Source: Bimuria novae-zelandiae CBS 107.79 (lineage: Eukaryota; Ascomycota; Dothideomycetes; Pleosporales; Didymosphaeriaceae). Taken from it: a DNA stretch of 64,000 nt. The stretch spans positions 136,885 through 200,884 of the forward strand of contig ML976733.1 of assembly GCA_010015655.1 (NCBI GenBank). Reading direction: 5' to 3'. Positions 1-64,000 of the stretch are shown one piece after another (position 1 is the stretch's first letter; each line of letters begins with the position of its first letter). Made by a program: the position numbers and the translations under genes. A model generated the notes under the pieces. It was given only the letters and a program-made list of their open reading frames with translations. It did not search any database and was not told where the DNA came from.

Positions 1-510
1 TATTTTTAAATTTTTATATAAAACTCGTTATTAATTATATAGCTAATTAAATTATAGAGTAAGGTAATCTGTTCGCTTAATAAAGTTACGTAACTATAGT
101 TAACTAACCTATCTAGCGCTACGCTTAGTAAGTAGCTTATTTACTATATTTTATATAGCATCTAACGTAGGCGCAAATCCTCGCGAATCTAGAATAAGTA
201 TACGCTTAATAATTACCTCCTCTTTTAGCTTAGTAAGCTTTTTTAATTTAAGCTAATAATTATGTCGCGTAATAATTTTTACGCGTTAGTTATATAGTAT
301 ACTTTAAAAGATATTATATATTACTATAGCGCGTTATTTGCTTTAGATTTAGTTTTAATTAATAGCTAAGATAGCTAGGAGGATATCTACTTCGCTATAA
401 AGTATTTAAGTACGAGGTGGTTGAGCTATTATTATTACAAGGTAACGCGTTACGAAAAGTTTGATAGGGTGACAGCTCGCTTATACAAATAGCTCGCTTA
501 TAAACTACGT
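1..510 (-). mobile_element. RIP-degraded Fot1/pogo-type transposon, truncated by window edge
   Basis: This stretch is the reverse complement of the 5' part of the better preserved element at 26121-27989, and the match continues over the whole 510 bases. Its outer end (about 440-510) carries the same terminal inverted repeat with two degenerate copies of the subterminal motif CAAGCGAGCGGCC, here converted to A/T-rich versions. It stops at ACGT followed by TA at 511-512, the expected target dinucleotide of a Tc1/mariner-pogo element. The transposase would read on the minus strand from near 440 toward base 1. All frames are full of stops. The family call comes from the sister copy. Confidence 0.75.
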
Positions 511-512
511 TA

Positions 513-1483
513 AAAGAATAATAAACTATTTCTTAATAACGTCAAGGTCTTCTTCTCCGCTATCTACTATACTACTAAAATTAAAGAAGCTATTATTCTC
601 CTTACTTAGGCGCTTTTTAATTATACTAGCCTAAAGCCACTAGCGTAAGCCTTAGTAAGCTTAAGTAGGTATATTAGTTCCTGCGAGGACATTATCTATT
701 ACCTAAAAACTATCTATTATAATATCCTTATCTACTACTATAAAATTGCTAGAAAGCTATATAATATTAGTCTTAAAAGATAGCTTTAGTATTTAAAAGA
801 AATTTATAAAAGGATTTTTGTACTCTTAATAAAATACTTTAAAATTAGTAGTATAAACTAAAAAAAGGTTAAAAATCTTTTAACTATAATAGTAATACGC
901 TCTAAGAGCTAAATAGCCTTAAAAAAAAAGTAATAAAGTCTAAATTAATAGTACTTTTGCTCTTAAAGGAGGTATAGTAATTAATAATAATAACCTTACG
1001 AGTAGAGTAGAATGCGTAGTAAGAAAGGCTTTTTACTCTTAGCTACTTTTTAAAATCTTATTTATAAAATAGCCTATACTAATAACTATAATATTAGTAA
1101 ACTCTTTATAATTAACTTTATTAAGGGCAGGCTAAATCTAGGTAAGGGAAGAAGTTAGTAAAGTATACCTTAAAGTTATTTAAAATAAGTTAGACTAAAG
1201 TATACTTATTTAGTATAGCTAATAAGCTTATAGGTATAGTACTCCTTATAGGACACTATCTTACCCGCTAGCACCTACTAATAGACATATCTATAAGTAA
1301 TATAATTAATATACTAGTGCTTTATTGTCGCGCGTAATAAAATTAAGCTATAAAAGCTAAGCTTATTAAGTTAGTAAGTGCGTACAACTAGGCTAATAAA
1401 GAACAAAAAAAGGTTAGAAGAGTAAGGAGGCAAGTTATAAAGTAAAAAAAAGAAAAAAAAAGCGTAAAAAAAAGTCCAGAACT
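513..1483. other. AT-rich RIP-altered repeat DNA, no intact gene
   Basis: The sequence is dominated by TA, TTA and CTA strings, with almost no CA or TG left, as in the relics elsewhere in the window. A plus-strand frame around 540-900 reads as low-complexity Leu/Ile/Tyr/Lys protein-like text with many stops, so this was probably once coding repeat DNA. I could not assign it to a family. Short ORFs ending near 1371-1636 on the minus strand only run out of the neighbouring TIR and are not genes. Confidence 0.6.
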
Positions 1484-1485
1484 TA

Positions 1486-3567
1486 CCGTGTCCGTGCGCG
1501 TAATGCCCGGATTCGCGTAATGCCCGCGCAGCACCAAACACCCTAACTTCAGCACGCGATAACTCCACCAATATGGATCCGTATCAGGATGCGATTGATG
1601 AAATCGAATCGCGAGAGCCAGGAGAAGATTTTTCATATACAGAAGTGGCTACTAGGCGTGGACTTGAGCGATCTACGTTGGGCCGAAGGCATCGGGGAGT
1701 AACGCGCCCTCGACAGGTCAAGAACATCAACCAGCAGAAACTCACCCCACAGCAAGAGGAGGAGCTTGTTTAATATATCAAAAGACTCACAGAGAGACAT
1801 ATGCCTCCTACTAGAGAGATGATACAGAACTTCGCCTCTACGATAGCAAAGGAGCCAGTTAGCGAAAGCTGGGTTACGCGCTTCATTAACCGACACAGCA
1901 TTTATCTTATCTCACAATGGGCAGTCGGCATGGACAGTAATCGCCACAAAGCTGATTCAGTGGATAAATATCGCCTCTTTTTCAACCTTCTGCACAGCAA
2001 GATGGATCAATATTATATAGATCCTCGTCATATCTACAATATGGATGAGAAAGGCTGCCTGATCGGTATCGTTAGTAGATCAAAGAGGATATTCAGCAGA
2101 CGAATGTGGGAGAAGAAGGAAGTTAGGGCATCACTCCAAGATGGCAATCGCGCATGGATCACGCTCCTGGCATGTATCTGCGCTGATGGATCAGCTCTGC
2201 CGCCAAGCCTCATCTATGAGGCTGTCAACAAGGGCATCCAATCAAGCTGGGTAGAGGATATTAAGGCAGGATATCATGAAGTCTTTATCACCTCATCACC
2301 CTCTGGCTGGACGAACAATAATATCGGGCTTGCTTGGCTTAAGCAGGTGTTTGATCGCTGTACAAAAGAGAAGACTCGACGATTATATCAACTTTTAATT
2401 ATAGACGGCCACGGATCTCATGTCACCATAGACTTTATCAACTACTATAATTAGAATAAGATCCTGCTTGCTATTCTGCCTCCTTATTCAACTCATACGC
2501 TTCAGCCACTTAACGTTGCGATGTTTAAGCCTCTATCAACAGCCTACTTAGCAGAGCTATCAAGATACCTTTATAGAAGCCAGGGCCTAGCTTCTATCAC
2601 TAAAGACGGCTTCTTCCCCCTATTCTGGAATGCGTGGAAGGCCTCCTTTAAGGAATCAACTATCCTCAGCTCTTTTAGAGCCACAGGCATATCGCCACCT
2701 GATCCTAATCCTATCCTTGATAGGTTCACCCAGGATTAAGAATCAGGCGATAACTCCTCATCAGGGCTCAGCGATCATGATTGGAGAAAGATGGATAGGC
2801 TTATACGATCAGCAGTGAAGGATCAGGGTAGTCAAGATACAAAGAAGATTCGTCAATCGCTCCACCACCTATCTGTCCAAAATGAGCTACTTAAACATGA
2901 GATGGATGGGATTAAGCAGGCACTATCTACTAAGGAGAAGCGTAGAAAGAAGGGCAAGACTCTAGATCTCTAACAGCGCCAGGAGTATCATAGTGGGGCT
3001 ATCTTATAGTCACTAAGGAAGGTGAGGGAGGCACGTGTTTATTAATCTATTAAGGAGTAGGAGGATAAGCAGCAATAGCTTTAAAAAGCAAAAATAGCAG
3101 AGCTAAAGAAGGCAGCTAAGCTATACAAGGAGAAAATGCAGCAGGAAAAGCGTGATGCGCGAGAGGCAGCTAAGAAGGCGAAGGAGAAGGAGAGAGCCGA
3201 AAAGGCAGCTCAGCGCGCTGCCCAAAAGTCTGCCCGCGATGCAGAAAAAGCTCTACAACTATCCCAAAAGGGTAAGAGAAAGGCCTCTCAGCCATCTCTA
3301 CAGAGCAGAAAGCGTCAAAAACGTGTTGTTGGTGCTGTAGATGTTGGGGAGGCCTCAGAGGGCGCATCTGCTGCCCCAACCAAATCTACACGCAGCGGTC
3401 GCGACATCAAGCTTCCAGATAGATTTAAATAGTGCAAATGAATCGCAGCTATCAACTTACTACTCTACAAGAAAATCTCGTGATAATATTGATCGTGGGT
3501 GGCTCTACAGCCTTATTTCTAATAGAGCGTTTATGGTGTTGCGCGGGCATTACGCGCACGGACACGG
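1486..3567 (+). mobile_element. Complete but inactive pogo/Tigger-type DNA transposon (2082 bp)
   Basis: The element has imperfect terminal inverted repeats that begin CCGTGTCCGTGCGCGTAATG on the left and end with its inverse on the right (about 3543-3567). TA lies on both sides (1484-1485 and 3568-3569), the hallmark Tc1/mariner target duplication. A subterminal copy of CGCGTAATGCCCG follows the left TIR. Between the TIRs is a single transposase frame (1573-3432) broken only by in-frame stops. Base composition is much closer to host genes than in the surrounding relics, so this copy is younger or was hit less by RIP. A fragment of a right TIR of this family appears at about 25569-25586. Confidence 0.9.
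1573..3432 (+). pseudogene. pogo-family transposase (HTH / CENP-B-like, DDE_1), inactivated
   Basis: One frame of 620 codons runs the length of the element but is cut by TAA at 1771, TAG at 2452, TAA at 2737 and 2971 and several more near 3010-3110. The first two replace codons whose context reads as Gln (CAA or CAG), so C-to-T changes explain them. The N-terminus is a psq-type helix-turn-helix followed by a CENP-B-like DNA-binding segment (PPTREMIQNFA). The catalytic core shows the first Asp in YNMDEKG and the second in IIDGHGSH. The third, normally LQPLDV in this family, reads LQPLNV (AAC at 2512-2514), so the catalytic triad is lost. The C-terminal third is a basic Lys/Ala/Glu-rich coiled-coil-like tail. 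Confidence 0.88.
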
Positions 3568-3569
3568 TA

Positions 3570-3915
3570 CTTTATAAGTATTACAAGGACTAAACTTTTT
3601 AATAAGCTAGTTAAGGAGGATTACGCTAGCGTTAAAAGTAGTAGCTTTATTTTTAAAAGCGTAGTCTTTTTAAGTTAGTATCTAGGTAACTATAATAAGG
3701 GTAGAGCTTTTTTTTTATTAAAATTAATAGCACACCTTTAATACTTAAAAGTCTTTACCATATAAGTGTTACGCGAAAGGCTAATTATTTTATTAAAATA
3801 AAAAAAGTAATTAAATTATAAAATTAAAGAAAACTAGGCTAAAACTAAGACGTTATAGTATATAAAGTTAAGATACGAAAAAAGAGAGCATAAAAAAGTA
3901 CGATTTAAAAGCTAG
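3570..3915. other. AT-rich RIP-altered repeat fragment
   Basis: The sequence has the same TA-rich composition as 513-1483 and may be the other side of the repeat into which the 1486-3567 transposon inserted. No frame is open. The boundary with GC-normal host DNA is abrupt at about 3915-3925, where it appears to truncate the small gene at 3868-4148. Confidence 0.5.
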
Positions 3916-4148
3916 GCAAGAAGCGTTCGTTGCCTTATCTGCATTCGCACCCTTCCCGCCAGCGCCCGCTCCACTCGACGACCCGGACACGGCGCCCGAA
4001 ACAGCTTCCTTGGCCTGCTTTGCTTTGGTGCTCTACCCTCATCAGCGCGAACCTATTGACGGCAGTGCAGCCAGTGAGATCAAGGGCTTACCAGCGATGA
4101 TCCACCCGGAGGCGCGTGGGGTTGGAGGTTTGGGATGTTGCCGGGCAT
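3868..4148 (-). CDS. Small hypothetical protein, 3' end replaced by repeat DNA (candidate)
   Basis: I do not recognise this gene. Reading from an ATG at 4148 on the minus strand, exon 1 is 57 nt (start MPGNIPNLQPHAPPGG). A 59-nt intron (4033-4091) has donor GTAAGC and acceptor GTAG. Exon 2 continues as a Ser/Gly/Ala/Lys-rich segment (KQAKEAVSGAVSGSSSGAG) to about 3925. The frame then runs into AT-rich repeat DNA and ends at 3868-3870, so the natural C-terminus is probably lost. Frame agreement across the intron and the biased composition favour a real gene fragment. A pogo element sits 141 bp upstream of the ATG. It could also be chance. Confidence 0.35.
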
Positions 4149-4289
4149 TTTGGCGCATTCTTTTCAAAGGATGGATAGTTTTGGGTAAGGGTTTTGTGGA
4201 GGTGAGAGATTGGAGTTGTATTTTGAGCTGAACTGAGCTTGGGGGAGTTAAGGGTGTGAGATTCAAGGTTCCTTATAACGCCAGAGGTA

Positions 4290-6423
4290 GTGTTTCGCAC
4301 CACCCAATGCACGCTACGGGCCAATGCACGCGCTAGTACTTTACCCCTCAATCAACACCATATTTTCGCTGCCTCATAACTCAACCGATATGGATCCGAT
4401 TGACGAAGTAATTAAAGAAATTAAATCCCTAGAGCCATGCGAAACTTTCTCTTACGCGATAATTGCGAAAAAGTATGGTGTTGTTTGTACAACGCTGATG
4501 CGCCGGCACAAAGGGATTACAGCCTCAAGAACAACACGTATCTCTAACACCCAAAAGCTTAACCTACAACAAGAGGCAGAGCTTGTAAAGTACATAGAAG
4601 GCCTTACAGCTCGTTGGCTACAACCTACAAGGGAGATGGTACGAAATTTCGCCTCTGCGATAGCAAAACAAGACGTGGGCCAGAACTAGGTTACCTGATT
4701 TATCGCCCGGCACAAGAACAATATTGAATTACACTGGACTGCTAGAATGGACCGTGACCGACACAGAGCAGATTTAGGGGATAAATATCAGCAATTCTTT
4801 CAACTTCTGCATAACAAGATAGAGGAATACAAGATATAGCCTTAGCACTTGTACAATATAGATGAGAAAGGCTTCCTTACTGGGATTATTGGAAGAAGCA
4901 AAAGGATCTTTAGTAAAGCAATGTAGGATAGAAAGGAAGTAAGAGAAGCTCTTTAAGATAGGAATTAAGAGTGGATAACCTTGTTAGCATGTATATGTGG
5001 TGATGGATCCTCTCTCCCGCCCGGGCTTCTTTTTGCCTCAGCCAACTCATCCATCCAATCCTCTTGGGTGGAAGGCGTACGAGCAGGAAAACATAAGGCC
5101 TTTATTAGCTTATCTCTAAATAGATAGAGCAACAATGATATAGGCCTTGCATGGCTAGAACAGGTGTTTGATCGATACACTAAAGAGAAGGCTCAAAAGG
5201 ATAGACGCGCATAGAGGTTACTTATCCTAAATAGCTATAGATCTTACATCATAATAGATTTTATTAACTACTATAACCAAAATCAAATTCTGCTTATAGT
5301 ATTTCCTCCTTATTCAACTTACAGGCTTTAACCACTAGATGTGGTAATATTTAAGTCTCTCTTAACAGACTACTCTAACGCGCTTATAAAACACCTCTAC
5401 AACGCCTAAGGACTAGTCTTAATAGTTAAAGGAGACTTCTTTCCTTTATTTTAGCAGGCCTGGACCTCTTCCTTTAGAGAAGAGCTTATTCTTAAAGCTT
5501 TTAAGGCCACTAGTATATAGCTAACTAACGGAGAGGTTATCCTTAAGAAATTTATTAAATTAACTCCAGAACCTCAAGATTCACGAGAGAGCTCTACCTT
5601 AGTACTTAGTAGGAAGGACTAGCACAAAATCGAAACTATTATACGGTCTTAAGTTAAAGATTAGAGTAGTAAAGACGTTTAGAAGCTTTAACGTTTACTC
5701 TACTATATTACAGTTTAAAATAACCTCCTCTACACTAAAGTAGAAGGCCTGCGGCAGGCTGTTTTATTAATAAGGAAATATAAGAAGAAGAGCAAGACTC
5801 TTAACCTTTAATAAAGAAAGGAATACTATAGTAGTGCAGTATTCTAGTCACCTTTAAAGATAAGGGAGGCCCGGTTCCGTGAGAGGATTAAGAAACAAGA
5901 AGAAAAAGAGCAATAACTTAAGAGAGCTTGTACGAAGGTAGAGAAGGCTTAATAAAAGGTTCTTAAGCTTTAAGAGAAAGAAGAAAGAGAAAGGTTAAGA
6001 GTTAAGAAAAAGGAGGAGAGGGAGAAGATTAAGACTAAAAAATAGGCTACCTAGGAACGTTAAAGAATTAAGAAAGATAACTTTAAGAAGGCTATATAAC
6101 CTTCCTAAAAGGGAAAGAGGAAGGCCCTAAAGCCTCTTTTAAAATAATAGAAGAAAAAGGCCTAGGTTTAGGTTATTACAGAGGTTAAGGATGCGGAGAC
6201 CTAGAATCCTTTACACGTAATCACGACCCGGGGTGGCCGCAATATTAAGCTTCTATTAAAATTTAAATAGTATATCTTTTTCGCAGCAGTTTGTTTAGTT
6301 ATATAATAAATTATTAGAATAATTTAGCTATCGTGCATGGTTCAGAAACTCATTGTTGTTGTGAGAGTGATTTGGTGTTCCGCGTGCATTGGCCCGTAGC
6401 GTGCATTGGGTGGTGCGAAACAC
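4290..6423 (+). mobile_element. Second complete, RIP-degraded pogo-type DNA transposon (2134 bp)
   Basis: The TIRs begin GTGTTTCGCACCACCCAATG and are followed by the internal block CACGCTACGGGCCAATGCACGCG. The inverse lies at about 6381-6423, and TA flanks both ends (4288-4289, 6424-6425). The TIR sequence is unrelated to that of the 1486-3567 element, yet the transposases clearly align, so these are two subfamilies of one pogo lineage. The internal part is far more AT-rich than in the first copy. The insertion lies in the promoter region of the small gene at 3868-4148. Confidence 0.88.
4390..6270 (+). pseudogene. pogo-family transposase, heavily RIP-damaged
   Basis: The frame starting MDPIDEVIKEI at 4390 stays in register to a terminal stop at 6268-6270 (627 codons with the stop), nearly the length of the transposase at 1573-3432 and with the same end (GRNIKL then FK and stop). 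It contains dozens of in-frame TAG/TAA codons but no length change, as expected for pure transition damage. The first catalytic Asp is preserved in YNIDEKG. The segment matching IDGHGSH reads LNSYRSY, so the second Asp is gone. The third survives in PLDV behind a stop. Only the first 100 codons are free of stops. Confidence 0.85.
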
Positions 6424-6707
6424 TAAGGGATCATGATGGCATCACAAAGGATGGTTGTGGGTTGGTGTATACATGCGGGGTAGCATCATCAACAGTTTGC
6501 TTTTGCTAGCTCTTTGGTGATCTTGTGTGATAGATCTTGATCGATAGAGGTATTTCGATGCATATGAAGCTTGGTGTGTTTCTTTGAGACTGGGGCGACT
6601 ACAGCCGATACCTAAGCAACAGTGATCCAGCGCATGTACGGCGTTTATGAATATCTCTATTCTCTACTCTGTAGTAACGCGCCCGCCTGATCACACCCAG
6701 TTCTCGC
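6424..6707. other. Intergenic / 3' flank of the RBR ligase gene
   Basis: GC-normal host DNA lies between the right end of the pogo element and the stop codon of the minus-strand gene at 6708. No ORF, RNA gene or repeat is recognisable. It should contain the 3' UTR and poly(A) site of that gene. Confidence 0.5.
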
Positions 6708-8189
6708 TCAACTGTCCTGCTCATTCAGCTCCATCTGTATCCGCATGGCTTCCTGTTCCCAGAATTCAGCCATCTGTTCAGCTCCACGCGCACCACCAAA
6801 TTGTGCTGCGCCGTTCGCCATATCGCCTTCAGCCATGTCCATCAACCTGTTGAAGCAGCTCTTGTTCCTCGGGTTGTTGAAATGGCCGTAAGGGTTCTCC
6901 GGAGTAAGCCACGCGCCACAAAGGTAGCAAAAGTGTGACTTGCACTGGAAACACGTCATGTGGTTGCAGCCATACGATTTCTGACAGGGAACAGCGCATG
7001 TAGGACATGGCGAAGTGTTCTTCATGATGAAGTTGAGAGACGCTTGGTCTTCCTCGGTGAGTTGCGTGCTGTCGCGGGGTTCGCAACGCACGAAATCACC
7101 ATGCCAGCTGGCGAGGCACACCTTGCAGAAGGCGAGGGTACAGTCTTCGCACACCGCTAAACGGTCCATTCCTACGGTGCCGACCCGCCGCCGTTCAAGG
7201 CCGCTTTCTGCTTGTTCCTCTCTCGAGGATGCTTCCGCTGGCTCATCTGCTTCTGAATCGGAGTCGTCCATCTCGCGCACGTCCTTGATCTTGGGGTACT
7301 TGGTTGTCCGCATGGCACCTTGACACCACGAACGCGGACAGTGAATGATCGTCAGGTCAGCCTCGATCTTTTTCTTCCGTTTTATCTTGGCGTAACGTTC
7401 CACGACTTCCAACGATAATGGGATCTGCAATAACTCTTTCGGTGAGACTAAACGCTCTTTCTTGCTCCCATTCGCATGCTTTCCACAGTCTGTCGACATG
7501 CACTTCACATTGTTGACGTCTCCCTCTTTTATGCAGTTGTTGTAATAGTCTTGAAGGCAGTTCACGCAGAAGACATGATTGCACCTCTCCATGCGGTAAC
7601 ATACGGACCCTTTCTTCGGTTCTAGACAGACCTCGCAGTCGAAAGTCTCTTGATCGAAAAGCTCCTTCTTCGTGCACTTACTGTAATACAGAAGTTCAGC
7701 TTTTACGCTGTCTGGAAGTAGAAGTTCTGATAAACCAAAAGTTGTCTCCGCTGCCTCTTGTAGGTAGCTAATGTATGCGAAGAGCATTTGTCCGCCACTG
7801 TATTCTCCCCACAATAAGTATGCCTCCCTCTCCAGTTTCTCTATTGCATCGAGCGGAACCCATGATGGTGAAGTGGTGAGATTGACTTTCGGTGGCGCTT
7901 CGGCAGGGTACTGGGCGGGAAGTTCGACTTTAAGGCAGAGTGGTGGCAGATACGCCAGCCTATGAACAACAGCGTTTTCAGTGTTGTTCGCCTCTGTGTT
8001 GCCTACCGCGGGGTGGTCCGGCCTTCCCAGATCGGGCTCGAACGTGACGGGTAGTGGCTTCGCAGGTGCTACCAGAAGGTCGAGCTGCGCAGAGAACGGA
8101 TTCGCGGGATCAAGCGTCAACTCCGGGTATATCGACTGTAGAGTCTCGAGCTCCTCGATGCGCTCATCATCGACTTCGGTAGTCGCCAT
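6708..8189 (-). CDS. RWD-RING-IBR-RING (RBR) E3 ubiquitin ligase, RNF14/Itt1-like
   Basis: Single-exon gene of 493 aa. An RWD domain occupies about residues 8-150 (start motif EELETLQSIYPEL). It is followed by RING1 (CEVC...CNHVFCVNC, about 185-240), an IBR with Cys pairs (HCPRSWC...CEDCTLAFCKVC, about 275-365) and RING2 (CPTCAVPCQKSYGCNHMTC, about 395-430). RBR ligases first load ubiquitin from the E2 onto a RING2 Cys; here that residue should be the one in YGCNHMTC. The order RWD-RBR is diagnostic of human RNF14 and yeast Itt1, linked to translation termination and clearance of stalled ribosomes. An acidic, Ser-rich insert interrupts the IBR. The ATG at 8189 gives a full-length RWD domain. 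Confidence 0.93.
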   Translation of the reverse strand: MATTEVDDERIEELETLQSIYPELTLDPANPFSAQLDLLVAPAKPLPVTFEPDLGRPDHPAVGNTEANNTENAVVHRLAYLPPLCLKVELPAQYPAEAPPKVNLTTSPSWVPLDAIEKLEREAYLLWGEYSGGQMLFAYISYLQEAAETTFGLSELLLPDSVKAELLYYSKCTKKELFDQETFDCEVCLEPKKGSVCYRMERCNHVFCVNCLQDYYNNCIKEGDVNNVKCMSTDCGKHANGSKKERLVSPKELLQIPLSLEVVERYAKIKRKKKIEADLTIIHCPRSWCQGAMRTTKYPKIKDVREMDDSDSEADEPAEASSREEQAESGLERRRVGTVGMDRLAVCEDCTLAFCKVCLASWHGDFVRCEPRDSTQLTEEDQASLNFIMKNTSPCPTCAVPCQKSYGCNHMTCFQCKSHFCYLCGAWLTPENPYGHFNNPRNKSCFNRLMDMAEGDMANGAAQFGGARGAEQMAEFWEQEAMRIQMELNEQDS

Positions 8190-8616
8190 TAGCCAGAGCT
8201 GCAGGACAAGCGTTCCAGGCTTTCAGCGTCTGTATGCCTATCCTGAGCAATACACGGTCTCAAACTTTCGCAGTGGTGATGCGCGCAAGCGTTTAGAGGC
8301 AAATGATAGAGGCGACGGGCGTGCGGAGCAAATGCCGAGTTCGGTTGAGGTAGATCAGGGCTCGAGTGAGGAAAAGTCGTGGTTTGTGTGAAGATGCTCA
8401 GCAGTCCTACGAGGTGATAGAGCAAGCATCCTGAGTCACCATAAAATATCACTTTATGAATTGAAGGGCGGCGGGTGGTGAAGGCTAGACTCTATTGTCT
8501 TAGATCCCAGCGCCACCGTATCGTCGTGCCAAGCCTGTCAAACCTCCGAGACCCCTGCCGCGAAATACACCGCCGTCATCATCCGCGCTCCGTCGTATCC
8601 TCCATTCACCGGCAAG

Positions 8617-9415
8617 ATGGAGGACGCGCCGCTTGCGTCGCTGTCCTTGACGCATGTGCATTATGTAGGCATTGTTCAAAATCAGTTTATGGTTTATACT
8701 GATAATGTGGTCAGAACCCGGCAGACCGCATCTCATACCTCTGCGCGTGGCTCGCTCTCGTCCCACAAGGCCTGTGTGTCGTGTACGCAACTCTGATATG
8801 GAGCAACCGCGAGATCGAGATCATGTTGATGTTCGCCGGACAGATGGCGTGTGAAGCCCTCAACTGGTGCTTGAAGCGGTGGATCAAGGAAGAACGACCG
8901 CGGGGTACATTTATATGCACAACCATAACATTTGCTCGCGTTAACATTATACAGAAATGCACGGAAAAGGATACGGCATGCCCTCCTCGCACGCCCAATT
9001 TGTGTCCTTCTTCTCCATCACGCTGGCCCTCTTCCTCCTCTTCCGCCATGTTCCCCACCCGACCGACACGCACACGCCCTTCACCTTTTTCCAACGCTTC
9101 GTGCTGTCCGTTCTTGCCCTCATTTCTGCGGCGGCTGTTGCTGTGAGTCGGATATACTTGAGCTATCATACGCCAAAGCAGGTTCTGGTTGGATGTGTGG
9201 CGGGTACTGTATGTGCCGTTGCATGGTTCGGGATCACGACGTATCTGCGAAGAGCTGGATGGGTGGAATGGGTATTGGAGACAGAGTTGGCACGCCTCTT
9301 CAGGGTGAGGGATTTGGTGGTGCAGGAAGACTTGGTCGACTCTGGATGGGCACGATGGGTGGAAAGACGAAAGAGGCAGCGAACACTCCAGGTTCAGGCC
9401 AAGAAGGACAGATGA
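8617..9415 (+). CDS. CAX4: Dolichyl-diphosphate phosphatase (Cax4/DOLPP1-like, PAP2 family)
   Basis: Three exons, 8617-8664, 8715-8904 and 8955-9415, separated by two 50-nt introns (GTAGGC...CAG and GTACAT...CAG), give 232 aa. The product is a PAP2 integral membrane enzyme of the ER lumen that removes a phosphate from dolichyl pyrophosphate so the lipid carrier of N-glycosylation can be reused. The phosphatase motifs are all present: KRWIKEERP (K-x6-RP), GMPSSHAQF (PSxH) and SRIYLSYHTPKQV (SR-x5-H). Several hydrophobic segments lie between and around them. The start MEDAPLASLSLTHVHY is the usual N-terminus of fungal members. The C-terminal tail is basic. Confidence 0.93.
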
Positions 9416-9606
9416 ACCGAGACTTTCGACCATGCATAGCGGAAGTCTAATCACTAGCCGAAGTAGAAGATTATGCGAAGCCATACAACATTGCAGGTCG
9501 CATTGCATTCGCAGATCGAGCAATACATTCAAGTGCGAGTGACATCATCAACCCGAAGATCGTATTGCAATCCTCTGCGCGCAACGCTCTCGTTCCAAGG
9601 TGCTTT

Positions 9607-10590
9607 CTACACCACGACCCACTCTTGCGTGCGACGTGGACGATCTGGGAAAGCAAACCCTACGGCATACGCTGCGAACGATGTACAAGGGGGGATAGCC
9701 GTTACGAGTCCTCCCTGAATCGATGCTTTCTGGACCAAAGCCACGATGCACAGGCAAAGACCAGCAGATGCAAGCGACATGAGCATATATCTAAGCACAA
9801 TGAGCCTTTAAGCATTGAGTTGAGCTACTTCCACCTACATTTTATTGTACGTAACCCTTCGACACTGGAGGGTCAGGTACATCAACGCGAAGATCGACCA
9901 GGCGCCAAGGACACTTCAAGATGTGTTAGCTAGGCAAAGATACGGATATGGTGACCTACGCCCAGGCGAGTCTTGGCTGCACTGCTGCGTCGTTGCGCAT
10001 GATGAAATACAGCACGCTTGTTATACCCATCAATGGGCCAACCAAGCTCTTTGCCGCGCCCATGAGATACCCTCCGAACAGGAACAGCATCCCAGTGCAT
10101 GATCCCATTGCGACCGTTGGTATACTATAGGAGCCAACGGCATTTGGAAACATCAACTGACTGTCCATCGCCGCCGCTGGCACAATAAGTGCAGCGATTG
10201 CCAAAGTGGAAATGCACTGAGGCACCTTCAGCGCTTGCAGGCGTCGAATCGTTCGGATAATGGGCTGCAGAACATCGTCCCCATGGTCGCACTTTGTGTA
10301 TGCCAGATTATCCCCTTTGGAACGTGGACCTTCACCTACCGGATCAACATGTCTCACGTGAGCTTCGTGCATCTTTCCTCGAGCCTTGACCATTGCTCTG
10401 TTCCTTATTTCGAGTTCTCTCATTGCCTTGTCGATGCGCATGTCCAGCAAGGAAATATGCATGAGCAATTCGTAGGTTGACTCATGGATGAAACTTTCCA
10501 ATTTCGCGAACTGCTTCTCATACAGGACTAGGTTCTATCAGTCATTCCGTCCCGGGGTTTCTCTATATGTGAGTACTCACTTGATGACAT
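9607..10590 (-). CDS. Polytopic membrane protein of unknown function, paralogue 1
   Basis: Modelled as three exons on the minus strand: 10581-10590 (first 10 nt), 9960-10527 and 9607-9790, giving 253 aa. Introns are GTGAGT...CTAG and GTAGGT...TTAG. The N-terminal ~100 residues are charged and predicted cytosolic. About five hydrophobic segments follow, including GPLMGITSVLYFIM before the intron and the motif GLVTAIPPCTSFAAYAVGFAF near the C-terminus. The second intron falls at exactly the same codon (after PRLAW) as in the gene at 12627-13313, and both share MRNDAAV-PRLAW and the IPPCTSFAAY motif, so they are duplicates. I do not recognise the family. The 10-nt first exon is the weakest part of the model. 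Confidence 0.72.
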
Positions 10591-11441
10591 GTTGAATGCT
10601 TAGAAAAGATTATGTGAGACTGGTCGATTTAGTCCAGGTAGGTTGAACCCAAACGCTTCGCCCGATATGCCAGAGAAAGGAAGGTTTCGGGGAGCCGCAA
10701 GATATTGTTCACGCAGTCTGGCAGGCGGCAAAGCAGAGGTGCGTGCGTCTCGTGAACCGGTGAGTGCAGCCTTATACGAGGACAACCCACACGGAAAAAG
10801 CATGTAGATAGCGTAAACTGCAACCCCATACGTCGAACAACTGAAACCGTACAGAAATAGCCGAGTATACGAGGCTAGGGCGCGATTTAAGGCGACAACG
10901 CACAAGGCTGAGGCAGAATATGTTACCCTTCGCTGCCGCATGCCGCGTTTGTGGATTTTGTTGACCGGCAGGCTCTGATGACCCGGCACTACATGAGCTG
11001 TTGACCACATTCAACTACCTGCGCAGAGCCGCTTCGCGCAATCGCCGTCGCACTCGAGAGAAGACACCATTATTGCTATTCAGACACTTCACAGATCGTT
11101 TTCACCCCACCACGCAAGGTCAAGATGAGCATTTCTGGCGACAAAGGTGCGAAGTGTGGTCGTGAATATTTTGCTTCAGCGTAAGCTTTTGCGCTTTCCA
11201 GTTGAGTTTCTTGCTGAAATTGTACAGTGTACAGCGGGACTATGCGTATTTCTCGGCATCTGCATTGCGAACAAGCTTCTCCGTATCTGCCGAACCTCGT
11301 GACGATTGCGATACTACTCTGTCGGCATTCCTTGGAGATGATGATAAAAAAACTACTGCGGTTGAAACTGTCGCTGAGTTCTGCGCACTAGACAAGAAAA
11401 CTGTAACCGCGCACGCTACAAGTCGGGAGGGTGAAATAGCA
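10591..11441. other. Intergenic region between divergent genes
   Basis: This stretch lies between the 5' end of membrane paralogue 1 (minus) and the first in-frame ATG of the ketosynthase chimera (plus). A 136-codon minus-strand frame (10600-11010) and an in-frame extension of the chimera back to 11202 without an ATG are present. Neither resembles a known protein. An ATG at 11125 followed by GTGCG and CAG sites could be an upstream exon of the chimera, but I could not join it in frame. Confidence 0.4.
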
Positions 11442-12218
11442 ATGATGAGCGGCAACATCGCTATTGTAGGTATAGCTGGCAGATGGCCAGGTGGTGACAA
11501 CACACCTGAGTGGTTCAGGGAGTTGTTGCAAGAGGATATGGACGGCTCCAAGGTGCCTTGCGATCGCTTTGACACCGCAGAGTATCCCATGAACAAGCAG
11601 AGTAGAAACTCTTGGTCACACGGTAAATTGCTTGAAGGAGGACACAAGTTCGATCCACGATTCTTCAATATTTCCCCTCAGGAGACTGCTTCCTTGGACC
11701 CCCAGCACCGAATAGTAATGGCTGCAGCATATGAGTCTCTAGAGGCACCAAAAATTCTCTCCGATGACGAGCGTCCACGCTCACATACCCGCACCGCCGT
11801 AGTCATGACCGGCTTTATCGCCGCTGCTGGAGCAGCCTTGTACGGATCCTCGCATGCAATTTCGTCACGTAGCACCCATATGACTGTGCCTCAACACGAC
11901 AAAACCACCCTGGACCTTCCATCCTTTCAGGTCCTGCGCCATCTGGGCTCTGACATCCTTCCACTAGCTGTCTTCACCGCGTCAACAACAACGATATACC
12001 ACCTGAACAGGCACCATCGGTACCAAGATCACTTTCTGCTGGCAGGCATCGTTGTTGGAGCGCTTGTGGGGATGGGGGTCTATAAAGATTTGCAGGACAT
12101 GATGTTCAAGGTTGTGCCTTGGAGTATTCTGGTCGCGTTGGTATCGAGTATGATTTCGTATGGAGGATTGGAGAGGCGGGAGAAGCGGGGTTTGGGTGAG
12201 AGAAACGGGGAGGTGTGA
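11442..12218 (+). CDS. Chimera: N-terminal polyketide-synthase ketosynthase fragment fused to membrane protein
   Basis: Open frame of 258 aa from the first ATG. Residues 3-105 match the start of an iterative PKS beta-ketoacyl synthase domain: NIAIVGIAGRWPGGD, VPCDRFDTAEYP, FDPRFFNISPQET and LDPQHRIVMAAAYESLE. The domain stops before the catalytic Cys (DTACSS region) and both catalytic His motifs, so it cannot condense acyl chains. The frame then continues into an unrelated ~150-aa segment with three or four hydrophobic stretches and a basic end (ERREKRGLGERNGEV) that I do not recognise. The frame also extends upstream to 11202 without an ATG, so a further 5' exon is possible. It lies between two paralogous membrane genes. 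Gene or pseudogene cannot be decided from sequence. Confidence 0.55.
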   Translation: MMSGNIAIVGIAGRWPGGDNTPEWFRELLQEDMDGSKVPCDRFDTAEYPMNKQSRNSWSHGKLLEGGHKFDPRFFNISPQETASLDPQHRIVMAAAYESLEAPKILSDDERPRSHTRTAVVMTGFIAAAGAALYGSSHAISSRSTHMTVPQHDKTTLDLPSFQVLRHLGSDILPLAVFTASTTTIYHLNRHHRYQDHFLLAGIVVGALVGMGVYKDLQDMMFKVVPWSILVALVSSMISYGGLERREKRGLGERNGEV

Positions 12219-12626
12219 ATGGAGCCGCTTATAGGGCTGCCGCGATAGAGTGAGGGGTCGTGGATTTGATGGCTATTGATGATGTATGTTTTCTGTTTAA
12301 GCAGTAGGTGGCTCGAATCGGTCCTACGTAGTCTTACAGATGCCTCAACGGCTGTTTTGCCCCGCCGCCGGCTGGCTGGAAATGCGATGAAGTTTTGCTT
12401 CACGAATTTCGTAGCAACATCGAAGAAGTGCAGCGGCACCCGTGGAAAGAGAAGAAGGAATTATAGAGCAAAGCGCGTTCCATTTATTTAGCTTTTGTAT
12501 TTCACACTGTGTGGCGCTAATACAGCGCAGCTCCCGCCCGTCACCACCAATTGTCTCTTCTTACCAACAACCTCACAGAAAGCCCCTGAATCACTTCTGC
12601 GAAGCCTTAATAGAGGTGCTCGTCTT
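12219..12626. other. Intergenic region
   Basis: GC-normal sequence lies between the convergent 3' ends of the chimera (plus) and membrane paralogue 2 (minus). Only short overlapping frames without similarity are present. Terminators for both genes should lie here. Confidence 0.4.
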
Positions 12627-13313
12627 CTACACTTCGGAAGTGCTCTCTTGACGTCGGTCGGGGAAGAAATAAGCAACACTATATGCTGCGAAAGAAGTGC
12701 AGGGCGGAATGACGGTAACAAGTCCGTTCTGGAGCGAGGCACGTTGCAACAATGCAACAACACATATGCAGATGCAAGCAAGTGTAATGCTTAGGAATAT
12801 GTATCTAAAGGTCATCAGAAGAGTCATCCTACGGTGGGACTTGGAATGAGGTAACGCTTACAGCCGATGGTTGCTCACTCGATGGCATTGAAACATGAAG
12901 TATGTTAAACTAAATAATAGCCAGGCTCCAAACATCCTTGTTACATCAGCAATTTTGCGCCGTACATTCACGTAAGGACCAACTTACATCCACGCTAGTC
13001 TGGGATCCACAGCTGCATCGTTGCGCATCATCAGCCACAGCATGCTGCAGATTCCCATAAGCGGTCCAAGCAGGCTGGATGCCGTCAAAGCGACACCACC
13101 AATCAGAAAGCAGTGTTGAATAAAGAACCCCTGCCTCGCGTACCCCTGGCCACCGGATTGATGTGTAGTTGGACCGAGTGCGTCGTCGTTCTCGAAAGCG
13201 GCCACATGCGGGAGAAGCGTGCCACATCCAAGGAAGACCAACATTCGAGACCACCCAGAAGGCAACCTCACGTGATAAGACTCCCCGGAAGTGAACCTAG
13301 CCACATGAGCCAT
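12627..13313 (-). CDS. Polytopic membrane protein of unknown function, paralogue 2
   Basis: Two exons, 12988-13313 and 12627-12804, joined across a 183-nt intron (donor GTAAGT, acceptor TTTAG), give 167 aa. The C-terminal half aligns with paralogue 1: LLGPLMGIC then MRNDAAVDPRLAW before the intron, then a Leu/Ile/Cys-rich membrane segment and GLVTVIPPCTSFAAYSVAYFF. The intron is at the identical codon and phase. About four membrane segments are predicted. The long charged N-terminus of paralogue 1 is absent and replaced by a short segment from ATG 13313, so this copy is either the shorter form or misses a 5' exon. Function unknown. Confidence 0.7.
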
Positions 13314-14424
13314 GTTGCTTGGTAAAGAGTTTTTGGTGTCGAACTATTCAACGTTGAAGTAAGTCAAATCAAATGTCGACAAAAAACGCAAGGCGCTCTA
13401 CTGATGGATGTAAAAAGGCCTCGAAGGAAGTGTGCACAGCGAATGGGAAAAGTCGTAACTCTTGATCTCCCGGGGTATCAATCCAAACCGCCTCTCCAAC
13501 GCGGACGCAAAACAGAAAACGGAAGTCCTCCAACACAGTATACAGGAGGAGAAAGGGCAAAGATGGAATCCTCCCTATATAATAACCTCCGTAGAAAAGT
13601 TATGTCATCATCATATGAGGTAAGCTTACCCGCTTAGCTCGTCCCCAGAAACCACTCTGCCCGCCCACTCTGCCTGCCCACTCTGCCTGCCCGCTCCATC
13701 CACCCACTCCATCCCAGTTGGGTATAGCTTCAATAGAAAAGCGCTGCGTCGCGGTGCAGTCACCATACAGGACAATTATCCAGTCTGTAGAGCAGACGAG
13801 CCGCAGTAGTTGGTTCGCAAAAATGCGCTCGAAAACAAGTAGCAAAAAATTCAGCCACAGGCACATCCGTGAGAGTTCCCGCCCAGTCACGTCAACAAGC
13901 TGAGGGATAGCTCAAAGCCGTCGGATCGCCTGGCGACTGACCATGCGTTGGCCAAGTCCAAACCTCCTGCACTGAACCATGCTACTTCCACGGCGCGAGC
14001 CTATATTGTTTGTGCATTTGCATCCGCAACATGTACTTCGCGAGGGTAGGGTCACCGGTGTATGTATCGTGGTAACTCTCGCTAGAGCTAACGCGTGCTT
14101 GATCGCAAGGGCCTAAACTACACCGCCAGGTTTCACCTGCAGGTTGACGGGCATTCCACCGAACTCAACTCAGTGCTAGATTTTGACAGCCACAATGCTC
14201 GGTCCCTCCAAGCTTTACCCCACCATTACGAAAGCAGAGTGACATTAATTACAACACACGCTACCTAGGTACACATAAAAGCTAGTCAGCTTGCATAACG
14301 GTCAGATAATACCATCTTCCTGTCCAATACTATTTATCCAAATATTCATTCCCAGAGGCTACGATCAACTGTTAGACCGACCAAACAAAGTATCAAACGA
14401 CTTCCAACCTCAGCGCCTAACTAT
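13314..14424. other. Long intergenic region with a short tandem repeat
   Basis: No convincing gene. At about 13649-13712 a 13-bp motif (CCACTCTGCCTGC) is repeated imperfectly three to four times, followed by CCATCCACCCACTCC. The minus-strand frame covering it (13600-13890) has a hydrophobic start and a Trp/Gly-rich repeat-derived tail and is probably not coding. The rest holds the 3' flank of the Cys-rich protein gene. Confidence 0.4.
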
Positions 14425-15678
14425 CTAACCTAACTTGCGTTTGTAGCAATGCGTGCACCTTCCATGCTCATCATTCTCATCTCTAGGGCCGTAAAATTTG
14501 CCCACCTTTTTCAGCCCGCAGACTCGGCAATACTGAGTCGCTTTTTTGTAGCACTCCTCGCATTTCCTCCGCTCACTTTCCCCGTAGAACCTTCCACCTT
14601 TGTCTCGTTCACAAGTCTTGCAATACTCGGCATCGCCGTTAACGTCTCCTTTCAGTTCCTTACTACCATATCCCTCTGCTTCTTCCTTCTTGATCTTGAC
14701 CCCTTCACCGTCTCCATCACTCTCTTTGTTAACCTTGTCATCACTCTCCTCCTTGTCTTCTTCATCCCCGTCTGCCTCTTCTTCACCTTCATCCTCCGTC
14801 TCCTCCGACTCACTAGACATCTCGTCCTTGAACTCGACCTCAGGGTTTCCAGCCTTTATAGCAGCCTTGCTCTCCCTATGGCGGTAGACCGGCAGATCCC
14901 ACCTCATATTGAACGTACCTTTCATAGACTTGCGAATCCGATACTCCAGCTGCACATACCGCTCGCCATAGTCGCCGAACGAGAAGTTCGCCATAGCCGG
15001 ATGCACCACAAAAGCCTCCTCCTCATGCATAGCGATTCTCGCAGGACGTGGGTCCAACATGAGGCCGTTCAGACGACGAATGGCGTTCGGTACCGTCAAA
15101 GGCTTCCCATACTTCCGAGGTTTAGGGCGCGAAGACGGTTGCAGTAGCAGCTGTGGAAGTCGCCGCCTCTTCTGCACAACGGGCAGCTTAGCGACAGCCT
15201 CGACAGGATCTTTGTCTCCGTCTTCTTGCGCGAGCACCTCTGCTCCGTGCACCTTCGCCTTAAGCAGCGCGGCTTCGGTGGCAGCGCGGCTTCGGTGGCA
15301 GCGCGGCTTCGGTGGCAGCGTCGGCGCTGCCGTCAGTATCCGCGAATACCTTGTAGCACCCGACCACCTTCCCATCGGTCTCTTCGATGACAATACCAGA
15401 GCCAAGGTGTTCGTCTTCGATATGCTTGGTCTGGAAGTAGAGTAGCTTGGGCCGACAGGCAGAGGGAGGGTTCTCGTCGAGGGTAAAATGCGCGGTCTGC
15501 GACCACGGGATGAACCACCAGGTGTCGGGTATGGGCTCTTCGCGAAAACGTACGTCTTCGAAGTCCCAGCCGATGGGCTCCTTGCTGCACGGTGTTAGCG
15601 GGAGTGTCATGTAACGCGGTTTCGGGGTACTGCTTACCGCGGCGGATAGAGAAGCCTTGGGATGGGCGGGGTGGACAT
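14425..15678 (-). CDS. Cys-rich (zinc-knuckle-like) acidic nuclear-type protein, frame broken by 17-bp triplication
   Basis: Not recognised by name. Exon 1 is 15638-15678 (start MSTPPIPRLLYPPR) and exon 2 is 14425-15584, with a 53-nt intron (GTAAGC...GCAG). The N-terminal ~100 residues are Trp- and Pro-rich (DTWWFIPWSQ). The middle holds a basic stretch and a long Glu/Asp/Ser tract. The C-terminus has two four-Cys units (CKTC...CEEC and CRVC...CTHC), likely zinc binding. Three perfect copies of a 17-bp repeat at 15264-15314 put the two halves of exon 2 in different frames. With one copy they would be continuous (..DAATEAALLKAK..). The gene is therefore a pseudogene, a length-variable allele or an assembly artefact. 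Confidence 0.7.
15264..15314. repeat. 17-bp perfect tandem triplication inside a coding exon
   Basis: The unit GCAGCGCGGCTTCGGTG occurs three times head to tail (15264-15280, 15281-15297, 15298-15314), and a fourth partial copy begins at 15315 (GCAGCG). Because 17 is not a multiple of three, two extra copies add 34 nt and shift the frame by one. One, four or seven copies would keep the frame. Confidence 0.95.
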
Positions 15679-16664
15679 GTTTAGCGAACGCATGCGGTCT
15701 AAGGCGCTCAAGTGAATGACGGCAGCTGCGTTGTGTGTGCTACTTTGAGATAGGCGGGCGCGGATCTAGGTAAAGGCAGGAGCAGGCGCTGAAGTTCAAG
15801 AGACGCAGCGTTACTATGAAGTGGCGTGGACCAGGAGGCCAAAGCGAGGGCGTTGACGCTGATTTCGGTTGACTGTTGCACTAGGCAACCTCGAAAACTC
15901 TACGAGGGGAGTCTTTTAGTATTGGCTTTCGCTGGCTCGCAAACCCCAAGCTCTTGTCAAAGCTAGAAATTCCCACAAACCAACAAATGCTTGCGGCTCT
16001 GTTCTAGATCCAGCTGGTATCAATACACCCTGCCTCTTTCGTGTAGCTGAAGGACAGCTACAAGGACAAGAGTTGATTGCAAGATGAACCTTGATATCTT
16101 TTGCAACGTCTCCAAGCCAGTACAAAACGCAGGAATTGTCGATGACGCAAAGCTTTGAAAGAGCTGATTGATAGCGAGATAAATACAGTGTGTTACTCCG
16201 GGATAAGGAATACAGCAGGCAAACATCTGCTGTTTACTTAGTGCTGCATAGGTGGGAGCTCAAAGCGAGAGCCTGCAGATACGCTGACGCCGGCGAGCGC
16301 GCCTCACCAGCTGTGAGGAAGATGTTGCATCCCGCATCACTAGTGACCGTTGCAGCAGATCGAGGACAGGCAGGCAGTGACAGAGTATGATATATCAGCA
16401 GATGCAAAGCGGATGTAAACGACAGACATATATTACATTCTAGCAGCACACCCGTGCGTCTACCCTTCTAGAAAGAACAAAACGACTGCCTCTCCGGTAC
16501 GCCCCCACCCAAAAAGAACAATAAGAAATACTATGACCGTTGTCTAGTCTATGATGGATAGAGGGAATATAGATTAAGGAATTACATTGATGATGCGAGC
16601 GAGCCTGTATCGTATCGGCTCGCTAAGACGTGTGTTGGTAGGGATGTAGTGCGAAGAGCTGTGT
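15679..16664. other. Intergenic region upstream of the Cys-rich gene and downstream of the ABC transporter
   Basis: No ORF with recognisable similarity. Contents should be the promoter of the minus-strand Cys-rich gene (15679 upward) and the 3' UTR of the ABC transporter gene (below 16665). No repeats were seen. Confidence 0.4.
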
Positions 16665-19600
16665 TTACTCGGCCTTCTTGCTCGCCTTGGTGCGCAGCTT
16701 CATGAGCAGATACACCAAAGCATAGCCTGACAGCGCATAGATAACACAGATGCCGGCGTCTCGCCAGCCGTACATGTTTTTGCCCAAGTTGACAGTAGAG
16801 AGATAGTCTGCTCCGGTCGTATACTGGCACACCATGCAGTCGCTCGTTGCAGCGGGGTTGATCAGGTTGTTGCCCATGCCCGGCCCCTGAAGCCATACCC
16901 CAAGGTACTCTCCGCATGTCTGGTTGGATGGCGGATCGAAGCGCGCGAACTCGGTCTCCTTGCATGTAACGTCCCAATGGAAATCGGAGAAGACGAGAAG
17001 CGAGCCCATAAGGTAGGTGAACGGGTTGAGGTAGTAAAGCCAGTACCTCCAGAACTCCGTGATTTGAGAGTAAGGGACGAGGACACCGCAGAAAGAGACC
17101 AGAGTACCAATAATTAGCGGGTTGACGAGGGATGCAAACACAGCATTGGGAGCATAGGCTGCCTACATGAAATCAGTACACGGACGATTCGAGAACAGCA
17201 TGCAAGACTTACGACAAACTGGCCAATGCCGGTGTAGATGAACTGATAAACGAGCATCACAAAAAAAAAGGCGCCGGCCTTGTCGGAATCGGTGGGCAGA
17301 CCCGCAGAGTAGTAGAAGCACAAAAAGTACAGGATAGAGCAGATGATCAGGTAGGGAATCTCCGAAACGATCAGGGCACTGACGAAGGGAGACCAATGGT
17401 ACATCTTTGACTTCCGCTCGCGGGCTTCGTAGATATCCCTGCGTTCAATGAAGAGCGGCTGGAGCTGGGCCATGACACCGGGAGCCACGAAGATGTAGTT
17501 GAAGATGGAGAAGAGGATGAGTTGCTGATCAGCGACCGAGCGGCCAATCTTCCAGAACGAGAAACCGACAAAAAGCCCGACACCAACGTGGAGTAAAACC
17601 TTGTTATTGACATAATCGGTGTTCCGGTACAAACTGATATTAGCTCTCCTGGTAACGATCCGCGTTTGGGTCCAGAGCGTCGTAGAAAACTCGTGGCCGT
17701 CATCCTTCGTGCCAGGCTCTTTGTTGGCTGCATCGGTGATGATGTGTTCCAGGTCGGCGTGCATTTTGGCAGCCTCGGGCGACTCCAGCCAGATCTTGTT
17801 CCAGTCCCGAGTGGACTTGATGCCGGAAACCACGTCAATCATATGCTCAGCCGGGTTGGCACCAGTTGGACAAGGCATGCCATAGCGTCCAAAGTATTCT
17901 TTGATCGTCTTCGCGTCGTCGCCAATGTCGCCAAAATACACGGTCTTGCCGCCCTTGGCTAGCAGAAGCAGAGTGTCGAATTGGGCAAACAACTGGGCGG
18001 AGGGTTGATGGATTGTAACCAAGACTGATTGACCAACATCCGCAAGCTTCCTGAGGAAACGAACCGTGTTGTAAGCGGCTTGACCGTCAAGTCCTGAAGT
18101 TGGCTCGTCGAGAAAGATCAAGATCGAAGGCTTGGAGACAAGTTCAACACCAATTGTGACGCGCTTTCTCTGCTCTACCGAGAGTCCAGCGCCGACTCTA
18201 CCGATGAGTGTGTGCTCGAGGTCGTGCAATTCGAGAAGGTCAATGATGGTATCAACGTAAGCCAGCTTCTCAGCGTCAGGAGTGTCACGATTTTGGCGAA
18301 GCAAAGCCGAGAATTCAAGGGCTTCCCTAACGGTAGAGAAAGGCTCATGCACGTCAAGTTGTTCGCAATAACCAGCAGAACGTTGAAAGGACACAGGCAA
18401 AGGCCGCCCATCGACCAAGATCTCTCCGTGGATGGTGCCTTCGGTTTTCCGTTGCGCGAGGACATCAAGTAGCGTCGTCTTGCCCGCTCCGGAGCTTCCC
18501 ATGAGGGCACCGAGCATGCCTGGTTTGACATAGCCATGCACGTTGTCAAGCAAGGTACGGTCTCCAGATGGCGTCTTCACGGTGTAGGTTAGGTTGCGCC
18601 ACGTGAATACTGACGTGTTCCGCATGAGAGCCCCATCGGAAGCGTTGCCAGAATTACCCTCTTTGTCGTCAGTACCAGCGGTGGGACGCGGGGCTTTCTC
18701 GTCAATTTGAGCTTCCTCGTCAGATGGTGAGCTAATGTGCGCTGGTGCTTTCTTGGCGGTCTCGCGAGGGATTAAGAGGGTCCCGGAAGATCCCGCGGTG
18801 TCGTCCCATCGAAGGGTGAAGAAGATGGTAAGACCGACAAAAAGCACCCACCACGCGAAGAGGATGCCGACGTTACGCCAAATGTTAGACGGAGAGTACG
18901 ACAATGAAGCGAGATAATCCTCGCCGCGCACAGAGGTAGCGCCAGGGACAGCTCCACCAACACCAGCACAGGACTGATGGGCCGGATCGAGGTACTGGGG
19001 CAAGAAGTTCGGAATGAGATTGTAGTTGGCACAGGGGATGTCTTGGTTCTTGAATTCTGTAGAAGAGGTCAGCGCTATCCGATTCGAGGTACATGCAGTA
19101 CGCACCATTGGCCATTACAGCCTCAAATCCATATGAAAGAGGATTAATCCAATAGATCCAAACAAACCAAGGGTGCATGGCAGGCTTTACGACCTGGTAG
19201 CCGTTGTACAGAATGAGGGCCGTGAGCGAGAAGCCCGAGACCTTGGAAGCAGCATCAAAAGTTGGGAAGGCCGCCCCCAACATTCGGAAAAACGCCGTCA
19301 TAACGAACGTAGTGAGGTATACCACGAACCAGCAAGTGAAGAAAGCAGCTGCCGTGGCCTTCAGTGCCGTCATCCAATACAGAATGACGAGGAAGGAGGT
19401 AACCTGGAAGAACAGAATGGGAATGTCAGCCGCGATCTGGGCAATACAGAAAGCCGCTGGGTTGTAAAAAGCAAAGTTCTTGTGCTTCGCGAGAACAGGG
19501 CGTCCGGAAAAGGAGTCCGTAACCTCTGACATGGCCATTAGGGAGTTGTACAAAAGACCCAAAAAAAGCGAGCCTCCTTTGACGAACAGACCAGACGAGT

Positions 19601-21192
19601 TGGCAGGTGCATTGTAGAAGAGGGAGCCGGCAATGAGAGCTTGAATGATGGTGGAACCTTGTTTGATGATGAAAGTTGCCTTGTCGCCCCAGAGGATCTG
19701 GTACTGACGAATGACGCAAGCTTTGACTTGGTCCACAAACGACACTGTCATGGCCGAGGACTTTGACAAGCGCGGTGATTTGTCCAGCTTGATTGCTTCG
19801 CGGAAATTATGTGTGTTGATCTTAGCCTCCTCGGTTGTAAAATAGTCCAGCTCTTGGTCCATGGTGGCTTTGATGTTCGATTGACGGTAGGCCAACTCCA
19901 GCTCGCCAGCGTTACGAGGGAACCGCGATTCGAAGTCTGGATGTATTTGCCGCTCGCTCGGAACAGTGACGCCAGTCAGATAGTCGGCGACATTCGCTCC
20001 TTCGCCGCAAATGAACCCCTGAGACTCCATGAAAGGGCGAGCCTCCTCGCGCGGTCCGTAGTAGACTTGCTTTCCTTCATCTAGTATGAGAACCTAAGTC
20101 AGGTTAGGGGTACGACTCCGATCAGAGCTTTGTGTTGGTGTGAGCTAACCTTATCGAACAGATCGTAGATGCCGTTGCCAGCTTGGTAAAGGGTGACGAT
20201 GGTGGCGAGGCCCAGTTCATCAGTCAAGCATCGAATCGCCTTCGTCCACTCCAGAGCAGTCGATGCATCCAGACCGCGCGTCGAATTATCCCAGCACACG
20301 ACACTTCCTCTGTTGGCTATTGTCTCGATGATCGACACTCTTTTCCGCTCACCACCGGATACACCACGCACATAAGCATCGCCAACTTTCGTATCTTCAG
20401 TGTGCGATATACCCATGGAGTCCATCAGGAAGGATTTGAACTTCAAACGGAAGTCTTCTGTGGTGTTGAAGTCTTTTGGCAACGTGTGAGGTGTGTTGAG
20501 GCGGGTGGCGAAGTCCATCGTTTTTCCTACTGTGAGAGTTGGAAAGAAGACCTCCTCTTCGTTGTTGATGACAATTGATCCACGGTACTGCGAAGCTTCT
20601 TTTGTGTCAAGCGTGCCCCAGTGAACGTCGCCTTCGATCTCGCTGTAACTATTGCCAATGTTAGCTGGTGAAACGCTGTCACAATCGTTCGGACTTACCC
20701 TTTACGCTTGTTCGCCAGCAGCTTCAGCAATGTTGTGCAGCCGCTCCCTGGTCTACCCAGAACAAGGAGCATCTCACCGGGCTTTACACAACCAGAACTC
20801 TTGTCCAGAATAGTCCGCAGGCCTGGTTTGTGTCGTCCCTCCTTGATTTGTTGCGGGATGTTGAACTGGCTGAGGACGTTCTCCTGCAACGAAGCGTCCA
20901 AAGGCACAACCTTGACGGTGAGGTCGCTCCATGTTACACCCAGCTTTCTTCCCTCTGCCTGATCGTTGAGCGGCATGTCTTTCACCAGTGAGGCAAGCTT
21001 CCACTCCTCGACCTTCGTTGCTGTGGACTCATTATCTTCGCCGCTAACCTCAGCATCCTCCCAGATCCGATCGTCTTGGTGCTGAGAAGCGTGTGATTTT
21101 CCAGAAAAAGTGCGTGATAATGATCGCATCAGATCCTCACCGGTACCTTGGGCGATGCCGGTCGTGCCGGAACTTCCATTACGTCGCGTCAT
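16665..21192 (-). CDS. Full-size ABC-G (PDR-type) multidrug efflux transporter
   Basis: Five exons on the minus strand (20699-21192, 20150-20642, 19106-20093, 17213-19056, 16665-17162) with introns of 49-56 nt keep one frame of 1438 aa, normal for the family. Topology is (NBD-TMD)x2. NBD1 has the degenerate Walker A GRPGSGCT (Cys for Lys, about residue 147), signature [10 protein letters not shown] and an altered Walker B ([12 protein letters not shown]). NBD2 has a canonical Walker A GSSGAGKT (about 845) and [12 protein letters not shown] but a weak signature LSVEQRKRV. This asymmetry is standard for Pdr5/Cdr1-type pumps, in which one ATP site is catalytically impaired. The protein should sit in the plasma membrane and export hydrophobic drugs, plant defence compounds or own metabolites. 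The substrate cannot be told from sequence. Confidence 0.95.
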
Positions 21193-22195
21193 GATGTACG
21201 CTGAACGTAGGGATGCAAAGTCTTGAGATGCTTCAATAAGACAGAAGGAATAGCGACAATTAAAGGAGCGAAATTTCTAGGTAAGATGTCATCGTAAGCC
21301 AAGGGAAATTCCACCCGGCTTAGTTGTGGGTCTTCCCGTGCGAGGTGTAATAATCTAGCCCTGGATTCAGATACGATATTTTCAAACGGGCAGCCCCCTC
21401 GTACCTCCGTACGGGGTCCTCCATGTCGTTTCGTACAAGTTGGGTGGAGACCAGACTGTTAGCACACGCTATGGGTCGCAAGTGTGGACCACTAGGGGGA
21501 AAGTCCCTCCGTTTCGGAGCCACGGAGTGCCAAGATCTCCGATCCGGGCTCCTCGCTCCTCGCTCTTTCTGGCTTCGGCAGTGCGATGTATCCACCTCAC
21601 ACTTCCTGTCGGATCGACGGAGATTGTGAGCGCCGTACACGTTTAAAAGAGGTCCTGAAGTTGGATAACATCCGTCCTTACCCGCGTACGCATACGCGTT
21701 GCGGTGGTGGCCGGATGTGCTCGCTCTCTGAAACGCCCGAATTCCATGTCCTCATAATTAGACCGACCGATGCGATCCAGGTTTGAAGTCGACATGCACG
21801 CTATAACGCAGCGCAGTTATGCGTATTCTAGACAGTAATCAAGAGATTCGCTTAGCCAACGTTTATCAACAGTGGCACTCCATGTCGTGTAGAGTTTCGA
21901 AGAGGGAAAGGCTCTGCGAATAATATGTGTGCAGATAATTTCGTTCGTCAGATTCGCAAAGGAAGCTGTCTATCGCGCAATTACAAAACCATTGATGTTG
22001 CGACTTCTGCAATCGATGCAGCAGCAGGCGAAGTTTCAATGTGGGAGGAAGAATGAAGGTGTTTCGAGGGCCGTGGGGAACAGTTTGTAAGGCTCTGCGT
22101 GTTCACGCTCCTCCCACGCCGCTTGATCCGTTACGGTTAGCGCTGGCTTGTAGAGCACGTGAACGCGGGGAAATGGAGCAGTTGCCTGCCAAGGC
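21193..22195. other. Divergent intergenic promoter region (ABC transporter / F-box gene)
   Basis: One kilobase separates the start codons of the ABC transporter (minus) and the F-box gene (plus). Frames present (e.g. 21320-21640) have no similarity. The palindromic core CCGTACGG around 21408 could be a zinc-cluster factor site. That is a guess. Confidence 0.4.
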
Positions 22196-23560
22196 ATGCG
22201 TGCTGCACTCAACACTACAGCCGCCATCCGTGAAAGGTCACCCCGCGACCCTTCGATTCTGAGCATGTTGGTTTTCCCAGACGACGATGACGACGGTACC
22301 AACGCAGGCCAGCATGACCGCCTGGGTGTGCTCCCGGATGAACTCCTGCTGCAAGTCTTCGAGACGCTCGCAAAGCTGGGCACACGAAAAGACCTCTGCA
22401 ACGTGTCCCGACTCAACAAGAGGTACCATCGCCTGAGCGATGCGACCCTGTACAAGCAGGTCTTGTTTCAGACACCGGAGCTGCATCTCACCTTCAGCGA
22501 GTCGCTGAGTCGCCGTCCACGCCGTGGCTCAGCCATCAATGAAGTGACGTTGGCGTACCCGTCTTCAGAGCTGTCGCAATTGGCCCTCGATGCCCATGTT
22601 CACGGTTCCTACATTCACCCTTCCCGATTTGATGGCCTGTCACGCACCCTTTCTATAATGTCTAATTTGGAAAAGCTAGACATTGCCGTTCCCAGCGTCC
22701 TCTTGCACGGCATCGGCTCATTATTCAACGGCCCCTTTGACCTATCGTGCCTCAAGTCATGCACACTATTCTATCAATGCCCTAACAATGCGTATTGGGA
22801 TCTTCGCGAAAACATTCACATCTTTGCGCATCCAGAGCTCGAGGAGCTGACGCTTCGGCGCGCTAAGCTCGACGAGCAGGGCTTCAACTTTCTCGAGCGA
22901 CCCCACGAGACAGCACTGAAGAAGCTGACCCTAATCGAATGCGACATCAACGATGACGGTCTTAGCGACCTACTCGAGCTCCCCGAAGCGCTCGAGGAGT
23001 TTATCATGACGCACGCCGAAGAACCGGAACCGGAGCTGGAAGAGAGCTCCGACAGTGTTGCCGACTACATCGCAGCGCTGAAATCACAGAGCGAATCTTT
23101 AAAAAGTATTACCATCGACTCTCCGTCTTTGACGAGTAGGAAAGTGTTGAGGATGAGAGAGTTTGGCGCTGTAAAGAACCTGCGCTTGAACTGGGATTAT
23201 CAACTATTTGGCAAGTCCTCGAAAAAGCCGCGCTTGCACTCCGTCGGTCTTCCCCCGGAATTGGAAATGCTGGAATTCTTCAACGAGTTGGGTACCGATA
23301 CAGAGGTGAACGATCTCTTGCTTGCTTTGATTGAGAGCAGAAGTGTTATTGCGAGGCGCTGGAAGAAGATGATCGTGGTGGAAGGCGACGAGACTATTCT
23401 GAGGCAAGTCAAGGCTACTTGCAAGGAGGCTGGCTTGCAGTTGGACATTATCGGCGGTTTTGATGAGACAGAGTCGGAGGACGGTGAAACCGGTTCTGGA
23501 GATGACGGAGTCGTGGAGGCCGACGAGAGCGAAGGTCCGGAATCGGGCCGTGATTTGTAA
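22196..23560 (+). CDS. F-box protein with degenerate leucine-rich repeats
   Basis: Uninterrupted 454-aa frame. An F-box-like segment at about residues 43-85 (LGVLPDELLLQVFETLAKL...LCNVSRLNKRYHRLSD) would bind Skp1 and so recruit targets to an SCF ubiquitin ligase. The rest shows irregular Leu-rich strands (LEELTLRRAKL, LKKLTLIECDI, LEEFIM) consistent with an LRR-type substrate domain. The C-terminus is strongly acidic. A second ATG at 22265 (MLVFPDDDDDG), shortly before the F-box, is an equally good start and would remove 23 residues. The target cannot be inferred. Confidence 0.8.
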   Translation: MRAALNTTAAIRERSPRDPSILSMLVFPDDDDDGTNAGQHDRLGVLPDELLLQVFETLAKLGTRKDLCNVSRLNKRYHRLSDATLYKQVLFQTPELHLTFSESLSRRPRRGSAINEVTLAYPSSELSQLALDAHVHGSYIHPSRFDGLSRTLSIMSNLEKLDIAVPSVLLHGIGSLFNGPFDLSCLKSCTLFYQCPNNAYWDLRENIHIFAHPELEELTLRRAKLDEQGFNFLERPHETALKKLTLIECDINDDGLSDLLELPEALEEFIMTHAEEPEPELEESSDSVADYIAALKSQSESLKSITIDSPSLTSRKVLRMREFGAVKNLRLNWDYQLFGKSSKKPRLHSVGLPPELEMLEFFNELGTDTEVNDLLLALIESRSVIARRWKKMIVVEGDETILRQVKATCKEAGLQLDIIGGFDETESEDGETGSGDDGVVEADESEGPESGRDL

Positions 23561-24645
23561 GGCGTTCATCATTGCTATAGATCCACTTGGGGCACGTTGT
23601 ACGAAGGTACGATAAACCAAGACCAAGACCGGACTAGACTCATTCTACTTATCCTTCACTTCCTATTCGTTCACACCACAGCCACAACACAACAACACAT
23701 GCAGGCACAAAACCTACTTGAAGCATTCTAATCGTCACGGCGCGAGTTCTGTGCTAAGTGCCGTTTTGATCGTCGACGCGTCAGGCCCTGCCGGCGCAGC
23801 CGTGGCAGCCATGTCACCACCCGGAACAATCGTCGTCTTATACTGGTCCCCAGCTCTCCATCTCAGTCACACAGCAGGGTGAAACAATTTTCTTATCCTG
23901 GTGCTCTCCCCCAACCTCGTCATGGCTGCCTCAGAATTCGACCCGCCGTCTCTGCAGGCGCACTACCCACCGTCCCAACAATACTCACAGTGTCCTTACA
24001 AAGCATGCATACGCCCGCTTCCAAGTATGTGAATTTGCTGCACTGCAGGCATCAGTATGCTGCAGCCAGAGCTTGAAGAGGGAAGGAATCGATCTACCTA
24101 GGACAACACACTACTTCCGTCTCCCCACCTTCAACCCTAGATGTCGCGCTCATCCATGCGGACGGACACATATTCCAGGGTGATAATCCCCAATTGATAA
24201 CGTAGGAAATCCCCCTGTGAATGCGGTGCTCAGCTGGACGGTATAAATTAGCATTGTAGTTGCGCACAAACACGTTCGCGAGCATTGCCAGTTGCGAAAC
24301 GCGAGGCGCTGTCGCTGCCCAGCGCATCATAGTAGAAGCCTCCGCGGTGTTGCGATGTCATGTGGAGGTGTGATAGACATGATGGCGAGGGCTTGAATGT
24401 TGTGGTTAAAGAACTGCAGTTGGTGGAGGCTGTGGGCCAGGAGGCTGCGCCGATGGTGGGCGGGTGACATTTTCACGCTCTCAAGCTATTCTTTTATTTT
24501 CTTCCACAACCTGCCATTTTGAAAATGATATCTCATTTTTAAAGAATGTCTCTGGGCCGCGTAGAGAGCGACAACGGAGGCTCTCGCGTAAAACTATAAA
24601 TTGGCCATTGGATTGCGCATCCCGGACCACCAGAGTTCGGAGGCT
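23561..24645. other. Intergenic region without recognisable gene
   Basis: Short frames only (23879-24076, 24094-24330), none with similarity or plausible splice partners. It contains the 3' flanks of the F-box gene and of the disrupted F-box/LRR gene. Confidence 0.4.
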
Positions 24646-25332
24646 CTACGGGAGAGATCGAAGGAAGTCTTTTTCAGACTGGTTGCTGCTACCTATGGTA
24701 GTAGCGGAATTATCTTGCGTGGTACCGGCGTAGTTGCTGTGATTGATGTCCTTGCCCGGAAGATAGGATCGGCTGATCGTAAGATTCTTCGGCGCTTTCA
24801 AAGCTTTCAGCGAGGAGAGAGGCATAGCTTTGCCACCAAGAAAGCCTTTCGGACCCGTCAGCTTCAAGGCGGTCAGATGGGCGCTGTGATGCTTGATCAA
24901 CCCCTTACAGACCGCTGGAGCCTTCCAGGTTTGTACGCCGGCCGGAGAGAAGCGTTCGGTGTCCTTGAGGTCAACAGACTTGACCTGGATGTAGCGAATC
25001 AGGCCCTGTACTTGTCCTAGGCAGTCTTCCATCCGCAGATTCTCAACCTGAATTGGAGGGGAACTCCAGCGCAGCATTTGAACACGCAGCATGCAGTTGG
25101 TATTGAAAGCCAGCCTCTCAAACCCAATGTTCTTGATACGGGGCGATTTAGCCATCAACTGGAAGAGGCGATCCGTACGAGCGAGGCTGCGACGCTTGCG
25201 ACCAAACATCAGGAAAGAGTTGTGGCAAGCCGAATAACCACCTACGACATAAAGGCCCACATCGATAATATCTAGTGACTTCAGGTTGGACGTGACTCCA
25301 AGTCGGCCCAGGAAGGCTTGGCCTGGTAGGAT
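24646..25332 (-). pseudogene. 3' half of an F-box/LRR gene split by the hAT-like insertion
   Basis: The minus-strand frame runs from the 8-bp target duplication at 25325-25332 to a stop at 24646. The nominal start of the frame is a TTG inside transposon DNA, so there is no own start codon. The protein (LPGQAFLGRLGVTSNLKSLDII onward) reads as C-terminal LRR-like text with LKALKAPKNLTISRSYLPGKDI and a Ser/Gln-rich segment. It is the continuation of the fragment at 36190-36703. Both carry the codons for Leu-Pro at the duplicated CTACC in the same frame, so precise removal of the insertion would reconnect them. The pair is a single interrupted gene, now dead. Confidence 0.75.
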
Positions 25333-25366
25333 CAGCGCATGCAACAGTTGGTATTACTGACCGTAC

Positions 25367-26118
25367 TTTACGGCCCGTAATTGGTTTTGGGCCGTACGTA
25401 CCGTAGTGAGGTGCCCACCGTACTAGGCACTATACTATACTAACTTTTAACCCGTAATACAGCTGTACAGAACCTTTTCTAAATTATTTAAAAATAGTAA
25501 GTAATTATAGAGTTATATAGCTTTAAAATTACTAGTTTTTTTTATTTAATTAGTAAAAAGCGGTGCATCACGCGCACGGACATAGTAGTAGGTAAAAGTA
25601 GGTCAAACGCGATATCTTATTATCTATAAGATTGTATCGGCGCTGGTCACTCAAAGAATCTGTTTAGGCGTTTCTACTCAGAGGCATATGGGAGTGCGTG
25701 GACAAGAATGTAACCAAGAATGCATTAAGTGCCAATAGGCCTAGTATAAAAGAATACTAAAAAGGTACTAAACTACATATAACAAATAAGGAAACTATAT
25801 ACCTAAGTACTTAGTAAATATTATCCTAGAGAGCTAAATACTAAAGAGTAAAAAAGTTATTTAATAAACTAAGGGACTAGTCTAATAAGGAACCCTAGTA
25901 AAGGGATATGTAATAGGTCTAATAAGGGTCTAATATAGAGTAGTTTTAGAAAAATAATCTTAAAGATTAAAGCTGATCTGAATTGGATCGGTGTCAGGGA
26001 AATAGGTTAATTCGTGTAACTTTGTAAGTTGGCAACTGGATGGCTGTGTTACAAAGATAGCTATAAATTACCTCTTTATACTAGTAACTTTATGCGACTA
26101 TAAGCGCTGTTTCTCCTA
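25367..26118. other. hAT-like element interior, AT-rich, with a TIR fragment of another family
   Basis: TA-rich sequence without open frames. At about 25569-25586 the string GCATCACGCGCACGGACA matches the right TIR of the 1486-3567 pogo element apart from one transition, but no partner end is nearby, so it is a fragment. The first ~70 bp contain inverted CCGTA/TACGG motifs typical of subterminal transposase-binding clusters. Confidence 0.45.
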
Positions 26119-26120
26119 TA

Positions 26121-27989
26121 ACGTACTTGACAAGCGAGCGGCCAGTACAAGCGAGCGGCCACCCCACCAAACTTTTCGTAACGCGTCACCTTGTAACAAT
26201 AATAGCTTAACTACCTCCTACTTAAATACTTTATAGTAAAGCAGATATCTTCCTAGCTATTTTAGCTATTAATTAAGACTAAATTTAAAGCGTATAACGC
26301 GCTATAGTAATATATAATATCTTTTAAAGTATATTACGTAGGTAACGTGTAGAAATTACTACGTAGTATAATTATTAGCCTAAATTAAAAAAGCTTACTA
26401 AGCTAAAAGAGGAGGTAATTATTAGGTATATACTTAATTTAGATTCTTAAGGATTTGCGCCTATCCTAAGTACTATATAAAATATAGTAAATAAACTACT
26501 CGCTAAGCGTAGCGCTAGCTAAATAGGCAAGAACTAGCTACGTAACTTTATTAAGTAAATAGATTACTTTACTATATAATTTAATTAGCTATATAATTAG
26601 TAAAGGGCTCTATATAAGAATTTTAAAGCTATTAAGGCTTAGTTTAAGCTTATATTACACACAAAGGCTACCTATAGTATTTATAATAAAAATACTTATA
26701 ACTTTAATAAGACTAGTTTTATAATAGGTAAGATATTAGCATAGCTTATTATTATAAGCTTAAAAAGATAAGGTAGACTAAAGGCTATCTAGCTAAGTAA
26801 TTATAAGTAGACTATATTAATCTATAGAATTAACGCTACTAACTAGGTAATTTTACCTTTTATTATTTTCCCTAGCTAGTATTACCTCTCTATCTAGTAC
26901 TAGGATAATAATAGTACTAGGATAATAATATACTACGCGACTAGGCTTTTGCTATAAGTAATAATAGCTAGACTACTAATAAGCTTAGAGTAAAGTAGCT
27001 AAGGCACTTTATTAAGTATATAATAAAGCGTAGGATAGGTGCACGCTAGCTACTTATACTTAATAGTTATAAGAGCTATAACTTACTTAAATTTTAAAAG
27101 CTTTATAAGGAGAATAATATTATTACTCTTTATATACTACTATATTTATTATACCTTTTATAACTACTTAATATTAATTACTTTTTGCTGTTAAAGCGCG
27201 CGTATAGCTACTAAATTAAGAGCCTAATACGTAACTATATTAGCTATATTATAAAGCTAAAGTTCTTACTAGCCTTTTATATAGCCTATATATAATTAAT
27301 TATAAAGGAGAATATCTGCGTAAGCTTTTAAGGCGCTAGCCTAGTCCTATATAACCTAAAGGTAGTAATATTAAAGCTTAATATTAAGCTTTATACGCTA
27401 ACGCTACCTTTATTAAAAGTTACTTTTTAAAAAGCTAAAATACTAAGTAACACACATAAGCTAGAGGCTTAGTTAATATTAATTTATAATAGAATTTAAA
27501 GGTATAAAAGTTTATGACTTACTTTTATTATTATAGCGCTTAATTAGCTTAAAAAGGGCGCTAAGGTAATAGCTTATAAAAGTACGCTTATACGTAATTA
27601 AATTATAAAGCTTAAATAGGTAAATAGGGCAGCTATAATACGTAAAAAGTAATAAAAAAAAGTAGATATAAGAATAAGGCACTTTAATAAAAGTAAAGGT
27701 AAAAAATATTATTACTTAAAAAATTTTAAGTAGTAGCTAAAGAGTAAAACGCGTCAAGGTAAGGCGTAATTAAGTACTAGTTAGTAGGCTTTAACGCGCT
27801 ATAGCTACTATAGAGAGACTAGGTATAATACGCAAACGTATATAAAGCGTAGTATAGATACTACTTAATTTAGTATAATAATTATATATAATTATTATAT
27901 CGCGTTGTTAAGTTAGATCGCGATAAAGGCAATAAAAGGTTAGTAGGGTGGCTGCTCGCTTGTACTGGCCGCTCGCTTGTTAAGTACGT
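26121..27989 (+). mobile_element. Fot1/pogo-type transposon (1869 bp), RIP-degraded
   Basis: TIRs of about 50 bp begin ACGTACTTGACAAGCGAGCG and contain the motif CAAGCGAGCGGCC twice. The right end is the near-perfect inverse (27940-27989), and TA flanks both ends (26119-26120, 27990-27991). The size is typical of Fot1-like elements. The plus-strand frame still shows family landmarks through the mutations: GKN-LRNFIKR, YNFNKTSFIIGKI (first catalytic block, Asp now Asn) and LLILNSYKSY (second block). Stops are frequent and nearly all G/C pairs in the core are lost. Bases 1-510 are a second copy of the same family in inverse orientation. Confidence 0.88.
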
Positions 27990-28164
27990 TACTAAACGTA
28001 TAATTATGTATAATTATAATTTATTAGCCCTAAAACTATTAAGGTCTACTAACTATAAAAAACTAGCTAAAAAATGGCACTATACCTAGCTACCTTAAAA
28101 AGTTAACCTTTTATATAAATAATTAAAAGAAAGACGCTAACGCAGTTAATAATAATAATAATAA

Positions 28165-28416
28165 TGTCTGCACTGTCTCGCCTTTCGCGCCACGGGAAAT
28201 GTGTAACCCAATCATACCCCTGTACCTCCCCACTTCCACATAACCTGATACTGTACCAAAACCCCCTCGCCTCCACACAACCTAATACTGTCTCATATCC
28301 ACGAGAACTGGAAGGGAGGTATATAGAGCTATCGAAGCACACACAAAGAAAAAGATAGACACTAGATACCAAAAGCAAAGAGATACTTGTTTTTCCTTGC
28401 TACCTGTGAACCGACA
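28165..28416. repeat. Solo LTR (252 bp), not RIP-altered
   Basis: The sequence begins TGTCTGCACTG and ends GAACCGACA (TG...CA), flanked by the 5-bp duplication AATAA (28160-28164 and 28417-28421). It has normal base composition within a strongly AT-rich block and a TATA-like GGTATATAGAGC at about 28317, as an LTR promoter would. No internal retroelement sequence is attached, so it is the product of LTR-LTR recombination. A (TAA)n microsatellite abuts its left edge. Confidence 0.75.
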
Positions 28417-30016
28417 AATAATATTTTAGAATTTTGAATTTTTTTAAAAGATAACGTTAATACGGCTTCCTTTCTAATTAAGGAATTTCTATATACTGCG
28501 AGCTATATGGACCCCTAAAATAAACTATATAATAATTGTGGCGCACAGTTACAACGATTAGGGAGCTCGAAAATAAAGTCTATTAAGGAGAAAAAGCTCT
28601 ATAATAACTAGCTATTTATAAATTTAGGGGATCGCGTGCTTAGCTACTTAGCTACTTAGCTTAACTTTAACTAGTATAGAAAGCTTTAGTAAAGTATCTT
28701 TTATAATACACCCCCTAGTTTATAAAGCGTAGTAAAATAAGCTAAATAATAACTTAAAGTATAAAAGGTAATAAACTTACGCGTAGAGCTTAAAAAGCGT
28801 CTAGCTTAGATTTCTAGCTTACTAGGTAATTAGTCTAAGTAGCTAGTTTATATATAGTTTAAAAAAAAAGTAAAGAAGTAAAAAGAGTAGCGTACTTCTA
28901 CTATAAAGCTTTAATAAATATTTAAAGGTAATTATTTACTTACAACGTGACCTGTGCGAGTACTTATATAAATAAATAAAAGAATAAGTAGCTATAGAAT
29001 TATAACGCTTAGCTAGTAAAGGCTTACTTACTTATAAACTTACTATAATTTATACTTTAATATTCCCTAAAAAGACTAGAGGAGGGTTTACTACTTATTT
29101 TTTATATTTAAGCTTAGTTAATAATACCTTTTACTAATTTTTTTAAATTTAGTTTTTAATTTTACTAATCTCTTTACTTATAAACTTATTATAAAGCTTA
29201 TAAAATGCTTCTCCCTAGAGTGCGTACTAAAGGCGGTTACACTTTATAGGCTTCTATTAATACTAGCTATTTACTCTATATAGGCACTTATAGCTTGTAT
29301 TAGGAGTGCGCCCTCTAAGCGTAGCGTATATGCCTGCGTGCTTAGTTGTTTAGTCGAGCTGCGCGAGCCAGCGAGCGTATCCTTCTAGAGATAGAGTTGC
29401 TACTGCGCCTAGTCGCGATAGGTTATTAAGCTCTCTCTAAGCCTACTTATAGTTATATCGTAGTGCTAAGCGTAGGAAATCCTTTATTAGCAGCGTACCC
29501 TTTATCTTTAGGAAATCTAGGAGCACAGCGTTGGCGTGTGCGCGGTTCTATTTAGATAGCTATTTAGTTATGTCTGTTGTTCTGCTGCTCTGTGGGCGTA
29601 GGGTGACCTCTTTATATATATGTTGTACCTGCTCCTTCTAATTATTATTACTTAAATAGAAATTATTTTTAAGTTCTCTAATTAGCGCCTATAGTATTTA
29701 CTACTTAATTAATTAATAGTATTATAAGCTTTAGCCTTTATAAATTAACTATAATATAGACCTAGTTTTAGAGTGCCTAAAGCTTTATTATAAGCTAATT
29801 ATAAATAGTAGACTCTAACTTATAGTACTTAAGCTATTATATATAAAACTTACCCCTAATAGTTATATTTAGTAGCTTTAAAGCCTAGTTATGTATATTT
29901 ATCTACTTAGGAGCTTTAAGGTTAATATAACTTTATATTTTTTAAATTTTTATATAGTACTTAAGCTATGCGTACTAAGGTAGGAATAAGTTATAATTTA
30001 TAAATTATTTACTTAC

Positions 30017-33000
30017 TGTAAGGGGCTGCGCAAAGGTTGCCGATGCCTGGTAACAGGATTGTATTTAATAAGGAGCAAACTATCTATAAGTAAGGCCAAA
30101 CTTATATGTGCGCTGTTATTGTTAAGAAGATTTAAGAGATTTCTAAGGCCCTACTTAGTCTAAAGGAGCACTAAGAGTTTCACTAAGGGTTTCACTAAGG
30201 AATAGTACAACAAGGTATCTAGCCTATTATATTACCCCCCTCCTCTCTTATAGCGTCTAGATAAAGGTCATTAGATCCACGCCAAAACCCTGTAGGAAGA
30301 AGTCGTGTATTAGGGTCTTAATATAGCTTTGTAAATTGCTCCTATCGAATCTTCGCTTTAGTATTTTGGAGGTTTTTAGCTAGCTCTATAGTTGGTAGGT
30401 AGTAGCCTTTCTATTTTACTTTATACCACCACTTCTATCCCCGTCCGCGTCGTTAGCACACTTCTGCTAATATATCTTCTACTTCCCACATATCTACGCT
30501 ATTAGTATCTACCTAAATTAGCAGTAGCTAGTCGTTGTCCTTTATTTAGCTTAGTAAGGGGTCTAATGCTGCTAGTCGGAGTTAGTTAACATAGAAAATA
30601 TTATAAAGGCCTAGAGGTGTATTTAGTCAAACTATGTGCGTATTTATTATTTTAATAACTGTGTACTTCGCGCTCCTCTAGTCTAGCTTCTTTAATTTTT
30701 GGCCTGTAGCAAACTGCTTGTCTAATTTTAGCTATACTTTGTCGCCGACGCGGAGGTGTGGCGCTTCTCGGCGATGCCTATTGGCTTAACGTTCCTGCTC
30801 TTGCTGTTCCTGTGCCATAGATGCTTGCGCAAGTTCTACAAGGTAGCGTAGTTTAGTGACAATAGACTCGGCTTTCTCGCGGTCAGACCTCTCATGTGTA
30901 GTGTACTTTCTGCGATTGGCGCCCGCAGGTATCTCTAGCTGTAGTGGGTTGATATTATACCCATGCTGAAGGAAGAAAGGAGACATCCTTGTCGTTATTA
31001 CGTCTTGTCCTTTAATTGCAATTTGTGCTAGCGGGCAGAGAGGTGCCCAGTCATTTTAAGCCCAGCTGACAAAGGCTTTCATATATGTCTCCCATGTGCT
31101 GTTCATGCGCTCTGTTACTCTATTAGTTTAAGCATGGAATGCTGTAGATAATTGCCGCTTAATCTAAAGAATCTCGCAGAGTCTTGTCTAGAACACGCTA
31201 ACAAATTAGCTGCCTCGATCTAACATAATTATATTAGGAATCTAATAGTAGGTAACAACATACGTGATAAACGCTTACACTACTGTCTCTATTTCTAGGT
31301 TTGCTAGCGGCACAAACACGACGTCTTTGCTTAGGCAGTTAGTAATAACTATAAGGTTTGTGTTGCCGTTGCTCTCTAGCAAGCCCTTAACAAAGTCCAT
31401 CGAGATCTCCTTCCAGATTTGTTCGGGCACTAGCAGGGGTTTCAAAAAGCCTTGCAGACCATCTCTCCACAGTTTTGTTCTTCCGCATGTATCGCAGTTC
31501 CGTGTATATCGTCAAATATCGTTAGACATTCCTGGCCAAAAGAAGTCTCTTCCAATTATCTTGTATATAATCTCTCTGCTAGGGTGCCTAGTAGCCACAG
31601 AACAGTGTATCTACTTAATAATAGACGTTCGTAGGGGTTCGTGGTTTGGTACCCATTTTCGTCCTTGGAAGTAGAGCACTTGGTCCTTAACCTTATATTC
31701 TGTAATTAAGCATTTAATTTAGAGTGTAATAGGGAATTTTTATTATCCGCTTTTTATAGCTTAGCGTGCTTCTTAATAAACTAGGTCTTTTTTAATTAAC
31801 TCGACTTAGAGGTTCTTAATAGTATCTTAATCTCGTGTGTCTTCTTAAGTATTTTCTTAAATTGCGGCGGGTAGAGCACGAACTTTTACAGACATTACTA
31901 TAATATCTATCTCTTTATTAGTGTTGTCCAATTCCTTATAGTACGATGTAGTAGGCTTTAAGACTTATACGAGTCTCCTCTATAGTTAGTTATTGCTAGT
32001 GTCTGCGGGTAGATCCTGCTCTCGCCGGGATAATGCGTCTGCTCGGATATTTTGCTTGCCTGGCCTATAGAGGATCTCCATATTATATCTGCCTAGGATA
32101 AGCGACCAGCGAACCTGTCTCTCGTTTAACATTCGCGGCTTTATAAAGTACTCTAAGTTCTTGTGGTTAGTAACCACCTTAAACTTTTCTACTAATTAAA
32201 GTTTAGTATCTTATTCTTTAAGTCCTCTAATAACTGCTAGTAGTTCTTTATTATAGATTTTATAGTTATATTTAGCAGGCGTGTTCTTTCTTAAGAAGTA
32301 GGCATAGGGACGTAGGATTCTATTCTTATTATATTAAGATAGTACTCTAGTAGTAATATAACTAGATAAGTTGTATTTTATAACTGTATCGCGGTCTGCT
32401 TGGAACTGGGCTAACACTAGTTTGGATATAAAGACTTTCTTAAGTGTATCGAAGGCCTTCTGTTCCTCTGCTGTCTATCTAAAGGTAACGTTACCTATAA
32501 GTCTTATAAGGGGAGCGGCAATTTAGCCAAAATTTTAGATAAATTATTAGTAAAAATTAGTAAAGCCTAGAAAGCTTCGTACGCCCTTAATAGTCTTTAG
32601 CGCCTCCTAATCCTTAATAGCTTTAACCTTTTCTAGGTCCATGCGTGTGCCCTTCCTAGCTTTAATAATAAAGCTAAGATACTTTATAATTTTGACCTTA
32701 AACTTGCACTTCTTAATATTAAGATATAACCTAGCTTCTTTTAGCTGTGTAAGCACTTTGTTAACTTGCTTACGATATTTCTAGAGAGAACCGTTTATAT
32801 AGATAAGGATATTGTTAAGATACGCTATGCAGAAATTGTCTAAATATTCGCGGAGTATCTAGTTAATATACCGTTAGAATGTGCTAGGGGCATTCGCTAG
32901 TCTAAATAGTGTAATAAGCTATTTAAATAATCTAAAACGTGTTTAGAAAGCTATAAGCCACTTGTCCCCTTCTTGGATTTAGATCTTGTAGAAGGCTATA

Positions 33001-35718
33001 ATAACGTCTAGTTTTATAAACTACCTTGCCTTTGCAATATTGTTTAAAGTCTCGTAAATAAGTAGTAGAGGATACTAGTCCTTTTTTATTAAGGCGTTTA
33101 GTGTTTTATAGTTAATACATAGTTGCAGTCCACCTCCTGGCTTCTTTATAAATAGGATTAGTAACGTAGCAGGTGAATTGCTTGCTTGTATAAAATCTTT
33201 GTTAAGCAGAGATGTAAGTTCCTTCCGTAGCACTAGAAGCTCTCCCTTTAACATGTTATATAAAGGTCCCTAAGGGGCTTCGGGCTTCTTCCCTTCCTTC
33301 TCTTCTAGCTTAATTACGTGGTTAATTCTAGGTTAATGCGGCGGCAATTTACTTACTTCCTTAGGATTAAAGAGCGTTATATGCTTCCTCTAGTGCTTAG
33401 GAACTAGAGACAGGACGTCGATCTTTGGCTTAGGCGCTAAGGCCTTGTTAATGTTTACTAGTAAGGCGGCGAATATTTTTATGGCTCTCCCTAGATTCTT
33501 GTTTTTGCTCTAAGCTATTTTTATTAATCGCTAGAATTCTATGGCGCTAACCTCTTAAATCTCTAGTAGGTGGGCCTTACCTTCTTAACTACGGATTCTA
33601 ATACCTAGAGCGCGCAGGTATATTAACTTCTTTATAGGAGTAATAGTAACTTGGTTCTAATTTATTTATGGACGTCCTAGGATAATGTCCTCTTTAGCAT
33701 TGTTTGGCGTGAAATACGCAAATCCATTCTTAGTGTAGCTATTTATATTAAACGTAAACTTTATAACTTTGTTAACCTAGCTAACTTAATTATTTACCCC
33801 TATAATAGGCTTTTGTGGAATCGCTATGCGCTCAAGTTTGGCTCGTCTTATAAAGGAACAGGTTATAAGGGCGTAAGAGAGGTATCTAGAGTTAATTAGT
33901 GCTAAGGTGTAATTAGTTTAATTAACTAGTATATGTACTGTGAGCGGGGGTGCTAGCATGTTTTTCTTTTTAAACTTATCCTATTCTATCCTTGTATTCT
34001 TGCTTACTCGTGAAGGCTCCTGATCGCGACTTCGACTAGGAGCTACTCTTTTTCTAACTTATTATTATCTACTACTATCGCGTTATTATTATCTTTTACT
34101 TTTAATTTAGTTTTCGCTTTCGCGGCTTAAGTTAGCTATTACTTAAGATTCTAAGCAGCTTTTAGAGTGTAAGACTTAATTTAGTGGCCTTTCTTTTTAT
34201 ATTATAAATATAATCTATTATCGCGTTGTTAATTAATCTCCTTTTAAGGGACCTATTTCGCTTATTGCATCTGTGTTCTACTTAGTTCCTAGTTTATAAA
34301 ATTAGTAGAAATATTACTTAAGGTAGTATTCTATAGTAGTGCGTCTCTCTTCTTGCTGCTTAGCTTTAACCGCTATAGATTGTCTAATATAGTAGTAATG
34401 TGTAATTGTATCTCCTTAATTATAGTGCTCTTAGGAAAGATAGTGCCTGCGAGGGTAGTTTATAACTCGTGATTAAGAGCGTGTAGGAACATGCTCTTTA
34501 AGATAGTATAGTTAAATAGGCTAGCTATTAGAGCTTCCTTATTAAAGTCCTAAATAAAGTCGCGTACGTTGTGTGTTTTCTATTACATATTCTAAAGCTT
34601 GCTCCTTATAGTCTTAGCCATGTGCGCGTCCTTAAACGCTCTATTAAGATGCTAAAAGAACTAATTAAGCGTGCTAGTTATGGCGTAAATAGATACCTAT
34701 AGGAAGATACGTGCTCTAGCATTGCCTGTTATACAACTAAAAGTGTAGTCGATCGCGAGTTAGTCTATATAGAACTATTAAGTCTTAGACCTTAGCTTTG
34801 CTTTAATCTAGTATTTCTATAGTAAATACTGGCTTCGAGTTCTATTAAATGCCTTAGGGTCCTTAAGTCCTTTTGGTTCGTACGCTGCCACAGGTGTCGC
34901 AGGTGTTGTAGGTGCTATAGGTGTCGCGGGTGTTGTACTAGCAGTAGTCGCAGTAGGTGCTAGGATATTAGTACTTTTAATTCTTGCTATTCGCGCTATA
35001 AGTTTACCTATCTACACTATTATTTACTGTATTATCGCTTTAATACTTAAGTTTAGTAGTGTTAGTATTATTTGCTAAGATTGTCCTTTATTATCTTATT
35101 AAGCGTTTAAAACTTTATAGTAAGTGCTAGTCTCTATCTTACTACGTTCGTCGTAGTGCTTAGGCAGGCGTTTAACTGTTAAAGGTCCCTGCACTGGCGT
35201 TGCTTGTTATTATAGTGCTTAGGCAGGCGTTTAACTGTTAAAGGTCCTTATACTAGCGTCGCTTATTATAGTGCTTGGGCAGGCGTTTAACTATTAAAAG
35301 TCCCTGCACTAGCGTTACTTATTATAGTAGTGCTTACTGCTTAGAAGCAGGTCTTGCAAGTCGTTCTATTAAGGTAGCTAGGGATTAACTATATAGCTTA
35401 GTTTATTACTACTTACTGCTTGGAAGCAGGTCTTGTAATTAGTCTATTAGTAGAGTACTAGGGGACGGCTACACTAGCTACTTAAGGGTAATTAAATATA
35501 AAATATAAGGGGCTGCGCAAAGGTTGCTAATACCTAGTAATAAGATTATATTTAATAAGGAGCAAACTATTTATAAGTAAGGCTAAACTTATATGTGCGC
35601 TGTTATTGTTAAGAAGATTCAAGAGATTTCTAAGGCCCCACTTAGTCTAAAGGAGCACTGAGAGTTTCACCGAGGGTTTCACCAAGGAACAGTACAACAA
35701 GGCATCTAGCCTATTACA
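30017..35718 (-). mobile_element. Ty3/gypsy LTR retrotransposon (5702 bp), RIP-degraded, nested
   Basis: LTRs of 215 bp at 30017-30231 and 35504-35718 (TGTAAGGGGCTGCGC...) are flanked by CTTAC on both sides (30012-30016, 35719-35723). A run ACCCCCCTCCTCTCTTA next to the left LTR is the polypurine tract read on the minus strand. Minus-strand fragments in gypsy order are gag (about 35400-34100), protease and RT (about 33800-32300, with the YxDD box changed to YLNN), RNase H (31986-32177, [20 protein letters not shown] and DALSRREQD) and integrase (about 31800-30500, including an intact 66-codon piece at 30786-30986). Stops throughout make it dead. It sits inside the LTR element at 28537-36062. 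Confidence 0.9.
35154..35330 (-). repeat. Tandem repeat (56-59 bp x 3) in the gypsy gag region
   Basis: The unit begins TAGTGCTTAGGCAGGCGTTT and recurs at 35154, 35213 and 35269 with few differences. A second local repeat (TTACTGCTTGGAAGCAGGTC) occurs at about 35334 and 35410. These lie in the N-terminal gag part of the gypsy element, where short repeats of this kind are not unusual. Confidence 0.8.
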
Positions 35719-36189
35719 CTTACTAAGAGCTTTATAGTAGTTATTATATAGTTTAGCTTTATTATAAGTTATAAGCGTTAAGACGTAAGCGTAAAAATAA
35801 TAAAAAATAAAGAATAGTTTACTACTATAATTATTAGTTAGTATAAAATAAGTATATTATAAAATATTATAAAAGTACTAGGCTTATAACTATAGCGCAT
35901 AGTTATAATAATTAAGAAGCTTAAAAATAAAGTTTATTAAGAAGAGGAAGCTCTATAATAACTAATTATTTATAAGTTTAGGGGATCGCGTGCTTGGCTG
36001 CTTGGCTGCTCGGCTCAACCCTAGCTAGCGCAGAAAGCTCTAGCAAGGTGCCTTTTGCAACAATAATCTTATAGTACTATACTAACCCCCTAGCTATAGC
36101 GTACATACCGTAATAAGCAGCAACAGTAACGTAACCGTAGTAGGGTCGAACCGTCCGTATTACCTACTGTTGCAAGCGCTGGGTAGGGT

Positions 36190-36703
36190 GCTGGTTCCGT
36201 GGCAGAGCTGTAAATGAAGCAGAGGTTTCGTAACTAGCAGCAGACCACTAGACCGAATGATGAATGTATCGACTCCCAGGTCAGAAAGATATGTGCTCGT
36301 GGCGAAGGGGTCGACCTTGATCTTTGTAGCAGCATTTGCGAGATCGTAGACCTTGTCAAGCTCCTCAATCTGTTCCAAGAAGTCCGCCTCTCCGACGTTC
36401 AAGTCGCCCCGAAGCTGCTTCACGAGATCAACGAGTTTGGGTGAGAGCTTAAATCCTGTCGCAACATGGCATCCCATAAAACCACACGAGTTCGCTTGAG
36501 CTCCTCCGCGAACCCGTGCTGTTTAGTCCTCGCTGGCACGGATCCGTTGGGCTTCATGGCGAGGACAGCGGCGAAGAGTGATACTGGATGCATGTTCGTG
36601 GCGATGATTAACAAGAGCTCGGTGGCAAGGGAAGAAAAATGCTTGAAAATGGGTACCGATCCCTCACCGCTGTGGCAACACGTTTGGACGGACTTGAAGG
36701 CAT
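36190..36703 (-). pseudogene. 5' half of the split F-box/LRR gene
   Basis: From an ATG at 36703 on the minus strand the region reads, in one frame, an F-box-like segment (FSSLATELLLIIATNMHPVSL, about 36650-36570) and then, in another frame, SPKLVDLVKQLRGDLNVGEA followed by LRR-like text up to LCHGTSTLP at the 8-bp duplication (36182-36189). I found no intron of normal length that joins the two frames, so an additional frameshift is likely. The second frame is in register with the 3' fragment at 24646-25332 across the transposon. Confidence 0.65.
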
Positions 36704-38535
36704 GTTGAGCGTGTTGAGAATGGTAGGACGAGAATTGAGTGTATAAAATAACTGGTTGTAAGAGAATATTGCCGACGGAAGGAAATACAGGCTCTGGCGA
36801 AAGTTAGAAATGTTCCATTCGTTGGCGCTGGGGAATGGGGAAGACAGACCGGCAAGCTCTAGAATAATCCACACGTTTATCTCGCCAGCAAACGTGCCAG
36901 CAGATGGACTCGAGCTCAAGAGATACCCGCAAATATGCTATGGGCAGGCAGGCAGGCATATGAGGACAACAAGCTGTATTGCTATCTGCAGAAAAGAGTG
37001 TGTGAAGTGAGGAGTCATTGTTGAGCAGAGAGAGATAGCGGGGGAGAGTTTGTTGGGTTAGTAGTCCGTGCACCTAAGTAGTACGTTCCATGTATACCAC
37101 CTCTGACGTCAGTCACGTGGCTACATATACCGAGTGTTCAAGTGGCGGGAGTGCGTATATCTTCTAACAGGGCGCGTAGAATGGCTGTGGAGAGTATGCA
37201 GAGAGCAGAGCGTCGCCCTTAAAAAGTATCTACCCTTCGTACTTTTCGATCTGCCCCGTTCAGACAATGATGGCATAGTTTCGACGCCCAAAAGCTCGAC
37301 CTAGCGTAAGTAACCTTCCGGAAGCCAACGGTTGGCTAATTTTCTCGTGCTCTTCGGTTGGCTGTACTGTCTTATCGACGGGACTAAGTCACCCCTCCTT
37401 CAGGAACAGGATGTGCACATAAAATATCGACGAAGTCGAGACTGGTTTGTCGTAATGAACGCACTTCTGGGACTCGAGCATAATAGATTCCCATAGTGCG
37501 TAAAACGACTGCTGAGAACTAGAGTAGATCCGCTTCGCAATTCTACCTCACAAACATATCCCACTCGCCCTTTATACGCTAATATATACATAAGAGCAGC
37601 AACTAATTCCAACACAGCAAGCCGAACCGGTAAACACAGCAAAGGGATGATGTGAGAATCCAAGTAAATATTAATTACATAGCAGCAGAATGGCAACCGG
37701 TGCCTAGGAGAGACCCTGGGAAAAACATCAGTGATAGCCACAGCTTCGCCGACTCTATACTCGAACCAAAGCGCAAATAAAAATCTTCACAGTGTTATCT
37801 TTAAGCTGTAAACAAGAGGAGAAATGTCTTTCTGAGCCTAAAAATGACCCAAAGGTATATCCGCCGAAATAGAAATTATAGAATGACCGTACCTTTGCAC
37901 CATTCCCTGGGTCATCTAACACTTTACTCGCGCCATTTCTCCTGTAATTGCTTCCCAGACTTCCCCCAAACCCACCACCTCTACCCTTAACAAACACCCC
38001 TTCCAAAACAAACCCTCTCCCAAACCCTTTCACAGCCACCACCCCTTGCCATCCTCTTCAACACCTTCCAACGACCCCTCTCTAATCACAAAACCACGAG
38101 CTTCGTTAAACCTACAATATCTAGCGTTCTTTTCCTCTTCCATGTTACCCTAGGACGAGCCATAAACTAGGTGACTTACTACTTTATACCTGGGCGGTAG
38201 GACCGGAATATAGACATAGACGGGGGCGTAATAGCAGTTTTAATATTATAGCGAAGAGCTTTGCAAAATATTGTCCGAGACCGCTGACGCTTCTCCGTGG
38301 GGTTGTCGTCTGTGACCGTCAGGGCACAAGGCTAACCCAAAGCTGCGCAACCATCTACGTGCGCCTGTTACGAAAATGTGGAATATATAATTCAATCAAG
38401 ACGAATCATCTAGGGCCGTCTCATCAGCGCAGCGCTCATGCTCGCATCCCACTCAACAAACGCAGCGTGACCCATGTACACGTACAAGTCCGCACCCAAA
38501 CCCCCCTCTCAATACCTCCCCTAACCACTCCATGC
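36704..38535. other. Intergenic region, no convincing gene
   Basis: GC-normal host DNA. Frames at 36804-37073, 37400-37741 and 37755-38042 (the last a Gly-rich minus-strand frame starting MVAVKGFGRGF) have no known similarity and no clear splice partners. Some of it is the promoter of the disrupted F-box/LRR gene and the 3' flank of the Laa1-like gene. Confidence 0.4.
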
Positions 38536-41500
38536 CTACCCAAAGTTCATCTTCAACGCAATACTCGGCTCTCCCCTTTCCTCCTCCACCTCTCTCCGTC
38601 CCCCCTGCCCACTCCTCAGCACCCCCTGTAAAAACTCCCTCTCCTCCGTTCCTAGCGCTTGCACAACCTCTCTAAACGCAGCCTGATCCATACTCGCAAG
38701 TTCCAACAGCCTCCCCGCCGTCTCAGGTGCAGCTTTCTTCTCCCACCCCACGCGCGCCAGCAGGGCAGGCACCACAATCTTACTCGCGAGCAGTCTTTGG
38801 GCAGGTGTCTGCAGGGTACCGATGAAAGCGACCAGCGTAGCCGCAAGGGTAGATCGCGACTCGTCGAGGCCCTCGACGTCACTCGGGGTAGTCAGGAAAG
38901 CCAGGAGCGGTGGGAGAGCCTGGCAGGCGATGGTGGTCTCAAGGGAGGATTTCTTGGCCAAGAGGAGCAGCGAGCGGCAGCAGCCGGCGGCGACTTTGCT
39001 CGTCATCCGGTTGCCGAGGCAGTCGAAGAGCTCTTCGACGAAGCGCTGGACGAGCGGGTCGTCGCTGGAGAAAACGGCGCTCGCGGAGCTGAGTAGGATG
39101 GTTGTGGTGAGGATCGTGTTTTTCTCGCAGGCGACGCTGGCGTCAAACTCCCTGCCTTGAGCTCGCTTGAGGGTCCGGAGGAAGCGGACGAGCGTGGCGC
39201 GGAGCTGGTTGCTTGTGTCGCTGCCGGGCTCGGCGGTTTGGGAAATCGAGGTGACGAAGCGCTTGAAAATGGGGAGAGATTGAGGGATAACAGCGGTTTG
39301 GCAGGATGGTGAAGCGAGGATGGTGGCGAAGATGTGCAAGATGCAGGCGTGGAGATCGGTTTTGATGATTGAGGGGAAAACGTGAGCTGCGTCGACGAGG
39401 GCAGAGAGCGCCGTGGTTAGGAGGGCAACAGCTTCTTCGTTGAGATCGTGGCGGACTGTTAGTCAGTCAGACTAATGAACAATCGAGCATGGGTGGAACA
39501 GGCAGACGTACCAGAGGACTTGCTTTCGTCAAGGCTGGGGACGAGACCGGTGAGAACGAGTACCATGATGCGAGTGAGTTCAAAGAGCTGCTCGATATCG
39601 TCGGATAGGTGCTCATCACCATCAGGAGTACTGTTGATCAATTAGCATATTGCATAACGAGGACGTGTAGAGCACGTACGCATGAGTTCTCTTTGCAGAA
39701 GGGTGGCCTAGACAGAGATTCCTCGCTATTTCCACAATGACCGTCTGAACCTGCAACCCTTCCGTCAAGACCAGGCGGTCAAGCATGTCCATCGTTTCCG
39801 AGAACACCACTTCCTGGTAGATTGCGTGACCAGATACAGATGGCCGTAATATCTTCTTCAATGCTTGTAAGATCTCAAGGATCTGCTCCTTGGAGGCTTG
39901 CAAGTCACCGGGGCGCCCCGCTAACGCTTCAAATGCTAAACCAAAGAGCACGAAGAAGAAAGCTACGGGTTCGTCGCGGTAGTTGATGTGGTCGGGATTC
40001 CTGCTGGGAATTGATGCCTCTTCGGTAAATTCCGTTTTCCCGTCCAGCGCATCAAACACAAACTCGCTGTCTTCGTCGATCAGGCTTGCGATAGCGTCCA
40101 CGAGGTTCAGCCATGATTCTTGGTAGAACTACTGGAGGTGAGACAGGATGTTTGATTGGGGAATGGTACTCATACCTTGAGCAGCGTTTCTCTGTTCAGC
40201 GCGGCGTAGATTGTGTCCAAACTGCCAGACATGGACGCTGACCCCATTGAAGAAATGTCAGGCTCGAACCTCAGGCGGGCGTACTCTCGGAGTGAAGCGA
40301 GCCAAAGAGGGGTAAGACGAGCGATGTGAGGTCGGAGGACATCGACGAGGTACTTTTGCTCTGCGCTGGCAATTTGTAGCTCCGCCCATGCTGAGAATAC
40401 CGACATCTTGACCATGACTGCCGCATTCGAACTGAGACCTTTGAGGTCACCAATAGCGGCAGCTTCCGACTCGCCTAAAAAGAGTCAGAAAACCTGCCAG
40501 ACACTCACGGTGTACTTGGACTCACTGGAGAAATTTTCGAGTGCAGCGACGAGAAGCTTCAGGATACGTCCCATGCGATCAACATCCGTCACGATTCCAG
40601 TGGCAATGAATGTTGCGCACACGTTGACAGCTTCCGCTGCTAGCTCGGGCGAGGAGTCTGCAGCGAAAGCGGGCGTCAGAGCAGATCCGATTTGTGCCTG
40701 ATATTGCTCAAGCAATGTAACTTCCGGAAAGTCTGGATCTGGCGTTTTGCCAAACAGCTATAGAATCCCTGTCAGCAAAGCTTCCACAGCTGCAGGAGCC
40801 AACATACCTTCAGGACCTGGTCAATGATCTTCAAACCGCGTATCCTGAGCTGCACGACACCCGCCGTAGACGCCGAGAATGCGATGCGCACAACATCCGC
40901 TACCCGCTTCTGCAACGCCAACACACAAGGTGCCTCTTCGCGGAACGCCGCCTCTTTGCTCACCATCGCCACCAGCTCACTCAAGCAGTCCATACCAAAT
41001 GTGCGCACCTGCCATTTCAAAAGCTCTTGACTGGTCTGCGCAGCAGTATTATCTTCACCCGGCGCATTAGCGGCCGCAGCAAACCCAGCGACTTCATCAT
41101 CCTGCAGGTCCGTCTGCCCACCTTTCGGCTTCGTGTCCACTTTTTCTTCAACTTCGGCTACCTTCTTGGTCTTGGTGAGCACAGAGTGACATCGCTGGAC
41201 CCACGTAGCTGTATCCGTGAGTCCGGTCTGATGCAGCCAGTTCCGGATGATGTTCCGTACGACTTCGTGTTCGGGTTGCCGGTCAAGAACATGCCACAGC
41301 TGGTCTTCAAGTCCTGGATCGCCAGACCGTATGACCTCCTCGGTGTCCCTTCGCATGAGATTATGTAATCCGTCGATGGCCATATCACGTATCTGTGTCG
41401 CGTTGCTCTCAATCGCCTGTTGCAGTTGTTTGACATATACAGCAAAGTTCATATGACCAGGTGCATAAAGCGAGAGATGCTCTTGACACTTAAGGCTTTC

Positions 41501-44500
41501 AATAGTGATGAGCACATCTGATTCGGCTTTGAAAAGACCGATGAGCGTCATAACCATATCCCGCGCTTTGGCCATGTCTTGAAGGTCGGGACCGAGAACG
41601 TTGATTGTGCTGTCGATACAGCGGGCAATGACAGCTGGAGTCGGCAGATCCAATTCCATGTTCGACGACGCCAAAACTGCCGATTCGGCGTTATGCGTGT
41701 CAGCGCCGTACAATTGCGCCAGCATGCCGAGCGTGCTGGTAACATAACTGGAGAAAGTGAGTCCTGCGGAGTCGGCGACCTTGGACAAGCTATCCAGAGC
41801 CCAGAAATGTACAACAGGGTGTTGATCGTTGCCAAGCGACATGAGGATGCCAAGTATGTTCTTCAAGTGGTACCCAGCAGCCATGCCTCCAAGCTGCGAG
41901 TGTATGCAGCCCAGTGCGACCGCATACCCCGACCGCGCGTTCGGTTCGCGATTGGCTACAATCTGATCTACCAGGTAGCTTACTTCGGTCGTCGTGAGAG
42001 AATTACCGGAACTGTTGCACAAGCGGCCCAGAGCTTCTCCAGCAACTTTGCGCACATAGGGATCGGGTAGAACGATGAATAACTATAGACGTCAGTATCG
42101 TATCGAAAATGGAAGCATCTTACTTACATGCAAAAGCTCCTGAATGACCTTCTCAACAGCCGATCCCTTGAGATCGCCAGCAGCGGAACGTGTCTCCTTC
42201 ACGGCAACCTTTAACGCGCCAAGGAGAGCATATGCGATGTTCACCATCATTGCCGACTTTCGATGTACGTCTCTCTGCAGATTGCCAGCCGACAGAAACG
42301 ATGTGATCTGTTCGAGGATACTCTCTTGGATCTTAGGTGTTTGCAAAGGTAGGCATATAGCAAAGAGCTGGAGGGCCGAATTGACAACCTCAGTGGCGGG
42401 CGGATTAGGTAAATTGAAAGGGTCGTTGGATTTCCGAACGTATAGTGATATCGAGTCGTGTTCGCGAGCGCTGCATATCGGTGAAAGAAGCTATAAAGAA
42501 GAAGTCAGAGAAAGATCGAGATGATTGATGACACCACACATACCGTGCGATCAATGATTGCTTCCGGACCATGCCTCGTCACCCAGTGGTGCTTATCCTC
42601 GGCATCATGCTCGCCAGGTAACGGTTCGATATCGTACCCCTGGACCAGCCCTGTCACACCGAAGCCGTAGTTGTCCGCGACTTCCCATATGCTCTCAAAG
42701 TTGCCCGCTGAGCTGGCGATAGCAATGCCCAGCGAGCTTGGCGTGTAATTGTCTGGGTCGGCAAAAGCTGCGACTGCGAAGGGAAGCAGGTTGGTCTGGA
42801 GTAGTACCTCGCTACTTCCTGCAGGACTCAAATCGACCAATTTCGTATAACACTGGAGAACTCTTCTTCGCACCATCAGATCAAAGTCGTGCAGTTGGAG
42901 CACCGGTGAGAGTCGTTCGGAGACATTGTCGGTGGTCTTCTTACTCGGCAATGTGTTCAAGAACATGGTAGTGTTCTGCAACATCGCCGCTAGCCTTTTT
43001 GTAACATCCAGAGTCAATAACCTACTATTAAACTCCAGGAACGTAAGTACTGAACCCAGTGCGCACTCGCGTATATGCGCCAGAAAGCTGAGCTCCAGCA
43101 CGTTCCGTTGCACCATGTTGTCTTTATTAAGCGGTTTTGGCAGCGCATTCTTCCAAAGGAGTAGGAGCTGCGATAGATGGATTTTGACGAAGTTAGGGCC
43201 CAAGGTCATTAAACCGCCGATCAATATCCAGGCAACCTGGATTTGAGTAGACGATATTCGCAAGTCAGAGTTGCTGCTAGATTTCAACAGTGATGTCGCT
43301 TGCGATAACACTCTGGAATTGACGTCCACGGAGCCATGGAGCGGTTGCGACGTAGATGTGCTTAGCACTGCCGACAGTCCATTTGCAAGTCCAACACACC
43401 TTCTAGGCGATTGTCGTGGACCGCCCAGAAGCCCAAGTTCGCGGTTGACACTGTTCATACATATCGTAACGGACGGTAAGAGCTGCAACGGACATGCTAA
43501 GACGAACGATCGCAAGCATGACGATGCGTATACCTGCACTGAGTAGCTAGGATGCTGGAGGACCTGAAGTAGCGCATCTCGACACGAATCGGCGATGACG
43601 TTGGTCGCAGACCCAAGACTGTCGAACAACGAGGACAACGTGCTGAGCGCTCCGATCAACGTCTGTTTTGAAGGCTCAGGTCGTTCCTTTAACGCCTGCG
43701 GGTAGTCTTTGAGGATTTCATTGACGAGAAAGCGCGCCGCGTTCAACTGCCCCGACTCTCCTAGCATTTCGCGGCCTACGACAGTCTCCAGAACGACGGC
43801 GATGTATCTTCGACTGCTAAGCGTTCGGTATCGATTCTGGACAATTGTCGGGTTGCTAAGGATATCGAGGAAAAAGTGGCGCGCGATGTCCGCATACTTG
43901 GTCTCGACCACATGTTCGCCCAATCCCTGCAGAACTTTCAAGTAGCAATGCGCGATGCCAGCCCTTGCCCGACTGCTGGTCGCAGGTCGACAATATTGAA
44001 TAGACAGTTGCTTGAGCAAGGTTGGCACCGTAAACGATATTCTAGCAGCAGACTTCTTCGGAGCTGGAGAATCGGGCTGCTCAATGATGTCTTCATCGCC
44101 ATCCATATCAGTCGGCTTCCGGCTCTTCCTCTTGTTGGTCTTTGAACGCGCCAGGGGTATCTCGGCTGGTGCAGTTTCCGAGTAGTTTTTCACCAGTGAC
44201 GCACTTATGCATGAAGCCGCCGCATGTCTCACGGACGCCGACGCGCTATCGATCGTCTTCCAGATCGCAGTCTGCAGCTTATCAAAGTCGGTAGAATTGT
44301 CAAAGAACGGCGTATGTCGAATCAGCTGTTCCAGAAGATAGCAAGCGCTCGTCTGTACCAGCGCAGACTTGTCGCTGGTCGACAGCGCCCGGCCCTGCTT
44401 GCAGGCGTCTCTTGCGACGGTCTCTTCGACCGAGCGCCCCACCCCCTTGAACACTTTCCCTGCTGCCCTCAACACTGTCGCCCGCAGTCCCGTGTGGTTT

Positions 44501-44988
44501 TGGGCAAACTTCACGAGGCGCAGCAGCGACGTGGCTGCCAGAGGATGCAGTCCAATCGCACTGTCCCCTGCTGCCTCGAACACGGCGCCCAGACAATGGG
44601 CTGCCGCATGCTTTGCCCTGACGTCCTTGTCCGCCTTCCCCGTGCCATTGAGTATGCCGATGAGCTCGTTGATCGACTCAAAAAGTAGCTTCCTGTCTCC
44701 TTTGCTGAAAATGCCATGGAACGCTCTCCCAAGATTCTCCCGTATTACTCGAGTGGGGGGCGGCGAAGCGAGATTGATGATCTGGAACAGCTCTTTCTTG
44801 ATGTATATCTGATGCGCAGATGCGCCGTCGGCATCGAGCGAGGCGACATGGCGCGCGAGATCGGACGAAAAGGTCAGGAGGTAGAGCTCCTGCTGCTCCG
44901 AGGGGAGCGCGTGCAGCTTCTTGATGTCGAGCTCGGGGTTGGAGGTGGCACCATTGGCAGGCACAGGCTCGGGATCTTGAGTCGCCAT
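38536..44988 (-). CDS. LAA1: HEAT-repeat protein Laa1/HEATR5-like (clathrin AP-1 accessory)
   Basis: Eight exons on the minus strand (42544-44988, 42128-42490, 40808-42082, 40526-40757, 40176-40474, 39680-40128, 39512-39630, 38536-39455), with seven introns of 45-56 nt, keep one frame of 2033 aa. That is close to yeast Laa1 and the human HEATR5 proteins. Nearly the whole length consists of alpha-helical HEAT-like repeats, e.g. LPDPYVRKVAGEALGRLC and REAFHGIFSKGDRKLL-type helices near the N-terminus. A basic, acidic-flanked insert lies at about residues 280-310. The family assists AP-1 adaptor traffic between trans-Golgi and endosomes. No break was found. Confidence 0.88.
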
Positions 44989-45208
44989 AGCGGTGGGAGG
45001 GCCCTGGGGCTGTCAGTAGGGCGTTCAAGGAGAGGCGACGTATGCGACGGGCATAGCGTGCTGAACGTGTCAAGCTTCGCGGGGGTTGCGGTGTGGGCAC
45101 CGTGTGCGGAGTTGTCCAGCACCTCCGCTCTGATCTTGGCAGTACGAACCATCAATCTGAATTTCTTCTATCGCCTGCGCATAGCATCGCATACACTCAT
45201 TGACGCCC

Positions 45209-46171
45209 ATGTCCGCTCCTTTCAGACGGCTATTCAGCCCTTCTTTATCATTAGACGCTTTTGCGCAATGCGCCTGTCGTCGCGCACCCAGAGCCGCTCC
45301 TTTTGAGCAGGCGCGATGCTTCAGCAGTTCGCCAGCAACATTTTCCGGTCATTCGTATGATATTCAACCCCCCTTGATACAATTATCGCTAATTTTGTTC
45401 AGAAAATGGGCGACCATCAAACACGACAAAGCCAAAAACGACGCCGGAAAATCCAAACAACGCGCCCTCCTCACCAACGACATCACCCACGCCGTCAAGC
45501 TCAACGGGCCCGACCCAAACATGAACCCGCGCCTCGCCCTCGCTCTGACCACCGCAAAGAAGGCCCAGATCCCAAAAGCCACCATCGAAGCCGCCATAGC
45601 GCGCGGCCAGGGCCTCTCTACATCCGGCGCCGCGCTCGAAAACGTAGTCCTCGAGACAATGCTGCCCGGCTCCGTCGCCGCCGTCATCGAATGCCAGACG
45701 GACAACAAGCTCCGCACGCTGGCGGACCTGCGGCTGATGATTAAAGAGACGGGCGGCACAGTGAGCACAGTGGGGTACATGTTTGAGAAGAAGGGGCGGA
45801 TAATCTTGCAGAAAAAGGACGGCGTCGGCGCGGACGAGGTGCTCGAGCCCGCCATTGAAGCTGGCGCCGAAGATGTACAAGATCTAGACGACGGCCGGGT
45901 GGTCCTGTACACCGATCCGAGCGACACCAAGACGATTGGCGAGACGGTCGCGAAGGCCATGGGGATGGAGATCGCGGAGTCGGAGATAATATACGATCCG
46001 AACGAGGACACGATGGTGCCGTTGGACGATGCGGAGGTGGCCGCCAAGCTCGGCGAGTTCGTCGATGAGGTGCAGGAGGAGAGCGGGATCCAGGGCGTGT
46101 ATTTGAACTGGGCGAAAGGCTCGATATCGGATGAGCTGTGGGACGAGCTGGCGAGCAAGACGGCCATATAA
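45209..46171 (+). CDS. Mitochondrial YebC/TACO1-family translational activator
   Basis: Two exons, 45209-45354 and 45403-46171, separated by a 48-nt intron (GTATGA...TTCAG) whose length is a multiple of three, so the unspliced frame also stays open. Splicing gives SGHSKWATIKHDKAKND, the conserved start of the YebC/PmpR fold, and 304 aa. The first ~50 residues are Arg/Ala/Ser-rich without acids, as in a mitochondrial targeting sequence. TACO1 is needed for translation of COX1 in mammals, and the yeast relative is Dpc29. The conserved blocks AIARGQG, GGTVSTVGYMFEKKG and YDPNEDTMVPLDD are present. The gene diverges from the Laa1-like gene with only 220 bp between the start codons. Confidence 0.93.
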   Translation: MSAPFRRLFSPSLSLDAFAQCACRRAPRAAPFEQARCFSSSPATFSGHSYDIQPPLIQLSLILFRKWATIKHDKAKNDAGKSKQRALLTNDITHAVKLNGPDPNMNPRLALALTTAKKAQIPKATIEAAIARGQGLSTSGAALENVVLETMLPGSVAAVIECQTDNKLRTLADLRLMIKETGGTVSTVGYMFEKKGRIILQKKDGVGADEVLEPAIEAGAEDVQDLDDGRVVLYTDPSDTKTIGETVAKAMGMEIAESEIIYDPNEDTMVPLDDAEVAAKLGEFVDEVQEESGIQGVYLNWAKGSISDELWDELASKTAI

Positions 46172-46425
46172 CGTCTCCCTTCTGTATGTGTATATAGCTG
46201 TACACATACTATACAATATCGTAATATACTGTACAAACCCCATTCGAGCAGCGCATATTTTTCCGCCCAAACGCCTATGCCTTCAGCATGCGACCAGTGG
46301 TGAGATCTCCCAGCAGTTCAATTATTGCCCTTGTCCTTCTCTGAGCGCCTCCGCTCGTGCCTTCACCACGCGCCCAATTCTAACATCCTCCCTTTCCCCA
46401 GCTCCTCCACCCCCTACTTCCTACT

Positions 46426-46745
46426 TCACGACCCCCTCCCTTCCCTAAGCGCCTCCAACCTCTCCCTCTCCTCCCTCAACCTCTTCACCTCCGCATTCCG
46501 CTTCTTCAACCGCTCTAGCTCCGCCTTGATCTCCTCCCGCTCATACGGTATGCGATGCGTCTGCTCGGGTTTAGGCCAGAATTCTGGGACGCTGAATTTT
46601 CCATCGAGGTTCGTGCCGAAGTAGTACATGATGCCGATGGGGAAGAGGATGTACATGCCGAACTGTCGGGGCGTGTTAGCGAGGGTATGAGGGGGAGGGG
46701 AGGGGGTGGACGGACTTTGGCGACTTCGAGGTTGGGGCCGCCCAT
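46426..46745 (-). CDS. PET100: Cytochrome c oxidase assembly protein Pet100
   Basis: Exon 1 (46716-46745, MGGPNLEVAK) and exon 2 (46426-46662) join across a 53-nt intron (donor GTCCGT, acceptor GACAG) to give 88 aa. The joined N-terminus plus FGMYILFPIGIMYYFGTNLD, then EFWPKPEQTHRIPYEREEI and a charged Leu/Arg/Glu-rich helix, is the standard Pet100 layout. It is a small inner-membrane protein with one transmembrane segment needed for assembly of complex IV. The donor is GT but not the usual GTAAGT, which matters for automated gene calling. The TACO1-like neighbour serves the same respiratory complex. Confidence 0.9.
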
Positions 46746-46949
46746 TGTAGGATTTTATGGGAGGGTTAGGTGGTGGTGTGGGGTAGAGGTGGGTGGCGCG
46801 CGGCGGGCGGGTGAGGTTGTATAGTGGAGGTGTGGTTCGATGAGGGTAAAATGCGATGGAGATGGTTCGGTGATGGTTCGGTGGGTCATCGATGTTATCG
46901 ATACGGTTCACAGGCGCGCCGTGGCACCTGAAATGTTGGCGGCAACGCT

Positions 46950-47161
46950 CTAGGTCAAAAGCGCCTCTGGAAATCTGTTGGGAGCTCCAAGGAGGAGAGC
47001 AGTTACATGGGCAATCGCATACCGTCCTAAGCATAGTATGTAGGTAACAAAGCACGAATGACATGCTTACCCACTGCGCCAACCAACCTATCAGGTCCCT
47101 CCAACTCCGCAGCCAGCATTGGACCGAGGCACAGCACTTTGAGTCTCACGGCGGATGTCAT
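46950..47161 (-). CDS. Candidate small protein (55 aa), unknown
   Basis: An ATG at 47161 (MTSAVRLKVLCLGPMLAAEL) opens an exon to 47071, followed by a 44-nt intron (GTAAGC...CTTAG) and an exon 46950-47026 ending TAG. The joined frame is consistent and mildly hydrophobic (GRYAIAHVTALLLGAPN). It would share a ~100-bp divergent promoter with the enoyl-CoA hydratase gene. Support is only the splice grammar and frame agreement. No family is recognised and chance is a real alternative. Confidence 0.3.
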
Positions 47162-47263
47162 GGTCCCCAGATTTCCCCACGCGCACTGCACACCCACTTA
47201 GACACACTTTCTCTACCTTCATAACCTATTTTTATCAAAGGCGCGAGTAGAACAGATCTCATC

Positions 47264-48133
47264 ATGGCAGACCAACCCGTCCTCGTCGAATACAAAGACA
47301 ACGGCGTCGCCATTATCACGCTGAACCAGCCCAAGAAGCTCAATGCGCTCAACCAAGATGGATACTTTCAACTAGCAGTAGCGCTCAGAGAGATCGCCGA
47401 GCGCGAAGACATATACATCACCGTGCTCACAGGCAAAGGGCGGTTCTTCTCCGCGTATGTCCGACCTTCCGTCCCAAGCACATGTCGATAGTAACGCGCC
47501 CACAGCGGCGCCGACGTCTCGATCGGCGGGCAGACCTCAAGCGAAGAGTCAGAGCGCAAACTCTGGCTCAAGAACTTCGTCGCCAACAACCTGCACATCA
47601 CGCACGCCTTCTACACGCATCCCAAGATCCTCGTCACCGCGCTGAACGGCCCGGTAGTCGGGCTCTCAGCTGCGCTAATCGCGTTTTCGGATTTCATATA
47701 TGCGGCGCCGCACGCCTTCCTTCTTACGCCGTTCTCGTCGCTTGGGCTCGTCGCGGAGGGTAATGCTAGCGTGGGCTTCGTGCGGCGGCTGAGCATCAGC
47801 AAGGCGAACGAGGCGCTGATCATGAGCAAGAGGATTGGGATAGAAGATCTCGTGCAGACGGGGTTCGTAAATAAGATCATCGACGTGGGTGGGAAGGACA
47901 AGAGCGACGAGCTTCTCGGGGAGGTGCTGAAGGAGGTCGATGAGAGGCTGGGCGCGCATCTGAACCGCGAAAGTGTGATGAAGATCAAGGCGCTGATTCG
48001 GAAGCCGGATATTGAGACGCTGGATCGGCAGGGAGTAGTGGAGGTGTTCGAGGGGTTGGATCGGTTCTTGAAGGGTGTGCCGCAGCAGGAGTTTATGAAG
48101 ATTGCGAGTGGGGAGAAGAAACATAAGCTATAG
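47264..48133 (+). CDS. Enoyl-CoA hydratase/isomerase (crotonase fold), Eci1-like
   Basis: Two exons (47264-47454, 47506-48133) around a 51-nt intron (GTATGT...CACAG) give 272 aa. The crotonase fold is marked by the first oxyanion segment GRFFSAGADVSIGG and the second NGPVVGLSAALIAFSDFIYAA. The segment FLLTPFSSLGLVAEGNAS, with a Glu in the position used by peroxisomal Delta3,Delta2-enoyl-CoA isomerases, favours the Eci1/PECI group that handles double bonds during beta-oxidation of unsaturated fatty acids. The C-terminal tripeptide is HKL, a weak match to the peroxisomal PTS1 signal. Isomerase versus hydratase activity cannot be settled here. Confidence 0.88.
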
Positions 48134-48179
48134 ATGGCATTAATGTAACGCTGTGCGAGAAGGGAATTGGGTATATTGT

Positions 48180-49383
48180 CTATGCAAGAGATACTCCGCC
48201 TTTGGTGGTGAGAAGTTCTCCGCCCATGGGCTCGTCTCTGCCAAGCGCGGGCTTGCCTGTCGACGGCGAGTTATCCGGTACGTCTGGCGGAGTTTCTCTC
48301 TCTTCTTTCTTCCTATGTTCTTGCGACTGGTGGTTGGCGTAACTCATGTACCGTAGGAGCGTGAAAAGTATGAAGGCGGATATGCCAATCGCAATGGCGG
48401 CTCTCCGTGTGAGGATCCATCTCAACCCTTCGACTTCGCTACGTGCATCGGAATTGAGCTCGACGGTGATCTTGTAGCCCAGGCGTTGGATCTACGCACG
48501 TATTAGCTGTGTAATTCGTCCTCACGTTCATAAGCCTTACCTGAGCCTCCATGTGCCTCTGTTCATTCCGCACCGCCATTTTCCGATCGTCAAATAAACC
48601 CCTCAGCTCATCCTTCAGATGGCTCGTCTCCTGGCCCATCCGCTGACTTAAGATGTCCACCTCGTGCTGCAATTGGTTCCTCTCGCTTCTCATCCTCTCC
48701 ACCTCCGTCTTCCTCGTGTTCCCGACTTCGGTCCTCAGCTCGCTACAAGCCGCGCGGAACAGATATGTCTCGTTCTCCACATTCGACTTGCTGACCAGCC
48801 CTTCGCGCGCCAGCTCCATATTATCCGTCAGTATGCCGCGCACCGCCTTCATGATCGTGGTAGACTGTTCTTCCGAGAAGCCCGAATTGGTGAGGTCCTT
48901 GACCAGACTGTACGTATCGAAGTGGTGCAAATAACGCGGTGTTTTGAGGTGAGGAGGTTTGCGCTCTTCCTCCTCCTGCGGAGAAGGCATGTGCAGTATC
49001 GTCTCTATCGGCTTCGCGTCGGGCGCTTTCGGCGGGTCAGGAGGCGGTACAGAAGCTGCCGCATCTGGCGTTTCCGCCTCTACGCGCTTCGTTTCCTTGG
49101 GAGGTATCGTTGACGGAGGTGGTTCGTTCTCTTCTTCCTCTACCGGCTCCGGCTGTGCTTTCGCATCCTTCTCACCACCTCTTGCCTGTTCTTGACCTCG
49201 CAGGTGTAGCGCAGGCTCATGCGCTGTGCCATAGCGCTGCGCAATGGATTCTTCGCGGGCGCCTGTCGTCGCAACAAAACGTCGGACTGTCGTGCGGCGC
49301 CTTATATTCGATGGCCGGGCTCGGGGCGCTTGGAGCGGCTTGAACAGCATAGGCCATAGAAAAGGTAATCGCGGGGCCGCCAT
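48180..49383 (-). CDS. Mitochondrial coiled-coil membrane protein, Fmp32/MCUR1 (DUF1640) family
   Basis: Exons 48541-49383 and 48180-48491 with a 49-nt intron (GTAAGG...CGTAG) encode 384 aa. An Arg-rich N-terminus fits a mitochondrial presequence. A Pro/Glu-rich low-complexity linker follows, then the conserved block HFDTYSLVKDLTNSGFSEEQ and a long coiled coil (RTEVGNTRKTEVERMRSERN...). One transmembrane helix lies near the C-terminus (AAIAIGISAFILFTLLRYM). This is the CCDC90/MCUR1 architecture. Yeast Fmp32 is linked to cytochrome c oxidase and the mammalian relatives to mitochondrial calcium uptake. It is the third gene here tied to mitochondrial function. Confidence 0.85.
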
Positions 49384-49866
49384 GTTGAATGATGTTCAAA
49401 GTTGTGTGCTCCCGCCGATTCGGAAATCTAGAAAGCATCAAGCTCCGATTCAAGCCGAGGCAAGTTGAGTCAGCTCCTCTAGGCCCGTTGAAACATCGTG
49501 TTTGTGAACCTAACCCCAAAACGCACAAGTGCGAAGTCAGTTAAGACGACACTCGTGAAAGACCTGGAGAACTTACTTCTCTACTACTCAGGGTTCCGTA
49601 TCCATAATCTTAAGCACGTTCACCAGGACATATGCCTCCAGAACGAGTAAATTTAGATCGTCATTACTGCGAAAGCACCCAAGATAACGAGAAAAACAGT
49701 CTTCACAAGATCTTCACTGAACAAATCGAAATGGTTTGAAAAATCCAACAGAGACATAAGAACATAGGATGCGAAAAAAGCCGGTGGAAAACAGTCACGA
49801 GTAAGAGAGTACTACGCTGTAAATGCAACTCAATATCACTTCCAAAAATCACAAGAAAGACCTATA
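49384..49866. other. Intergenic promoter side of the Fmp32-like gene
   Basis: GC-normal to slightly A-rich DNA with no ORF. It ends abruptly at the TA (49865-49866) that starts the next pogo relic. Confidence 0.4.
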
Positions 49867-51308
49867 ACGTATTCCACATGCGAGCTGCGCACCCTGGCGA
49901 GCTGCGCGCTTTTGCCAAGCCCATACTAACTTACAATTAACATATAATAGCTTAATAAAATAATAGTTAATCTACTTCGCAAGAAGTAAATATATAGCTT
50001 ATTTTATAATTTATTTTTAATAATTAAATTTATTTAGTCTAATGCGGTGCTGCTACGTATAATATACCTAAGTTTACGCTATATAATAAATGCTCTAGTA
50101 TCCTTTTATATACTAAAATATAATTAAACTTAATAAAACTTATAAAATTAAAGGAGGAGATAATTATCTAGTATATCTTAAATTTTACTAAGTAAGGATA
50201 CCTTATAATTCTTATATAAGTTTAAAATATAATAAAAACTTTACTTACTACATGTACCTAAGGCTAAGTTAATAAAAACTAATTATTAAGCTTTATTAAG
50301 CGTATATTTAAGCTTATAATAAGGTTTAATTATAAGTTAAACTGCTTACGAATACTATATAAGGATCCTACTATTATATTAAACTAGTTTTAATATATAT
50401 AAAATATAAAGGCAAAGTACAGTATACAGGATAAGAATATATAAAATTTTAATAAGCTAGAAGGTTATTACTACCTTTAAAAAGTATACAAGGCTAAAAT
50501 GAGTATAAAAAGGTAATAAAGAGTAAATATTAATAATACTGTCCGTACGCAGTACGGGCAGCTACCTAATGCGATGTCTTAAGACAGGTGACAATGGTTA
50601 TGTAATACCGCACAGGCAAAGGCACAGACCATAGTCACCGTGCGCGAGCATCAATCCTTATAACCCCCTTTCCTCCGTACGTAGAATAGACAGACAAGAC
50701 TTGAATACCAGACCCTTTTCTCACCCGTACCATCGTACAACTATCTAGCCCTATCATATCGCGATATGCTTGGCTTAGTATAGCCCATTCAACAAATACT
50801 AAATATTAGTAGCGCGAGATAAAAGATCCTACTTTTTATTATTTTTTAAGTAAAAATATATCTTGCTAGCTAGCATACTAAGGATAATTTACCTTCCGAA
50901 TAAAAATTATAGTCTTTAAAAATAGCTAAATAATAAAGAAGCTTAAAGTTATGTAAATTAAGTACTTTAACGTGTATATAAAGCGCTATATATAGGGTAT
51001 ATATAGGCTACTTATTATGAATAGCTACGAGAGCTATAGCTTTATTACTTTTAAGTATTATTATAAAAATAATAAAATTATTTATTTTTAATACTGCTAC
51101 ACTTATCGTATATCCTATAGCTACTAAATATAAGTTATTTTTTTTACTACTAAAGAAGGCATACTTGCGCTAAGTTAAGTAGTTAATATAAAATTATATT
51201 AATTATATTATTAAAACTAAGTTTTTACCTACGTTTAATAACTCGTTTAACGCGTTAATTAATAAAAAATACATTAAAAAACTTTTATAGCGCTAGATTA
51301 GTGCCTTT
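49867..51308 (+). mobile_element. Third pogo/Fot1-type relic, 3'-truncated, RIP-degraded
   Basis: After TA at 49865-49866 the element starts ACGTATTCCACATGCGAGCT, with the subterminal motif GCGAGCTGCGC twice, an organisation parallel to the 26121-27989 family but with different sequence. The plus-strand frame still shows transposase landmarks: KLKEEIII, FNYKLNCLRILYKDPT and YSIQDKNIYNFN before a break at about 50465. Later, after the solo LTR, comes text aligning to the C-terminal catalytic half. No right TIR is found; host-like sequence resumes at about 51309. A segment just upstream of the LTR seems to be missing. Confidence 0.7.
50540..50794. repeat. Solo LTR (255 bp) inside the pogo relic, not RIP-altered
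   Basis: The sequence starts TGTCCGTACGCAGTACGGGC and ends CCCATTCAACA, flanked by AATAC on both sides (50535-50539, 50795-50799). It has normal base composition in a TA-rich host element, so it arrived after most RIP damage or was too short to be a target. It shows no obvious similarity to the solo LTR at 28165-28416, so two LTR families have been recently mobile. Confidence 0.78.
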
Positions 51309-51459
51309 TTTGTCAGGAGCATTCCCAACCAGGCCCTAAGAAAGCCCCTTTGGAGATTCCCTGAATCGTCTTCGGGTTACCTCTGGACCGACCCTGGGCC
51401 AGGTCACATGATGGAGTATATATATGCTTCTATATCTCCTTACCGCATGTCCGTTTCCT

Positions 51460-52062
51460 TTGGCCGTTTTTAGACCCCAAGTTCAACCGGACATGATTTC
51501 GTCCTTTGTAATTTTTTCGTCCCACCAAAACCACATAGCTGCTTTAGCTTTGCGGTTTTTGGACACCTCGTCCAGCAGTACATGCACTTGCTCTATGATG
51601 TATTTTTAGACCCCCAGAGGCGCAACACATAGGTCGACACGTGACCAGTTTTTAGTCGACCGCCCCAGCGCCGTTCTGTGAAGACGAGGAAATTGTCCAG
51701 GAGGTTGGGTGTTTATATCCATGTCACCTGATCGAAAGAGGACGGGATGGTGCTTCCATTGATGGTGAAGTTCCCCATCATCAACCTTGAGAGCAAATAC
51801 ATTTGGAAACCTGCATGCGTGCTTCACGCTCGTGGATTCAGAAAGGCCAGGCTCGGCTAACATGTAGCCGTGTGTTAGAAGGTTTTAGAGACAACGACGA
51901 GGCACGCATGGCATTCTGCGAGTCCTGTTTTAGTGCGGCAATTCTACGCAGGATTGTGTAGGAGGAAAGAGTCTTGAGGATACAGTGGGGTTTATATAGG
52001 TTTTTGCGGGGGACGGGCAGGATTTTGGTATTTGGCTGAGTGGTGGTGCGCGTCATCACGGT
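51460..52062 (-). repeat. Two minus-strand copies of the dyad-TATA-TCTAAAA unit
   Basis: Read on the minus strand, unit 1 has the dyad site at 52043-52061 (GTGATGACGCGCACCAC), TATA at about 51988-51998 (TATATAAACCCC), a CACTAAAAC box at about 51928-51936 and CTCTAAAACC at about 51881-51889. Unit 2 has the dyad at 51761-51785, GGATATAAAC at 51711-51720, a GACTAAAAA box at about 51648-51657, GGTCTAAAAA at about 51602-51611 and TCCAAAAACC at about 51553-51562. A further GGTCTAAAAA lies at about 51467-51476. Spacings (about 41-45, about 60, about 45, about 45) equal those of the plus-strand array at 55.7-61.5 kb. No coding frame is conserved. Confidence 0.75.
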
Positions 52063-52331
52063 GGAAGCACTCACGGCAATAGAGTGTAGTCTTTGTAGAA
52101 ATACCAGAGAGTTTCGGAAGCGGTAAGATCTGTATAAGAGGATTTGAGGTGCGGTGGGATGTGTGATGGATTAGTTTGACTTGTCCTCTATTGTTGAAGT
52201 ATCCGTGCCCGTATCCGTATCCATCTAGATCCATTGTAAAACGCCTTCCTGATATGCCGTGATGCTGGTATAACCCTCCCATCTCCCTTCGTGTTCCCTA
52301 CTTGTAGAGCTTTCATCGCCGCCAGCGACCC

Positions 52332-53081
52332 CTACTGCTGCTCCCACTCCAACCCAAACCTCCCCTCCGCACAACGATACTCCCTCAAACACCTCAACAC
52401 CTCCTCCGCACTCAACGCCTCGACCACAATCCCCGCATTCGTCGGCCCGATAAATCCGGCAGACACCGCGTTCTTCACCCAATCCAACAACCCTGTCCAA
52501 TACCCATCTACATTGTACACTACCACCGGCATGTCGTGGATACCCAGCTGGTTCCACGTTGTGACTTCCATGAGTTCTTCGAGGGTGCCATACCCGCCGG
52601 ATAAAGCGACGAAGCCCCCGCCCGGCCCACCAGAGAGAACTTCGCGCGCCATGAGGGACTTGCGTTCGTGCATGGAGGCGACGATTGTGGTGCGGCCGTA
52701 GATGGAGGCGTCGATTTTGTGGGCGGTGGGGTCGTTGGGGTCACTGTGTCGCCATCATGTAGGTATTACTCGCCTTGGTACAGGTGGTGGTGACACTGGG
52801 AGGAGGGGTTGAACGTACTGGTTCTGCTCGTACTTGACGAGCGGTTGCGGTATGATGCCGTGCACCGAGTCAGGCCCGGATAAGGAGACGAGGGTGCGGG
52901 CTACCTCGCCCATGAGCCCGACGGTGCCGCCGCCGTAGACGAGGTTGATATTTGCGGCGTGTAGGGCGTGCGCGAGGGATCGGGCGGCAGCTAGGTGGGC
53001 AGGTGAGGTTCCGCTGGAGGCGCCGCAGAAGACGCATACGACGGGTTGGCGGGTAGCTTGGGCCTCTGATGGGTTCGTCAT
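52332..53081 (-). CDS. LOG-family protein (cytokinin riboside 5'-monophosphate phosphoribohydrolase-like)
   Basis: Exons 52819-53081 and 52332-52743, with a 75-nt intron (GTACGT...ACACAG), encode 224 aa. A Rossmann-like start (VVCVFCGASSGTSPAH, then NLVYGGGTVGLMGEVA) is followed by the LOG signature region with SMHERKSLMA and GGFVALSGGYGTLEELMEV. The latter normally reads PGGxGTxx(E); here the first residue is Ser. LOG enzymes hydrolyse nucleoside 5'-monophosphates to a free base plus ribose 5-phosphate, and in plants and some fungi they activate cytokinins. Many fungal members are of unknown substrate. The gene diverges from the CLPTM1-like gene. Confidence 0.88.
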
Positions 53082-53545
53082 TTTGGAAACACTGCTCGGG
53101 GCTGGAGGGGTCAGTTCAATTTGGGTGTGGAGTAGGAAGTATGCTCGTCGTGGCGGAGGATATAGCGGGGATGGCGGGGTATCGTCACGACTTAAGGAAA
53201 GAAGAATGATGGAAGAGTGGGATGGGATTGAAGGATCTATTTCTTATAGCGTAAATGCAAGGTCATATGCACTCATTGAGTCACCGAACAGAGCACACAG
53301 AAATCAACATCAACGCGCTGACGCAGGGAAAGCATCGCGTGGCGCGAATCGCTGGACGCGAAGCTCGCATGTCGCGCAGCGGTGCTAACGTTATACGGTT
53401 TCCCCCCGGTCCTTGGCGGCTTCCATCCATGACACAAGCGTTAAGCCGCGGCCGCAGAGGAAAACCGCCCTGACCTCGAACCGGCCAATCTAACTGCCTT
53501 ACTTCCTTACGCACGGCAAGTTTTATAGGAAGAAACGGAACAGTC
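53082..53545. promoter_or_regulatory. Divergent promoter region, LOG-like / CLPTM1-like genes
   Basis: 464 bp separate the two start codons. No TATA box like the GTATATAAACC of the flanking arrays and no copy of the GATGATGCGCATCATC-type dyad is visible, so the array control element does not appear to drive these two genes. Confidence 0.5.
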
Positions 53546-55652
53546 ATGCCTGAGCAACGTCGCCAGGAGGAGCAGCAGGGCGCTGGTGGGGTATGTGTGC
53601 TTTCCGCGGCCGCTGTGGGATCAGAAAGATGTACTGACGCATACGGCTGCAGATTGTGAAGACGCTGGTTCAGAGCGTGGGCATCTTCCTGCTCATCCAG
53701 TTCGCTTCGAAGCAGTTTTTCGGTCAGGCACCCGCGACAGGAGGTGCATCCGACCCCGCGAAGAGCGGTGCCGTCGTCCCCAACACGAAGGTTTCCATCC
53801 CAGCTTTTGAGAACCGCCCCAGCCAGTTCAACGATGGCGCAATCCGCAGTGCTATCCCCCAAAACATTGCGCCCATGTGGCCCGTCGGCACCGAGGTCGA
53901 CATCTCCATGTACATCTCGCCGTCGGTGGTGATGCCCCCGCTCAAGCAGCTGCCCAAGGACACGTTGTTGATCGACGAAAAGGGCTTCAAATTTGGCGAC
54001 TGGAAGGAGAACAGGGTGGTGGAGACCGAGTTCAAGGTGCCCGCCGAGGTCCAGCGCAATGCTACGCTCTTTGCGCACTTTTATGTTGGACAGAGCGGCA
54101 GTGTGCTTGATCCCACGCAGCCGGGCTACGACAGGACGAAGGCGTACCACATGATTCGCCCGCTCACGCAGTATCAATCCAAGAAGAAGATTTCCAAGAC
54201 GAGAAACTTGCTGTCCGACTTGCCCGATACAGTGCAGAGCGAGGAGGAGAAGAAGGGGCCCAAGGTCATGGGGAACTATTACCACTCGAACTTCTCCATT
54301 AGCATGATTCCGGACTCGGGCGTGGTTAACTTTCCGTCGATACATCCTGGTGTGAGGGAGTTCTTCCAGTTGGATCAGACGGGCTCAAGGGATGCTACGG
54401 GGCAGAATGGGTGGTACTATCCCGTGCTGTTCACGAACACGTTCTGGCAGCTGAAGAAAGATATGATTGAGCTTAACGACACGGTGCGTCTTGTATTTGC
54501 GATATTTGTCTTGGGCAAACGCTGATTATATGACAGGTCACAACCCTCCCGCTTAATGTCAAAATCAACAACCTCTCCAACTGGAAATTCAACATCTACG
54601 CCTCCATGGAAGCAAACATCCGCTCGAACCAAGCTGCGGCAGCAAACGGCCAGGCCATCGCCGGCGGAGGCGACGGCACCGAAATGGAAATGTTCAAAGA
54701 GATCCTCATCGACAGCAACTCGTACCTGCTCGCCATCACGGCCGTCGTCTCCGTCCTGCACATGATCTTCGAGATGCTCGCCTTCAAAAACGACGTGCAG
54801 CACTGGCGCAAGAAAAAGGACAACGTCGGCACCTCTGTCCGCACCATCCTCGCAAACGTCTTCATGCAGTCCATCATCTTCCTCTACCTTATCGACAACA
54901 ACGAAAACACGTCTTGGATGATCCTCTTTGGCCAGGGCATGGGCATCGCCATCGAAGCCTGGAAGATCACAAAGAGCGTGAACGTGCGCGTGCGCCCCGC
55001 CCCCGCGGGGTCTTGGCTGCCCTACACCGTCGTGTTTGAGGACAAACACGTGCTGTCTGAGACGGAAAAGAAGACGGAGGAGTACGACGAGATTGCATTC
55101 AAGTATCTGACTTGGGTCGCCATCCCCCTCCTCGCCGCGTACGCCGTTTACTCTCTCATCTACGACACACACAAGAGCTGGTACTCTTTCATCATCACTA
55201 CGCTCGTCGGATCAGTCTACGCGTACGGCTTCCTCATGATGGTGCCGTCGCTGTACATCAATTACCGCCTTAAATCCGTGGCCCATATGCCCGGGCGCGC
55301 TATGACGTACAAATTCCTGAACACGTTCATCGACGACCTTTTTGCGTTTACGATTAAAATGCCGACGCTGCATAGGTTGGCGACGCTGAGGGATGATGTT
55401 ATTTTCTTTGTGTATTTGTATCAGACGTGGGTATATAAGGTAGATTACTCGCGTGTGAACGAATTCGGTCAGGGCGGGGATGAAGAAGAGGAGGAGGAGA
55501 AGAAGGCGAATCAGCCGTTGAAGGCTCCGACGGGTGGGGAGAGGGGGTTGAAGGTCCCGGATCAAGAGAAGGTAGCAAAGGTTGAGGCAGAGAAGGAGAA
55601 GGCGACTGCGACGGGCAGCGCGAAGAAGGGCGAGGGGAGGAAGAGGAAGTAA
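53546..55652 (+). CDS. CLPTM1-family (cleft lip and palate transmembrane 1) protein
   Basis: Three exons, 53546-53590, 53653-54483 and 54537-55652, with introns of 62 and 53 nt, give 663 aa. A first membrane anchor (IVKTLVQSVGIFLLIQFASK) is followed by a large luminal domain. Then come about five transmembrane segments (SYLLAITAVVSVLHMIFEML onward, VAIPLLAAYAVYSLIY, LVGSVYAYGFLMMVPSLYIN) and the conserved block AMTYKFLNTFIDDLFAF plus VIFFVYLYQTWVYKVD. This is diagnostic for CLPTM1. Animal CLPTM1 acts in the ER/Golgi on receptor trafficking, and CLPTM1L is a lipid scramblase for GPI biosynthesis. The C-terminus is a long Lys/Glu-rich tail ending GRKRK. Confidence 0.93.
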
Positions 55653-58388
55653 ATATCCGCGGTATATGAAGATTGTACGCAGTGCGTCAGTGTGAGAGAA
55701 AGAGGAGGTAGTGCAGTCAGATGTAAATAGATATAACTTACTATCAACGATGTATGTGCTTGCGCTCGTACGTCTAGAAAATCTCCCTCGTGCGTTCCAT
55801 ATGCTTCTACGGGCGTGTCTAAAATCCGCTTCAACCCCTCTCTCCCTGAGCTGGGATCGGAGCGAGCGAGTGGTCGTGTATGCTGGTGCGGCTCCATTCA
55901 CAATGGCGACGTGATTGGGTATGTGCGTGTTGGTTGGCCTGCTTTCCGTCCTAAAACCACAAAGAAGGCTCCAATAAATTCCTCCACCCTTCTCTCAAAC
56001 ACCGAAGCACAAGATCGATGTGATGCCCTGGGCGTGTCTAAATCTGCCCCTGTACCTACACATGTGGGACTCGCGCTTCCGTGACTTAAAAGCCGCACGC
56101 TGGAAAACGAGGATAGAGGAAGTTTCTCTAGGAGGGGTTGGAAAATATCAACCTTGGCCTGCATGGGTTGGTGCCGCTTTGTTGAAAGTAGTGGGGTGAA
56201 TTCGATGTGTACGTGTGGCGTGCTGTTGGGACTAAAAACTGCACAGAGGAGGGTTACGTGTTTCTCCAGCTTAGATGGAAACATATGGGAATACGAGTGA
56301 TGGGCTGGGCTGCTCGCGGTGGGGAGAAAGCTATATTAAGAGACCTGCTAAGGTGCTTCGCGCGTGTCTAAGGTTTGACGCGCCGTGGTGATGTTCCTCA
56401 CTATCGTTCGAATTACCCCATCCTTTCTTCTTGGGGAAAGGTATATAAACCTCTCTCTGCCGCGTTGGAGTCTTCCTTCTCACACTACTCCTCCGAGCCT
56501 TGCTCACTAAAATTGTACGAAGAATGTTTCGATGGGCTGCTTTTGCGCTCTAAAAGTACCCAGACCTGCTCTCGATATGATGTGGACTTTCTGCCGCGTC
56601 CTCTATAACTTCGTCAAACATTCAAGGAAGAAGACATTGGCTGCCTTTAGGGTCTAAAATGCACTGCGCACTTCTCGCATGTTGTGCGGATTTTCTGCGG
56701 CGTCTTATGAATGAAATATTGCAGATGTTTCGATTGTATAGTGTACGGGGCTTTTGTTGATGATGCGAACCATCACTGTTTAATCGTGGTTGTGGGGTGT
56801 GAGTTAAGACGGGCGGCGGGTATATAATCCCGCTCTTCCGCGACGAAGTCTTCTCCTCACACTACTCTCGAGTCGTTCTCTAAAATAATGGACTCTGCTC
56901 CTTCGTGGGCTGCTTCTGGACTCTAAAAGATGCGCAGCAATACTCTATTGTGATGTGAACTTTCCGCCGCGGCTCATGAGCATGAAGAATCACCTTGGTC
57001 GTAGGATTTACTAAGTTTTTTGTTTGTGATGGTGCGCATCATCACTGTCTATATAGGTGGGTTTTCAGGTGTAAGTTAAGACGGTTGGCCTGTATATGAA
57101 TCCTCCTCCTCCACATCCAAAACTTCTTCCACACTACCCGGCTGAGCTCGTTCTCTAAAATGACCCGACAGAGGAATACATGGACTGCTTCCCGGCTCTA
57201 AGATCCCATGCCGCCACCTCCATGTGCTGTGCAATTCGCCACTAAAAAGTCTATCTCATGAAGAATATGGACCTTCGCTGTGTCGAGATTAAGCCTTCTT
57301 CAGACTAGTCCCCTGCGCCCTGCTCTCTAAAGGCAACCAGAAACTCGGCATGTGGACTGTTTCTAGGGTCTAAAAGTCCCTGCGGCTCCGCCTGATAGGG
57401 AGCGGCCCTGGCTTCGCTTCTAAAATGTTCATGCGATGAGGTGCATGAGCTCCTCGCCGTGCTTTGGGGAAACGGCTTTGAGCGTAGGCGTCTTGAGACT
57501 TTTGATGATGCGCGCCATCATTGGCTGCTCGAATCGGCGTTTCGGTCTCCTTCGAGATGGTAGGCGTGCATTTAAGCCCTTAAATTCTCTGCAAGAAATT
57601 TTTCTTCTCACACTACTCCGCTAAAACATTTTGTCTAAAATAAAGCCCACCAAGATGCCATGGGACTGTCTAAAAATCGCTCTACATGGGCTGATGTGGA
57701 TCCAAAACAAGATACTTGCACGTCATGGACTGCTGCAGTTTGTGGGGTTTCCGGGGATGGTTATATCTCGATAGCTGTTCGGTGGTGCGCCCCATCACTA
57801 CAAGTACTTCCTTAAGCGGTTTATCGCGCCTCTGTCAAGATAATCAACGGGCATATAAGCCCCTTAAATCCCAGCGAGAGACTATTCTTCTCACGCTGTT
57901 CCGCAGGGGCATTTTGTCTAAAAACCAGCGTTCTTTAAGAAAATGGGACTGTATAAAACTCATCGTACACGCCTTGATGGGCGTCCAAAACCACAATGGC
58001 ATACTTGAATTGGGGGTGCGGGATCTGGTTTGGCTCTGTGGATCGTTATCTTGAGGTAGCGGGATAGCGGGATACATATGTAGTGGGTTTGATGATGATG
58101 CGCACCGTCAACGCTAAAGGAGTACCTTATCTCTGTTCAGCTGGGTAGCGTGTATATAAACCCACACTTCTGTTCGGAGACATTCCTCCTCGCATCTCTC
58201 CCCTAAGGCACCTATATTTTCTCTTAAAACAGGCGACCAGAGTCGTTATGAGATTCTCTAAAACAAGGAAGACACGAATTCATATGGCTGTGATTCTGGG
58301 TCTAAAAACATGGACCTTAAATTTTATGAAGTACTGGACGTCGTGTGGCACTAGAAGACCCTTGCGTCTTGATGACGGTGCAGAGCTT

Positions 58389-58620
58389 GATGATGATTAA
58401 GCTCACTACTATCTAGGTGAGTTGAGCCCATTTCGGCTGACTGGCGTGTATATAAACCGCCATTCTGAATGGAGTTTCTTCACACACTACTTTTCTAAAA
58501 CGATTTGACTAAAAAAACATAAGACACCTGACCATGTGAGATTATCTAAAAAAACTCAAACCGACCTCATGGGTTGTGCCCGCGGGTCTAAAAACGAGTA
58601 TCTGAGGTCGCTATGGACGC
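58389..58620 (+). repeat. Representative array unit (58.4 kb)
   Basis: A weak dyad (TGATGATGATTAAGCTCAC, 58388-58406) is followed by TATA at 58447-58457 (GTATATAAACC), CACACACTACTTT at 58481-58493, TCTAAAA at 58494, GACTAAAAAAA at 58506, TCTAAAAAAA at 58544 and GGTCTAAAAA at 58586. The last box is preceded by ATGGGTTGTGCCCGCG, the semi-conserved stretch found before most boxes. Confidence 0.7.
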
Positions 58621-58675
58621 GGGCCTTCGTGTGACTGTGGGGGACGTGCATGTCCCAATAGCGATGCAGTGTTTA

Positions 58676-58693
58676 ATGGTGATACTCACCATT
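58676..58693. promoter_or_regulatory. Variant dyad site with both arms changed together
   Basis: ATGGTGATACTCACCATT: in this unit and the next (58971-58988, ATGGTGATACTCACCACT) the core GCGC is replaced by a different centre while the arms remain mutually complementary (GGTGA/TCACC). Retained two-fold symmetry despite sequence change suggests binding by a dimeric regulator or a selected hairpin. Confidence 0.55.
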
Positions 58694-60664
58694 ACACCGG
58701 GTGAGATGAGTCCGCTCTGGCTGGCTGACGTGTATATAAACCGACGATCCCTTGCAGAACCTTTCCCTTTACGCCACTCTGCTAAGGCCTTCACTAAAAA
58801 GCACGCAAATAGTAAACGCAAAGCGTGATGGGGTTGTCTAAAAACATAACGAGAATAAGATCCATGAGATGCGCTCTTGGGGCTGAAAGCTAGCATCTTA
58901 TCTCTTCATGGGTGCTGGACTTTCTGTGGCTCTAGGAGTGTCTATTTCTCGACGGCCACGCAGTGCATAATGGTGATACTCACCACTACTGTCTAGCTGA
59001 GTTGAGTCCGTTCCGGTTAGATAGCGCGTATTTAAATCCGTAAATCTTCTATAAACATAGTTCCTCACGCTACCCCACTCCTACTCTCTTCTCTAAAAGA
59101 CAGGAAGCGCCATTGTATGAGCACCTTTCGAGATTGGGTCATCGATACTGAATGGGCTGCGCCCGCGGGTCTAAAAGCATATTGGACCACTCTTATGGGC
59201 CGCTGGGTTTGGCGTGTGCAAAGGAATTATTTTGTGCTTGGATAGCATTGTGTTATAGCTGGCGATGCGCATCATCCTCGAATACGTGAATTGGAACCTG
59301 TTTGGGCCACGGGCGTGTATATAAACTCTACGCTTTGCTGGATTGAATTTCTTTCACACTGCTTCTCTGTAATGCCTCCAAAAACATGCCGAGCTGGTGA
59401 TCATAGGCACCTTGAAAAATTGGATCATCAACACACAATGAGCTCTGCCCGTGGCTCTAAAATTTGTTGGAACCCGTTGAAATGGGCCGCTGGACTTATT
59501 TTGCGCCTGAGAAGATCTCCTTTCACGTCTGGACAAGGTTGTATGGTATCTAGGTTTGGTGGCGATACGCATCACCGCCAGCCGTGAGAACTTGCTACTC
59601 TTGGGAGGGCTAGTGTATATAAACCCCTCACTCCACCGCGAATATTGTTTTCTTTGTACACAGTTCTGCACTGCGGTGGTGCACTAAAAGGCAACTATGG
59701 TGATGATAATAGGTGTCTCGAGCAGGGGGGATGTCTAAAATCCTGGGACCAATACGAGATGAGCTGTTGGGAGGTGTTTTAAAAAATGGAATACGCTGAA
59801 TTATGTGCTGCTCGTGGCCTTTGGTTTGCCTGAGCTACAAACTTCGCAGCTACGTGTTGGTATTGGGGGATGGAAAGGTCGCTTGGGTGCGTTTGTTGAT
59901 GATGCGCGTCACCGTTAGCTATGTTTTGAGTGAACTCATTACCCTTGGGACGGCCGGCATGTCATATAAACCATCCGCTTTTTTGTGATAGATTCTTTCA
60001 TTCTAAACGGTACAGCACTTCGGTGATCACTAATGATCACTAAAACTCGACCCAATTGCGACCCATGTGTGGTTCCTGGGTCCGAGGTCTAAAATGCCAG
60101 TGTCACATCCACTATGTGGATCGCCGGGGCGGGCCCAATTACCCCATCCCCAACACGCGCGCGTGCCCGTGTCAAATATGCGACGTGTCGCCTTGGGAGT
60201 GTCTAAAAAGGTTTGAAGACTCACTATGGACTGCCCGGCCCGGTTCGCCTAGGCTCATAAATCATGTCGCGCTCTGCCATGCGTTGTTTGTCAGAGTTTT
60301 ATAGTAGGGTCTTTTAAGCGCTAAATTGATGATGCGCGTCACTGTCAGTCGTGTGAAATCATTTCCTTTGAGACGGTCGGCGTGTATATAAACCTCCTCA
60401 CTCTACTGCGACAGAGACTTCCTCTCCACACAGAATTACACCAGGAGGAGGTGCACCAAAAAGTCCAAACCCTGGCAAGCATGCGTGCTTCCTGGGATTT
60501 AAAAAAAAGGTGCGGAGCCTTGCAATGTGCTGCTCCAGCCTCGTATCGTCGGAAAATGAAGATGGAAATTGGCTATGGACTGTCCGTCCTGGTTTTTTGA
60601 AAGCACTGTTCGGCAGACTCATGTTGTGCTTTGTCTATTATGGCAAGATCCTCCAAACACCTTT

Positions 60665-60895
60665 GGTGAATATGCGCATCGCCATCAGCTGTGTAAGTCG
60701 AGCTCACTTCAGCCGGACGGCGTATATAAACCCTCCCTCTACTGTGACAAACTTTTCGCCACACACTTCTGCACCGTGGTGCATTAAAAAGTTCACCTCT
60801 AGAGCTCTATGTGTGGCCCGTGGAGTCTAAAACACACGAATCGTCACGAAATGTGCTTCTCCGGGATTGTCTAAAATACGTGCCTCAAGGTTTAT
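60665..60895 (+). repeat. Representative array unit with regular 43-nt box spacing
   Basis: Dyad GGTGAATATGCGCATCGCC (60665-60683), TATA at 60721-60731, CACACTTCTGCACCGTGGTG, then ATTAAAAAG at about 60783, TCTAAAA at about 60825 and TCTAAAA at about 60870. The stretch before each later box starts ATGTG (ATGTGTGGCCCGTGGAG and ATGTGCTTCTCCGGGATTG). The next unit (about 60896-61090) repeats the same two stretches at the same spacing, with unrelated 18-19-nt segments in front. Confidence 0.75.
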
Positions 60896-60982
60896 ATGCC
60901 GTTGGGACTGGTGGGCGTGAATAAAAACTCCTCCCTCTACAGTAATAAACTCTTCCCTACACACTTCTGCACAGCGGCGGTG

Positions 60983-61076
60983 CACTAAAACAAGAGCACC
61001 AGCGGTTTCATGTGTGGCCCGTGGAGTCTAAAAGAATCGGTGCATGAATGCATGTGTTTCTTTGGGATTGTCTAAA
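60983..61076 (+). repeat. Sister module of the 60.7-kb unit (weak TATA)
   Basis: CACTAAAAC at about 60983, TCTAAAA at about 61026 and 61070. The two 66-nt segments from ATGTGTGGCCCG through the final TCTAA in this unit and the previous one have identical length and identical conserved parts but different variable parts. Both can be read as 21-codon ORFs (MCGPWSLK... to FGIV stop). The ORF is not kept in other units, so coding is doubtful. Confidence 0.6.
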
Positions 61077-61458
61077 AACCCATGCATCAAGATTCATGAG
61101 CTGGTGGGACTGGCAGACGCAGACAAAATCTCCTTTAGCCATGTGCCGCGATTTGAGCATCTACAGGAAGGTCCAACAAGCACTTCGGTGAAGATGCATA
61201 TCACCATCGTTAAATAGAACGAGGTTTCCAAGTCTGTGTTAGCTTGGAAGCGGTGTATACAAATCTCTTGCTCTGCTGGGAGCGACTTAACTCTGCATGA
61301 TACTGCACTGTGGTGATGCACTAAAACAGAACGACCACGCGTTGATGTGGCTTGTGGTGTCTAAAACTTGTTGAGCACCAGCCAATGTGCTGCTTCGCAG
61401 GCATTAAAAGATGAAGGAGGAGAACGCTATGTGCTTCTTCTGGGAGATGTCGTAAACT

Positions 61459-62278
61459 TTAACCGCGTCATCGTGACTAGGACGTGTTGTTTATGTCGTG
61501 GTTGACTCACTGTTCTCCTAAGTTAATCTGATTTTGTCGCGTTAGGAGATGCGAACTATAGATAATAACCTTAACACTAGAAAGTCTAACAAATAATTGA
61601 TTACTAGATATACTGTTTTTATAATTAACCTTCTTGCACTGCGAACGCGCTCTAGGCAGCATCCTAACAGCCTTTTAGACCTCCTATCTTGTGTTGCTCA
61701 TGCTGTCCATGGGCACCAAACCCCAAACAACAAAATCATTTGGACACTTCTTCACATCTTCGCATTTTTGACAACAACTGCCTTTTCAGGCTGCGCTGCG
61801 CAATTGGTTCGACGAACTGCGGAGAACGAAATGACTTAGGGCAGTTTGGATTACACTGCACCCCAGACCCTTGTTACAAAACGTATTGCTTTTGAATTAC
61901 AGTTCTTCCCTGCACACCTTCCCTCCCGAAAGCTATAAACAAACTAGTTATACACGCACTATCGGTTACAATCCCCCCAAAGGGTCGACAAGAAAACCCC
62001 CGTGAGACGCTGATAGCGCCGCCGAAGCTTGCCGCTACGCCATGCAATGCAGGAAAGGTGGAAACAAAAACAGTCGCTCGTGAACATGCTCAAAGAACCC
62101 CCCCCCCCCCCCCGGGTTTGGTGTACGAGTATCTCTCGCAAACCATAACCATGTCGATATGATAGCTTTTCAGTTTTCGGTGGCGAGATCTAGGGTAAAC
62201 GTGTCGATGCTTTCAGCCTCCCCGTTACCCATGACAAGGTCTTATACCTGTCTTGTGGCACTGTAGATCCAGGTTACC
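61459..62278. other. Intergenic region with a 15-bp poly-C tract
   Basis: After the last array module the sequence becomes ordinary. A run of 15 C (62099-62113) followed by GGG stands out. Frames at 61597-61895 have no ATG-initiated similarity. The 3' UTR of the Seb1-like gene should lie below 62279. Confidence 0.5.
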
Positions 62279-64000
62279 CTACTGCAACTGAAACGGAAGC
62301 TGGAAACCAAACCCAGGTATGGCAGGCGGCACAGCGACGCCTTGCTCAGCGCGTGGTGAGATGTGACGGTTGTCGGGCGCGGGAGGGCCACGCTGGTCTG
62401 CTGCGCGACGGAACCGGTTGTCATCGTAGCCGCCGCGTCCTCGGAAACCGCCACGGCCTCGACTAGCCTCAGGAGGCACTCTTTTGCTGATGGCTGCGCA
62501 CAAGTTAGAGGCCTGATCCAATTACAATGGGGAGACAACTCACCTTTGGACGACACACCAGCTCCAATCTCGATATCGGGTTCTTCGATGACCATGCCCT
62601 CTTGAAGGGGAACGCCACCGGTGCCACCGTACTCTGCAGTTAGAACCCACTTCCGGTCGGCATCCGTGAGTCGCGAGATGGGAATAATGCTAATACCAGT
62701 GTCGTAGTCGCTGCAGTCGCGGGGACCGAAACCTACGCCCCATCGTGTCTGTATGAAGGTTAGCAATGTTCGAGAAATGTGCCTGCGGTGTTTATTCCGA
62801 GGCGAAATCTAGTGCTGTAAACTTGGAACGTACCTGACGAGCCTTTGACACAGCAACCGGGTCCTGGTTGTTGACCATGCCGGCCTTTGCGGCAAGAGCA
62901 TCGGGGCGGGTCAGCATCTTGACAAACGCGTGGCGCTTGTCCTGGTTGACGATACAGCTCTGCACTCTGCCGAACCGACTGAAGATGTCGCGTATCTCTG
63001 ACTCGGTCCCAGAAGCACCACCTATGAAAAGTGTACGGCTAAGGACCTTGATGTGGTCACGGGGAAGCGTGGGATCCCACTCTATGAACTTCGACGAGCC
63101 ATTCTGGGGTGCACTCGCGTTGTCCCATGTTGACCTAGTAGGCGGAGGCGTTCGCTGACGATATTCATTACGATCATTACGACCGCCGCGGTTCCTACCT
63201 CGACCACGGCCGCGATCACCTCGATCGAAGCGGTCCATGGCATTGCCTTCTGCACCTGCATTGGGATCGTAAACCCCATAGGTTGGACTATCGCGCCGAT
63301 TAGGTGGCGATCTACGTGGAGATTGACGACGGCGGCTGTAATCAGGTGAGCGGCTACGATCTCGGAATCTACTGCCATTCTGATCATATCGCTCTGAATG
63401 TGCTCCATTGGGCATTAGAGGCGCTTGTATCGGAGCTGGTTGCGCTGGGGGTGCAGGGAGACCGCCATTCTGAGCCGCAGCCATCATATTGAGTACTTGT
63501 AACCCTTGTTCTTGACTCATTGTACCCGCCTGCATAGCTTGAAGAATTTGACCCGCAATTTCAGTGATGCCGATGGGTTGAGCGGCATTACCATTGGGCT
63601 GAGAATTGCTAACCACGGGCGCCGGAGGAGGCGGAGGCATGAATCCAGGGGGCGGAGGAGGGAAATTTTGAGCAAATGGTAGCGGTGGTGCTGCTACAGA
63701 CACGGGGTTAGTTTGATTATTTTGCTGCGGCGCCAGGCCGGCCAAGACCGCAAGTAGAGCAGTTGGATCCTGTGGTGGCGCTACCGCTGGTGGCGCTGTA
63801 ACAGCAGCAGTGGGTGGGTTAGTCAGGGCATTGGCGGATGGCGCTTGGAGACCCTTAGGTGGACTACCTGGCGGTGTGAATGTGCCTGTTAAGCAAATGT
63901 CAGTGAAACGATATACGCAATAACGAGGAGTTTGTGCAAGGAAATGGCAGGAACTTCATTCCAGACGCATCACTTCTGTCTTGACCTAAGATAGACGATA
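62279..64000 (-). CDS. SEB1: Seb1/Nrd1-type RNA-binding transcription termination factor (5' end beyond window)
   Basis: Visible exons on the minus strand: 62834-63885, 62544-62748 and 62279-62493, joined in phase by introns of 85 nt (GTACGT...ATACAG) and 50 nt (GTGAGT...GCGCAG). An acceptor at 63886-63887 shows at least one more exon upstream, where the CTD-interacting domain should lie. The visible part has a Pro/Ala-rich linker, an RS/RG-rich basic segment (RDRSRSPDYSRRRQSPRR, RGRGRGRNRGGRN) and an RRM (SRTLFIGGASGTESEI, RHAFVKM). The Seb1/Nrd1-specific extension follows (RWGVGFGPRDCSDYDTGISI, ADRKWVLTAEYGGTGG, EEPDIEIGAGVSSK), then a short RG-rich tail. The protein binds the Pol II CTD and nascent RNA to direct termination and 3' processing. 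Confidence 0.92.

What the first reader, a model, noticed from the sequence alone, without database searches (positions are those of the whole stretch)
55740..61458. Undescribed promoter-like tandem array with fixed internal geometry
About 15-16 head-to-tail units share a dyad site, a near-invariant TATA box, a CACACTACTC segment and regularly spaced TCTAAAA boxes, while sequence between these landmarks has diverged. Conservation confined to regulatory-looking motifs is not expected from decaying satellite or transposon DNA; it suggests selection on transcription of short units. I see no conserved ORF, TIR, LTR or target duplication. A possible reading (inference): a cluster of co-regulated short Pol II transcripts. 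Alternatives are a transcription-factor sink or a decayed family of short genes.
Basis: partly seen in the sequence, partly recalled or inferred. Interest (0 to 1): 0.92.

Follow-up and report, generated by a model that had tools for sequence, protein, structure and literature searches.

The report
Fungal repeat-spacer RNA gene arrays
A fungal genome carries many arrays of small, look-alike genes, each with its own promoter, whose presumed non-coding RNA is a chain of short modules with fixed marker words around an 18-19-letter stretch that differs from module to module; I found no description of such a family.

Summary
The array is real and belongs to a family spread through the genome of what is probably a Pleosporales fungus. 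A profile of the start region finds 16 promoter units at 56.4-61.4 kb (+) and two on the minus strand at 51.6-52.0 kb; no hit up to E=1 lies outside these two arrays. The unit is a TATA box, an Inr-like CACACT, a short hairpin whose arms co-vary between genes (17 of 50 against 6.7 expected), then CTAAAA. After it come ~46-nt modules: CTAAAA, 18-19 free bases, ATG, an A-poor linker, the next CTAAAA. This pattern occurs 271 times genome-wide against 9 for the reversed pattern. Linkers resemble each other within an array; the 18-19-nt segments do not. Modules weaken away from the promoter; no reading frame is kept. Best reading: Pol II-type non-coding RNA genes with a repeat-spacer transcript. 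That the variable segment is a guide is inference; the two segments searched genome-wide have no match beyond chance. No expression data or related genome was available. Rfam (window only) and nine paper searches gave no match.

The parts
56340..61440 (+). Main array: promoter units in tandem
51443..52060 (-). Second array of two promoter units, followed downstream by an AT-rich block
55740..56340 (+). CTAAAA-like boxes without a recognisable promoter unit, possibly decayed modules
   Evidence: no profile hit
56439..56541 (+). unit 1 start region: TATA, Inr, leader, box 1, spacer, ATG
   Evidence: E 5.2e-15 (in training set)
56817..56890 (+). unit 2 start region
   Evidence: E 3.3e-7 (not in training set)
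57090..57188 (+). unit 3 start region
   Evidence: E 5.5e-10 (in training set)
57284..57470 (+). unit 4: boxes present, TATA degenerate
   Evidence: no start-region hit
57565..57666 (+). unit 5 start region
   Evidence: E 2.6e-11 (not in training set)
57849..57947 (+). unit 6 start region
   Evidence: E 3.2e-7 (not in training set)
58149..58256 (+). unit 7 start region
   Evidence: E 2.9e-5 (not in training set)
58445..58540 (+). unit 8 start region
   Evidence: E 3.7e-12 (in training set)
58729..58809 (+). unit 9 start region
   Evidence: E 1.3e-6 (not in training set)
59025..59125 (+). unit 10 start region
   Evidence: E 1.1e-8 (in training set)
59314..59403 (+). unit 11 start region
   Evidence: E 2.3e-6 (not in training set)
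59612..59700 (+). unit 12 start region
   Evidence: E 7.1e-13 (not in training set)
59964..60074 (+). unit 13 start region
   Evidence: E 1.1e-5 (not in training set)
60381..60489 (+). unit 14 start region
   Evidence: E 1.2e-12 (in training set)
60720..60817 (+). unit 15 start region; hairpin TGCAC-CGTG-GTGCA before box 1
   Evidence: E 1.5e-12 (in training set)
60916..61018 (+). unit 16 start region; linker 1 identical to unit 15, spacer 1 not alike
   Evidence: E 1.1e-13 (in training set)
61252..61352 (+). unit 17 start region
   Evidence: E 2.1e-10 (in training set)
60985..61077 (+). Two complete modules of unit 16: CTAAAA, 19 nt, ATG, linker, CTAAAA, 18 nt, ATG, linker, CTAAAA
51901..52000 (-). 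minus array, unit A start region
   Evidence: E 1.1e-10 (in training set)
51622..51718 (-). minus array, unit B start region
   Evidence: E 9.3e-7 (not in training set)

Best explanation
This is a genome-wide family of non-coding RNA genes in tandem arrays. Shown by sequence: each gene has a TATA box, an Inr-like CACACT and, in some, a shared dyad upstream. In the 20-30 nt after the Inr lies a short hairpin that abuts the first CTAAAA. From there the transcribed strand is a series of ~46-nt modules: CTAAAA, 18-19 nt of free sequence, ATG, an A-poor linker of about 8-26 nt that is array-specific, and the next CTAAAA. Inferred: RNA polymerase II makes one RNA per promoter, a protein or RNP recognises the leader hairpin, CUAAAA and AUG as fixed marks, and the 18-19-nt segment held between the marks is read by base pairing, so that each array supplies a set of different guides, the promoter-near modules being the working ones.
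For: Module pattern 271 hits against 9 reversed. ATG at +18/+19 accounts for 74 occurrences in 105 segments that were not selected on ATG. 204 modules: the variable segment is balanced (A 28.5%), the linker A-poor (A 11%, T 29%), a strand-specific bias. Linkers alike within arrays (mean identity 0.528 within, 0.455 between, 0.461 shuffled; 29 of 300 pairs >=0.7 against 1.0 shuffled), variable segments not (0.460 and 0.460; p=0.74). Leader hairpin co-varies: 17 of 50 own arms against 6.7+-2.1 permuted, 0 of 2000 reach it. Next-box frequency falls 0.80, 0.56, 0.38, 0.24 from the promoter, background 0.06. Held-out start regions: 9 of the 18 window hits at E<=2.9e-5 were not in the training set; in 20 loci there are 62 hits at E<0.001 (34 genes of these loci were in the training set), all on one strand per locus. 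Not coding.
Against: No RNA data. Guide reading: two segments have no near-full-length match elsewhere in the genome beyond chance, the 204 do not exceed shuffled controls in 262 kb, and no TnpB/Fanzor-type zinc ribbon (PF07282) was found in this genome (a six-frame search without introns, whose control rang only in prokaryotes, so weak). Internal linkers form no hairpin beyond chance (19 of 168 against 18.8), except that linkers ending in A show a small excess (3.49 against 3.22 bp, p=0.016, one of nine tests). RNAalifold finds no consensus pair on the MAFFT alignment of 43 start regions. Segments are no more accessible than shuffled ones. In linker-similar pairs the variable segments keep slight similarity (0.351 against 0.295), which fits fast drift as well as function. 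All from one genome.
Confidence: 0.4

Rival explanations
1. Same non-coding RNA genes, but the RNA is a multivalent scaffold or decoy: CUAAAA, AUG and linker are protein sites and the 18-19 nt is only a ruler of fixed length whose letters do not matter.
For: Fixed length with free sequence; no targets found for the segments; no accessibility signal; segments diverge as free sequence would.
Against: Does not explain why linkers are array-specific yet conserved inside an array, nor the closest gene pair (units 15 and 16: leader 0.80, linker 1.00, first segment 0.50 where unrelated segments give 0.467; one pair only).
Confidence: 0.3
2. DNA-level arrays: clustered binding sites that titrate a factor or organise chromatin, RNA being irrelevant.
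For: Fixed spacing and multi-locus arrays; dyad upstream of some genes.
Against: Strand-specific A depletion, single orientation within each locus, TATA and Inr in each start region, co-varying leader hairpin downstream of the presumed start.
Confidence: 0.12
3. Tandem processing or poly(A)-like signals: an A-rich hexamer, 18-19 nt, a (C/T)A cut site and a G/U-rich downstream stretch, repeated to cut nascent RNA into very short pieces.
For: Order and distances resemble a metazoan poly(A) signal (recalled); C or T before the ATG in 72% of 204 modules; G/T-rich linker.
Against: ATG is far more rigid in place than cut sites are, and fungal signals differ (both recalled); the leader hairpin and the free 18-19 nt are unexplained.
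Confidence: 0.08
4. Decayed short protein genes or a promoter-carrying satellite without function.
For: Many degenerate units; units 15 and 16 share a 21-codon frame (read by eye); frame 0 is longer than frame +1 (p=0.04).
Against: Module length mod 3 is 34/36/35 and frame 0 is no longer than frame +2; motif-focused conservation; co-varying hairpin.
Confidence: 0.1

Closest known systems
CRISPR arrays (bacteria, archaea)
   Same: Leader with promoter, regular modules, similar repeat part within an array, unlike spacers of fixed length, degeneration away from the leader (features of CRISPR recalled).
   Different: Eukaryotic TATA promoters, one per few modules; repeat part varies in length and is not palindromic beyond chance; 18-19 nt; no Cas family sought other than PF07282; spacer origin unknown.
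Clustered snoRNA genes with diverged guides (orphan snoRNAs)
   Same: Non-coding RNA clusters in which fixed boxes persist and guide stretches change between paralogues (recalled).
   Different: No Rfam match in the window (other loci not searched); boxes and spacing differ from C/D and H/ACA (recalled).
Kinetoplastid minicircle guide-RNA cassettes
   Same: Many different guides between conserved flanks (recalled).
   Different: Mitochondrial minicircles in protists; here contigs of a fungal genome with TATA promoters.
Putative human CRISPRs (PMC8993844; start of abstract seen only)
   Same: A claim of CRISPR-like arrays in a eukaryote.
   Different: The abstract reports 12,572 putative arrays across human chromosomes; here each unit has its own promoter and fixed internal geometry.

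Membership tests
CRISPR array | Spacers of uniform length, not alike within an array | tested here: met
   ATG at +18/+19 74 times in 105 segments not selected on ATG; 169 of 204 parsed modules have 18-19 nt, but 114 of the 204 had been selected at 17-20; within-array identity equals between-array
CRISPR array | Near-identical repeats of constant length in an array | tested here: not met
   Linker 7-26 nt, mean within-array identity 0.53
CRISPR array | Palindromic (hairpin) repeats, where present | tested here: not met
   Internal linkers 19 of 168 against 18.8 permuted
CRISPR array | cas genes nearby | not tested
   No search for Cas families was made; PF07282 not found
CRISPR array | Spacers derived from invading DNA or RNA | not testable with these tools
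   Two segments have no match in the own genome beyond chance; no fungal virus collection held
Known structured RNA family (snoRNA, snRNA, tRNA) | Match to an Rfam model or tRNA finder in the window | tested here: not met
   0 Rfam hits at gathering score; 0 tRNAs
Pol III gene | No TTTT inside the transcript | tested here: not met
   TTTT in 21 of 204 modules
Protein-coding gene family | Reading frame kept between copies | tested here: not met
   Module lengths mod 3 34/36/35
Pol II-type TATA promoter | TATA box ~35-40 nt before an Inr-like start | tested here: met
   Distances 35-40 nt for the closest matches in the window; alignment of 43 start regions and profile. The 50 genes were chosen for a TATA-like and an Inr-like word. 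Transcription itself not testable
Inactivated (RIP) repeat | High TpA/ApT, low CpA index | tested here: not met
   Array 0.81 and 1.23, AT-rich blocks 1.5-1.9 and 0.2-0.7

The most novel reading that the evidence does not exclude
A eukaryotic RNA-guided system with its own genomic repeat-spacer arrays: hundreds of distinct 18-19-nt guides, transcribed from dedicated promoters with a hairpin leader, renewed or diversified fastest in the modules near the promoter (seen by eye only, in one gene pair), acting against transcripts or invaders.
Probability: 0.12. Interest if true: 0.97.

Novelty: categorically new. Interest (0 to 1): 0.8.

Why it matters
Repeat-spacer arrays with free segments of fixed length are the mark of RNA-guided systems in prokaryotes. 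A promoter-driven, genome-wide counterpart in a fungus would be a new kind of RNA gene. Even if the free segment is only a ruler, a large unknown family of TATA-driven RNA genes that keeps geometry while losing sequence is a clean case for studying how such RNAs are made; neither Rfam nor the tandem-repeat finder showed it in this window.

Tried and rejected
Hairpin in every module: suggested by eye (for example the C107:163158-164000 linkers), rejected by shuffles and arm permutation for internal linkers, apart from a small unadjusted excess in linkers ending in A (p=0.016); it holds only for the leader. Pairing of variable segment with linker, of linker with leader, of linker with linker: no clear difference from other arrays (the nearest is segment with linker of another module in the same array, p=0.07). 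Local targets: none beyond shuffled. Wholesale replacement of segments: not claimed, since linker-similar pairs keep slight similarity and the first segments of units 16 and 17 are at 0.67. Coding: rejected. RIP-driven diversification: rejected by composition. Tandem Repeats Finder reports no row in either array. RNAalifold on the MAFFT alignment: no pairs. BLAST of 40 joined segments: uninformative, since it did not find even the segments' own places. PF07282: none. Papers: searches gave no description; only listings and starts of abstracts were seen, no paper was opened.
Full report
WHERE. The window is C78:136885-200884 of an unnamed 77.4-Mb assembly in 191 contigs. An F-box protein at 22.2-23.6 kb is 90% identical to a protein of Kalmusia sp. 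IMI 367209 and 89% to one of Paraphaeosphaeria minitans, so the host is most likely a Pleosporales fungus near Didymosphaeriaceae (family placement recalled). The main array begins about 0.7 kb after a CLPTM1-like ORF that ends at 55652 (name by my reading). AT-rich blocks in the window carry RIP-type dinucleotide indices; the array does not.

THE OBSERVATION. Landmarks and spacing were located by regular expression and by alignment of 17 hand-set units. Conservation is concentrated: standard deviation of column identity 0.213 against 0.135 in a uniform-decay simulation, maximum 0.159. A sequence-only profile (R1) was built from 43 of 50 start regions (34 from other loci, 9 from the window). 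It gives 18 hits at E<=2.9e-5 in the window, 16 in the main array and 2 on the minus strand at 51.6-52.0 kb; the further 16 hits up to E=1 (best 0.03) also lie in the two arrays and on their strands. Nine of the 18 were not in the training set. Tandem Repeats Finder has no row there.

A GENOME-WIDE FAMILY. Three CTAAAA boxes at 38-48-nt steps occur 55 times against 7 for the reversed pattern; some hits are AT-rich and look like transposon copies. Reading the rest showed CTAAAA, 18-19 nt, ATG, 8-26 nt, CTAAAA. That pattern (17-20 nt allowed before ATG) has 271 hits against 9 reversed; with ATGT 106 against 5, with ATGG 99 against 1. Some of the 271 are AT-rich repeats (for example a CACTAAGACCTGCG family), so 271 overstates exact modules somewhat; modules with a changed box are not counted at all. 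I analysed 204 modules from 82 array bins: 219 segments, namely 105 box-to-box segments (34-54 nt, GC above 0.38) from L022-L041 and the window plus 114 typed from printed rows; 15 of the 219 had no ATG at 15-22 nt and were dropped. L022-L041 were chosen from hits.

MODULE ANATOMY. In the 105 segments that were not chosen for ATG, ATG occurs 27 times at +18 and 47 times at +19 after CTAAAA, and at most 7 times at any other offset. In the 204 modules the segment between box and ATG is balanced (A 28.5, C 26.4, G 22.5, T 22.5%); the linker is A-poor (A 11.1, C 22.1, G 38.2, T 28.6%). Such a one-strand bias is more easily explained in RNA than in DNA (inference). Linkers are array-specific: identity 0.528 within against 0.455 between arrays; 29 of 300 within-array pairs reach 0.7 against 1.0 when each linker is shuffled. 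The variable segments are not array-specific (0.460 within and between; 0.448 when shuffled). In the closest gene pair, units 15 and 16, leader identity is 0.80 (between-array mean 0.537) and the first linker is identical, while the first variable segments are at 0.50 where unrelated ones give 0.467; over the 22 within-array pairs with leader >=0.6 the segments average 0.463 and the linkers 0.566. Results the other way: in 27 linker-similar pairs the ungapped identity of the segments is 0.351 against 0.295, and a few pairs are alignable (units 16 and 17: 0.67), so fast divergence fits better than wholesale replacement.

THE LEADER. The 50 genes were picked by a script that asks for a TATA-like word, an Inr-like word, a box at 50-90 nt and an ATG at 16-21 nt after it, not for pairing. 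Upstream of box 1 a short stem abuts the box: the best stem is 4.30 bp against 2.58 shuffled. When 5' arms are permuted among genes, a 5-bp stem with a loop of 3-5 at 0-1 nt from the box is found in 6.7+-2.1 of 50; the true arms give 17, reached in 0 of 2000 permutations, with loop 4 most common; with 4 bp it is 20 against 10.4+-2.5, permuted maximum 19; a looser form of the test gives p 0.003-0.046. Sequence differs while pairing is kept, which is the sign of a structured RNA (inference). RNAalifold on the MAFFT alignment finds nothing, perhaps because arms and loops are not in register there. Internal linkers show no such stem (19 of 168 against 18.8). A dyad of the form RTGRTR-N3-8-CAYCA lies 54-81 nt before the TATA in 10 of 50 genes; background 155 of 5705 stretches; an unspecific palindrome search shows little (best arm 4.64 against 4.37 shuffled).

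POLARITY AND STRAND. From box 1 on, the next box is found in 0.80, 0.56, 0.38 and 0.24 of 50 genes, background 0.06; further on it stays at 0.24-0.36 up to box 10, where following genes are reached, then 0.10-0.12. ATG at 17-20 nt falls 0.64, 0.56, 0.32 (the first value, 0.98, is set by selection). In 20 loci the 62 profile hits at E<0.001 (in 19 of the 20 loci) lie on one strand per locus; of 112 hits up to E=0.1 one weak partial hit is opposite (L026:2043-2092, E 0.0037). 34 genes of these loci were in the training set.

WHAT IT IS NOT. Not coding: module length mod 3 is 34/36/35, and the frame of the first ATG is not longer than frame +2, though longer than frame +1 (p=0.04). Not tRNA or a known RNA family in the window. 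Not Pol III: TTTT inside 21 of 204 modules. Not a RIP relic.

MECHANISM. Shown: promoter geometry, leader hairpin by co-variation, modular strand, array-specific linker, free segment of fixed length, polarity. Inferred: transcription by Pol II, recognition of hairpin, CUAAAA and AUG by a protein or RNP, reading of the free segment by base pairing. The last step has no direct support: two segments searched with up to 2 mismatches in the whole genome gave, apart from themselves, 2 and 0 hits, with 2 and 1 for the reversed control; 204 segments show no excess in 262 kb; PF07282 was not found. A ruler or scaffold is the main rival.

NOVELTY. Nine searches of the paper library returned no description; most subscription papers are not held. 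No fungal genome collection was on hand, so how old or how wide the family is cannot be said.

Noticed in passing
window 26000-30000, 31000-35000, 50000-51300, 1-1000: AT-rich blocks with RIP-type indices (TpA/ApT 1.5-1.9), compartmentalised against gene-rich DNA.
   Followed up: partly
window 35154-35336: About three copies of a 56-59-bp tandem repeat inside an AT-rich block.
   Followed up: no
window 1774-2454: ORF that reads like a DDE transposase piece (by eye).
   Followed up: no
window 11166-12218: Open frame with a short ketoacyl-synthase-like stretch that runs into unrelated sequence, like a polyketide synthase remnant (by eye).
   Followed up: no
window 16582-21276 (-): PDR-type ABC transporter gene, apparently in several exons (by eye).
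   Followed up: no
G000:C67:132161-132400: An array in which two linker types alternate (short TCGCTGGTGGA and long TCTCGC...AGT) with unlike variable segments.
   Followed up: partly
G000:C78:227392-239935 (-): Further modules on the same contig as the window, outside it, on the minus strand.
   Followed up: no
window 62098-62113: Run of 16 C, possibly an assembly-sensitive homopolymer.
   Followed up: no
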